Positions 1 to 40,370 of a stretch of DNA of 40,370 bases are shown here, in pieces. The stretch covers positions 1-40,370 of IMG/VR virus record IMGVR_UViG_3300046804_000438; one strand, given 5' to 3'. This DNA is from a virus. How positions within the stretch are numbered: position 1 is the first letter of the stretch; each line of letters begins with the position of its first letter. A program made the position numbers and the translations under genes. A model generated the notes under the pieces. That model was not told the DNA's origin. It did not search any database and saw nothing but the letters and a program-made list of their open reading frames with translations.

Positions 1-730
1 TAAGAACATTAAATGTTGTCTCTGGACTAGCTTCTGCCATGCCTTCTTCTTCTACTTTACCTGCATTGTGTGCTTTCCATGCAGTAGCATAAGCAATTGC
101 TTTTTCTTTGTCTGTTAGTTTACCGTCTTTAGCATAGCCAGCTTTAATGTGCTTTACCATGCGTTCAGCTTTAGCTCCGGGAGGGGCTACTTCGTCAACT
201 GATTCGTTCTTTGGATACCAAATCTTACCTGGACCAAATGCTTTATCAGCGATTTGTTGTGCAAGTCTGTTGCCAGTGCGAATATACCACTTACCTGTGC
301 GAGTTTGCTTTAATCCAAGCTCTTGTGCTTTTGCCGGATCAGTTACATTATAGAAAATCATTCCAGTTTCTCTACGCATTCTATCATCGTACTCTGGATT
401 GAACTCGTCATCTTCACGCTCTTTACGACCAAAGCCAGTTACGCTTGAATCATAGTCACGCTGATATGCGTCACGGTTATTAAAGCGACCTTCTTTGACG
501 GCTGCGCTGTTAGGATATTTTGCACTGGTCTTGATACCAGCAAACATAGAGCCCTTACCGCGTCTTTGCATCTTTCCTACTGGTTGCGATACAGAAGCTA
601 CAGAGCCTGCACTAGTAGTACCGCAATCTGATTCTAGCATTTCGTCACTACGACCGAACTTAGGTGGTATTGTTTTGACGCTAGGAGTCGATGCTGGGGT
701 TAGATTTTCTTGTAAGTGTTTGATTTTCAT
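1..730 (-). CDS. Unknown protein, C-terminus beyond window edge
   Basis: An open frame of 243 codons reads from ATG at 730 off the left edge, so only the N-terminal part is visible and the length is unknown. I do not recognise the family. It is hydrophilic, has no signal peptide or membrane segment, and is rich in Lys, Arg and Glu. Around residues 195-230 there is a helical-looking segment containing MVKHIKAGYAKDGKLT and KAIAYATAWKAH; I recall similar segments in T4-like phage proteins of unknown role but cannot name the domain. Start choice: a weak ribosome site (GCGGAT) precedes ATG, and a late-type box (752-759) lies 21 bases upstream. It is the last gene after the fibre cassette, so a virion role is possible but unproven. 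Confidence 0.8.
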   Translation of the reverse strand, partial: MKIKHLQENLTPASTPSVKTIPPKFGRSDEMLESDCGTTSAGSVASVSQPVGKMQRRGKGSMFAGIKTSAKYPNSAAVKEGRFNNRDAYQRDYDSSVTGFGRKEREDDEFNPEYDDRMRRETGMIFYNVTDPAKAQELGLKQTRTGKWYIRTGNRLAQQIADKAFGPGKIWYPKNESVDEVAPPGAKAERMVKHIKAGYAKDGKLTDKEKAIAYATAWKAHNAGKVEEEGMAEASPETTFNVL

Positions 731-733
731 ATA

Positions 734-759
734 AAATATCCGCTAATAAGATATTTATC
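734..759 (-). promoter_or_regulatory. Late-type promoter box with overlapping inverted repeat
   Basis: On the minus strand GATAAATA (752-759) matches the T4 late consensus TATAAATA except at the first base. An inverted repeat, AAATATC/GATATTT (750-756 and 734-740, loop 9), overlaps the box on one side and the GCGGAT ribosome site on the other. RNA started at this box would lack most of the left arm. Promoter activity is inferred. Confidence 0.55.
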
Positions 760-764
760 TATTT

Positions 765-1517
765 TCAAGGGTTTGTGATAGAAGTAATAATCCAGAAGTC
801 ACTACTCATTGTGGTATCCTGAATCACTTGATAGGGCATGTAGAAATATCCGCGGTCTCCCCAGCCTGTTCCCCAGCTATTTCTAGCTATAAAACGCTGG
901 GTAGAATCATTGTATCCTACTAATGTTACTGCGTGTCCACCCAATAATTGCTCACGAGCCTTGTTAGGATAAGGCATCATACCTGTTCTAGCAACATTAT
1001 CAGTTTCAAAACTCTCGTAAACATCGAACCCGACAACAACAGGATAGCCCTGTGCTAATGCTGCTTTTACTGCTGCAAAATCAGCACAACGCTGATATGC
1101 TACTGCTTTTCTTGTGGCTGCGTTTGTGTAAGCCGCTTGGCTAGGGCGATATGCGAACTTTCTAGCGTCATAGGGCCATAATGATTCTAGTGGAGCACCA
1201 ACTTTATTTACTGCTTTAATGCCATCACGGATATATGCGCCTGAATCATAGTTAACTGTACCTTCGTAAACACGCTCCTGATAGTAAATAAACAAACGAC
1301 TAACCTCTGTATTCTTCTTTGCTCTGCGGCATAGATATTCAATCAAACTTGCAATAGCGTTCCCAGTACAACTACCCAAATTTCCCTGATTTTCAATTGC
1401 TGAACAGTTTGCTCGTAAGTCTACGCTTGTAGGTACTGTTGCTAATGTTCTAGGGACGAAAGCGTGGTCTCTATTGTCTGCTTTATCTCTTTTCCAGTGG
1501 TAATTGTTGTTAGGCAT
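765..1517 (-). CDS. Papain-like (C1-family) cysteine protease
   Basis: A predicted 250-residue peptidase of the papain C1 fold. The oxyanion-hole Gln44 and nucleophile Cys50 lie in ENQGNLGSCTGNA; the catalytic His195 is in GGHAVTLVGY; Asn213 is in ARNSWGTGWG, the classic papain third motif. All catalytic positions are therefore present. There is no signal peptide and no long inhibitory propeptide; only about 28 residues precede the domain, so it resembles bacterial and phage propeptide-less C1 proteins. ATG at 1517 has a good AAAGGA site and its own late box (1535-1542). It follows the pirin gene by 20 bases and precedes the unknown gene at 730. Target unknown: virion processing, a host protein or a receptor-layer protein are all possible. 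Confidence 0.9.
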   Translation of the reverse strand: MPNNNYHWKRDKADNRDHAFVPRTLATVPTSVDLRANCSAIENQGNLGSCTGNAIASLIEYLCRRAKKNTEVSRLFIYYQERVYEGTVNYDSGAYIRDGIKAVNKVGAPLESLWPYDARKFAYRPSQAAYTNAATRKAVAYQRCADFAAVKAALAQGYPVVVGFDVYESFETDNVARTGMMPYPNKAREQLLGGHAVTLVGYNDSTQRFIARNSWGTGWGDRGYFYMPYQVIQDTTMSSDFWIITSITNP

Positions 1518-1534
1518 TCTATTTTCCTTTATTA

Positions 1535-1542
1535 TATTTATT
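1535..1542 (-). promoter_or_regulatory. Late-type promoter box for the protease gene
   Basis: AATAAATA on the minus strand, overlapping the 3' end of the pirin gene and 17 bases before ATG at 1517, with AAAGGA in between. Unlike several other boxes in the window, I see no inverted repeat here. Confidence 0.5.
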
Positions 1543-2209
1543 TTAAATCGAACAATATAATCTCAGCGTCAGTTGTTTGTATATCTATTGAGACTTCATT
1601 CTCAAAACTATACCCGTCACCCTCGATGAAATTATCATTGTTTATCGACCCGGATCCAGTAACCACATACAGATAGTATTTGCGTACTGGGTTTAGTTGA
1701 AAAGTATATGGTTCTGTGAATATCCCTGCTAGTAATCTAGCGTCAGCACGAATAGGTAGTGTAGCAGTTATATCACAAAACTTGTTTAGTTTATCTTCAC
1801 GAGTAAACTGATGATAGTTGTAAACGGGGGTTGCATTCTTAACTTCACTGCGAATCCATAACTGTAGATAACGAATAGGTTTGTCACTACCATTACCTTC
1901 ACTATGAAACATACCCGATCCACTACACATTCTTTGTACTGCACCAGAGGGTATGTCTATGTGTCCGTTCGTGTCATCTACATGGTAGCAGGGTCCATCA
2001 ACTACATAACCAAAGATTTCTCTATCAACATGCTTATGTCTGCCTACATGGTAGCCCGGCTCTACTCTATCATCGTTGATAGTCTCTAGTGCGCCAAAGT
2101 TCATATACTGCCAATCCATGTACGCTTGAAAAGTAAAGGTTCTATAACTTAATATAGAACCTTTAGTTTCAATAACGCCACGTGTGTTAGCAGGGCGTTT
2201 TGTTATCAT
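1538..2209 (-). CDS. Pirin-family bicupin (YhhW-like)
   Basis: A 223-residue protein matching the pirin/quercetin 2,3-dioxygenase family over its whole length. The E. coli YhhW pattern is clear: a Ser-Tyr-Arg-Thr-Phe-Thr-Phe start, INDDRVEPGY, then GRHKHVDREIFGYVVDG and MCSGSGMFHSE. The metal ligands of YhhW (from memory His57, His59, His101, Glu103) align with His58, His60, His102 and Glu104 at identical spacing, so the N-terminal cupin should bind a metal. The C-terminal half forms the second cupin and ends in EIILFDLK, as in YhhW. The start at 2209 sits two bases after the stop of the upstream fibre gene, implying shared transcription with fibres. Substrate and role in a phage are unknown; quercetinase activity should not be assumed. 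Confidence 0.88.
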   Translation of the reverse strand: MITKRPANTRGVIETKGSILSYRTFTFQAYMDWQYMNFGALETINDDRVEPGYHVGRHKHVDREIFGYVVDGPCYHVDDTNGHIDIPSGAVQRMCSGSGMFHSEGNGSDKPIRYLQLWIRSEVKNATPVYNYHQFTREDKLNKFCDITATLPIRADARLLAGIFTEPYTFQLNPVRKYYLYVVTGSGSINNDNFIEGDGYSFENEVSIDIQTTDAEIILFDLK

Positions 2210-2210
2210 A

Positions 2211-3824
2211 TTAGCAGTCGAACCAATTGTAATCTGCTTCGCCGATAACTAAATCAAAACGATAGATGATACGCACCTTGTATGATAGACTCCAATCATT
2301 GTATGTTTGATTGCTAAAGAAAATGATACCGTAACGGTCAAAATCTTGCATAGGATAGCAACTTAAAGTACTCATGCCCCAGTCACTAGCATCATCTTGA
2401 TTATAAGGATCGTATGGGCTTTGGTTGTAATTACCCATACCCGTCCAACCAAAGTTAGTACAGATTGAACCTGTATCAGCGTCCCAAGAACCAATTTGTG
2501 GACGATATACTTGCATTAATAATTGTCCCGTACCGCCCATGACGCCATTACCTTCACCTGGATTGTATTCAGTGCCGAGGTCATCTTTCCAGTCGAACCA
2601 CTTGTAACCGTTGTTCCAGTTGTTAGATGCATTTCCTGGACGATATACATCTACTTCTAAAGCTGTTGCTTTTGAATAGAAATTAACTTCAATAGTGTCA
2701 CCAGTAGTATATGTTACTTGGTCAAACGGGTTAAGGTAAAATTGAGTTTGTTCATAGTTGTAGTTCTGATACCAATAGAAGTTTACTGGACTACCACCGT
2801 TGATAGTCAAATAACCACTACGATATGTTCCACCATTATACTTGTTATTACTTGTACCAATCGGATATGCTGCCTCAAGTAAGAAATTAGGATAAGCTGT
2901 AGATGGAATAGTAAGGTTCCAATCATTACTTCTATCATCGACCGCAGTGAAGCTAAATGTTTTTAATTCAGATGTTACTGATTTGTATGGAGTACCATCA
3001 AATGTTATTGTTAGAGTTCCGTCATTATTATCAACTACGTCGGTGATGTTTCTTGTAGAATAGTTGTCTGAATATATAACGATATAGTGTTTACTGAAAT
3101 ATTCAGAGTTAGTTAAATCTGCTACTGCGCTGCCAGAACCTGTACCCATCCAATTATAAAATTCATCATTACTAATAGTTACTGTGTTACTAGCTACAGA
3201 TTCACTTACATCAGGGATATATGTGCTATAGTTATCATAATTAGAACCAACATATGTTGTACCTTCAGTCCAGTATTTGATAACAACAACATCATCTACT
3301 GAGAACACTGTGTTGTCCCATACATTCAGTGTATATGAATCAGCACTAGGATTAGCTAGGCTGTTGAAATAACTAGTGAAGTTACTAACATCATAATCAG
3401 TTTTCTTATAGATATAGATATTGTTTTCACGTTGCCAAGTTGTCCAAACATCTGCAATTTCAGGTGTATCTGTACCAGTGAATGTTAAGTTACTATCACC
3501 TGACAGTGCTGCAATCATTGGAGCAGTCAATGTGACTTCAAACTTCTTGTAACCTTCTGTTTCGAAAGTAAACTCTTTCTTACCTTGCACACGAGTAAAG
3601 TGATAAGTGTTATCGTTAACACCATCAGTAAAGCCAGTAGAGTAATCTCCTGCTCCACCGCCTCCGCCACTAGCATAGTCTAGTAAGTTCCAAGTTGTTG
3701 AACCGTCACCGTATTTGACTTTGTTTGTATCTGTTTCTAGACCAGGTTCACCTTGTGATAGAATTGGATTTGTTGAAGTCCAGTTCGCTGCCGAATCTCG
3801 TCTTAGTTGAATTTTGCTTGACAT
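2211..3824 (-). CDS. Tail fibre protein with Mtd_N-like N-terminal module
   Basis: A 537-residue virion protein. Residues 3-50 (KIQLRRDSAANW, ILSQGEPGLETDTNKVKYGDG, STTWN) match the module found at the N-terminus of Bordetella phage major tropism determinant and many tail fibres. A Gly-rich linker follows (about 53-58), then a long Tyr/Asn/Asp/Thr-rich beta-type region with no family I can name. The C-terminal part is rich in Trp, Tyr and Asn (for example YKWFDWKDD), suggesting a carbohydrate- or surface-binding tip, by inference. ATG at 3824 has AGGAGA at good spacing and a late box at 3843-3850. The N-terminal module is nearly duplicated in the gene at 4844-6805, including a 20-base identical DNA stretch. 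Confidence 0.85.
   Translation of the reverse strand: MSSKIQLRRDSAANWTSTNPILSQGEPGLETDTNKVKYGDGSTTWNLLDYASGGGGGAGDYSTGFTDGVNDNTYHFTRVQGKKEFTFETEGYKKFEVTLTAPMIAALSGDSNLTFTGTDTPEIADVWTTWQRENNIYIYKKTDYDVSNFTSYFNSLANPSADSYTLNVWDNTVFSVDDVVVIKYWTEGTTYVGSNYDNYSTYIPDVSESVASNTVTISNDEFYNWMGTGSGSAVADLTNSEYFSKHYIVIYSDNYSTRNITDVVDNNDGTLTITFDGTPYKSVTSELKTFSFTAVDDRSNDWNLTIPSTAYPNFLLEAAYPIGTSNNKYNGGTYRSGYLTINGGSPVNFYWYQNYNYEQTQFYLNPFDQVTYTTGDTIEVNFYSKATALEVDVYRPGNASNNWNNGYKWFDWKDDLGTEYNPGEGNGVMGGTGQLLMQVYRPQIGSWDADTGSICTNFGWTGMGNYNQSPYDPYNQDDASDWGMSTLSCYPMQDFDRYGIIFFSNQTYNDWSLSYKVRIIYRFDLVIGEADYNWFDC
3796..3815. repeat. 20-base direct repeat shared by two fibre gene starts (copy 1)
   Basis: The 20 bases here are identical to 6777-6796. 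Both encode the IQLRRD segment at the start of an Mtd_N-like module. Such short identity could allow fibre-tip exchange by recombination. Confidence 0.8.
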
Positions 3825-3842
3825 TTATATATCTCCTATTAT

Positions 3843-3850
3843 TATTTATC
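3843..3850 (-). promoter_or_regulatory. Late-type promoter box for the 537-residue fibre
   Basis: GATAAATA on the minus strand, followed by AATAATAGGAGATATATAA and the ATG at 3824. It lies in the 26-base gap after the collagen-like gene, so this fibre may have its own late transcript. Confidence 0.55.
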
Positions 3851-4834
3851 TTATACCAATCGTTCCATGACGATGGTGTTTTTCTTGTAGCCTGGACCGA
3901 TTATCAATGTGATTCTGTACATTCTACGATTTGTTAAATCTTGCACAAAATATACAGATTTATCGCCTGCCCATGGAAAACTCCATGTAAAAATTTGCTG
4001 ATATGTGGTGTTTAATGTGTCACCTGTCCAATATCTTGAATCAAATGTACCAGCATAATTGCCTGGACACCAGAAACATTCTCCTGAAATTCTTGTACTC
4101 ATTGTACCACTAGTTACACGCATTTGTAAACTACGAGTACCTGATGCCGGTAATTGAACTGCTAGTGTATCTAATACAAGTTCTACACCATCATCTATGT
4201 TAGCAGCCTTGTAGCCTACAGGCGCAGTTACAATGATAGGAGCGAACGGATTAGGTGCACTTCCTACTACAGGAGGACCACCCACTGCTGGTGCAGTAGT
4301 TGCAGTTGTACTTACTTTGCCAGCATCAACTGTAGTGCCGTCACTCTTAGTAATGATTAAATTACCAGTACTGTTAACAGTAGCACTAGTGATGCTTACT
4401 CCGTCTTTACCTGCAGGTCCTGTTGCGCCAGTAGCTCCTGTCTCCCCTTTAGGGCCGGCTACACCTTGAACTCCCTGTGGCCCTTGTTCACCTTTGAGTC
4501 CTTGTATACCCTGTGCTCCTGGGATTCCTGGCAAGCCTTGATTCCCCATCGGTCCGGGTTCACCTTGAAGACCTCGCTCACCTTGAAGACCTCGCTCACC
4601 TTGTGCACCAGTCTCGCCCTTCTCACCTTGAATGCCTTGCTCACCGCGATAGCCTCTTTCGCCTTGCTCACCCTTGTCACCTTGGGGTCCAGGGATAGTA
4701 ACTACGCCCTGAGCATCAACACTTTGAATTGCTGTTGCTAATGTTTCGAGGTTCTTGTTTAATTCATCTGCGAATGAATCTAGTCTAAGATATGCAGGAA
4801 CTTTAACTTGTTGTAAATCTATTTTGTTAATCAT
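3851..4834 (-). CDS. Collagen-like tail fibre protein
   Basis: A 327-residue protein in three parts: a 48-residue helical N-terminus (KVPAYLRLDSFADELNKN), about 32 uninterrupted Gly-X-Y triplets from about residue 49 to 145, and a roughly 180-residue beta-rich C-terminal head. Collagen-like stalks trimerise in many phage fibres, so a trimeric rod carrying a C-terminal knob is likely. The triplets are rich in Glu, Lys, Gln and Arg, giving charge pairing rather than hydroxyproline stability. The head holds two Trp/Cys-containing stretches (GECFWCPG, IFTWSFPWAGD). ATG at 4834 is preceded by AAGGATAATAG. It lies between two Mtd_N-type fibres. The receptor is unknown. Confidence 0.9.
   Translation of the reverse strand: MINKIDLQQVKVPAYLRLDSFADELNKNLETLATAIQSVDAQGVVTIPGPQGDKGEQGERGYRGEQGIQGEKGETGAQGERGLQGERGLQGEPGPMGNQGLPGIPGAQGIQGLKGEQGPQGVQGVAGPKGETGATGATGPAGKDGVSITSATVNSTGNLIITKSDGTTVDAGKVSTTATTAPAVGGPPVVGSAPNPFAPIIVTAPVGYKAANIDDGVELVLDTLAVQLPASGTRSLQMRVTSGTMSTRISGECFWCPGNYAGTFDSRYWTGDTLNTTYQQIFTWSFPWAGDKSVYFVQDLTNRRMYRITLIIGPGYKKNTIVMERLV
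4561..4603. repeat. 18-base tandem repeat inside the collagen-like stalk
   Basis: Two exact copies of an 18-base unit (4561-4578 and 4579-4596), with a partial third, encode repeated LQGERG triplets. Slippage here would change stalk length in steps of two triplets. Confidence 0.8.
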
Positions 4835-4843
4835 CTATTATCC

Positions 4844-6805
4844 TTACAATGTGAAACTACTAGTAATCCACCAGTAGCAGAAGCCACCTCTATCTCTATA
4901 TGAGGTAACCTTTATAGCTTCCCATTGCATCATGGTGTATGGAGGACCGTCCCATAAACCAACAACGAAAGCAGCAGGTGTATCATTGATAATAGTTAGT
5001 TCAATACCAGCTCTAGGTGGTTCAGGTAAGTCTACACTATGAGTACCGTTATTACTATACCCATCTTGTTCTACCACATAAATTACATTGTAGTCTGAGA
5101 AAGTAGGAGTGAACGGTGTATTTTCAGTTTGTCCCCACAAGACCAAGTCTAATTGTCCTGTAGTATTCATCGCCCAATCACCGTTCTGATTAGATACATT
5201 AATCTGATTGTCTCTACCATTGACTTTTAGTGTAGTCATTGCGGAACTAATATTTACATTACCTGGATCAGTTCCTGAAGGTGAAGTTAATGCAATTGTT
5301 AAGTCAGCACCTGATATTTCTTGAATCGCAATTCCGTAACCTGGAATTGAAATACTGCCACTATAGTCAGTAAACTCCCCGTTTCCGTATATTAATAACT
5401 TTGTACCAGTGATAGCTGTCAACGGTGCTGTCGGTGGTGTGAAGTTAGCTGTGTAAACAGCAGTACCTTTCACAAATCTAAAGTTAGAAATTTGTGTACC
5501 ATGACAACCGTAACCTACTGCTCTACCAACTAATACAGATTCGTTACAAGGGAATTCATTATAATTATTATCAACATCACCTGAACTTGCAGTAATCTTA
5601 TTACCATCTATGTATAATCTAACTTTGCCTGCATTTCTAACAAATGCAATGTGATGCCAGGTATCAACAGTGATAATACCATATACTTGAAAGTAACCAC
5701 CCATCCATGCGCCACCGTTAATACCGTTGAAGATACCCATAGCAGCGGTACCAGTCAGAATACTCAAACCGTTCGCATTGTTATTAGTACCGAACATAGG
5801 GGCATAGCCACTAGTAAAGTCAGTACTAGAAAATTTCATATAGGCTTCAACTGTAAAGTCATCATATGCTCCTACCCAGAAATCACTACTAGCTGACACT
5901 ACTAGACAGCGACCGTTGTCAAACTGTATACTCTGTGACAGTCCGGTTGGGTTAGTAACAGGAGACTCATATATATAAGTTGTCGCGCCGCCCACTTCTG
6001 ACACACCTTTGCCCACGTGTGCCATGTATGGAGTATATGCACTACTATCTACTGGTATACTAAGATTAGGATCCACATACAAACCTAATTGATTTGATGC
6101 AGGAGTATCAATATAGTAATAGTTGTTATTCAACTCTGTTGTTGTATTGATGTTAGTAATCTTAACTTTTGAACCAGTATACAATCCATGGTCAGTTAAT
6201 GTAGTAACTGTAGTTCCCATTGCACCTAGTGTAATATCAGTGATATCAAATGAAAGACCAGTGTATCCGGGTTCAGTTGTAATAATAGTGTTTGGTGGTA
6301 ATGTCACATTGCCATTACTACCCAATACCCAATCATTATTAGCTAGGCCTGCTTGTCTAGTTCTAAAGACAATATCAGTATCATCAGCTGCCTTAACATA
6401 TAAGTTAGGACCATCATCAATCGTAGATCCGTTAGTCAAAGTTAATATGCCGTTGCTACCAAACTGCCATGTATTTGTAGTACTACCATCATCAGTTTTG
6501 ATTTGCAAGTTTGCACTAGATGCAGGATGAATGTCAGCATTACCTGTACTAGGGTTAGTAAATACAACGCCAGTTGGTAGTGTTACATTACCATTGGCCG
6601 CTACAGTTAATACCTTTAGACCATTAACAAGTCTAGTATGCTCAGGGCTTGCTAGATATGGTAATGAGTTCCAATGACTAGTACCGTCGCCCATCTTGAT
6701 TTTATTATTAGTAATATCAAGACCGGGTTCGCCGTCAGCTAATATTGGATTGATGCGAGACCAGTTACTAGCCGTGTCTCGTCTTAGTTGAATTTTATTT
6801 GCCAT
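4844..6805 (-). CDS. Tail fibre with Mtd_N-like, AHGL-type and LamG-like modules
   Basis: A 653-residue fibre. Residues 1-50 are an Mtd_N-like module (KIQLRRDTASNW, ILADGEPGLD). Repeats of the form W-x-F/L-G-S-N-G-x-[LV]-T-L follow at about 113-123 and 159-170. Residues about 192-260 hold a T-x-H-G-L-x-x-G-x-x-V module like those in the 1813-residue protein. Residues about 290-480 form a LamG/concanavalin-type jelly roll (DDFTVEAYMKF, DTWHHIAFVR, VRLYIDGNKI, ISNFRFVKGTAVY, LLIYGNG), a sugar-binding fold common in fibres of aquatic T4-like phages. The C-terminus is a small beta-rich cap ending near WWITSS. The ribosome site GGTGGAG lies inside the upstream gene's final DGGGA codons. Confidence 0.88.
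   Translation of the reverse strand: MANKIQLRRDTASNWSRINPILADGEPGLDITNNKIKMGDGTSHWNSLPYLASPEHTRLVNGLKVLTVAANGNVTLPTGVVFTNPSTGNADIHPASSANLQIKTDDGSTTNTWQFGSNGILTLTNGSTIDDGPNLYVKAADDTDIVFRTRQAGLANNDWVLGSNGNVTLPPNTIITTEPGYTGLSFDITDITLGAMGTTVTTLTDHGLYTGSKVKITNINTTTELNNNYYYIDTPASNQLGLYVDPNLSIPVDSSAYTPYMAHVGKGVSEVGGATTYIYESPVTNPTGLSQSIQFDNGRCLVVSASSDFWVGAYDDFTVEAYMKFSSTDFTSGYAPMFGTNNNANGLSILTGTAAMGIFNGINGGAWMGGYFQVYGIITVDTWHHIAFVRNAGKVRLYIDGNKITASSGDVDNNYNEFPCNESVLVGRAVGYGCHGTQISNFRFVKGTAVYTANFTPPTAPLTAITGTKLLIYGNGEFTDYSGSISIPGYGIAIQEISGADLTIALTSPSGTDPGNVNISSAMTTLKVNGRDNQINVSNQNGDWAMNTTGQLDLVLWGQTENTPFTPTFSDYNVIYVVEQDGYSNNGTHSVDLPEPPRAGIELTIINDTPAAFVVGLWDGPPYTMMQWEAIKVTSYRDRGGFCYWWITSSFTL
6777..6796. 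repeat. 20-base direct repeat shared by two fibre gene starts (copy 2)
   Basis: Identical to 3796-3815, in the same position relative to the fibre start codon. Confidence 0.8.
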
Positions 6806-6808
6806 TGT

Positions 6809-8650
6809 TTATGCTCCACCGCCATCTAAGTTATATTGATTTACTTCAGTAAGTCTGTTGCCACCATCGAATGATGCATCTGCTACACCATGTCTTGTTG
6901 AACTAAAGCCGCCGTCTGCAAATGCTACATCGACTTCGATATCATAATGAGCCATTGCACCACCACCATCTAAGTTGATGTTTCGTTGTACATACGCTGT
7001 CTGTTGCTTAGTCCCGTCAGGGAATTTCAACTCACCTTTGTTAGTAAATCTAAACTGATAGGTATCTTCGTCTGTGTTGATAACAACATCTTTTTCAGCA
7101 TCGATAACAATGTTATATCTACCTTGTGCAACATTATCTTGTTGTCCAGTGACACTACCAGCGTTTTGTGTATATAGAGCAGTAGCATTTCCTCCTAACC
7201 TCAATGAATCGGACACCGAGTTTTGGCCGTCAACTGCAATATTCAAGTTTTTAATGTATGTTCTTAATGCACCGATATCTTGGTCTGCACCAAATCCGAT
7301 ATAATAGTCATTATTTGTATTAAGTGTTTCATCTAATGTCAGTGTGTCTAATACAATATCTGAGGTATCCATTGTCTCTAACATAATGTTAGGACTGTTA
7401 TTAGGATCATATGTAAATCTTACACGATAAGTTCCGGGCCCGGGTATATTCCATCCAGTACTGGTAAAATTATTTGGTGCAGAAATCTCTGGGGTAAACC
7501 AGTTATACTGAACTGCGATTCTAGTTGAATTAGAATCTTCCCAATGCCATTGAGGTTGTGTGCCTTGTTCAAATACACATAAACCAAAATCGCTTTGTTC
7601 TGAATTTATCTCCATATCAACCGTGACAGTCACTTTAGTTGTACCACTAATAGAGAAATTAGTTCTGACTGGATAACTGATATTATTTTCTCCGGCATCA
7701 CCACTGAAGAACACACCTTGAGATGTCTGGCCGGCGTGTGCTAATGTTCCTGGCTCATAATCTAAGAAATCCGGTAATGTACTAAATGAACCTGTACCGA
7801 TAATGCTAGTTGAGCCACCACCTAATACAGAGGAACCGTAAGCGTCAATAATGTCACCACCTTCTGGTAATGTTAAATTACCTGATGGGTCAAACAACCA
7901 CTCTTTTGCGCCACCGTTTTCATTTACACTAACTTTTAACGGAGAATTGTTGTTACTACCGATGACCACATAACCTTCACCGTTCTGTAAGTTTAAGAAA
8001 CCAGTGCCATCAGCATATACTGTATTTCCTTCGAATGACAAATCACCAGTGTTAGCATTTCCGCCGCCACCTGACGGGTCTTGGTTTTCCCACTTCTCTT
8101 GACTGCTGTTCCAAGTTAAAACTTGTCCGTTGCTTGGTCCATCTAACTGAACATCATCTAAACCTTCTAATGCTGATGAGCCACCACCGTTAAATTCACT
8201 TTCAATTTCTCCTGCACCACAACGAACTTTGAATGGGATTTCAGTCCAATCTCCGCTAGTTGAAGGATCAATTTGTGTGCCCTCTGGTGCTGCGAACATT
8301 ACTGTACTATAAGTAACTGCTTCACCTGTATAACCTGCACCGCCTGTAACCACATCAATGCCATCAATATAGCCGTCATCATCTAATTCTGCAATAGCGT
8401 AAGTGGCAGCAGTCCAACCGTTTATTGGACTATTACCTTGAATAATAGTGTAATATGTGTATCCGTCGATGACTACTGGTGTACCAGTCCATGTAGCTGT
8501 TTGGTCTTCAGTATCATCTACCTCAATCGCAACACTAGTACCAGCTCTAGTTACACCTGGAATAACTAGTTTGCCCTGCGCACTAGTATCAATTAGTACA
8601 CCATTGATGCTAAGTGCAGGGCTTTGAATTTCAAAAGGTTTCATTGTCAT
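6809..8650 (-). CDS. Tail fibre / virion adhesin
   Basis: A 613-residue virion protein, recognised by composition and shared modules rather than one domain. The first 140 residues are beta-rich, with a DGYIDGIDVVTGGAGYTG segment. A LDDVQLDGPSNGQVLTWNSS motif (about 165-185), widespread in phage fibres, precedes a Gly-rich linker. A WLFDPSGNLTLPEGGDI repeat follows and is echoed in the gene at 8666-11353. Residues about 300-475 look like a jelly-roll domain (YRVRFTYDPN, YYIGFGAD). The C-terminus carries two NLDGGGA motifs, one ending the protein; similar DGG-rich ends occur in fibres of cyanophage-type viruses. ATG at 8650 follows AGGAAAAAATAAAA; a second ATG two codons later is possible. Confidence 0.78.
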   Translation of the reverse strand: MTMKPFEIQSPALSINGVLIDTSAQGKLVIPGVTRAGTSVAIEVDDTEDQTATWTGTPVVIDGYTYYTIIQGNSPINGWTAATYAIAELDDDGYIDGIDVVTGGAGYTGEAVTYSTVMFAAPEGTQIDPSTSGDWTEIPFKVRCGAGEIESEFNGGGSSALEGLDDVQLDGPSNGQVLTWNSSQEKWENQDPSGGGGNANTGDLSFEGNTVYADGTGFLNLQNGEGYVVIGSNNNSPLKVSVNENGGAKEWLFDPSGNLTLPEGGDIIDAYGSSVLGGGSTSIIGTGSFSTLPDFLDYEPGTLAHAGQTSQGVFFSGDAGENNISYPVRTNFSISGTTKVTVTVDMEINSEQSDFGLCVFEQGTQPQWHWEDSNSTRIAVQYNWFTPEISAPNNFTSTGWNIPGPGTYRVRFTYDPNNSPNIMLETMDTSDIVLDTLTLDETLNTNNDYYIGFGADQDIGALRTYIKNLNIAVDGQNSVSDSLRLGGNATALYTQNAGSVTGQQDNVAQGRYNIVIDAEKDVVINTDEDTYQFRFTNKGELKFPDGTKQQTAYVQRNINLDGGGAMAHYDIEVDVAFADGGFSSTRHGVADASFDGGNRLTEVNQYNLDGGGA

Positions 8651-8665
8651 TTTTATTTTTTCCTA

Positions 8666-11353
8666 TTAGTATAGTGTTGCTGAAAAAATTTCAGTACATG
8701 TTGATAGAACTGATACTGAATTCATTGTGCTTGTTGGTCTGCAAATAATTTCAACTCTATTGATAGATGAATTCCATCGGGTAGATAATGTTACTAATGG
8801 GTTAGCACTTGTGTAAACTAAACCATATGCACTACCTGACACTGTATTATTTCGTATGCTCTTTGCAACTATCATTTCACAACTTTGTGTATCCGTATCA
8901 GATTGACCATCTTCCACGCCTTCGATGTTGAACAACAACTTTAGTGTTTGGAAATTAGCAGTGCCTGTATAGACTACTGTATCCATATTAGGGTTACATG
9001 TTACATAGCCACCACTTCGTTGAATTACACCACTAGAATAGTCAACATTACCGTTAATAGTAATGCCACTGAATGAAGGTGTGTCACTTGAATTCAATGA
9101 TTGATTGAATGGGTTGCCGCCGCTGCCACCTAATACAGTAACGCCGTTGCTATCAACGATATCACCATTTACCGGTAAGTGCAATACGCCTGCGTTGTCA
9201 AAGTTCCATGTGTTTTCAGCACCACTGAAGTCGGTTGTTAGCTGTATGTTTGCGGCACCGATGTTTACTTGTGTAGTCTTGCTACCAGTATCAACATCAT
9301 TGTTTATAAAATTGATGCCGACACCGCCACCTAGTGGGTTGTATACACGAACATTTAAGTCATTGCCTTCTTGTGCATGGATATGACCAGGGACAGTTAA
9401 TGTTCCAGATGTACCGAAGATCCAGTTTTCAGAACTATTGCTTCTTAATGTGTATCCGTCGCCGTTAGTGTAGAAACCTGCACCATTGCTATCACGCAAG
9501 TCTAGACTTGTTGTAGCTTGATTGTCTGTAGCAAATTTACCTGAATCTCCTGAACCAATCTTAGCACCGTTAGGGAATGTTAGCATACCATCATGACTAT
9601 ATTGCCATGTGTGAGAATTGGCACGAATATTAACGATACCGTTAGCGTCAAAATTGACTAATTCAGATGCTTGGTTACCAGCGTCGGTATCACTTGGTAA
9701 ATACAACCATGTATTACCATCTTGCGGGCTAATATAGATAGCGCCTCCGTTGGTATTTCGAATCCAAGTTCCTTCAAACCCAATATCACCGGTGTTTGTA
9801 CCACCACCTCCTAATGGACTAGACCATGACAAGTTACCTGCACCATCAGTCATTAATATTTGTCCACTGGATCCGCCGCCAATTTTAACGTTACCAACGT
9901 GACCCAAGTTAGCACCCACTGAATTAACAATATTAAAACCATCTAATGTAGGAGCAGGGCTTGCACCAGTTGATACCAGTGATCCGGTTACTGCAATGTT
10001 TCCGTTAACAGTAAATGTCTTAGTGCTGTTACTCATTACAGCAAATACATTATCTGAATAGAAACCGCCCATGCCGAATACAATATCGTTATGTGTTCCT
10101 ACACCATCTGTAGCAATAACTAAATTACCACCTTGACCATCAAATCCTACTTGACCTTTAACAAAGAAATAGCCATCACCGGGTCCAGTAATCGAATAGT
10201 TAATATCATTGAAGTTGTGACTAGTAAAGCCCATATCAGCCCAGCCACTAGAATCATTACCCTGGTCACCATATGCTACCCAATCACTACTACCATTCGG
10301 CGAACCGTTAATGATAACTGCTTGAATATATGTACCATATTCATTGTGCATCACTAATGTAGGTGCAACTAAATCAGATGTTTCAGCATAAGATCCTACA
10401 TATAATGTATGACTATCAACACCAGTCATATGTATGTTGCCATTGAATATGTGCTTGATGCCATTGGCATTTATATTACCAGCAACACCCAATCCACCAT
10501 CAGTTATCAATGCACCGTTAGATGACGTGGTTGACGCAGTAGTGTTACTTAAATGTAGAACATTGGCTTTATTTAATAATAAATCTGTATTGTCAGTTAA
10601 GTTAGCAATATCGGTTGGGATAGTTGGAATATCACCTAATGTAATATAATGACGACTATTCAATGAACTGTTTGATACATAATCATACGCAAGTAAATTT
10701 GTAGTAGTAATAAAATTCTGACTACCAACATATGTTTTTGTAGCATAATCATTTAATGTAGTAGACAATGCCGAACTAGTAATATATCCTTGACTAGTTA
10801 CATAATTCTCAGTTGCCAAACCAACAACGCTAGGAATACTTGGCTTGTTGTTCAAATCTTCATAGTTACCAGTACGACCTGCTGTAGAAATGGTCGGTAG
10901 ATATTCTAAATCATTGTAGTTACCTGAGGTAGCGACTAATGCTAAACTTGTAGAATCTATTTTACTTGCTAATGCGTTGTTTACGAATGTTTCCGTAGCT
11001 AAACCAGTAATGCTAGGAATAGTTGGCTTGTTAGTCAAGTCATTGTAGTTACCTGTAGTTGCTACGGTAGCAAAACTTGGCTTACCTGTAATATTACCCC
11101 ATGTAGCTTTGTTATCTACATATGTTGTATTAGCGTATGCTTGTAAGTTAGGCTTGTTTGTTAAGTCGTTGTAGTTGCCGCTGAAGCCGCCGCCACCTCC
11201 GCCTTGACCTAATGAAATACCGCCAGGTGTTACACCGTCACTAAGATACATTGAACCCGTATCTGGATTATAAAATATTGTTCCCGCTTGACCAACAAAT
11301 TCTGACGGCTCTTGTAAAACCAAGCCGGCTTTAATTTTCTTTGTATTCGACAC
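8666..11353 (-). CDS. Large tail fibre with GNYNDL repeats
   Basis: An 895-residue fibre. The N-terminus (KAGLVLQEP, GTIFYNPDTGSMYLSDG) resembles a common fibre attachment module. A Gly stretch (50-56) leads to GNY[NE]DL repeats at about residues 59, 101, 144 and 162, each followed by NKP or a variant, alternating with GLATE-x-[FY]-V segments; this pattern is typical of phage fibre shafts. Further on are several W-x-F-x-x-x-G-x-L-T-[FLV]-P repeats, including WNFDNAGVLHLPVNGDI, shared with the 613-residue fibre. The start is GTG at 11353, directly after the upstream stop (TAA-GTG), supported by AAAGGGGAG. The C-terminal 120 residues (Cys/Thr-rich beta strands) are probably the receptor-binding tip, by inference. 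Confidence 0.85.
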   Translation of the reverse strand: MSNTKKIKAGLVLQEPSEFVGQAGTIFYNPDTGSMYLSDGVTPGGISLGQGGGGGGFSGNYNDLTNKPNLQAYANTTYVDNKATWGNITGKPSFATVATTGNYNDLTNKPTIPSITGLATETFVNNALASKIDSTSLALVATSGNYNDLEYLPTISTAGRTGNYEDLNNKPSIPSVVGLATENYVTSQGYITSSALSTTLNDYATKTYVGSQNFITTTNLLAYDYVSNSSLNSRHYITLGDIPTIPTDIANLTDNTDLLLNKANVLHLSNTTASTTSSNGALITDGGLGVAGNINANGIKHIFNGNIHMTGVDSHTLYVGSYAETSDLVAPTLVMHNEYGTYIQAVIINGSPNGSSDWVAYGDQGNDSSGWADMGFTSHNFNDINYSITGPGDGYFFVKGQVGFDGQGGNLVIATDGVGTHNDIVFGMGGFYSDNVFAVMSNSTKTFTVNGNIAVTGSLVSTGASPAPTLDGFNIVNSVGANLGHVGNVKIGGGSSGQILMTDGAGNLSWSSPLGGGGTNTGDIGFEGTWIRNTNGGAIYISPQDGNTWLYLPSDTDAGNQASELVNFDANGIVNIRANSHTWQYSHDGMLTFPNGAKIGSGDSGKFATDNQATTSLDLRDSNGAGFYTNGDGYTLRSNSSENWIFGTSGTLTVPGHIHAQEGNDLNVRVYNPLGGGVGINFINNDVDTGSKTTQVNIGAANIQLTTDFSGAENTWNFDNAGVLHLPVNGDIVDSNGVTVLGGSGGNPFNQSLNSSDTPSFSGITINGNVDYSSGVIQRSGGYVTCNPNMDTVVYTGTANFQTLKLLFNIEGVEDGQSDTDTQSCEMIVAKSIRNNTVSGSAYGLVYTSANPLVTLSTRWNSSINRVEIICRPTSTMNSVSVLSTCTEIFSATLY

Positions 11354-11605
11354 TTAGATTTCTCCCCTTTGAATTTGCTGTACTGGTATTCCAGCATTCT
11401 TTTTTATTATTGTTAATTCTGCATCTTCGCAATTGTCATACATGTTATCTACGCCAGTTGCTTTCTTTAGTAATTCTAATTCCTGCTGTAACGGTGATAC
11501 CATTGTTTCTTGCTTCTCATCCTGAGTGTCGGTGACCTCAGGTTCGGCGGAGTTTTCTTCCGCCGCCATACTTGTTAGTATTGTAATTAATTCTTTAATT
11601 TGCAT
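11354..11605 (-). CDS. Unknown 83-residue protein in the fibre operon
   Basis: A small acidic, mostly helical protein with an amphipathic helix at the start (MQIKELITILTSM) and a second in LQQELELLKKATG. I do not recognise it. No membrane segment, and one Cys. It is packed between the 154-residue protein and the large fibre with one base on one side and none on the other, so it is co-translated with virion genes. A fibre chaperone or connector would fit this position, but nothing in the sequence shows it. Confidence 0.7.
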   Translation of the reverse strand: MQIKELITILTSMAAEENSAEPEVTDTQDEKQETMVSPLQQELELLKKATGVDNMYDNCEDAELTIIKKNAGIPVQQIQRGEI

Positions 11606-11606
11606 A

Positions 11607-12071
11607 TTAGTTCACTGCGATCCAGTTGTATCCGTCAGACAATATTTCTTCACTAGTCTGTCCTTCTACCACTACTATAGTATTTAGCGAACTGTCTTGT
11701 ACAATCAAATGCTGAAACTGACTTCTGTTAATCACAATCATTCTACGACCTGTCATTGTTACCGCCGGTGCTAGACGAATTGTTCTGTCTACATTTATAG
11801 GATCACCAGTTAACACTGTGGCAGTAACACTTGAATCAATAAATGAAACTTCAGTTAGGTTCAAATCAACTAAATCTAATACTGTATCAGCGGGATTCGC
11901 TTGAACAATATTTGTTACTACATTGTTGATTTGTTCTAGAACAACCGCTGAGCGGGTATCTCCGGCGCCAATACTAGATGAAAATACTTCAATTTCTTTT
12001 TGTTTTATATATTGTAATCCTGGGTCCGCATTTGTGTTGACTACTGGTGGTTTATATAATATCGTTGACAT
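11607..12071 (-). CDS. Probable small virion protein, 154 residues
   Basis: It has an N-terminal 45 residues (YIKQKEIEVFSSSIGAGDTR) followed by a predicted beta-sandwich rich in Val, Ile and Thr. The ending, with a Met-Ile-Val-Ile-Asn strand, a VVVEGQTSEEI strand and a final GYNWIAVN, follows the same pattern as the C-terminal caps of the 653- and 1813-residue fibre proteins. I suggest a fibre-associated or baseplate decoration protein; no named family. AAGGAAAAGAA before ATG at 12071 is a strong ribosome site. First gene of the fibre cluster after the nucleotidyltransferase. Confidence 0.72.
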   Translation of the reverse strand: MSTILYKPPVVNTNADPGLQYIKQKEIEVFSSSIGAGDTRSAVVLEQINNVVTNIVQANPADTVLDLVDLNLTEVSFIDSSVTATVLTGDPINVDRTIRLAPAVTMTGRRMIVINRSQFQHLIVQDSSLNTIVVVEGQTSEEILSDGYNWIAVN

Positions 12072-12083
12072 TTCTTTTCCTTA

Positions 12084-13004
12084 TTATGGTCTCAATAACG
12101 GTGGTCTGCCGTTACGCTTAATTTTGCTTCCCAATCGTTTAGCATTATCTTGCATTGAATATGAATTAACATCTACACTCAACGCCATCTTCCAGCGTGG
12201 ATCATCTTTCTCTGCTGGACTAGGTATGTAACCTGAACACTCATACATCTGCCATTCTTGTTGAATATCAGGTGTAATGTCAGGCTGATTTACTTCTGCA
12301 AGACTTAATTGTTCATCGTGTAGTTCTTTTAATTTCTCGTACAATTCTTTTATTGTACCTTTACTACGCAATATCTTAAATGCTAGATTTTCTGGGCTGA
12401 ACTCGCCTGCTTTATCTAAGCCAACTTGTCTATATTTCTTTAGTGTTTTAATTACACGGGTAATCTTTTCAGGGTTATTCGTCTTTAGTGCATACTGTGC
12501 TAGTTTGAAAATCTTACGGTACTTTTCTTTAGTAGCGATTTGGTCAAAGTCTGCTTTACGCTTTCTAGGTAACTTAATCCACTTGTCATTCAATACTGAA
12601 TATTCACCTAGACTGATGACGGGCTGATTGGCATCCTGTACATATAACTCTACTTCGTAACCCTTGATAATAATATCGTGTTCTTCGTTGTAAACTGTCT
12701 TTTTAGCATTGAATAATTCACGGTAAACATCATCGTGTTCAAACTGAGAAATGTCTACTAATAAGTGTAAATCAATATCGCTTAATCTTGTATAACTGTA
12801 AGCTGCGTTTGAGCCTGACAATGTAATGTCTTGTACATGTAAATCAGGTAACCCTAGATGTTCCATGAAATCGTTAGCAATAATTAACAATTGCTCTCTG
12901 ACTTCAGGGTTTAAGTGGTCACCGTCAAATAGGGCCTGATTCAGTTCATCATGGAAGTGAACCACATCTTTCAGGTTAAAGTTCTCTAATTCTCTAAAGT
13001 GCAT
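12084..13004 (-). CDS. Pol-beta-type nucleotidyltransferase
   Basis: A 306-residue protein using ATG at 13004; a longer reading from GTG at 13034 would begin inside a terminator hairpin and is unlikely. Residues 63-80 hold SGSNAAYSYTRLSDIDLH, the G-S-x9-D-x-D signature of the nucleotidyltransferase superfamily, with Asp76 and Asp78 as metal ligands and Glu119 (YEVELYV) as a likely third acid. The following helical region (KEKYRKIFKLAQYALK) is consistent with a substrate-binding half. The substrate (RNA, protein, small molecule) cannot be told. The stretch after about residue 240, ending in GRPPLLRP, is unlike other family members I know. TATAAATA lies only four bases before the start codon and there is no ribosome site, so the mRNA may be leaderless. 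Confidence 0.8.
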   Translation of the reverse strand: MHFRELENFNLKDVVHFHDELNQALFDGDHLNPEVREQLLIIANDFMEHLGLPDLHVQDITLSGSNAAYSYTRLSDIDLHLLVDISQFEHDDVYRELFNAKKTVYNEEHDIIIKGYEVELYVQDANQPVISLGEYSVLNDKWIKLPRKRKADFDQIATKEKYRKIFKLAQYALKTNNPEKITRVIKTLKKYRQVGLDKAGEFSPENLAFKILRSKGTIKELYEKLKELHDEQLSLAEVNQPDITPDIQQEWQMYECSGYIPSPAEKDDPRWKMALSVDVNSYSMQDNAKRLGSKIKRNGRPPLLRP

Positions 13005-13008
13005 TATG

Positions 13009-13016
13009 TATTTATA
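13009..13016 (-). promoter_or_regulatory. Exact T4 late promoter consensus, abutting start codon
   Basis: TATAAATA on the minus strand, separated by only CATA from ATG at 13004 and lying one base after the T-run of a terminator. In T4 initiation is about six or seven bases after this box, which would put the 5' end at or within the start codon. Confidence 0.6.
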
Positions 13017-13017
13017 T

Positions 13018-13050
13018 AAAAAAATGGTTATCACGTTTCCATGATAACCA
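13018..13050 (-). terminator. Rho-independent terminator after the glycosyltransferase gene
   Basis: On the minus strand, a perfect 9-base stem (TGGTTATCA with TGATAACCA; 13042-13050 and 13025-13033, loop 8) is followed by seven T residues. It ends the 14016-13072 transcript and is directly followed by a late promoter box. Confidence 0.85.
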
Positions 13051-13071
13051 TTGTGTCATAATAGTAGACTA

Positions 13072-14016
13072 TTATGCCTGAGGGGGTTGTTGTTTCTTCA
13101 TTTCTTCAATGTACATAGGTCCGATTGTATTCAACAAGTGTGTTTGATTTTCCATGCAGAATACATAACTACCTGAGTGACGCAATAATACTCGCTTGTC
13201 AACCCAGATTTTACCACCTAAGTCACGCCAGTTTTCACAGAATGTCCAGTCTTCACTGTAGTAACGATTCTGACGAACTGCTGTATCAAAGTATGTCTTT
13301 AAGTGTTGGTCATACTTTGGATCCAAGCCGATATCGTTTTTATATTGCTTGACCGCTGGGTGTGACTTCAATTTCTCAAATACATGACGCTTCATTAACA
13401 AGAAACCTGTACCTGCTTTAGATACTTCTTGTAGACCATCTGGTCCTTCTTCTGCGCCTTCAAATCCGTTAACTACCCACTTGATTGGCATAGTCTTCAT
13501 TGGGTATAGTCCACCGATAACATCAACGTCACGGTTCAACAATACTAACAAGTGCCATGGCTCCCAACCAATGTCTGCGTCAACAAAGAATAAGTGTGTT
13601 GCACCTTCTTGTTCTAAGAACTTAGCTGTTAGTGTGTTTCTAGCACGGCTGATAAGTGATTCGTTGACCATTGTTTCCAATGTCCAATCGATACCTAATT
13701 GACGGGCTGTGTTAGCCCACTTGATAAATGACATGAATGTAGATTCTGTCAACATGCCACCATAGCATGGCATTGCAATGTGGACTTTAGTTGTTTTCAA
13801 GTAATCAACATTAACTTGAACTTGCCCTTGTTGAGCTTGTTTTTGTTGTTGCTCTTGTGCCGCTTGTTCAGCAATTTCTTGAACTTTTTCTACTGGAACT
13901 GTTTTAGGTTCTTTTGTAGCTTTAGTTGCTTTTGCTGGAGCTTTCTTTGCGGGTGCAGCCTTAGCCGGAGCCTTTTTTGCTGCTACTGTTTTTGCTGGTG
14001 TTTTCTTTGTTGCCAT
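13072..14016 (-). CDS. GT-A-type glycosyltransferase with Lys/Ala/Pro-rich N-terminal tail
   Basis: A 314-residue protein. Residues 77-290 look like a GT-A glycosyltransferase: the beta strand KVHIAMPCYGG, then HLFFVDADIGWEPW with the metal-binding Asp146-Ala-Asp148, an IGGLYPMKT motif, a GTGFLLMKRHVFE segment and a C-terminal Glu-Asp-Trp-Thr-Phe-Cys, DLGGKIWVD, LRHSGSY block as seen in related enzymes. Phage homologues may modify virion, DNA or host glycans; the acceptor here is unknown. Residues 1-40 contain repeated AKKAPAK-like units resembling the tail of bacterial histone H1-like proteins, followed by a Gln-rich linker (50-66), an odd fusion for a sugar transferase. GAGGA before ATG at 14016 lies in an inverted repeat with the late box inside its loop. 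Confidence 0.8.
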   Translation of the reverse strand: MATKKTPAKTVAAKKAPAKAAPAKKAPAKATKATKEPKTVPVEKVQEIAEQAAQEQQQKQAQQGQVQVNVDYLKTTKVHIAMPCYGGMLTESTFMSFIKWANTARQLGIDWTLETMVNESLISRARNTLTAKFLEQEGATHLFFVDADIGWEPWHLLVLLNRDVDVIGGLYPMKTMPIKWVVNGFEGAEEGPDGLQEVSKAGTGFLLMKRHVFEKLKSHPAVKQYKNDIGLDPKYDQHLKTYFDTAVRQNRYYSEDWTFCENWRDLGGKIWVDKRVLLRHSGSYVFCMENQTHLLNTIGPMYIEEMKKQQPPQA

Positions 14017-14021
14017 TTGGT

Positions 14022-14058
14022 CCTCTTTAAAGATGTAATTATTTACACAGTAAAGAGG
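14022..14058 (-). promoter_or_regulatory. Late box inside a ribosome-site-masking inverted repeat
   Basis: Minus-strand arms CCTCTTTA (14051-14058) and TAAAGAGG (14022-14029) are perfect 8-base complements with a 21-base loop. The right arm contains the GAGG ribosome site for ATG at 14016, and the loop contains GTAAATAA (14039-14046), a variant late box. RNA reading through from 14067-15164 could hide the site; RNA started in the loop lacks the left arm. Confidence 0.6.
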
Positions 14059-14066
14059 GGGTCAAA

Positions 14067-15164
14067 TTATTTTTCGTCTAGGTAATCTTCCGCCAAACCT
14101 TTACTACGAGCTTCTTTGTCTAAATCTAATTTACGCTGACGAATAGCTTCTTTATCATGACCTGGCTCACGTTCCATATCTTGCAATGCTTTACGCTTTG
14201 CATCTAAATCTTCTTGACCTTGTAGTGCTGATTCAGCCATTTCAGGTTGTGTGCTTATACGATATTGATTCTTGTCTACAGGACGAACTTCAATATCATT
14301 CATTGTGATAGCATACTTCTTAGTTAATAATGGAACTAATTTATCTAATAGATAATAAGGAATATTCTCCGCTACTTTATGTCTGTTACCCGATTTCGAC
14401 AAATAATATGCATTAATCTTAGCATTACGATCCATGATACGGGATTCGTTCAATGCCTGCTGAACTAAAGACATAAATCTTTTCTTTTGTTCAACACTAG
14501 CTTCTTTAATATACGGACGCATTTTATTAATTTGCTCCGCTAATTTCTTTTGTTTTACTTTATCCATAGCATTAACTTTGATATCGGTTGCGGGTGCAGG
14601 TGCTGCTAGATATTTGTCTAGCATCTTTTTAATTGTTTGTTGCTGTTTACTCTTAGGATATAATTCACGAATTAATTCTAATTTACCTTTATCGTCAGCA
14701 CTTGTATACATATTACGGACTTGTGTACCTGAGTAAATCTCTTGTCCACCTACCATGAATGTATGCTTCTTAGATACAAACACATAACCATGCTTACTGA
14801 AAGGTTGCATTGGTTCACCTGGCACATATGGTTGATAGTATGCAGGTGAGCCATCTTTCTTTGTATATGGCATAGGGTCTCGTTCGCTACGAACAAGAAT
14901 GAATACATCTTTTTGTGGGTCGTATTGACTTAATATCTCAACTGGGTTGATAGGATTTCTAGTCTCAACCATTGGATCCTTAACACCTGCTTGTTGTGCT
15001 AAGAATTGTTTGTCTTTAAAAGGGATAGGACGTTGTTTAGTGTCATTACTAGCAGCCACATATAGTGCTGCGTTAGGAAATGCTTCTTTAGCCTGTAGAT
15101 AGCTAGATAAATGTCCTACATGAAATGGCTGAAAGCCGCCACCATAAACAACGATTGTAGCCAT
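14067..15164 (-). CDS. HIGH-motif nucleotidylyltransferase (NMNAT/cytidylyltransferase-like)
   Basis: A 365-residue protein. The N-terminal 150 residues are a nucleotidylyltransferase Rossmann domain: GGGFQPFHVGHLS with the His15-x-x-His18 signature, and SGTQVR at 145-150 corresponding to the ISSTxxR motif that binds nucleotide phosphates. Family members transfer AMP or CMP to NMN, FMN, phosphopantetheine or glycerol phosphate; the substrate here is not evident. The second half (about 180-365) is long, charged and helical (VEQKKRFMSLVQQALNES; a run of Asp/Lys/Arg near the end) and has no domain I recognise, so it is about twice the size of a minimal enzyme. It starts with TAAAATG right after the 118-residue gene. 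Confidence 0.8.
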   Translation of the reverse strand: MATIVVYGGGFQPFHVGHLSSYLQAKEAFPNAALYVAASNDTKQRPIPFKDKQFLAQQAGVKDPMVETRNPINPVEILSQYDPQKDVFILVRSERDPMPYTKKDGSPAYYQPYVPGEPMQPFSKHGYVFVSKKHTFMVGGQEIYSGTQVRNMYTSADDKGKLELIRELYPKSKQQQTIKKMLDKYLAAPAPATDIKVNAMDKVKQKKLAEQINKMRPYIKEASVEQKKRFMSLVQQALNESRIMDRNAKINAYYLSKSGNRHKVAENIPYYLLDKLVPLLTKKYAITMNDIEVRPVDKNQYRISTQPEMAESALQGQEDLDAKRKALQDMEREPGHDKEAIRQRKLDLDKEARSKGLAEDYLDEK

Positions 15165-15165
15165 T

Positions 15166-15522
15166 TTAGTAACAGACCTTCATATAATCTAATGTACCAC
15201 TGGTATAAGCAGTAGTCTTGCAACGCAACCAAGCAAAGTTACCTTGAATGTTCATATAACCATACTTGGGATTTTCTACTGTACCGCCGTTGCCGTTACC
15301 TGATGTACATACTAGGTTGTAAACTGTGAACCAGTCAGTATCATTTTGAGGGTCATCAACTAATGTAGCTTGTACAACTGCTGTTCCCAAGAACCCGGTG
15401 ACTTTCCATGTTAGTGTTTGTAGAGTTTTACCGGATACATAATAGCATGCGGCAGGCTGTTTTGTACCAACAGTAATGGAAGTAGTCTGTGGTAACAATG
15501 TTAGTACTGAAGTTTGTGCCAT
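15166..15522 (-). CDS. Small beta-rich protein, unknown
   Basis: 118 residues, Thr/Val/Tyr-rich, four Cys (CYYV, LVCTSG, WLRCKT, MKVCY), no membrane segment. Predicted all-beta. Its composition resembles small phage decoration or baseplate proteins, but I recognise no family. Its ATG overlaps the stop of the 54-residue gene (TAATG) and its own stop is one base before the next start, so translation is coupled across all three genes. Confidence 0.7.
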   Translation of the reverse strand: MAQTSVLTLLPQTTSITVGTKQPAACYYVSGKTLQTLTWKVTGFLGTAVVQATLVDDPQNDTDWFTVYNLVCTSGNGNGGTVENPKYGYMNIQGNFAWLRCKTTAYTSGTLDYMKVCY

Positions 15523-15686
15523 TATGCTTGTACCACTTCAACTACGACTGAATCGCCCACTAATTCTTGTGCTACTTGCTCAAGTGCGGCTTGAATGTCA
15601 GAACCAGCGATAGAAGATGCTTCTTCGCTGTCCTTAACTATTTTACTGAATTTAATGACGATTACGTCTTCTACAATCTTTGCCAT
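15522..15686 (-). CDS. Small unknown protein, 54 residues
   Basis: A short frame opening MAKIVEDVIVIKFSK and ending VVVEVVQA, acidic in the middle. The two Val/Ile-rich ends are spaced for a beta-alpha-beta arrangement: a strand, a helix (DIQAALEQVAQEL) and a final strand. No family recognised. GTGGAG lies seven bases before ATG, the frame ends in a TAATG overlap with the next gene, and a GATAAATA box precedes it, which together support it as real despite its size. Confidence 0.75.
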   Translation of the reverse strand: MAKIVEDVIVIKFSKIVKDSEEASSIAGSDIQAALEQVAQELVGDSVVVEVVQA

Positions 15687-15688
15687 GA

Positions 15689-15715
15689 AAATACTCCACT
15701 AATAGAGTATTTATC
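15689..15715 (-). promoter_or_regulatory. Late box overlapping a ribosome-site hairpin
   Basis: GATAAATA (15708-15715) on the minus strand overlaps the left arm AAATACTC (15705-15712) of a perfect 8-base inverted repeat; the right arm GAGTATTT (15689-15696) carries part of the GGAG ribosome site of the 54-residue gene. Loop of 8 bases. A transcript starting six or seven bases past the box would lack the left arm. Confidence 0.65.
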
Positions 15716-15719
15716 ATAG

Positions 15720-16472
15720 TCAGACAGGATCAGGACGCTTTTCTAGCTTGAAACGCTTGCTAATCATATCACCAAACATCAATGCAAACAATGTATCCGT
15801 AGATTCTTCGTTAAAATCGATGAAATAATGACTAGAACAATAGTGATTATTCCAGTACCAAGCATTACGATGACGACCATCAGGAGATAACCATAGTCTA
15901 AAGCTATTGCTAGGAACAATCACAGTATCAGTACCTTTGTATCTGTCAATAAAGCGCCTCATGCTTTCTTTCCAGTTTTCATCAATACGCTTACTTTTCA
16001 AGTAAACACGATACTTATACTTGGGTTCTTTCACATAGTACTTTGTACCATGCGGAATAGTCTGGTCAATCTCAGTATAGTCAATTATAGCAATACCCGG
16101 GCCAATCTTTTCTAATGTTTTCAACAACTGTAAGTCATTACTAAAAACACCTGCTGTATTACCCTCTACACGGATCATCGCAAGTTTGTTCTTGCTATCT
16201 GTGTTGGTATTGCGCCATGTTATGAACCGTTCAATACTATCTAAATCGATGCTATCCAGTTCTTGTTGCATTTTAGTACCATGACGACCTTTCTTCAAAC
16301 GCTCAATTACTTTGAGGTAATCTAAAAAGTTCTTAGCAAAGTATGTGCGATTCAAACCACTGAGGCTTATTCTCGCTCTATACTGATACTTACTATAATA
16401 CAATGTACTACGGTGGTCGACCAAGTCGATTCCCGTAGTTGCTTTATTCGGATGTGACTTCAATGATACCAT
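15720..16472 (-). CDS. Unknown 250-residue protein coupled to clpA
   Basis: A basic, aromatic-rich protein (many Tyr, Arg, Lys). I recognise no domain. Visible features are a YRARISLSGLNRTYFAKNFLDYL segment early on, a central beta/alpha region and a C-terminal YWNNHYCSSHYFIDFN stretch with closely spaced His, Cys and Asn. Its start lies inside the last codons of clpA (29-base overlap), implying coupled translation and similar amounts. That proximity makes a ClpA adaptor or substrate worth considering, but this is only inference from position. Confidence 0.75.
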   Translation of the reverse strand: MVSLKSHPNKATTGIDLVDHRSTLYYSKYQYRARISLSGLNRTYFAKNFLDYLKVIERLKKGRHGTKMQQELDSIDLDSIERFITWRNTNTDSKNKLAMIRVEGNTAGVFSNDLQLLKTLEKIGPGIAIIDYTEIDQTIPHGTKYYVKEPKYKYRVYLKSKRIDENWKESMRRFIDRYKGTDTVIVPSNSFRLWLSPDGRHRNAWYWNNHYCSSHYFIDFNEESTDTLFALMFGDMISKRFKLEKRPDPV

Positions 16473-18723
16473 CTTCTCCCACTTTCGCTACTAGTTTCTG
16501 AATTACATCAAACTCAATCTCACCACTAAGTCCGATGTGTACATTAATTGTAGCAGATTTGATTCGTTCAAACAAGATTTTCTTTGACAGAGGTACCCTA
16601 ATTAGTTCATCAATCTTACGACTTAACGGACGAGCACCCATCTTGCTATCATAACCTTTTTCAGCTAGATATTCAACAACTGGCTCACTCAAGTTCAATG
16701 TGATATCGTGTACAGACTTCAATGACTTCTTCAAATCTTCTGCAAATTTTACCACAATCTTCTTAATAGCAAGCATATCTAGTTTACCGAACTTACAAAT
16801 CAAGTCAATACGGTTTCTGAATTCTGGTTTAAAGAACTCTTTCAATGCTTTGTCATCTTCACCTGTGCGTTCGTTAGAACCGAAACCGATAACACTACGC
16901 TCACTATCAGCACTACCCAAGTTACTTGTCATAATGACAATTGCGTTCTTAGCATTGACAACTTTACCGTTACTACCAGTGATACGACCTTCGTCTAATA
17001 GTTGCAAGAAGATGTTGAAGATATCGGGGTGTGCCTTTTCAACTTCATCAAACAACAAGATAGCGTGTGGATTCTTGCTCAAGTCATTAATCAAGCGACC
17101 ACCACCTAAGTTACCTTCACCGAAGCCGACATAGCCAGGGGGAGCACCAATCAAACTACTGACACTGAACTTTTCACCGTATTCTGACATGTCATACTTC
17201 ATCAATGGCATGTCTAAGTTCTTACTCAATAGTTTAGCAAGTTCAGTTTTACCTGTACCTGTTGGTCCTAAGAATAAGAAACTAGCAAGAGGCTTAGTCT
17301 CGTTTCCAATGCCTGCGAATGAAACATAGACCCTTTCAAGTACTTTGTCAACTGTTTCTTCTTGACCATACAACTTATCTTTCACATTTGATTCTAAGTT
17401 AACAATACGGTCGCTACGGTCATCGCTCAACTTGTCAGCAGGAACGCCTGTATACTTTTCAACTTGCTCGTAGATAAGTTCTTTAGTAATGATTGCACCT
17501 TTATTTTCTGCTACACGCTGTTTAGCACATGCGGCATCTAACAAGTCAATACTTTTGTCTGGGTTCTTACGATCCTGAATGTAACGGGTTGCACCTTCAA
17601 CTGCGGCTTCAATCGCTTCGTCTGTGATTTCAACACTGTGGAAGTCATTCAATCGTGCTGATAGACCTTTTAGAATACGAACTGTACTTTCTTGACTTGG
17701 TTCGTCAACACTAACTTTGTAGAATCTACGCATCAACGCACGATCCTTTTCGAAGGATTCGTAGAATTCTTCCCATGTTGTGCTAGCGATAACTTTGATT
17801 GTGCCTTTAGTTAGTGCTGGCTTAATCATGTTACTAAAGTCAACACTACCATTCGTTGAACCACCTGCACCCTGCATAGTATGTGCTTCGTCAATGAATA
17901 GAATAGACTTCTTCTTAGTTGCAAGTGCTTCTAATACTGCTTTGACCTTTTCTTCAAAGTCGCCACGATACTTACTACCGGCTAACAATGAACCGATTTC
18001 AAGACTATACAATTCATGACCTTGTAAGAAGTCAGGAACTGACTTCTCAACAATCTTTTGTGCAAGACCTTCTGCAATAGCAGTCTTACCAACACCCGGG
18101 TCACCGACCATCAATACATTACTCTTGAATCGTTTTGCCAATACATTGACAATATCTTCAACTTCTTTTGTACGACCGATTACTGGTTCTAATCTATCTT
18201 CACGAGCCTGTGCTGTAAGATTAATTGTATATTCTTCCAACACTTCATCAGCTTGGTCTTCACTCATGCTTACTTCGTTGTGATTGCTCTTATAGTGTTT
18301 CTGCCAGAAGGGAACAAACTCAGTCTTTGAGAACCCATACTTCAATAGGAAGTAATGTGCGTGACTATTGGTTTCTGCTGAAATACTCAGGTACAAGTCA
18401 ATTGTAGTAATCATTTTACGACCAGTGAACATAACTTGTGTCACTGAACGGTTCATAACACGCTCTAAACTGTTAGTTTTGCGAGGTTGTACTTCTTGAC
18501 CTTGGTCTACATTTACCACGATAGATGTTAAACTATCCAAGTATGCACTAATATCACCCACTAGACCATCTACATTTGTACCGAATTGTTCGATACACTT
18601 CTTAAATGGTCCGTATGTTACTAATGCTAATAATAAATGCTCTACTGTGCAATATTGATGGTTGCGTTGTTTCGCCATCCCAATCGCTTGTTCGATGATG
18701 GATTCGATTTCTGGTGAATGCAC
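16444..18723 (-). CDS. clpA: ClpA-type AAA+ unfoldase
   Basis: 759 residues, almost exactly the length of E. coli ClpA. Order: Clp N-domain (about 1-135), first AAA+ module with Walker A GDPGVGKT (207-214), Walker B ILFIDEAH (274-281) and an arginine-rich motif (DRALMRRF, from 327), second module with Walker A GPTGTGKT (486-493), Walker B LLFDEVEKAH (556-565) and sensor-2 GARPL (696-700). An IGF tripeptide at 612-614, in the position of the ClpP-docking IGL/IGF loop, suggests it can dock to host ClpP; no clpP is seen in the window. No ClpB-type middle coiled-coil is present. The start is GTG at 18723 with AAAGGA upstream. The gene follows the J-protein gene by 24 bases. Confidence 0.95.
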   Translation of the reverse strand: MHSPEIESIIEQAIGMAKQRNHQYCTVEHLLLALVTYGPFKKCIEQFGTNVDGLVGDISAYLDSLTSIVVNVDQGQEVQPRKTNSLERVMNRSVTQVMFTGRKMITTIDLYLSISAETNSHAHYFLLKYGFSKTEFVPFWQKHYKSNHNEVSMSEDQADEVLEEYTINLTAQAREDRLEPVIGRTKEVEDIVNVLAKRFKSNVLMVGDPGVGKTAIAEGLAQKIVEKSVPDFLQGHELYSLEIGSLLAGSKYRGDFEEKVKAVLEALATKKKSILFIDEAHTMQGAGGSTNGSVDFSNMIKPALTKGTIKVIASTTWEEFYESFEKDRALMRRFYKVSVDEPSQESTVRILKGLSARLNDFHSVEITDEAIEAAVEGATRYIQDRKNPDKSIDLLDAACAKQRVAENKGAIITKELIYEQVEKYTGVPADKLSDDRSDRIVNLESNVKDKLYGQEETVDKVLERVYVSFAGIGNETKPLASFLFLGPTGTGKTELAKLLSKNLDMPLMKYDMSEYGEKFSVSSLIGAPPGYVGFGEGNLGGGRLINDLSKNPHAILLFDEVEKAHPDIFNIFLQLLDEGRITGSNGKVVNAKNAIVIMTSNLGSADSERSVIGFGSNERTGEDDKALKEFFKPEFRNRIDLICKFGKLDMLAIKKIVVKFAEDLKKSLKSVHDITLNLSEPVVEYLAEKGYDSKMGARPLSRKIDELIRVPLSKKILFERIKSATINVHIGLSGEIEFDVIQKLVAKVGEDGIIEVTSE

Positions 18724-18743
18724 TATAGTTTCCTTTTAAAATT

Positions 18744-18751
18744 TTATTTAC
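18744..18751 (-). promoter_or_regulatory. Candidate late box before clpA
   Basis: GTAAATAA on the minus strand, overlapping the end of the J-protein gene, 20 bases before the GTG start. It is the same variant as at 14039-14046. Weak on its own. Confidence 0.35.
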
Positions 18752-19548
18752 TTGGTACGACTTTGCAAAATGCTATCAGTTATACGAGAATCTATTTTAT
18801 CAGGAATGAATGGTTTTAGCAAGATTAATTGGTCACCAAATTGACTACTGTTTAGAATGGGTAAGCCTTGACCCGCAATGCGTAGTGTGGCATCTGGTTG
18901 TGTTCCGGGCTTTACATCGACTGTAAATGTTTTACCCGAAATAGTAGTGAACTCAAAATTTGTTCCAGCAATCAAATCCAATACACTAATGCGTTGTGTT
19001 GCTTGTAAGTTTTGTCCAACACGGTCAAACTTAGCATGCGGGTGAACTCTAAAGTCAACTAACAGTATAGCACCTTGAATGATATTATCAAAGCGCATTG
19101 TTTGCCCGTTCTCTACACCTTTAGGTATCTGGACTTTCACAACTTGCACACCGTTAGGTCCTTGCATTTGTAGCATTTGTTCGCCGCCGTTATAAACTTG
19201 TTCTAGTGATACCCAAATAGTTGTGCGGTAGTTTTGTTGGAATGGATTGTGAAATGGTCCGCCGCCACCGCCAAACATTTGACCAATAATATCATTGATA
19301 TCAAAACCTTGAGTATGGAAACTGAATCCACCTGGGAATCCTCCACCAAACTGTTGGCGGGGGTTGTCATACTCTTGTCTCTTTTGTGGGTCAGATAATG
19401 TTTCGTAGGCAGCTTGTACCTTTTGGAACATAGCAGTGTCACCGCCCTTATCTGGGTGATGCACGGCTGCTAGTTTTCTATATGCTTTTTTGATTTCGTC
19501 GGGGGTAGCGTCACGTGCTACCCCGAGTGTTTTGTAATGGTCGCTCAT
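18748..19548 (-). CDS. DnaJ/CbpA-type J-protein
   Basis: 266 residues. The J domain (3-60) has the His31-Pro32-Asp33 loop needed to stimulate DnaK. A Gly/Phe-rich linker follows (about 67-105), then the two C-terminal substrate-binding beta domains ([51 protein letters not shown]). The four CxxC zinc-finger repeats of class A DnaJ are absent, so this is a class B (CbpA-like) protein, a little shorter than the roughly 300-residue norm. No DnaK is encoded in the window, so it presumably acts with host DnaK. No Shine-Dalgarno sequence is visible at ATG 19548; the leader folds into a long hairpin ending at the start codon. Confidence 0.93.
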
Positions 19549-19592
19549 AACATTGATGTTAGCACAGTTTGTGTGCTAAGTCAATATTTATT
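19549..19592 (-). promoter_or_regulatory. Late box plus two-part leader hairpin of the J-protein gene
   Basis: AATAAATA (19585-19592, minus) leads into an inner perfect stem TTAGCACA/TGTGCTAA (19572-19579 and 19559-19566, loop CAAAC) and an outer stem AATATTGA/TCAATGTT (one G-U pair; 19581-19588 and 19549-19556) that abuts ATG at 19548. The outer left arm overlaps the promoter box. No T-run follows, so it is not a terminator. Confidence 0.6.
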
Positions 19593-20208
19593 ATGCTACT
19601 CCGGCGACCTTTTCTTTTGTTCTGCCGTATGCTGCGATACCTAGAACTGCACCCATTGCAATGTGATACAAACCTGCACCTTGCAATGTTAATGGTTGCC
19701 ATTGACTTGTTACTGAACCATGACTCATTGCTTGCAACACTGACCATAATACTGGGAAGATAACAAAGTCACAAGTACATGTCAACATATAGATCCAACC
19801 CATCATTGGGCGCATCTTCTTGTTGATCCAATCTGTTGCGTCTTTATCAAGTGCTACAGTGGACTCGCCACCTTCACTCATAGCACCACCGCCGCTCTTT
19901 AATAAGTCTGCTGGGTTGTGTTGTTGTGCCATTGATCCTGCTCCTGGAACTGACGGACTTGCTCCGAAACTGCTAGTTGTTGTAGATGTTGATGTTGTAG
20001 AACTAAAGCTGCCGGCGGCACCGAAGCCTGTTGCTTGAGGTACGCTAGGTGTTGTTGTGCTAGTTGTTGCATTTCCGAATCCTCCTCCGAATGAACTGCC
20101 TGTTGGGAACGCTGACACAGCCGGGTCTGCTGCCAACGCTTCGTGATGGTCATCATCAGTTGCGATTGGGGTTTCTGTTCCTGCTTTTCTTGCTAATAAT
20201 GTTGCCAT
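19591..20208 (-). CDS. Putative holin with low-complexity N-terminal half
   Basis: 205 residues. Residues 1-100 are Ser/Thr/Gly/Ala-rich low complexity. A short charged stretch with KKMRPMMGW (130-137) leads into a first membrane segment (about 136-158) and a second (about 173-194) separated by a short loop, ending RTKEK. The Arg-Pro before the first segment and the Gly-rich second segment resemble the phage/GTA 3-TM holin family, so pore formation in the inner membrane at lysis is plausible. Two Cys lie in the first segment (TCTCD). The endolysin is about 8 kb away. A structural membrane protein is the main alternative. It ends inside the late box of the J-protein gene. Confidence 0.6.
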   Translation of the reverse strand: MATLLARKAGTETPIATDDDHHEALAADPAVSAFPTGSSFGGGFGNATTSTTTPSVPQATGFGAAGSFSSTTSTSTTTSSFGASPSVPGAGSMAQQHNPADLLKSGGGAMSEGGESTVALDKDATDWINKKMRPMMGWIYMLTCTCDFVIFPVLWSVLQAMSHGSVTSQWQPLTLQGAGLYHIAMGAVLGIAAYGRTKEKVAGVA

Positions 20209-20209
20209 A

Positions 20210-20758
20210 TTATAATCCTGCCTTTGATAAAAAATTCTTTAATACCGAGTCGTGCTCTTTGTATACTTCTTTGTGTGGGATGCCTGCAATTTCACGCATC
20301 TCATTTAATTCTGCTTCTTCTTCACCTTCTGGGTGAGCCTCACGATAGTCGTGTGGGCTAGAAACGATTACTGATTTTAGTACTTCAACATCAGCATCAT
20401 AATCTTCGCCGTTAACAGTAACAGTCCATTCAGTTAGTTTAATATCAGTCAAAGTTTCTAAGTCCTGTAATAATTCAACGATGCGTTCTGCTGACTTTGA
20501 ACGTCTAGGCATCTCAACGAACACTAAGTTCTTGCCCGGTACATATTCACCTTCACTTACTTGTGCATCTAGTACCCAATCATACCCACGCTCGAACCAA
20601 TCAGTTAAATCTTGACTGGCTTGTTGTCCTCTTACGATGAATGCTAATGTAACAATTTCATCATCAGTACCTGCTTTAGCGGAATACTCATCTACTGATA
20701 AAGTAGAGATAACTTGTCCTGCTAAATCGTGATAATCTAAGTTCTCGTTAAGTTGCAT
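20210..20758 (-). CDS. Conserved-looking unknown protein, 182 residues
   Basis: An acidic protein (especially the HPEGEEEAELNEM stretch) without signal or membrane segments. It has a mixed alpha/beta pattern, with ERIVELLQDLETLTDIKLTE in the middle. I do not recognise a family. Its ATG overlaps the upstream stop by one base (TAATG) and its stop precedes the holin candidate by one base, so it is in one translational unit with both neighbours. The C-terminal KNFLSKAGL is basic. A virion or packaging role is possible from its place among late genes. Confidence 0.75.
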   Translation of the reverse strand: MQLNENLDYHDLAGQVISTLSVDEYSAKAGTDDEIVTLAFIVRGQQASQDLTDWFERGYDWVLDAQVSEGEYVPGKNLVFVEMPRRSKSAERIVELLQDLETLTDIKLTEWTVTVNGEDYDADVEVLKSVIVSSPHDYREAHPEGEEEAELNEMREIAGIPHKEVYKEHDSVLKNFLSKAGL

Positions 20759-21378
20759 TACATTGCTCCTGGCATCGGGATAGCTCCTGCAGCAGGGGCA
20801 GCAGGAGCGGGTGCTCCCATACCTTGGTCAGCTGGTGCTTGACCTTCATTTTCTTCAGTACCTGCTTTATCTAGATCCTCGTCATACGCATCATCTAGTT
20901 CTTCTAGGTCTAATGTCTCTCCTGCTAGGTCAATTGAACCTTCACGGATATCGTTCATTAGTTCTTTTGGAATCTCAATACGAACTAACCAAACCCACTT
21001 CTTAACCATCTTAGGATAAACTGTTCCTGCTTGGAAGTCATCGTGACTTTCTAATTTTACTGGAACTTCAATCTGTGTTTTCTTAAAGTGAATCATGCAG
21101 TCTAAGTGTAATAGACGCTTGCCACCTCTTGGGTCTGGCATTAGATTCTCTGGGTACATAAAGATACACGCTACGGTGTATTTCTTAATCTTTGGACCAT
21201 CCACTAACTCACCTAGAATCCAGTTCTTGTAAGCATATAGGTCTGCTTCATCCAACACACGCTCAAAGTCCAATAATGTGCTGATTGAGCCGTCGCTGGT
21301 ATAGATACCTTTGATGGTATCAATGATATTTTCATAGTCAATATCGTTGAAAAAGTCGTCTGCTGGTAGTTTGCTCAT
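20758..21378 (-). CDS. Unknown protein, 206 residues, Pro/Ala-rich tail
   Basis: A globular part of about 150 residues with repeated beta strands (KIKKYTVACIFMYPENLM; LLHLDCMIHFKKTQIEVPVKLES; VKKWVWLVRIEIPKELM) and then an acidic linker and an Ala/Pro/Gly/Met-rich tail (APAPAAPAAGA). No family recognised. There is no ribosome site; GATAAATA at 21383-21390 lies only four bases before ATG, predicting a leaderless late mRNA, while a second box at 21439-21446 would give a longer RNA with the start codon in a stem. Confidence 0.75.
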   Translation of the reverse strand: MSKLPADDFFNDIDYENIIDTIKGIYTSDGSISTLLDFERVLDEADLYAYKNWILGELVDGPKIKKYTVACIFMYPENLMPDPRGGKRLLHLDCMIHFKKTQIEVPVKLESHDDFQAGTVYPKMVKKWVWLVRIEIPKELMNDIREGSIDLAGETLDLEELDDAYDEDLDKAGTEENEGQAPADQGMGAPAPAAPAAGAIPMPGAM

Positions 21379-21413
21379 GTTGTATTTATCATTCTTGCAA
21401 TGATTGTGAGCAA
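21371..21413 (-). promoter_or_regulatory. Late box within nested inverted repeats over the start codon
   Basis: GATAAATA (21383-21390, minus) sits between the arms TTGCTCA (21407-21413) and TGAGCAA (21371-21377, overlapping the ATG). A smaller perfect stem, ATCATT/AATGAT (21400-21405 and 21389-21394), is nested inside and overlaps the box. Confidence 0.55.
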
Positions 21414-21438
21414 TTAAGAAAGTTTGGGGTTAGCTTAA

Positions 21439-21446
21439 TATTTATC
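21439..21446 (-). promoter_or_regulatory. Second, upstream late box for the 206-residue gene
   Basis: GATAAATA on the minus strand, 49 bases upstream of the box at 21383-21390. RNA from here would contain both arms of the 21371-21413 repeat. Confidence 0.45.
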
Positions 21447-21454
21447 AAAATCCC

Positions 21455-21545
21455 TTGCGTTTAAAGTACACTACTTGATAAGGATCAATAGTCTTTAAAT
21501 ATTACTGAGTGGTATGAGCACTCGGCTCTACAAAAGGAGAATACT
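21455..21545 (+). promoter_or_regulatory. phoH leader: candidate promoters, hairpin and ribosome site
   Basis: TTGCGT (21455-21460) and TGATAA (21476-21481) make a weak sigma-70-like pair with a 15-base spacer. TTAAATAT (21495-21502) is a weaker match to the late box. A hairpin CTGAGTG/CACTCGG (21505-21511, 21519-21525; one G-U) precedes the strong site AAAAGGAGA before TTG at 21546. Which promoter is used cannot be told. Confidence 0.4.
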
Positions 21546-22331
21546 TTGAGCAAGCGAAAAACTAGCGCATTACGCAAAACAGAACAAGACACACGTTACT
21601 CACACAGCAAAAAACAGGACAGTCAGCAAACATTCTACGTAAATGAAAATAAGACAATAAATTTCAATCAAACCCGCGCTAAAGTTGACAAAAGACCGAT
21701 TACTCTGGTCCCTAAGTCAGTCAATCAAGAAAAATACATCCTAGCACTCACTGATGAGACTACAGACATTGTAGTAGTCGGTGGACCTGCAGGTACAGGT
21801 AAGACTTATCTTGCTATGTTAGCAGCTATCAAGGCTCTAAAAGCAGGTGAGACAGACCGTATTATCTTGACTAGACCTGCGGTAACAGTAGATGATGAAC
21901 AACATGGTTTCTTACCAGGTGACATTAATCAGAAGATGGAACCTTGGACTAGACCACTGTTGGACGTGCTTAGAGAGTATTATACGGCAGCGGAAATCGC
22001 CCACATGCTAGAAGAACAGATAGTGGAAATTGCACCCCTAGCATTTTGTCGAGGTCGAAACTTTAAAAATAGCTGGATAATCTTAGATGAAGCTCAAAAT
22101 GCAACACCTGGTCAACTCAAAATGATTATGACCCGTATCGGCGTTAACAGTAAGATTGTAATTACTGGTGACATTGAACAAGCCGATAGAAAAACAGCCG
22201 ACAATGGGCTAATGGACTTACAAAATCGATTGAGAAAGGGGGTGATTCCAGGGTTGCAACTATGCCACTTTGAACTAAAAGATGTTCAAAGACACCGCAT
22301 CATTGAGCATGTACTTCGCTTGTACGCTTAA
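21546..22331 (+). CDS. phoH: PhoH-like P-loop ATPase
   Basis: 261 residues and the only plus-strand gene. Walker A GGPAGTGKT (79-87), Walker B IILDEAQ (178-184) and an ITGD sensor (206-209) with DRILTRPAV-like and ENGL/ADNGL segments identify the PhoH family, an ATPase possibly linked to RNA metabolism and very common in aquatic phages; its phage function is unsettled. The first 50 residues are Lys/Gln-rich and probably disordered. The start is TTG, fixed by AAAGGAGA six bases upstream and the lack of an ATG before the P-loop. No Pho box was seen. It is convergent with the clamp-loader operon and shares its terminator. Confidence 0.93.
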   Translation: MSKRKTSALRKTEQDTRYSHSKKQDSQQTFYVNENKTINFNQTRAKVDKRPITLVPKSVNQEKYILALTDETTDIVVVGGPAGTGKTYLAMLAAIKALKAGETDRIILTRPAVTVDDEQHGFLPGDINQKMEPWTRPLLDVLREYYTAAEIAHMLEEQIVEIAPLAFCRGRNFKNSWIILDEAQNATPGQLKMIMTRIGVNSKIVITGDIEQADRKTADNGLMDLQNRLRKGVIPGLQLCHFELKDVQRHRIIEHVLRLYA

Positions 22332-22334
22332 TCA

Positions 22335-22357
22335 AAAAGGGGCTTAGTGCCCCTTTT
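22335..22357. terminator. Bidirectional terminator between phoH and the clamp-loader operon
   Basis: A perfect 9-base stem AAAAGGGGC/GCCCCTTTT (22335-22343, 22349-22357) with a 5-base loop, A-rich on the left and T-rich on the right, so it can end transcription from both sides. The stop codon of the minus gene overlaps it. Confidence 0.88.
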
Positions 22358-22607
22358 ATTCGCCTTGTAGTTTTTCTAACTCGGCAATGTAATCTGGATA
22401 AATCTGTCGATAATGTTCGACAATGATATCCCAATTCGTTTGTACAACCTGTCCTTGTACAACACTCTTTTGAACTTTCTTTTCTTTAAAGTCTAAGATG
22501 ATGTTTGCTGTGGTAAGGTCACGTTCTTTAAGATTTTTTACAATCTCAACTTGCTCATCAATCTTGCCGTCAGGCTTTCTTATGTATGTAATTACTAGAT
22601 ATCTCAT
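22356..22607 (-). CDS. Conserved small protein after gp44, unknown function
   Basis: 83 residues: a beta strand (RYLVITYIRKPDG), a second strand (DEQVEIVKNL), then NIILDFKEKKVQK and a C-terminal helix (YPDYIAELEKLQGE). I recall similar proteins beside replication genes in T4-like cyanophages, always of unknown function. It is far too short to be a normal gp62 clamp-loader subunit, although it occupies the place after gp44 where gp62 stands in T4. ATG is directly after the gp44 stop. Confidence 0.75.
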   Translation of the reverse strand: MRYLVITYIRKPDGKIDEQVEIVKNLKERDLTTANIILDFKEKKVQKSVVQGQVVQTNWDIIVEHYRQIYPDYIAELEKLQGE

Positions 22608-22608
22608 A

Positions 22609-23532
22609 TTAACTCGTCAATTCTACTATTGTTGCTGCCAAACTAATCTCAGGAATTCCCACGAGACTTAAGTTAGCTAATCCGTTTCTAATGATAATGA
22701 TGCTTGCATCACGCTTTTCATTAGTATTGCCCCACAAATCTAAGTTGTTATACATCCAACGATAGATATCTTCTAATCGTGTAGGATACATACCTAGATA
22801 CTGCAATAGTTGCTGACGACCTTCTAAGACTTTACCTTTTTTGAACAACTCAGTTGCTTCAAACAATAGTTCATCTTCGCCGTTGCCACTATCCACTGGT
22901 GGTAACAATTTACCTGTGCTACTATTTACTTGAATTTGATTCAAACACTTACGCAAGTCTGGATATGTAGCATCTACATAGCTATCCAATACTTCTAAAT
23001 CAAACTCTACATTCTCACTTACTAATACAGTTGCGGCTCTTGCTGTAAATTCAGTCTTATCTGTTTTAGTGATTCTAAACTCGTGACAGCGAGACTTTAA
23101 TGCTGGAATGATTCTATGCTCATAGTTACAAGTAAGAATGAATCGTGCAGTCATGTGATATGCTTCCATATCATTACGCAATGCTGCCTGACCAGCTGGA
23201 GTCAAATAGTCTGCTTCGTCTAAGAGAACAACTTTGAACTTACCAAAGGGCATAGTTTGAACAAAGCCAACAATCTTGTTACGAACAACATCAACACTAT
23301 TTTCACGACTTGCGTTGATTTCTAAGATATCGAATTCTTCAACACCTAGTTCTTTCATCAACACTTTTGCTAGTGTAGTTTTACCTGTACCGGGTTCTCC
23401 TGACAATAACAAGTGAGGGATAGATTCATTCTCAATCCAGCCTGTTACTTGTTGTTTTTGTCGTTCGTCCACAAAAACATAATCTTCTACAGATTGTGGG
23501 CGATACTTCTCTACCCATAATTGATTGTTCAT
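22609..23532 (-). CDS. 44: Sliding-clamp loader ATPase subunit (T4 gp44-like)
   Basis: 307 residues (T4 gp44 is about 319). RFC-type AAA+ protein: LWVEKYRPQSVEDY at the start, Walker A GEPGTGKT (45-52), Walker B VVLLDEAD (101-108), sensor-1 FILTCNYEHRI (131-141) and the Ser-Arg-Cys motif at 147-149 (LKSRCHEF) that supplies the arginine finger. The C-terminal third is the oligomerisation collar. It loads the sliding clamp on DNA for replication and, in T4, for late transcription. The start overlaps the upstream stop by four bases (ATGA). No gp62, clamp gp45 or polymerase gp43 is visible in the window. Confidence 0.95.
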   Translation of the reverse strand: MNNQLWVEKYRPQSVEDYVFVDERQKQQVTGWIENESIPHLLLSGEPGTGKTTLAKVLMKELGVEEFDILEINASRENSVDVVRNKIVGFVQTMPFGKFKVVLLDEADYLTPAGQAALRNDMEAYHMTARFILTCNYEHRIIPALKSRCHEFRITKTDKTEFTARAATVLVSENVEFDLEVLDSYVDATYPDLRKCLNQIQVNSSTGKLLPPVDSGNGEDELLFEATELFKKGKVLEGRQQLLQYLGMYPTRLEDIYRWMYNNLDLWGNTNEKRDASIIIIRNGLANLSLVGIPEISLAATIVELTS

Positions 23533-23891
23533 CGCTTCAACGCCTCTAAAGTCATAATTTTACTAAGTGCATCACCCAAGTCAGCATCACTCGGAATCAA
23601 GTGTAGTGCTTGTGTATTCTGGTCTTTTCTTTCATCGTAGTAAGAATATTCTACAATGTGTCCACCTGTTGCTGGATACAATCTAAACACTAGTGGAGAT
23701 TGATTTAAGTTAACATGATTTCCATCACTAGCCATATCAGATTTGTTAATACCGATTCTAGTTCCTCTAGGTCCCCGTGGTCTAGCAACTAAGCCTACTT
23801 GATTAGCGAAACCCGTTTCTTCGCGGGCCTGTTTTTCTGCTGTTTCAACTTCACTGATGCCGTTATACAGCCACTTAAAAAACCATTTCAT
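23529..23891 (-). CDS. Unknown small protein upstream of gp44
   Basis: 120 residues using ATG at 23891, preceded by AAGG at 7 bases; a GTG at 23906 would add five residues and overlap the GroES gene, and is less likely. The N-terminus KWFFKWLYNG is amphipathic, followed by a charged helix, then LVARPRGPRGTRIG and a beta-rich C-terminal half (PLVFRLYPATGGHIVEYSYYDER). No family recognised; the tight packing between groES and gene 44 makes it part of that operon. Confidence 0.75.
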   Translation of the reverse strand: MKWFFKWLYNGISEVETAEKQAREETGFANQVGLVARPRGPRGTRIGINKSDMASDGNHVNLNQSPLVFRLYPATGGHIVEYSYYDERKDQNTQALHLIPSDADLGDALSKIMTLEALKR

Positions 23892-23892
23892 A

Positions 23893-24270
23893 TTATACCT
23901 TATCACTAAATGTCAAATCATTGACGGGTTCATCTGATACGAGTAGTATATCATTTAAATCTACTCGGCGTATAGTCTTTTTACCCTCTTCGTCCTCAAT
24001 GTTGACTCCGCGAGTCCAACGACCATGACTAATGCAAATCCATTTACCCGGAACTAACTCTGGGTTAGTTTGGTTAGGACCAACAGCATAAATCTTTGCC
24101 CATCGTGGGCGAATACCCGCTGACTTCATATCATCGTTTGGTAGTACAATACCACCATGTGTGATACGCTCGTCAAATGTCATGTCACATACAATAACAT
24201 GCTCACCTACAGGTTTGAATTGGCTCTTGTTGAACTTATGTGGTTCAAATGCTAACTTTAGTTCGGTCAC
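23893..24270 (-). CDS. GroES/Hsp10-like co-chaperonin (T4 gp31 analogue)
   Basis: 125 residues, longer than bacterial GroES (97) by about 18 N-terminal residues and some loop insertions, close to T4 gp31 (111). FKPVGEHVIVCDMTFDERI aligns with the GroES start; HGGIVLP at 38-44 matches the mobile loop GGIVL that docks on GroEL; AKIYAVGPNQ and LVPGKWICISHG match the barrel strands, and DLNDILLVSD matches the conserved end. It would cap host GroEL to fold phage proteins, as gp31 does for the T4 capsid protein. GTG start at 24270 overlaps the upstream TGA (GTGA). No groEL in the window. Confidence 0.85.
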   Translation of the reverse strand: MTELKLAFEPHKFNKSQFKPVGEHVIVCDMTFDERITHGGIVLPNDDMKSAGIRPRWAKIYAVGPNQTNPELVPGKWICISHGRWTRGVNIEDEEGKKTIRRVDLNDILLVSDEPVNDLTFSDKV

Positions 24271-24611
24271 TTAGTTTCTTCCTCGTCATCGTTTTCAAAC
24301 AATTCTTTTTCTGCTTCGGTTAACTCAACTGGTTCATCGACAACAGGTTCGGGTGTAGTATCGGGTTGAATTGTCTGTGTTTGTCTTACTGGACTGCTAG
24401 GTGTCAAGTGAGGTGGCAGTTCTCCGCTTACTGTATTTTGGTATGACGCTTTAACTCGTTTAGTATTATCCTGAATAATACGGTTATTGCTATCTAATAC
24501 ATCACCGCGGGCATTAACATTCATATTACCCACTGCTCTTACTTTTTCATTTCTGCCTGACAATGCAGCCATATCAACTGTCTTGCCCATTGCGCTTCTG
24601 TGTATCGCCAT
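24267..24611 (-). CDS. Unknown acidic-tailed protein
   Basis: 114 residues. The first 40 (AIHRSAMGKTVDMAALSGRNEKVRAVGNMNVNARGD) are the most structured and look conserved; the middle is Pro/Thr-rich, and the end (EKELFENDDEEETK) is strongly acidic, so much of it is probably disordered. No family name. Start ATG at 24611 with AAGGAGA. The stop is in a GTGA overlap with the GroES gene, tying the two together. An exact TATAAATA box lies about 52 bases upstream inside the DnaE-like gene. Confidence 0.75.
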   Translation of the reverse strand: MAIHRSAMGKTVDMAALSGRNEKVRAVGNMNVNARGDVLDSNNRIIQDNTKRVKASYQNTVSGELPPHLTPSSPVRQTQTIQPDTTPEPVVDEPVELTEAEKELFENDDEEETK

Positions 24612-24621
24612 TTTATTCTCC

Positions 24622-25128
24622 TTATTTTAAGAACTCGTCTATAGACAAGTCAAAATGCAAACTATTTATACGGTGTACCCCTATCAGATACAATACATAA
24701 CTTGCTACACTACTGCCACGACCCACACCCCATAATACATTATGTTGTCGCATTGTGTCAACAAGATATTTGGTGTATTGTAATAATGGGAACAAGTCAC
24801 GCTCTTGGAACTTGATTAGTTCTTCACCCACTCGTTGTAATTCTGCGTCAGTCTTGCATTGTTCTAGTACCCATTTAGCAATATCAAGTTGCTTGTATTC
24901 TTCGGGCATGAACCATTTTGATTGTTGTTGCTTATCGAATTCTGCAACAGTGAGTTTTGGGTCTATGTATTGTACAAGTGTGGGTTTGTTTTGTACTTCT
25001 AGGATATCATCAAACTTGATTTCATCAGAAACCAATGCATTCTGTAATATTCTACTAGGGTCAGTCAGGTACGCACTGATGAGGTCTTGCTCATCTAAGA
25101 TTTGTTGACTGTAAATATCATTTCGCAT
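24622..25128 (-). CDS. DnaE-like fragment (Pol III alpha family) lacking catalytic Asp motif
   Basis: 168 residues. Residues 110-168 match the start of the bacterial replicative polymerase III alpha palm: YTKYLVDTMRQHNVLWGVGRGSS followed by YLIGVHRINSLHFDLSIDEFL, the counterpart of the GPGRGSAAGSL and DPLKYDLLFERFLN signatures. In DnaE the catalytic Asp pair comes just after that last segment; here the frame stops at EFLK and the next bases lead to a new ribosome site, so the active site is missing. It cannot be a polymerase on its own. The N-terminal 100 residues match the preceding helical part only weakly. The gene sits in a replication block with gene 44. Confidence 0.7.
   Translation of the reverse strand: MRNDIYSQQILDEQDLISAYLTDPSRILQNALVSDEIKFDDILEVQNKPTLVQYIDPKLTVAEFDKQQQSKWFMPEEYKQLDIAKWVLEQCKTDAELQRVGEELIKFQERDLFPLLQYTKYLVDTMRQHNVLWGVGRGSSVASYVLYLIGVHRINSLHFDLSIDEFLK
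24663..24670 (-). promoter_or_regulatory. Exact late-consensus box inside the DnaE-like gene
   Basis: TATAAATA on the minus strand within the codons for HRIN of the DnaE-like gene, 51 bases before ATG at 24611. It may be chance in AT-rich DNA, or a late start for the GroES-gene 44 segment. Confidence 0.35.
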
Positions 25129-25164
25129 AGCCTATGATAACATAGTTTTATACAAAATGCAAAC

Positions 25165-25398
25165 TTATTTGGTATTATTGATGTTAATATTGTTTTGGAT
25201 GTTCTGCTTTTTGTAGACTTCATCCATTTTCTTTGCGTATGCAGCTTTATAACCTTCTAGAACCATTTGAAGTTGGTTGACCATAAAACTTTGACCCATA
25301 CGATGAGCAAATGCAAGTTTGCTAGTTAGGTCTTGAATTGACGCTTGCAATTCTTCCATTGTCTTGTTTGAGATATCGGGCATGAAAGGGTGTTCCAT
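25165..25398 (-). CDS. Small coiled-coil protein, unknown
   Basis: 77 residues, nearly all helical (MEELQASIQDLTSKLAFAHRMG; MVLEGYKAAYAKKMDEVYKK), ending in an Asn-rich tail. No family I can name. It begins one base after the 268-residue virion gene and has GGAAG before ATG; the next gene starts 36 bases after its end, with a small CTATG/CATAG dyad in the gap. A small fibre-assembly or replication accessory protein are equally possible. Confidence 0.7.
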   Translation of the reverse strand: MEHPFMPDISNKTMEELQASIQDLTSKLAFAHRMGQSFMVNQLQMVLEGYKAAYAKKMDEVYKKQNIQNNININNTK

Positions 25399-25399
25399 A

Positions 25400-26206
25400 T
25401 TAACTTCCTACTGCGTATAATGGTGTGTAACCCCAGATAGGAGTTGATCCGTCATATGTACCAACGCATACATAAAAATATTGACCATCTGAGCATACTG
25501 CACCGGCAGTATCTCCAGGAGCACCGTATAACGAAGGTGTTCTTAGATTGATTCTGCTTGTAGATTGGTTTCTGTTTAATGGGTAAACATCAATTGTTGT
25601 TCCGCAATCTACACTACTGAATGTATATTGCAATTCAGTTACGCCTGCAGGGACAGTTACTTGGTTAGTTAATATTTCATTCTGACCGCTGATTGTAGAG
25701 ATAGAGCCATAGTTCTCTAACAGGTCAACTGTCTTGGTCATACCGGAAACTAATACTTGACTTTGATAGTTACTGTCAGGGAAGTGAATAACTGCTTGTG
25801 CATTTGCAATATTCAAGTTCAATTGAACATTACTTTGTGTGTTTCTAGGAGCCCAGCCACCGAATGTGATTGTCGTGTCACCTACGATTGTTCCATATTG
25901 AACATCTCCTTTTGATACATCAATAACAATAGTACCTGAAATGTCATTGCCAATTGGGTATGTAGTTGCTCTAAACGAACGAACCAATGCATTGCTAATC
26001 AATGTGTTAGCCATGTCGTTGTTAAGTGTAACTCCCGTCAATCCTGACTTGACAACTGCCTTCAATTGAAGGTCGGTTACTTCTGTCTTGGTTGTATCCA
26101 AGTTGTTTTTGATACTTGCAAAGTTATCTCTAAAACCCTGAGTACTGTTATTGACTCCGGGAGTTGGATAATTTACATTAATGCCATTTGTATTGATTGC
26201 GCTCAT
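25400..26206 (-). CDS. Virion fibre-like protein with NF-type docking N-terminus
   Basis: 268 residues. The N-terminal 45 (NYPTPGVNNSTQGFRDNFASIKNNLDT) match a segment found at the start of many T4-like structural proteins and recur in the neighbouring 1813-residue protein as FPNDPAADPIRAAFAKVQNNFTDLY. This suggests a common attachment point on the virion. The rest is beta-rich with a central LLENYGSISTISGQ and a C-terminal small domain of a kind common in phages (GDTAGAVCSDGQYFYVCVG, then WGYTPLY). Late box at 26224-26231. CGGAA precedes the ATG. Confidence 0.75.
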   Translation of the reverse strand: MSAINTNGINVNYPTPGVNNSTQGFRDNFASIKNNLDTTKTEVTDLQLKAVVKSGLTGVTLNNDMANTLISNALVRSFRATTYPIGNDISGTIVIDVSKGDVQYGTIVGDTTITFGGWAPRNTQSNVQLNLNIANAQAVIHFPDSNYQSQVLVSGMTKTVDLLENYGSISTISGQNEILTNQVTVPAGVTELQYTFSSVDCGTTIDVYPLNRNQSTSRINLRTPSLYGAPGDTAGAVCSDGQYFYVCVGTYDGSTPIWGYTPLYAVGS

Positions 26207-26223
26207 ATATTTGTTCCGTGATG

Positions 26224-26231
26224 TATTTATT
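26224..26231 (-). promoter_or_regulatory. Late-type promoter box for the 268-residue virion gene
   Basis: AATAAATA on the minus strand, 17 bases before ATG at 26206, overlapping the last codon of the upstream gene. No inverted repeat seen. Confidence 0.5.
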
Positions 26232-28398
26232 ATTCGATTTCTTTCGGTAAAATAGTTTTTCTAGGGAATAGAACTACTATGTCTTTAGAATCGAACGGAT
26301 CGGGTACGGGAACACCACTGGGTAATGAGTTCCAAGTAGGAACAGCAAGATTGGTGTTCCAGTTATAAGTAGCACTCTTGTCTACAACATACCTGTCGAT
26401 AGTAAAGTCTATTTCGTTTAATTTATGACCCCACATCATTTCGATGTTGTTCTTAATAGTGGCTGACATACCTGGTTTGGTGTAGCAAATAACCCATGCT
26501 AACACAAACCCTAATGTAGTGCTATCAGTTTGTTGCGTTACCATCCACTGTGGTAATAATCTACTGTCTACGTTCTGGTTAATATTACTAGTCAACTCTT
26601 TACGCATGTTTTCTAAACTACCTGAGTTAAGAGTTGATATGTTTCCTGGACTTAAGTTAGTATGTAATTGTGTATTACTGGCTTTGATACTGCTATTGTT
26701 GATAGTCCACGGACCTAATCTTAAGTTGATGGGTCTAGGCCATACAATAGTTTTTGAAACACTAATATCTTTCTCGTTTACTAAGTCATCTACAACTTTA
26801 CTGTAAACTACTTCGTATATTACATTACCATCATTGTCTGTTGCAACTGCTGTTTGTATTTCACCCAGCACAATCGTGCGTCTATAGTGATTCTCTCTCA
26901 CTGCATTTACATAATCGTTTACAGTACTAGCTTCGATTCCATATGCTTGAATGATTCTAACATCTTTTGCTTTACCGTAGTATGGATCACGGGGTCTGTA
27001 TAACATACCATTAGGAATGATATCTTCGTTTGTCAACAAATCGTTAATTACACGCTTGTGTGCAATAGTAGACGCTGCCTTGAAATATACATTCTCTAGT
27101 GGCTTAGGATAATATTGATGCACTGTCAATGTAAATGTTTGAAACTTAGACAATGCTGGGTTGTTTGGGTTTAATGCTTCAACAGTAAATGTGTAAAGTG
27201 TGTTAGCACCTTCTGGCAAGATATACTCAGTTGGTTGTTCTGCTACACGACCTACAATTTCACCTGTTTCTAGTAACACTAAGTTAGGTGGTAATGAACC
27301 TTCAGTTATTCTATAAACTAAGTTCAATGTAGATGTGGCCTCTAACTCTAATGTACTGACTGTTCCATTAAAGATAGTACCCAAGTCGCTGCTAGTTACC
27401 CACACAATGTCTTCGGGAATTTGATTAGTTACTAGGATAGTAAAAATTTCAGGCTGACTAATAATCTCAGTTACATTCTTTTTTGCAACACTAACTGATA
27501 CATCGTATTTTTTAATAGTGCGGTCTGGTATTACTGGTATACCTGTAATCCATCCGGTCTTTGCATCACCAATAAGTCCGGGTGGTAAATCACCAAATTG
27601 ATAAACTATATCATTTCTATCAAAGTCATGCCCTATTACTTTGAACGAGAATTGTTCGTTGGCACGAATCGTAGATATTTTCTTACCATTCAATAGATAA
27701 TAGTCATAGTTCAAATTATCTTTTGGAATAGGCTCACTCAATGGCTTCTTGTTTAGAATAACAGGTAATCTAGTGTTTGGTGGGCTACGCAATTGTTGGT
27801 TCACAATAGTGATTGAGTATACATTCAAGTCATCACCTAATGCACTTCTTAATTGTGCAGAAAATGTATATGTTTTTGTAGTAGGGCTACGGTCACCTAG
27901 TATAGGCATATCAGGATAGCCTTTGATTACACCAGCCGGATCCATATACAAGCCAGGAGGTAAACTACCTGATGATACTGATACTGTTACTTCATTGTCT
28001 GCAATAGGATTAGAATAGTTCATGTGATATTCAACATATACACTATCAGGAATATGAAGCAGTTCACCAGACTGTACGGTAAATCTAGGTCTATTTGATC
28101 CTGAGATAGTAAGAGAGAATGTTCTGTCTCTAATATTGTTCAAATCATCTTTTGCACGAATAGTGAATGTAGATGTTTTCTCTGTTGAAATATTTTCAGG
28201 GGTGCCTGATAACAACCCAGAGTAACTTAATTTTAGTGGACTCTTACTAGTACCAGATGGCAACTCGCCGCTTAGTAATGTGTAAGATACTAATGTCGCA
28301 GGTACTTCAGGAAAAGCAACCAACTGAATAGAGATTGGGATTCCTGTAGGATATGTACCTAAGCTACCTGCTTGAGTCTGCCATCTTGGTTGTGACAT
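26230..28398 (-). CDS. Virion protein with four He_PIG-type Ig-like repeats
   Basis: 722 residues. Four tandem repeats of about 85 residues, near 20-100, 115-200, 240-325 and 340-425, show the putative-Ig (He_PIG) signature: x-x-G-x-LP-x-G[LN] then a Gly-x-I-x-G-x-P-like turn (GELPSG and LLSGTP; GSLPPGL and VIKGYP; GDLPPGL and WITGIP; GSLPPNL and IVGRV), ending in strands such as TFTIRAKD and TFTVEALN. Such domains decorate phage tails and heads and bind surfaces weakly. The C-terminal 300 residues are different and likely form the virion-attachment part. It lies between the endolysin and a fibre gene, with AAGGA before ATG. Confidence 0.82.
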   Translation of the reverse strand: MSQPRWQTQAGSLGTYPTGIPISIQLVAFPEVPATLVSYTLLSGELPSGTSKSPLKLSYSGLLSGTPENISTEKTSTFTIRAKDDLNNIRDRTFSLTISGSNRPRFTVQSGELLHIPDSVYVEYHMNYSNPIADNEVTVSVSSGSLPPGLYMDPAGVIKGYPDMPILGDRSPTTKTYTFSAQLRSALGDDLNVYSITIVNQQLRSPPNTRLPVILNKKPLSEPIPKDNLNYDYYLLNGKKISTIRANEQFSFKVIGHDFDRNDIVYQFGDLPPGLIGDAKTGWITGIPVIPDRTIKKYDVSVSVAKKNVTEIISQPEIFTILVTNQIPEDIVWVTSSDLGTIFNGTVSTLELEATSTLNLVYRITEGSLPPNLVLLETGEIVGRVAEQPTEYILPEGANTLYTFTVEALNPNNPALSKFQTFTLTVHQYYPKPLENVYFKAASTIAHKRVINDLLTNEDIIPNGMLYRPRDPYYGKAKDVRIIQAYGIEASTVNDYVNAVRENHYRRTIVLGEIQTAVATDNDGNVIYEVVYSKVVDDLVNEKDISVSKTIVWPRPINLRLGPWTINNSSIKASNTQLHTNLSPGNISTLNSGSLENMRKELTSNINQNVDSRLLPQWMVTQQTDSTTLGFVLAWVICYTKPGMSATIKNNIEMMWGHKLNEIDFTIDRYVVDKSATYNWNTNLAVPTWNSLPSGVPVPDPFDSKDIVVLFPRKTILPKEIE

Positions 28399-28399
28399 C

Positions 28400-29023
28400 T
28401 TAATGTCCTTGCAATAAATCTAATGCAATATGGTAATGATGTTTTCTATCTTCTAAACCAATTGTTCCGCCATTGATACGCTTTGTCAATGTAACAAAGT
28501 CATCTTTGTCGCAATAACTATTTAAGTTGTTGTTATCCCAGAACCAACCTGCACTACTTACAGCGCCTTCTGGAGTCTCTAAGTATGCTACAGTCTCGTC
28601 AACGCTGATTCCCAAATCGGCTGCGAAACGAGTATAGTTGTCTTTACCTGTCAATTGAATTAATCCACGACCACAGAACTTATAACCATCGCCTGATTCT
28701 TCTGGACCATTACCCATACGGTTAGCATAAACACGGTTAGCAATCTTCTCAGGCTTACGCTCGTATTGCTTTGCTAAATCTTCGTTAGGGAAATACTTCT
28801 TAAAAGTACCCATCAAACCTTTAGCACTGTAGTTCAAGTTCTCTTTAACAAAGTTAAAGCCACCTGATTCGTGTGCAGTCTGTGCTACGAAAGCGGCTGC
28901 ACGGTGCATATTATCATACATGTCATAGTATGTTGCTACTTCATGTAGTGGCTGTGCATATACTTCTAGCACAGAACGCTTTGTCTTTGGGCATAGTGCC
29001 TGTAATAAATCTACTGTAATCAT
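28400..29023 (-). CDS. GH19-type endolysin
   Basis: 207 residues, a single glycoside hydrolase family 19 (chitinase class I-like) domain. AHESGGF gives the catalytic Glu52, followed by KENLNYSAKGL with Glu61 and by GRGLIQLTGKDNY with Thr125; these correspond to the Glu-Glu-Thr set reported for the Salmonella phage SPN1S endolysin. Gram-negative phage lysins of this type cut peptidoglycan glycan strands. There is no N-terminal signal peptide or membrane anchor and no cell-wall-binding domain, so it would need a holin to reach the wall. AAGGAAATATT precedes the ATG. The gene sits among virion genes rather than next to the holin candidate. Confidence 0.92.
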   Translation of the reverse strand: MITVDLLQALCPKTKRSVLEVYAQPLHEVATYYDMYDNMHRAAAFVAQTAHESGGFNFVKENLNYSAKGLMGTFKKYFPNEDLAKQYERKPEKIANRVYANRMGNGPEESGDGYKFCGRGLIQLTGKDNYTRFAADLGISVDETVAYLETPEGAVSSAGWFWDNNNLNSYCDKDDFVTLTKRINGGTIGLEDRKHHYHIALDLLQGH

Positions 29024-29035
29024 AATATTTCCTTA

Positions 29036-32000
29036 TTATCCATAAACTGCTGTCATTGTATACCATTGGCTCAAACTTGTAGCGACAAACATTAATCTTG
29101 CGCCCGGGCCAAGAGTGAATGATGTATTTTGTGCTAGTCCGTCGATGATAGAACCTGATGTAGGATATACTTTGATGTTTGCGGATGCTGTATTAATAAT
29201 AATACATGTCATACCTGCTGATCCTGCCGGTAACATTACACCTTCATTAACTGATGGTGTTGATGTTGTCACAACGTTGATTTGTTTAGTCAATGCTGCC
29301 GCTGTACCTTGTGTTGCACCTGTAGCTGCGATGCCAACGCCTGCGCTGTGCATTACGAAACCACTAGCAGTGATGTTTGTAACACTACTGATACTACCAC
29401 TGATACTTAAGCCAGTCAATGTACCAACGCTAGTGATGTTAGGTTGTGCAGATGATGAAACTGTACTAGATGTATCAGCAGTACCTGCGCTTCCCACCTT
29501 ACTTACATTGCTACCGTTAATGCTTGTTAACAATGAACCGTTAGCACTAATATATGATGCATTCAAGTTACCACTGAAGTTCGCGGCACCGTTAGCATAT
29601 AAGTTAACACCTGATGAACCTACTGCTAAACTTAACAATGTACCAACACTAGTAATGTTAGGTTGACTTGATGCTGATACTGTACCAGCAGAACCTGTAG
29701 TGTTTTGATTCAATGTTGGTATTAAACTAGATGAAATAGTACCAGATGTAATTGCACTAGCATTCAATGAAGTTAAACCTGAACCAACACCAGTAAATGC
29801 ACCAGCAACGACAACACCTGTCGCAGTTAAATTACCACCGTAAGTAGCAGAACCTGTACTGATTAAGAACGGACGAATGTTCAATGATCCTGCACTAGAG
29901 TTCAATGTACCAGTTGGTGCAACTGCGGCTGTGAATACGAATGTTGTAGAGTTAGTTACACTTGTTACAGTGAACCATCCTGGGTTACCGCCAGCATTGA
30001 CGTTAGGTGGATTAGTACCGTTTGTCGTAATACCAGTCAATGTGAATTCTGTACCAACACTTGCACCGTGTGCTGTTGTAGTTACTACAGTAATTGTTGT
30101 ACCACTATATGATACACTTGAAATACCTACTAGTGTACTTGGTAAATTCAAGTTACCTACGTTAGCAGTACCTGCTACGCTCAATGCACCTGATGCTACT
30201 AAGTTAGAACCTGATACATTACCTGATACTGACAATAGTGTACCATTAATATCTCTAGTAGTAATGTTACCAACACTAGCATTACCAGTAACTGATAGTA
30301 TACCGTTAGTTACTAAGTTACCACCTGTAATGTTGCCAGTAGCAAACATGATACCGGACGATTTTACTACACCACCTTCAACGTTACCTGATACGAATAC
30401 GTGAGGTGCTCCTAAATTACCTGATAGATTAGCTTGACCGTTAGCATAGAAGATAGCATTACCGCTACCAAAGTTTGCGCCACCTGTTGTTCCTAAAACA
30501 CCTGTCATATTGACATTGTTCAAGTTAGCAGTGCCTGCTACATTCAAGTTAGAACTGATGTTAGCATTGCCTGAACTCATAAATGCGGCTTGTACATTAC
30601 CGCTTGCTGTAATGTGCATTACGGATGGGATATTACCCAACGATGCATCACCACCAACGACTAGTCTACCATTAAAGATACCAGAACCCTGTGATGTAAT
30701 CAAAGGTCGTACAGTTAATGTAGCACTTGCAAAGTTTAATGTTCCTGTAGGTGCTGCTGATGCAGTATATGTAAATGTAGTTGAGCTAGGTACTGTTGCA
30801 ACTAAGAATATACCATTAGGTGAGTTTGTACTAGCTGTTAAACCAGCTAATACAATTTCATTGCCTGCGGCCAAGCCATGTGCTGCTGTTGTAGTTACTG
30901 TAACAGTAGTTCCTGTGTATGTCACACTTGTTAGTGCGATAGATGCAGTCGGAGGGAAACTTAAATTGCCTACGTTAGCAGTTCCGTTTACTCTGATTGC
31001 CCCAGAGATGTTAGCATTACCAGTAGCAACAATGTGAGTCATACCCACATTACCGATATTCGCATTACCTCTTACATTTAGAATACCTAATGATTCGATG
31101 TTACCGTGTGTACTGTTACCTGAAATAGTTGCATCTGTTGTAACTTGTAACAAGTTAGCCGTATGTGTTCCGGTAACATTAGAATTTAATGCTGTAATCA
31201 ATCCGCCGGCTGCACTAATGTTTCCAGTAGAAACGATATGCATTACACTAGCAATGTTACCAATGTTTGCATTGGCTGCTACAGTGAATGATGCGGCTGC
31301 ATTAGTAAAGTTAACGTTACCAGTACCTGCAATATGCAATGTATTCAATTGACCAGTTACATTACTGTTCAATGCTTGCAACAGACCGGTGTTAGCATAC
31401 AAGTTACCTGTTGTTGCCAAGTTACCTGCATTGATTGTGTTGGCATTTGCAACGTTAGCAAACAATGCACCACCGTTTGCGTATAAGTTACCAGTAGCAA
31501 CAACATGCAATGTACCGACGTTAGCAACGTTAGCATTACCTGATACACTCAACGCACCACTAGCAGAAACATTACCTGAAGCAACAACGTGTTGAGTTCC
31601 AATGTTACCTGTGTTAGCATTACCTGATACACTCAATACACCCGGTGTAGTTAAGTTACCACCGGTTAATGTGTTAGTTGCAACTAAATTAGCAGCTTGA
31701 ATGTTTGCGGATGATGTTACATTACCTACACTTGATACTTCACCCAATGTAGCTTCACCTGTTACACTGAATGTTGCACCTGTGAAGCTAGCGGCACCAG
31801 ATGCAGCCACATGTAATAGTGTAGCCTGACCAGTTACTGTGTGATTCAACGCTCTGATTAAACCACTATTAGCAAAGATGTTACCTGACAATACATTACC
31901 GGCATTAACTACGTTAGCGTTTGCTACATTAGACAATAATGTACCTGTTGATGCATTGATATCACCTGTAGCAACAATGTTACGGGTTCCAATGTTGCCT

Positions 32001-34477
32001 GCATTAGCGTTACCAGTTACGGATAGAACACCCGATGCTACTAAGTTAGCACCTGAAATGTTACCTGATGCAACAACAGTTACACCTGTCATTGTTGTAG
32101 CGCCGATATTACCGACGTTAGCGTTACCTGTTACACTCAATGTACCCGGGGTAGACAAGTTACCACCAGTCAATGTGTTGATAGCTACTAAGTTGTTAGC
32201 GTTAACGTTTGCTGTATTAGCGTTGATGTTACCTGTTGCTGTAATAGTACCAGGTGTTAATAAGTTACCGACGTTCGCTGTACCTGCAACGTTTGCACCG
32301 CCTGTAGATACAATACTTGCGCCTTGCACACCACTTGTTGTTACAAAGTTACCACCAATACTGATGTTAGTGCCTGCACCACCTTGAATGTTGCCAGTAG
32401 CAACAATAATACCTGTGCTTAAGTTACCAGTACTTGCATTACCTGTTACTGATAGAATACCACCAGTACTGATGTTAGCACCGTCTAAGTTACCACGGGC
32501 TGATAAGTCTAGTGTTGTTAATTTTGTTGTTACATTGACATTAGCAGTTGTTACATTACCACCACTGATATCAGTACCGTTGATGTTTGCGCCACCTGCC
32601 AAGTTAGCAGTACCCAATACTCTGATGATACCGCTAGCAAGTAAGTTAGCACCCGATACATTACCTGATACAGAAACTACTGCACCGTTCAATGCTGTTG
32701 TTGTAATGTTACCTACACTTGCGTTACCTTGAACTTGTAAGAAACCGTTTGTAACTAAGTTAGCACCTCTGATAGTACCTGTTGCGCTAACAGTACCTAG
32801 TGCTGTCAATACTTGTGTACCACCGAATGTTCCAGTGTAAGTACTTGCAGTTACAATTGTAAATGATGTTGCTGATGGAACTGTTTCAATTGCCCAGTTA
32901 CCGTTTGGTTCACTTGTAGGACCTGCTAATGTAGGACCAGTGATACCACTCAATGTTACTTCATTACCAACTGCTAGTCCGTGTGCGGCTGCTGTGTTAA
33001 CTGTAATTCTTGTACCTGCATATGTAATAGGATTACTTGCAGCCAATGCAATTGTTCTACTTGCTGATTCTACACGACCGACGTTTGCTGCCACTGTAGC
33101 AAACATAATGCCGGCAGCAGTTAAGTTACCACTCGTTACATTACCTGTAATAGACAACAAACTTGTTGTTCTATTATATGACATGCCGCTATGGGTGTTT
33201 GCTAGACCACCGTCGTTGAATACAACATATGTGTTTTGTCCAGGGATACTAATGTTACCACTGATGTTACCACTGATGTTACCGTTAACATTACCTGATA
33301 CATTACCAGTGATGTTACCTGATACATTACCTAACAAGTTACCACTCATCGTAGTAGCAGTGAATGTAGTGACACTCATGTTAGGTGCAGTCAAGTTACC
33401 AGTTAATGTGATGTTGCCACCTTCCATTGTACCTGATACTTGTAGACCGTCTAGTAGACCAACTTTACGAATGTTAGGTTGATTACTTGCATCTGCTGTG
33501 ATTTGTGCTGTTACATAAGTTGCGCTGATGTTACCGATGTTGGCGTTACCATCAACGTTCAATAATAATAGATTACCTAGACTTGTGATGTTTGGTTGAG
33601 CACTTGCTGTAACTGTCACTGAGTTTGCGGCTGTACCAACTAAGTTACCGATAACATTACCGGTTACATTACCTAGCAAGTTACCTGCAACTGTAGGAGC
33701 ATTTAATGTTCCTGCAACTTGCAATGATGTTAATGTACCGACTGATGTAATGTTAGGCTGAGCACTAGCACTAACTGTACTTGCGTTAGCTGCTGGGCCT
33801 AAGAATGTACCTTGGAAATAGTTCGCACTGACTAAGTTACCACCGTCAACGTTTCGTGCTGTAATGTTACCCACAACACTGAATGCACCAGTCAATGATA
33901 GTGTCGTGCCTGTATATACTAAGTTAGAAGCAGCACCGACGTTGCCTCTGTTATTGAATAGAATCTGTGTATTAGAACCAGGGGCAGTAAATGTACCTGA
34001 AATTTGTCCGCCAACAACGTTACCTGCAAATGAACTTGCAGTGATGTTACCTGTTACTGCTAAGTTAGTTAGTGTACCGACGCTAGTGATATATGGCTGA
34101 GCACCTGTTCTGATTGTACCACTTAAGTTAGTTGCTGAAACGTTACCAGTAGTAACGTTAGGGCTCAATGTAATTACGAATGGAGTATTGTAGCTACTTA
34201 CTGTAGCCGTGTTACTAGTACCTGCAACGCCGGCAGCTACAAACAATCCAGGACCAGTCTGAATTGTGATATTTGATATGTTTGCTGATACAACTACGTT
34301 ACCGGTTGTTCTATTTTGAGTTAAACCGGGTCCTGTTTGCAATGATTGAACACCTGTATTAAGTGTTGCTGAATACAAATCAGTGAAGTTATTCTGTACC
34401 TTGGCAAAGGCTGCTCGTATAGGATCGGCAGCTGGATCGTTAGGGAATGCGCCGAAGTCAATTATTTGTTGTGCCAT
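29036..34477 (-). CDS. Giant 1813-residue repeat protein, probable long tail fibre
   Basis: The N-terminus (FPNDPAADPIRAAFAKVQNNF) is a virion-docking type segment. From about residue 65 to 1700 the protein is built of Gly/Asn/Thr/Val/Ala-rich repeats: about 17 copies of G-[NT]-A-x-x-G-N-[ILV], alternating with VxATGN and SGANLVASG-like units, consistent with a beta-helical shaft. Three domains of about 85-100 residues with the motif T-[AT]-A-H-G-x-x-x-G-x-E interrupt it (coding roughly 32800-33060, 30690-30960 and 29860-30130). The last 100 residues are a cap-like domain ending WYTMTAVYG. Its composition differs sharply from its neighbours, with almost no Cys or Trp. A late box at 34500-34507 drives it; AAGGTG is 10 bases from ATG. 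No signal peptide. Confidence 0.85.
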   Translation of the reverse strand: MAQQIIDFGAFPNDPAADPIRAAFAKVQNNFTDLYSATLNTGVQSLQTGPGLTQNRTTGNVVVSANISNITIQTGPGLFVAAGVAGTSNTATVSSYNTPFVITLSPNVTTGNVSATNLSGTIRTGAQPYITSVGTLTNLAVTGNITASSFAGNVVGGQISGTFTAPGSNTQILFNNRGNVGAASNLVYTGTTLSLTGAFSVVGNITARNVDGGNLVSANYFQGTFLGPAANASTVSASAQPNITSVGTLTSLQVAGTLNAPTVAGNLLGNVTGNVIGNLVGTAANSVTVTASAQPNITSLGNLLLLNVDGNANIGNISATYVTAQITADASNQPNIRKVGLLDGLQVSGTMEGGNITLTGNLTAPNMSVTTFTATTMSGNLLGNVSGNITGNVSGNVNGNISGNISGNISIPGQNTYVVFNDGGLANTHSGMSYNRTTSLLSITGNVTSGNLTAAGIMFATVAANVGRVESASRTIALAASNPITYAGTRITVNTAAAHGLAVGNEVTLSGITGPTLAGPTSEPNGNWAIETVPSATSFTIVTASTYTGTFGGTQVLTALGTVSATGTIRGANLVTNGFLQVQGNASVGNITTTALNGAVVSVSGNVSGANLLASGIIRVLGTANLAGGANINGTDISGGNVTTANVNVTTKLTTLDLSARGNLDGANISTGGILSVTGNASTGNLSTGIIVATGNIQGGAGTNISIGGNFVTTSGVQGASIVSTGGANVAGTANVGNLLTPGTITATGNINANTANVNANNLVAINTLTGGNLSTPGTLSVTGNANVGNIGATTMTGVTVVASGNISGANLVASGVLSVTGNANAGNIGTRNIVATGDINASTGTLLSNVANANVVNAGNVLSGNIFANSGLIRALNHTVTGQATLLHVAASGAASFTGATFSVTGEATLGEVSSVGNVTSSANIQAANLVATNTLTGGNLTTPGVLSVSGNANTGNIGTQHVVASGNVSASGALSVSGNANVANVGTLHVVATGNLYANGGALFANVANANTINAGNLATTGNLYANTGLLQALNSNVTGQLNTLHIAGTGNVNFTNAAASFTVAANANIGNIASVMHIVSTGNISAAGGLITALNSNVTGTHTANLLQVTTDATISGNSTHGNIESLGILNVRGNANIGNVGMTHIVATGNANISGAIRVNGTANVGNLSFPPTASIALTSVTYTGTTVTVTTTAAHGLAAGNEIVLAGLTASTNSPNGIFLVATVPSSTTFTYTASAAPTGTLNFASATLTVRPLITSQGSGIFNGRLVVGGDASLGNIPSVMHITASGNVQAAFMSSGNANISSNLNVAGTANLNNVNMTGVLGTTGGANFGSGNAIFYANGQANLSGNLGAPHVFVSGNVEGGVVKSSGIMFATGNITGGNLVTNGILSVTGNASVGNITTRDINGTLLSVSGNVSGSNLVASGALSVAGTANVGNLNLPSTLVGISSVSYSGTTITVVTTTAHGASVGTEFTLTGITTNGTNPPNVNAGGNPGWFTVTSVTNSTTFVFTAAVAPTGTLNSSAGSLNIRPFLISTGSATYGGNLTATGVVVAGAFTGVGSGLTSLNASAITSGTISSSLIPTLNQNTTGSAGTVSASSQPNITSVGTLLSLAVGSSGVNLYANGAANFSGNLNASYISANGSLLTSINGSNVSKVGSAGTADTSSTVSSSAQPNITSVGTLTGLSISGSISSVTNITASGFVMHSAGVGIAATGATQGTAAALTKQINVVTTSTPSVNEGVMLPAGSAGMTCIIINTASANIKVYPTSGSIIDGLAQNTSFTLGPGARLMFVATSLSQWYTMTAVYG
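29400..34100 (-). repeat. Dense coding repeats of the giant protein
   Basis: Short degenerate repeats on a theme of about 45-75 bases recur throughout, for example the GTTACCTGA-TACATTACC-like units, many near identical at 33250-33340 where six GNVSGN/GNISGN-type units run in tandem. Recombination between copies would keep frame and vary shaft length. Confidence 0.75.
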
Positions 34478-34499
34478 GTTCTAGTTACACCTTATTATG

Positions 34500-34507
34500 T
34501 ATTTATC
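34500..34507 (-). promoter_or_regulatory. Late-type promoter box for the giant repeat protein
   Basis: GATAAATA on the minus strand, 22 bases before ATG at 34477 and 23 bases after the terminator at 34531-34557, so termination and re-initiation are directly adjacent. Confidence 0.6.
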
Positions 34508-34530
34508 GTTTTGGAATAAACACTTACCCA

Positions 34531-34557
34531 AAAAATAACCCGGCGAACCGGGTTATT
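34531..34557 (-). terminator. Rho-independent terminator with TTCG loop
   Basis: Minus strand: a perfect 10-base stem AATAACCCGG/CCGGGTTATT (34548-34557, 34534-34543) with a TTCG tetraloop, followed by a run of T. It ends the gene at 34575-36947. Confidence 0.9.
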
Positions 34558-34574
34558 AAAAATGCGGATTTTTA

Positions 34575-36947
34575 TTATTTGATTCCGCTTAACTTTTTCC
34601 AGTCGTTAATCATGTTACTTTCTGCAACACGAACGGGGTTACCGACTGCTTGTGAATGTTTGACACGGTGCATATCATTGCCCATTGACAACAATGCCTT
34701 CAATTTAGCCATTTCTTCATCTGGCTCGTTAGCATAGTTTTCTTCTACATGCTCATGGTCGCATCCGCATGGAGATTTACCGCATGCATCGCAAGCATCT
34801 TCACCTTCACGAACTTTTTCCATGTCTCCGTCATTGTCTAAATCAGCTTGTTCTTTGCCTTGAGCACGTGCTTTAGCTAGGTTACCAGTAAACATGTTAC
34901 CTTCTTCCATATCATCTTCTTCTAGTGAAGATGTATCTTTGTACTCTTTGTCGCCTAATTTGAATTCGCCACCTTGTTTAGTTTGAGCTAATTTACCTGT
35001 AAAAGCATTACCTTCATCAGTTTGTTCTTCTTCACCTGATTCTTCTTCTGAACCTTGCTCTTCACCTGATTCTTCTGAACCTTCTTCATCTTCGTAGTCT
35101 TGACCATGTTCTTCTTCACCACCATCTGCTGGTTCTAAAGTACCTGGTTGCTCACCACCTTGTTCTTGTCCTGGCTCGCCGCTTTGTTCAATGCCAGTCA
35201 TTTTCTTAATCAATGACATGATATCGTCATCTACATCAGCTACTTCTGGGCTAGCTTCTGGCTCTGTACCGTGACCTTCTGGCTCTTCACCATGTGCTGC
35301 CATTGGTGCACCATAGTTACTAGTTGGTTGCTCACTGCCACCGAATACGCCTAGACCAGCTTGACGCAATACTTGTAACAATTGCTGTGCATCTGCATCA
35401 CTAGCTGTTACTGATACTGAATCAGGTGAACCTTGTTGACCTTGGCTAGAAGATACAGTGATACCTTCAGTTAATAAACCATTAAGCTGCTTTTCCCAGC
35501 CTTCTACTTGAATATCTTTCATATCTGTACCTTCAAATGTTTTCTTAGGAGCTACTAAGTTCTTAATGAAGCTGCCTGCTTTTTGTGCACCAGAGATTGC
35601 TCTGTCTGTTGTTGCTTGAATTGGATCTACTTTCCATGGAGTAGGTTTCTGTGCTGGATCAACAGCAACAAACTTACTTGGCTTTGAATCCATACCATGT
35701 GTTGTGAAGTCTTGAATAGCACCTTCATCTGCAATTTTCTTCTTAGCGTGACCGTGCACCTTTAAGAATGCTTCTAGCTTCTCACTGCAATGACCAGTGT
35801 TAACAAAGTTTTCAATGTCATCTTGCAATTCAGCTAACATTTCTTGTGCTTCTGCTTGTGCTTCTTGTGACATTTCGTTGAAACTTAGGCTTTCTTCAAG
35901 TTTACCTTGTTTAACTAATTTAGCTTTAACTGCACCTGCTACACGTTCACCGGCTTCTTTACTACCGTATTCTTTAGCGGCTTTGTCAGCAATCTTTTTA
36001 AAGTTCTTACCTGGCTTACCTTCGTCTTTGCCTTCTTTCATTTGTTGACCGATGTTCAATGTACCTCTTTCAGAAGCGGTTTTCATTACTGATGCTGTCT
36101 GTGCATCTGCTGTGCCTACAACTTCACCTTCTGGGTCAATAATTTGACTTGCTCCTGGCATTGGCTTGATTGTTAATTCTTCTTCATCCAAACTTTCATT
36201 GGCTTGATATTGTGCTAATAATGCATTTGTGCCTTCTAATTGCTTTTGCATTTGTAGCATTGGGCTGTCACCATACTTTTGGTCAACTTGTTGTCTAAGT
36301 TGTTGCAATTGTTGTTTGAACTGTGGGTTAGCTTTAGCGAATGCATCAGCCTTAGCGTCAACTTGACTTTGTGCTCTGTGCAACTGAGAGAAAGAACTAC
36401 CACCTACGCCGCCACCGCCGGCTGCTGCACCGTACTCAGCACCATGTTGATTAACACCTGCTTGAGTTCCCATCATACCGCCTAATGCAGTAGCACCGAT
36501 TGCTGCCGCTGTACCAAGACTTGCTAATTTAGATTTCCAACCTTCTTCAAGCATTTCGTCTGTTACTTCAATGCCCTTAGACTCTAGGAAGTTACGGTAG
36601 TCTTGTTTGAATTTTACTTCTTTATCTTTTTCTTCAATGTATTCTTTTAGTGAATGCTTCTTTGAAACAGTACCAACCTTACCGCTTGGCTTTTTGCTAC
36701 CAAATGCGGAGCTTAATGCTGATGTATCAAACTTAGCACCTTCACCACCATCCTTCTTAGGACGACCACGACCCTTTTTAGGTTCGTCTTTCTTGGCAGT
36801 AGCTTCTTTATCTACTTTACCAACTCTATGTCCATACTGGTCACGAACGTCTTCCTTGCCGTAACTTGTACCATAAGTACCTTTATGAACTGTACCTTCT
36901 GCTTCTGAGATGGTATTAAATGATTGTAATAGGCTCCTGAAATCCAT
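34575..36947 (-). CDS. Large acidic virion/core-type protein with AT-hook-like and Cys/His motifs
   Basis: 790 residues, family unknown. In order: a Lys-rich start with GRGRPKK (59-65), an AT-hook-like DNA-binding motif; a hydrophobic Gly/Ala segment (about 141-160) that could be a membrane span or a collapsed helix; a Gln-rich coiled-coil region (about 195-250); several KxxxEYGSKEAGERVAGAVKAKL-like helical units; an extremely acidic Glu/Gly/Ser stretch (about 590-660); two GN[AM]FTG[KN]LA repeats; then a Cys/His cluster CxxC-x4-CxC-x-HxH (719-733) able to bind zinc. A calcium-loop-like DLDNDGDME lies just before it. The mix suggests an internal virion or prohead-core protein contacting DNA; this is inference. 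AAGGAAAC precedes the ATG. Confidence 0.75.
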   Translation of the reverse strand: MDFRSLLQSFNTISEAEGTVHKGTYGTSYGKEDVRDQYGHRVGKVDKEATAKKDEPKKGRGRPKKDGGEGAKFDTSALSSAFGSKKPSGKVGTVSKKHSLKEYIEEKDKEVKFKQDYRNFLESKGIEVTDEMLEEGWKSKLASLGTAAAIGATALGGMMGTQAGVNQHGAEYGAAAGGGGVGGSSFSQLHRAQSQVDAKADAFAKANPQFKQQLQQLRQQVDQKYGDSPMLQMQKQLEGTNALLAQYQANESLDEEELTIKPMPGASQIIDPEGEVVGTADAQTASVMKTASERGTLNIGQQMKEGKDEGKPGKNFKKIADKAAKEYGSKEAGERVAGAVKAKLVKQGKLEESLSFNEMSQEAQAEAQEMLAELQDDIENFVNTGHCSEKLEAFLKVHGHAKKKIADEGAIQDFTTHGMDSKPSKFVAVDPAQKPTPWKVDPIQATTDRAISGAQKAGSFIKNLVAPKKTFEGTDMKDIQVEGWEKQLNGLLTEGITVSSSQGQQGSPDSVSVTASDADAQQLLQVLRQAGLGVFGGSEQPTSNYGAPMAAHGEEPEGHGTEPEASPEVADVDDDIMSLIKKMTGIEQSGEPGQEQGGEQPGTLEPADGGEEEHGQDYEDEEGSEESGEEQGSEEESGEEEQTDEGNAFTGKLAQTKQGGEFKLGDKEYKDTSSLEEDDMEEGNMFTGNLAKARAQGKEQADLDNDGDMEKVREGEDACDACGKSPCGCDHEHVEENYANEPDEEMAKLKALLSMGNDMHRVKHSQAVGNPVRVAESNMINDWKKLSGIK

Positions 36948-36956
36948 ATCGTTTCC

Positions 36957-37169
36957 TTATTTTCTTCTATCTAATTTATCTTCAATACGACTGAGTTGTT
37001 TTGCCATCTCAGCCATTTGGTCTTTGATACCTTCTTGTCTAACACTATTGATAGTCAATTTGTTATCAACTTCCTTAATCTTACCGTCAATGGTGAGGTA
37101 TCCACCTCCACCAATTCCACATGCAGTAAGAACAATCCAACTCAATTGTTTTGCTGTGAAGTCAACCAT
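36957..37169 (-). CDS. Small membrane protein with C-terminal coiled coil
   Basis: 70 residues with ATG at 37169, one base after the upstream stop; a longer reading from 37292 would overlap the upstream gene by 122 bases and is rejected. A single hydrophobic span (about 9-27, WIVLTACGIGGGGYL) is followed by a charged helix with heptad pattern (IKDQMAEMAKQLSRIEDKL). This layout is seen in small phage lysis, anti-holin or tail-associated proteins, but no family can be named. It has no Cys in the coil and one in the membrane span. Confidence 0.65.
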   Translation of the reverse strand: MVDFTAKQLSWIVLTACGIGGGGYLTIDGKIKEVDNKLTINSVRQEGIKDQMAEMAKQLSRIEDKLDRRK

Positions 37170-37170
37170 T

Positions 37171-37779
37171 TTATACGCTTGCTCCAGTTGTTGGCTTAGG
37201 AGGCATATTAATTTTACTGAATGGGCTCTTTGTCTGTATACCTTCTTTGGTCTTGTTGACATCTTTTGGTGCGGGCTTTCCTGCGAATGCATAATCGATG
37301 CTAGGCTTTGTAGGTACTACTTTATCTAAGTATTGTTTAGCGTAATCTTCGCCAGCCTGCTTACCGTTATCTGCTAATTCTTCTTGATTTAGCAATGCTT
37401 CTTTTTTCTCGCCATCCATCTGATTTGCATACTTGTCATTTTCTGCATTCAAGCTGTCATTAAAATCTGTTGTTAAAGCACGAATTCTATTGATATTGAA
37501 TCCTTGTTGTTGAGCAATCTGCTGAATCATTGGTTCAGTAGCTGGATATCTAAATTCTGCTTTGATGATTGTAACACTCTGATTAGGCTCAGCATCAGTG
37601 AAACCATATGGGTTCTTCTGAATAGGCGTAGTCTTTGGTTCTTCAATCTTTACAGGATCGAATTTGCTCAAGTTGTGCTTGAATAGTTCTAAGAAGTTCT
37701 TGTCAACATCACCCAAGATTTTAATCGTGTAGTGATATGTACGAGCACTTTCAGTTAAGTAATGTCGAAGGCTTTTCAT
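37171..37779 (-). CDS. Unknown 202-residue protein in the virion gene block
   Basis: An alpha/beta N-terminal half (RTYHYTIKILGDVDKNF; QSVTIIKAEFRYPATEPMIQQIAQQQ) followed by a charged, probably disordered second half with many Lys, Pro and Asn, ending in KINMPPKPTT. Its start, MKSLRHYLTESA, resembles the starts of other T4-like structural proteins. I recognise no domain; it may be a prohead or neck-associated protein by position. AGGAAT before the ATG and late box at 37799-37806. Confidence 0.72.
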   Translation of the reverse strand: MKSLRHYLTESARTYHYTIKILGDVDKNFLELFKHNLSKFDPVKIEEPKTTPIQKNPYGFTDAEPNQSVTIIKAEFRYPATEPMIQQIAQQQGFNINRIRALTTDFNDSLNAENDKYANQMDGEKKEALLNQEELADNGKQAGEDYAKQYLDKVVPTKPSIDYAFAGKPAPKDVNKTKEGIQTKSPFSKINMPPKPTTGASV

Positions 37780-37797
37780 TGTGTTATTCCTATTATA

Positions 37798-38289
37798 TTA
37801 TTTATCACTAGTGGATTTTTTTGCAAGGATGGTTTTTAGTAGTTCATTTCTGTCTACTAACGACCCTTCACCCAACGGGATATTTTCAATTTCTTCTTCT
37901 TTGCCAGCTTTCTTAGCATCTAAGCTAGCTTTTTTCAATTGTAAATCAAGCATTTTTAGCTTTTTGTTAATCTTTGCTGTCTTTGCTGTGATAGCATGTC
38001 CAAGCATACTACTTGCACTATTGAAGATTTCACTGGCGAAACGACTGTCAACTTGCATTCCCAAGTCCATCAAGTCTTTGTAACTTTCAGTAGCCATCTG
38101 TGCTAGACTGTCCATTTCAGTGTCACTTGCTTCTAGACCACGAACTTGTGGTAATGCATTCTCAATCTTTTCTAATGTTGAGTATGCTTCTTGCGTTACT
38201 TCAAACGCTTGTTCTGCTTGTAATTCATGTGGCTCACTTGTCTGCTCATCTTCTGGCAGTTCAAATAATTCACTGAGTTTCTTGGTCAT
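37798..38289 (-). CDS. Small terminase subunit-like protein (T4 gp16 type)
   Basis: 163 residues. The centre, LAQMATESYKDLMDLGMQVDSRFASEIF followed by SSMLGHAITAKTAKINKKLKMLDLQLKKA, is a pair of long helices with a short turn, matching the coiled-coil core of T4-type gp16 small terminases; the acidic N-terminus and basic, helical C-terminus also fit. gp16 regulates genome recognition by the large terminase gp17 during packaging. gp17 itself is not in the window, and gp16 usually precedes it, so the assignment rests on fold pattern and place in a head-gene block, not on synteny. AGGA lies in the loop of a hairpin before ATG. Confidence 0.55.
   Translation of the reverse strand: MTKKLSELFELPEDEQTSEPHELQAEQAFEVTQEAYSTLEKIENALPQVRGLEASDTEMDSLAQMATESYKDLMDLGMQVDSRFASEIFNSASSMLGHAITAKTAKINKKLKMLDLQLKKASLDAKKAGKEEEIENIPLGEGSLVDRNELLKTILAKKSTSDK
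37799..37806 (-). promoter_or_regulatory. Late-type promoter box for the 202-residue gene
   Basis: GATAAATA on the minus strand, 19 bases before ATG at 37779, overlapping the 3' end of the gp16-like gene. No clear inverted repeat. Confidence 0.55.
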
Positions 38290-38290
38290 G

Positions 38291-38318
38291 CTACTATCCT
38301 ATAATAGTAGTATTTATT
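38291..38318 (-). promoter_or_regulatory. Late box next to a hairpin presenting the ribosome site
   Basis: AATAAATA (38311-38318, minus) is immediately followed by a perfect stem CTACTAT/ATAGTAG (38304-38310, 38291-38297) with loop TATAGG. The AGGA site for ATG at 38289 spans the loop and right arm. A transcript starting at the expected distance would begin at about the end of the left arm. Confidence 0.62.
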
Positions 38319-38754
38319 ACTTGCGTCTGCCGGAATGAAAAAGGTCATCTTCTGTGATGACTCTGAATGTGAATCCGTTTTGTGTACAGTATGCTTTTGC
38401 GCTTGCCCATTTGGCATGATTGACTGCTACTACTGCTCTGTCTCGTGCCGACGCTACACGACTTTCAATAAGACTTTGCTTTTTAGGTTTGATTTCAATG
38501 ACTTCAGCAATTTGCTTGCCATGTTTGTTTTGATATACTACAAAGAAGTCAGGAATATAGTTGGATCGTTTTCCTGTTACAGGATTAATATAGGGTACAA
38601 CGATTGCTTCACTTGCCCATTTCAACACTGCCTTGTTATTGTCACAGAATTGCATGAAAGTAAACTCCCATCCTGAACGATATTTAGGCTTATGATTACC
38701 TATATACTTGTCAGGATTCTTTACTTCATATATACCCTGTGCCCAGTTAGCCAT
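38317..38754 (-). CDS. 4: Head completion nuclease (T4 gp4-like)
   Basis: 145 residues with clear similarity to T4 gp4 (about 150): MANWAQGIYEVKNPDKYIG, YRSGWEFTFMQFCDNN, KWASEAIVVPYINPVTGK then YIPDFFV. The PD-(D/E)xK nuclease motif is complete: Glu30, Asp69 in PDF, Glu87 and Lys89 in IEIK. gp4 acts at the last step of head maturation, trimming DNA and allowing tail joining. The gene overlaps the stop of the 120-residue gene by one base and the gp16-like gene follows after 27 bases. Confidence 0.92.
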   Translation of the reverse strand: MANWAQGIYEVKNPDKYIGNHKPKYRSGWEFTFMQFCDNNKAVLKWASEAIVVPYINPVTGKRSNYIPDFFVVYQNKHGKQIAEVIEIKPKKQSLIESRVASARDRAVVAVNHAKWASAKAYCTQNGFTFRVITEDDLFHSGRRK

Positions 38755-39116
38755 TATACCACCACGTTTCTTTGTACGTTCTCGTTAGGAATAGGTGTTG
38801 CGCTTATTCCGTATAATGTAGTCTTGCTCTTTAAGCTGTTAAGATAATAAGCCATCAATGCGGTAGTTTCTAATTTACTAGTGCCTTGAATGTATCCCAA
38901 CAATGTCTGTGCGTTTTCACCCGTGATACTAGCTATGCGAAAGAGCATAGTAGTGAAGTTATCTGCTGTGTCACTATTATCTGATACTGACATGAAATAG
39001 GATCTTACAATCTCATATTCATTAGCATTAATATTAATTTCAAAATTATAAAAACTGTCGAATACTCGTACAGTTTTATCTAAGTTTGTTCTTGGTCCGT
39101 CTACGATTTGTGCCAT
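38754..39116 (-). CDS. Small virion-associated protein candidate
   Basis: 120 residues, mixed alpha/beta: a start MAQIVDGPRTNLDKTVRVFDSFYNF, a helix around NEYEIVRSYFMS, and a NAQTLLGYIQ helix in the middle. I recall similar short proteins between gp54-like and gp4-like genes in T4-like phages, with no settled function. GAGG lies five bases before ATG in the loop of a hairpin whose other side overlaps the late box at 39132-39139. One-base overlap with the gp4 gene. Confidence 0.72.
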   Translation of the reverse strand: MAQIVDGPRTNLDKTVRVFDSFYNFEININANEYEIVRSYFMSVSDNSDTADNFTTMLFRIASITGENAQTLLGYIQGTSKLETTALMAYYLNSLKSKTTLYGISATPIPNENVQRNVVV

Positions 39117-39139
39117 ATATACCTCGTAGTATATTTATT
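39117..39139 (-). promoter_or_regulatory. Late box overlapping a hairpin around the ribosome site
   Basis: AATAAATA (39132-39139, minus) overlaps the left arm of ATATAC/GTATAT (39129-39134, 39117-39122), loop TACGAG. The GAGG site straddles loop and right arm, five bases before ATG at 39116. Confidence 0.58.
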
Positions 39140-40298
39140 ACTTTGTAGGCTTGATAGTTTGAATTGCGTTACCGATAGCACTGTTAGTTGATTTAACAAC
39201 AGTGGATGCGGCAGCAGGGAAGTTGAACATTGTGTTTCTATTAGGTGTGCCTGTGATAGCATCAGTTGCCATACCAAGTGCTTCACCTTTAGCAATGTTC
39301 AATACATTCTTAGGATTCTTAAATGTCTGTGCTGTTTGACCAGCCTTCTGAATAGCGCCCAAGAAGTTAGGAGGTACATTAGTCAAGTCATCCATGATGC
39401 CGCCGGCAGCATCAACTAAACCACCTTGACCAAGAATAGTAGATTGACTACCAGGCTTAGCGATAGGACTTACTGTTCTATCATAGTGTGCATCTTGACC
39501 AAATAACTTAACAATTTCATCTGGTCTCTTGCCATCTAATGCACCTTCGTAATACTTAACAGTTTCATACTGTAATGTCATTGTGTTTTCCATTACGCCA
39601 CCACCTTCAGCGTAGCTATGCGTGTCATGCTGGAAACTTTCGATGATAGGATTTACTAATCTATACAACGAAAAGTTGTGTTGGCTCATGCCATAGATGT
39701 CAATTGTTTTGAAGAATACAGGTTTTGTAGCACCTAAGGCTGCACCTGTTGTAGTTGGCTTATCATTACCTTCACCAATATAACCCCAATCATGGTCATT
39801 TGTTGTGATGTTAGTATAAATGTTTCTACTGCTTGTACTACCAGGACTCATTTCAGTTTGAGCCGCATCTTTGTAATAGTAAGTGTAGTATGTGTGCCAT
39901 AATTTACGAATCAAATTACTGTGGTCATCATGGAATGTGATAGTAATAGGATCGTATTTGATTTTTGTTTGAACAACACGTTTACGGTTGTATTGATTCA
40001 TTGTTGCTAGCTCAAAACTATACTTAGGTAGTTGAACTGTTTTGACTGCTAAACCAAAGTTTCTATCTTCTGGAATTCTACCAGAGGCAGCAATCAAATC
40101 TGTGTTAATGTCAAAATAAACGTGAAAGAGAAATTTGAACTTCGGTGCATAACCATACGAATTAGACCTAAAGGTTTTACTTGCGTGAGTATAATCACGC
40201 AAGTATTCGTTACCGAAGAATGCTTTTACTGCATTCCCTGCCTCGTTTTTAACAGTAGAGACAGTAGATTGCAGTAAGTCTTGAAAGAATCCAGCCAT
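39138..40298 (-). CDS. 54: Baseplate tail-tube initiator-like protein (T4 gp54 / tail-tube fold)
   Basis: 386 residues (T4 gp54 is 320). The region from about 40 to 140 matches the tail-tube fold shared by gp19 and gp54: APKFKFLFHVYFDIN, then VKTVQLPKYSFELATMNQYNRKRVVQTKI followed by PITITFHDDHSN and LWHTYYTYY. The later GDGG-like and EYETVKY segments agree with the second beta sheet. The first 30 residues (FFQDLLQSTVSTVKNEAGNAVKAFFGNEYL) are a helix, and the C-terminal 100 are Gly/Ala-rich. It would start tail-tube growth on the baseplate. gp19 itself is usually about 160-200 residues, so gp54 fits the size better. It is the first complete gene from the right. Confidence 0.68.
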   Translation of the reverse strand: MAGFFQDLLQSTVSTVKNEAGNAVKAFFGNEYLRDYTHASKTFRSNSYGYAPKFKFLFHVYFDINTDLIAASGRIPEDRNFGLAVKTVQLPKYSFELATMNQYNRKRVVQTKIKYDPITITFHDDHSNLIRKLWHTYYTYYYKDAAQTEMSPGSTSSRNIYTNITTNDHDWGYIGEGNDKPTTTGAALGATKPVFFKTIDIYGMSQHNFSLYRLVNPIIESFQHDTHSYAEGGGVMENTMTLQYETVKYYEGALDGKRPDEIVKLFGQDAHYDRTVSPIAKPGSQSTILGQGGLVDAAGGIMDDLTNVPPNFLGAIQKAGQTAQTFKNPKNVLNIAKGEALGMATDAITGTPNRNTMFNFPAAASTVVKSTNSAIGNAIQTIKPTK

Positions 40299-40310
40299 AG
40301 CTGATTAAGA

Positions 40311-40370
40311 TTAACCTAAACCAGTTACAGAAGTACCTCCGAAAGCACGACCAACGTTAGTGCCAATACC
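40311..40370 (-). CDS. C-terminal end of an unknown gene
   Basis: An open frame of 19 codons plus TAA enters from the right edge and ends in GRAFGGTSVTGLG. In T4-like phages a gp48-type tail-tube cap often precedes gp54, so this may be its end, but the fragment is too short to identify. Confidence 0.5.
   Translation of the reverse strand, partial: GIGTNVGRAFGGTSVTGLG

Follow-up and report, generated by a model that had tools for sequence, protein, structure and literature searches.

How a phage tail fibre comes to carry several copies of one small domain along a repetitive shaft, and whether those copies were placed there recently or long ago, is the question raised by the gene P0001. The gene lies in an IMG/VR virus record of 40,370 bases, which was taken whole for the analysis and is referred to here as the window. 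A first-pass annotation of this DNA had proposed that the domain, termed AHG after its motif, is mobile and is copied between fibre shafts. The features needed to follow the argument are given below, where D1 to D4 are the AHG copies encoded in the window, addresses A to E are the fixed positions at which aligned orthologous fibres carry such domains, and L numbers denote related loci.

29036 to 34477, minus strand: P0001, repeat-shaft tail fibre gene of 1813 residues with an ATG start (ORF calling; orthologues in the same gene order)
34142 to 34477, minus strand: N-terminal attachment region, residues 1 to 112 (matches to phrog_677 and phrog_8859)
32798 to 33049, minus strand: predicted AHG barrel D1 at address A, residues 477 to 560 (profile; among the 13 fibres compared, only in the window and L002)
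31508 to 31636, minus strand: address C, empty in the window, residues about 948 to 990, occupied by two tandem LSVSGNAN shaft units (protein alignment; relatives carry an AHG cassette here)
30704 to 30946, minus strand: predicted AHG barrel D2 at address D, residues 1178 to 1258 (profile; modelled, with fold matches)
29870 to 30136, minus strand: predicted AHG barrel D3 at address E, residues 1448 to 1536 (profile; missing in L014 and L017 to L020)
29039 to 29407, minus strand: C-terminal part, residues 1691 to 1813, the presumed tip (from its position; the end aligns in orthologues)
28400 to 29023, minus strand: lysozyme/chitinase-like endolysin beside the fibre (phrog_181, E = 2e-73; adjoins the fibre in 9 of 12 relatives)
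6092 to 6247, minus strand: D4, a remote AHG relative in a 653-residue Mtd_N/laminin-G-type fibre, residues 187 to 238 (profile; sub-threshold E1_FCCH match; low-confidence model)

ORF calling bears out the annotated reading frame of 1813 residues on the minus strand, and its shaft is repetitive, with T, G, N, A and S abundant. The repeat unit G-[NT]-A-x-x-G-N had been counted about 17 times; the strict motif occurs 11 times and a looser form 15 times, and 300 shuffles of the same sequence gave a mean of 0.14 strict matches and a maximum of 2. Aromatic residues are indeed scarce, although the description "almost no" overstates the case, as F, W and Y together account for 70 of the 1813 residues (3.9%) and for 53 of the 1553 that lie outside the AHG domains. 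Six ORFs of 114 to 183 amino acids on the opposite strand to the fibre (window 29115 to 33482, plus strand) are probably by-products of its biased codons.

The N-terminal end offers a link to the virion. Residues 1 to 70 match phrog_677, "baseplate wedge tail fiber protein connector" (PHROGs, E = 1.8e-6), and the N-terminus also matches phrog_8859 (PHROGs, E = 4e-7); comparison of the same region with PDB sequences was uninformative, returning Kelch-like protein 17 (E = 0.11), a Bcl-2-like protein (E = 1.5) and T4 gp10 (E = 8.1). Residues 1693 to 1813 matched no PHROG, and the whole protein matched no family in Pfam, PHROGs or NCBIfam. Searches by tblastn with the whole fibre, with an AHG domain plus flank and with the N-terminal 232 residues found no relative in 50,697 phage records, perhaps on account of the low-complexity filter, which was on.

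Gene order is consistent with the connector similarity in pointing to a baseplate-anchored fibre. The gene sits in a tail gene cluster, with a tail tube gene in the window and the order tail tube, E-rich protein, fibre, lysozyme and Ig-like protein common to its relatives. In the 12 relatives compared, the tail tube gene was seen in 9, the E-rich protein in 12, and the lysozyme and the Ig-like protein in 9 each, in loci with and without AHG domains alike, some contigs ending early. The window's tail tube protein matches phrog_13438, and its other genes include those for a ClpA-like ATPase (phrog_4871) and a DNA polymerase clamp loader (phrog_168). The source phage is uncultured and probably T4-like. 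The ATPase (759 amino acids, window 16444 to 18723, minus strand) matches its family at E = 1e-235, and the best 15 of 160 matching phage records are 39 to 41% identical to it. The Glu-rich neighbour of 790 amino acids (window 34575 to 36947, minus strand) is 54% identical to its L002 counterpart, whereas the tail tube and the lysozyme reach 91% and 94%.

All three AHG domains annotated within the shaft were recovered by the domain profile. Two of them strictly fit the proposed motif, T-x-A-H-G-x-x-x-G-x-E, whereas D1 has one extra residue between T and AHG. The likeness extends well beyond this short motif: D1, D2 and D3 are similar over about 80 residues, their pairwise identities are 46, 38 and 51%, and none of 500 shuffles reached the score of any pair. 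An AlphaFold model of D2, based on 27 aligned rows, folds as a six-stranded beta-barrel of its own, with pLDDT block means of 87 to 96 over model residues 21 to 90 and of 47 to 70 in the flanks. A confident barrel between less certain flanks suggests that the AHG segment constitutes a separate domain, in agreement with its original description as one.

Placing this domain among solved structures required a second look. Foldseek against the PDB gave no match for the D2 model at E 0.001, the best being Uba6 (E = 0.0025) and phi92 endosialidase (E = 0.0074). Structural alignment of the 1000 chains that Foldseek ranked highest placed the FCCH region of Uba6 (7sol) at Z 10.0 (2.1 Å over 77 residues, 17% identity), phi92 endosialidase (4hiz) at Z 9.9 (2.1 Å over 81 residues, 26% identity) and the K1F endosialidase barrel, residues about 425 to 507, at Z 9.0 to 9.1 (3ju4 and 1v0e; 2.1 Å over 78 residues for 3ju4). 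Among solved structures, the D2 model is therefore predicted to come closest to the E1-enzyme FCCH half-domain and to the endosialidase barrels of phi92 and K1F. The phage T1 tail tube appears in the same list at Z 7.7, which indicates that the barrel fold is a common one.

Sequence profiles give a less uniform picture of family likeness. Single AHG copies matched DUF7382 (E = 0.0037), NPCBM_assoc (E = 0.0055), E1_FCCH (PF16190; E = 0.025) and End_beta_barrel (PF12195; E = 0.037) in Pfam, weak matches to mixed families that were each obtained with 1 or 2 of 12 copies (1 of 12 for both E1_FCCH and End_beta_barrel). The remote copy D4 fell below the gathering cut-off of E1_FCCH, and that family was missing among the matches listed for the whole of P0001 at E ≤ 1. 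The resemblance to E1_FCCH thus consists of the predicted fold and weak profile matches, with only the barrel in common and at 17% identity. A 12-row AHG profile run on PDB sequences put phi92 endosialidase on top (E = 0.12), with an HGLxxG motif; this protein was missing among the matches listed for the wider 27-row profile. The two endosialidases resemble P0001 in the barrel fold and as phage proteins of host contact, but their barrel belongs to an enzyme, whereas here several barrels are set in a repeat shaft, and identity is 18 to 26%. The PHROG matches are more consistent, with phrog_5838 found for 12 of 12 copies, phrog_529 for 9 and phrog_9998 for 8. Among predicted viral structures in BFVD, 20 entries matched at E ≤ 0.001, three of them named Synechococcus phage fibres (S-SM2, ACG-2014a and Syn30). 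From the PHROG and BFVD matches it follows that the AHG domain type is already widespread in virion proteins of cyanophages and other phages, which share the domain and differ from P0001 in backbone.

To place the copies in context, we scanned IMG/VR using the fibre itself and a four-fibre alignment as queries, and retained the best 80 of 107 relatives. The 1,758 ORFs of these 80 loci and the window, 81 loci in all, were searched with a profile built from 15 AHG copies. Of the 60 AHG domains detected, in 26 ORFs, 32 belong to 11 fibres of the P0001 family; the other 28 lie in 15 ORFs for a different protein. The latter is about 1,320 residues long when complete, has AHG-type domains near residues 510 to 585 and 645 to 706 in most copies, and is encoded in L024 (16340 to 20248), L025 (19009 to 22962) and 13 other loci. 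Within the fibre family there are three copies in the window, four in each of L002 to L006, one in L014 and two in each of L017 to L020, while in the complete fibres of L007, L021 and L022 the profile detected none. An AHG-like domain without the HG motif was considered for the L007 fibre, and profile comparison did not confirm it.

When the orthologous fibres are aligned, these 0 to 4 copies per fibre fall at five fixed addresses. Address A is occupied in the window and L002 only, B in L003 to L006, C in L002, L003 to L006 and L017 to L020, D in all 11 AHG-bearing fibres, and E in the window and L002 to L006. Address C is empty in the window, L014, L015 and L016, and E in L014 and L017 to L020, so that four of the five addresses vary among AHG-bearing fibres. 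Occupancy was compiled by hand from the profile results and alignments; the sequences of L015 and L016 end ahead of addresses D and E, where both were counted as unknown. The backbone tree was built from the first 455 residues, a region without AHG domains, and holds 13 fibres, two of them nearly identical, the remaining loci being near-identical copies, fragments or remoter proteins (fragments in L008, L011 and L012; in L009, L010 and L013, fibres that diverge more strongly and gave no AHG hits; L023 is cut, and its start looks the same as that of L022). On this tree, addresses A, B and D require a minimum of one change each and E two. Address C requires at least four, a number to be read against a mean of 4.6 for random labels, with 44% of shuffles as low or lower. 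It is this pattern of occupancy at fixed addresses that is the newer part of our results, the domain type itself being widely known already; we found no earlier description of the pattern in the literature that was searched on phage FCCH domains and on shaft-repeat recombination in tail fibres.

If the AHG domain were a selfish-like element actively copied among fibre genes, copies within a phage clade should resemble one another. That three PHROG families, a different protein (28 hits in 15 ORFs) and the second fibre of the window all contain relatives of the domain, and that the flanks at addresses B to E are alike, would suit such an element. A tree of 24 of the 32 fibre copies (those of L006, L018 and L020 were left out as copies of L004, L017 and L019) nevertheless joins the copies of addresses A, C and E by address, with supports of 100, 100 and 99. 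Addresses B and D are unresolved in this tree: the L003 copy at B stands apart from those of L004 and L005, and the window copy at D is nearer to L014, L017 and L019 than to L002, with weak support (67). The L002 copy at C groups with L003 to L005 and not with L017 and L019 (69), against the backbone. For the same 24 copies the AU test did not reject monophyly by address (p = 0.265) and rejected grouping by phage clade (p = 3e-46), the clustering by genome that recent transfer would leave. This result led us to reject recent copying within one fibre and, with the grouping of the A, C and E copies by address, indicates that the duplications predate the split of these phages. The copies of the window are, moreover, mutually only 38 to 51% identical, and a pattern-limited scan with the address-E domain returned only five records, all already among the loci. 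An actively copied mobile domain is therefore very unlikely for these fibres. Of the mobility originally proposed, what stands is that whole domains come and go between orthologues; recent copying between sites or fibres finds no support. As judged from these sequences, the duplications are old, and the more recent change is in which addresses are occupied.

The remote relative in the 653-residue fibre fits the same picture. It had been reported at about residues 192 to 260; the relative is real, at about residues 187 to 238, but remote, being only 20 to 33% identical to the fibre copies, which argues against recent transfer, and we see no sign of transfer between the two fibre genes of the window. 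A profile built without D4 recovered it at E = 7e-8, in a record with an identical 653-residue fibre. By single sequences, the D2-D4 pair is clear (0 of 500 shuffles reach its score), whereas the scores of D1-D4 (reached by 2 of 500) and D3-D4 (by 5) are weak, as is the single-sequence profile comparison (probability 34%, E = 0.0004); against E1_FCCH in Pfam, D4 scores 17.1 bits, under the gathering cut-off of 29.5 bits. Modelling D4 gave a low-confidence structure (pLDDT 64) whose top fold matches are those of D2; given this pLDDT and an alignment built of AHG domains, such a match is not independent evidence.

How occupancy might change can be followed at address C, where the window is without the domain that its closest full-length relative found (84% identical) carries. 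In the window, L014 and L015, a shaft unit takes the place of the cassette, ahead of an LSVxGNAN-type motif, and in the window a within-gene direct repeat of 93% over 30 nt is present at this address. L015 (empty) and L017 (with cassette) are sisters on the backbone tree with support of 98, and in DNA comparison each of the two tandem units of L015 matches the lone right-hand unit of L017. Similarly, both units of the window match the right-hand unit of L002; for the left one, two further L002 shaft units give matches just as good (E = 1e-7 each), so that its source is not fixed. Tandem units of this kind are the trace that recombination between shaft repeats would leave, a step which we infer from the alleles.

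Occupancy could also differ because phages trade longer stretches of their fibre genes with one another, the barrels being mere passengers. Between the window and L002, silent divergence is raised at residues about 931 to 1260, which span the empty address C and D2 (60-codon pS 0.53 to 0.80); for D2 itself pS is 0.68, compared with 0.46 for the shaft on its right-hand side, yet values up to 0.64 are found in windows elsewhere. The gene is a mosaic, being 85 to 86% identical to L003 in two windows covering residues 601 to 690 and 55 to 71% identical beyond, and between L015 and L017 identity drops from 86% to 70% immediately to the left of address C. Silent divergence, this drop in identity and the mosaicism make longer-segment exchange a live alternative. 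No clear donor for the segment of the window is found among the sampled fibres, however, and the tandem copies of the neighbouring shaft unit in empty alleles point to local change; we regard exchange as possible but doubtful. Nothing points to a separate exchange of D1 or D3, as their pS to L002 (0.48 and 0.41) compares with 0.42 to 0.51 in neighbouring shaft.

On balance, we favour the reading, held with modest confidence, that P0001 is a baseplate-anchored tail fibre with lateral, possibly glycan-binding barrels whose number changes by shaft-repeat recombination. Its N-terminus would tie the fibre to the baseplate, followed by a long Gly/Asn/Thr-rich repeat shaft into which the small AHG beta-barrels are set at fixed addresses, and occupancy would change as the similar shaft units flanking a cassette recombine. 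If the shaft is trimeric, each address could present three outward barrels; these may bind host-surface glycans, and their number might then tune reach and avidity. A shared fold alone shows no function. As the K1F endosialidase barrel holds a polysialic-acid site, at which changes of loop residues discriminate hosts according to the preprint PMC12632334, we lean by analogy towards lateral glycan binding over a role as mere spacer.

The barrels might instead be conceived as purely structural, that is, as spacers, kinks or folding nuclei that interrupt and register a long trimeric shaft and bind nothing. The similar fold of the phage T1 tail tube (Z 7.7) is in keeping with this, as is the finding that a single H and a single G are all that stays invariant over 24 AHG copies in related fibres, which would suit a structural motif; a role in folding is suggested in PMC6116203 for the knob-like domains of pyocin fibres, which differ in kind. 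A range of 0 to 4 copies among orthologues would be odd, however, for a folding nucleus that is needed, and the polysialic-acid site described for the like-folded K1F barrel (PMC12632334) also speaks against it. A purely structural role is rather unlikely.

The variation described for host-recognition proteins of phages is, to our knowledge, mostly located at the tip or due to exchange of terminal domains. In the P0001 orthologues, by contrast, it is lateral domains inside the fibre, at set positions, that differ, and a shaft unit fills the place of a missing barrel. Domain shuffling as described for phage receptor-binding proteins (PMC10684548) is alike in that whole domains are swapped between close relatives, but the examples given there exchange C-terminal domains, whereas the P0001 family changes small in-shaft cassettes at fixed addresses. 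The family may thereby exemplify how phages remodel host-contacting parts, with barrels gained or lost one by one between relatives, and, as a single syntenic gene occurs naturally with 0 to 4 barrels, an adhesion role of lateral domains becomes directly testable. It could be speculated further that shaft-repeat recombination switches cassettes on and off, so that a population varies in the number and kind of glycan-binding pegs. We consider this unlikely as it stands; if true, host adhesion would be tuned by barrel copy number with the fibre tip unchanged.

The window holds a second putative fibre cluster (2211 to 11353, minus strand), which comprises two proteins with Mtd_N N-termini (537 and 653 amino acids), a collagen-like protein of 327 amino acids and proteins of 613 and 895 amino acids. 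The 653-residue fibre (window 4844 to 6805) recurs with 100% identity in a further IMG/VR record, L087. By contrast, the nearest full-length match found for the 1813-residue fibre is 84% identical, and the fragment L008 is 98% identical to it over residues 1 to 93.
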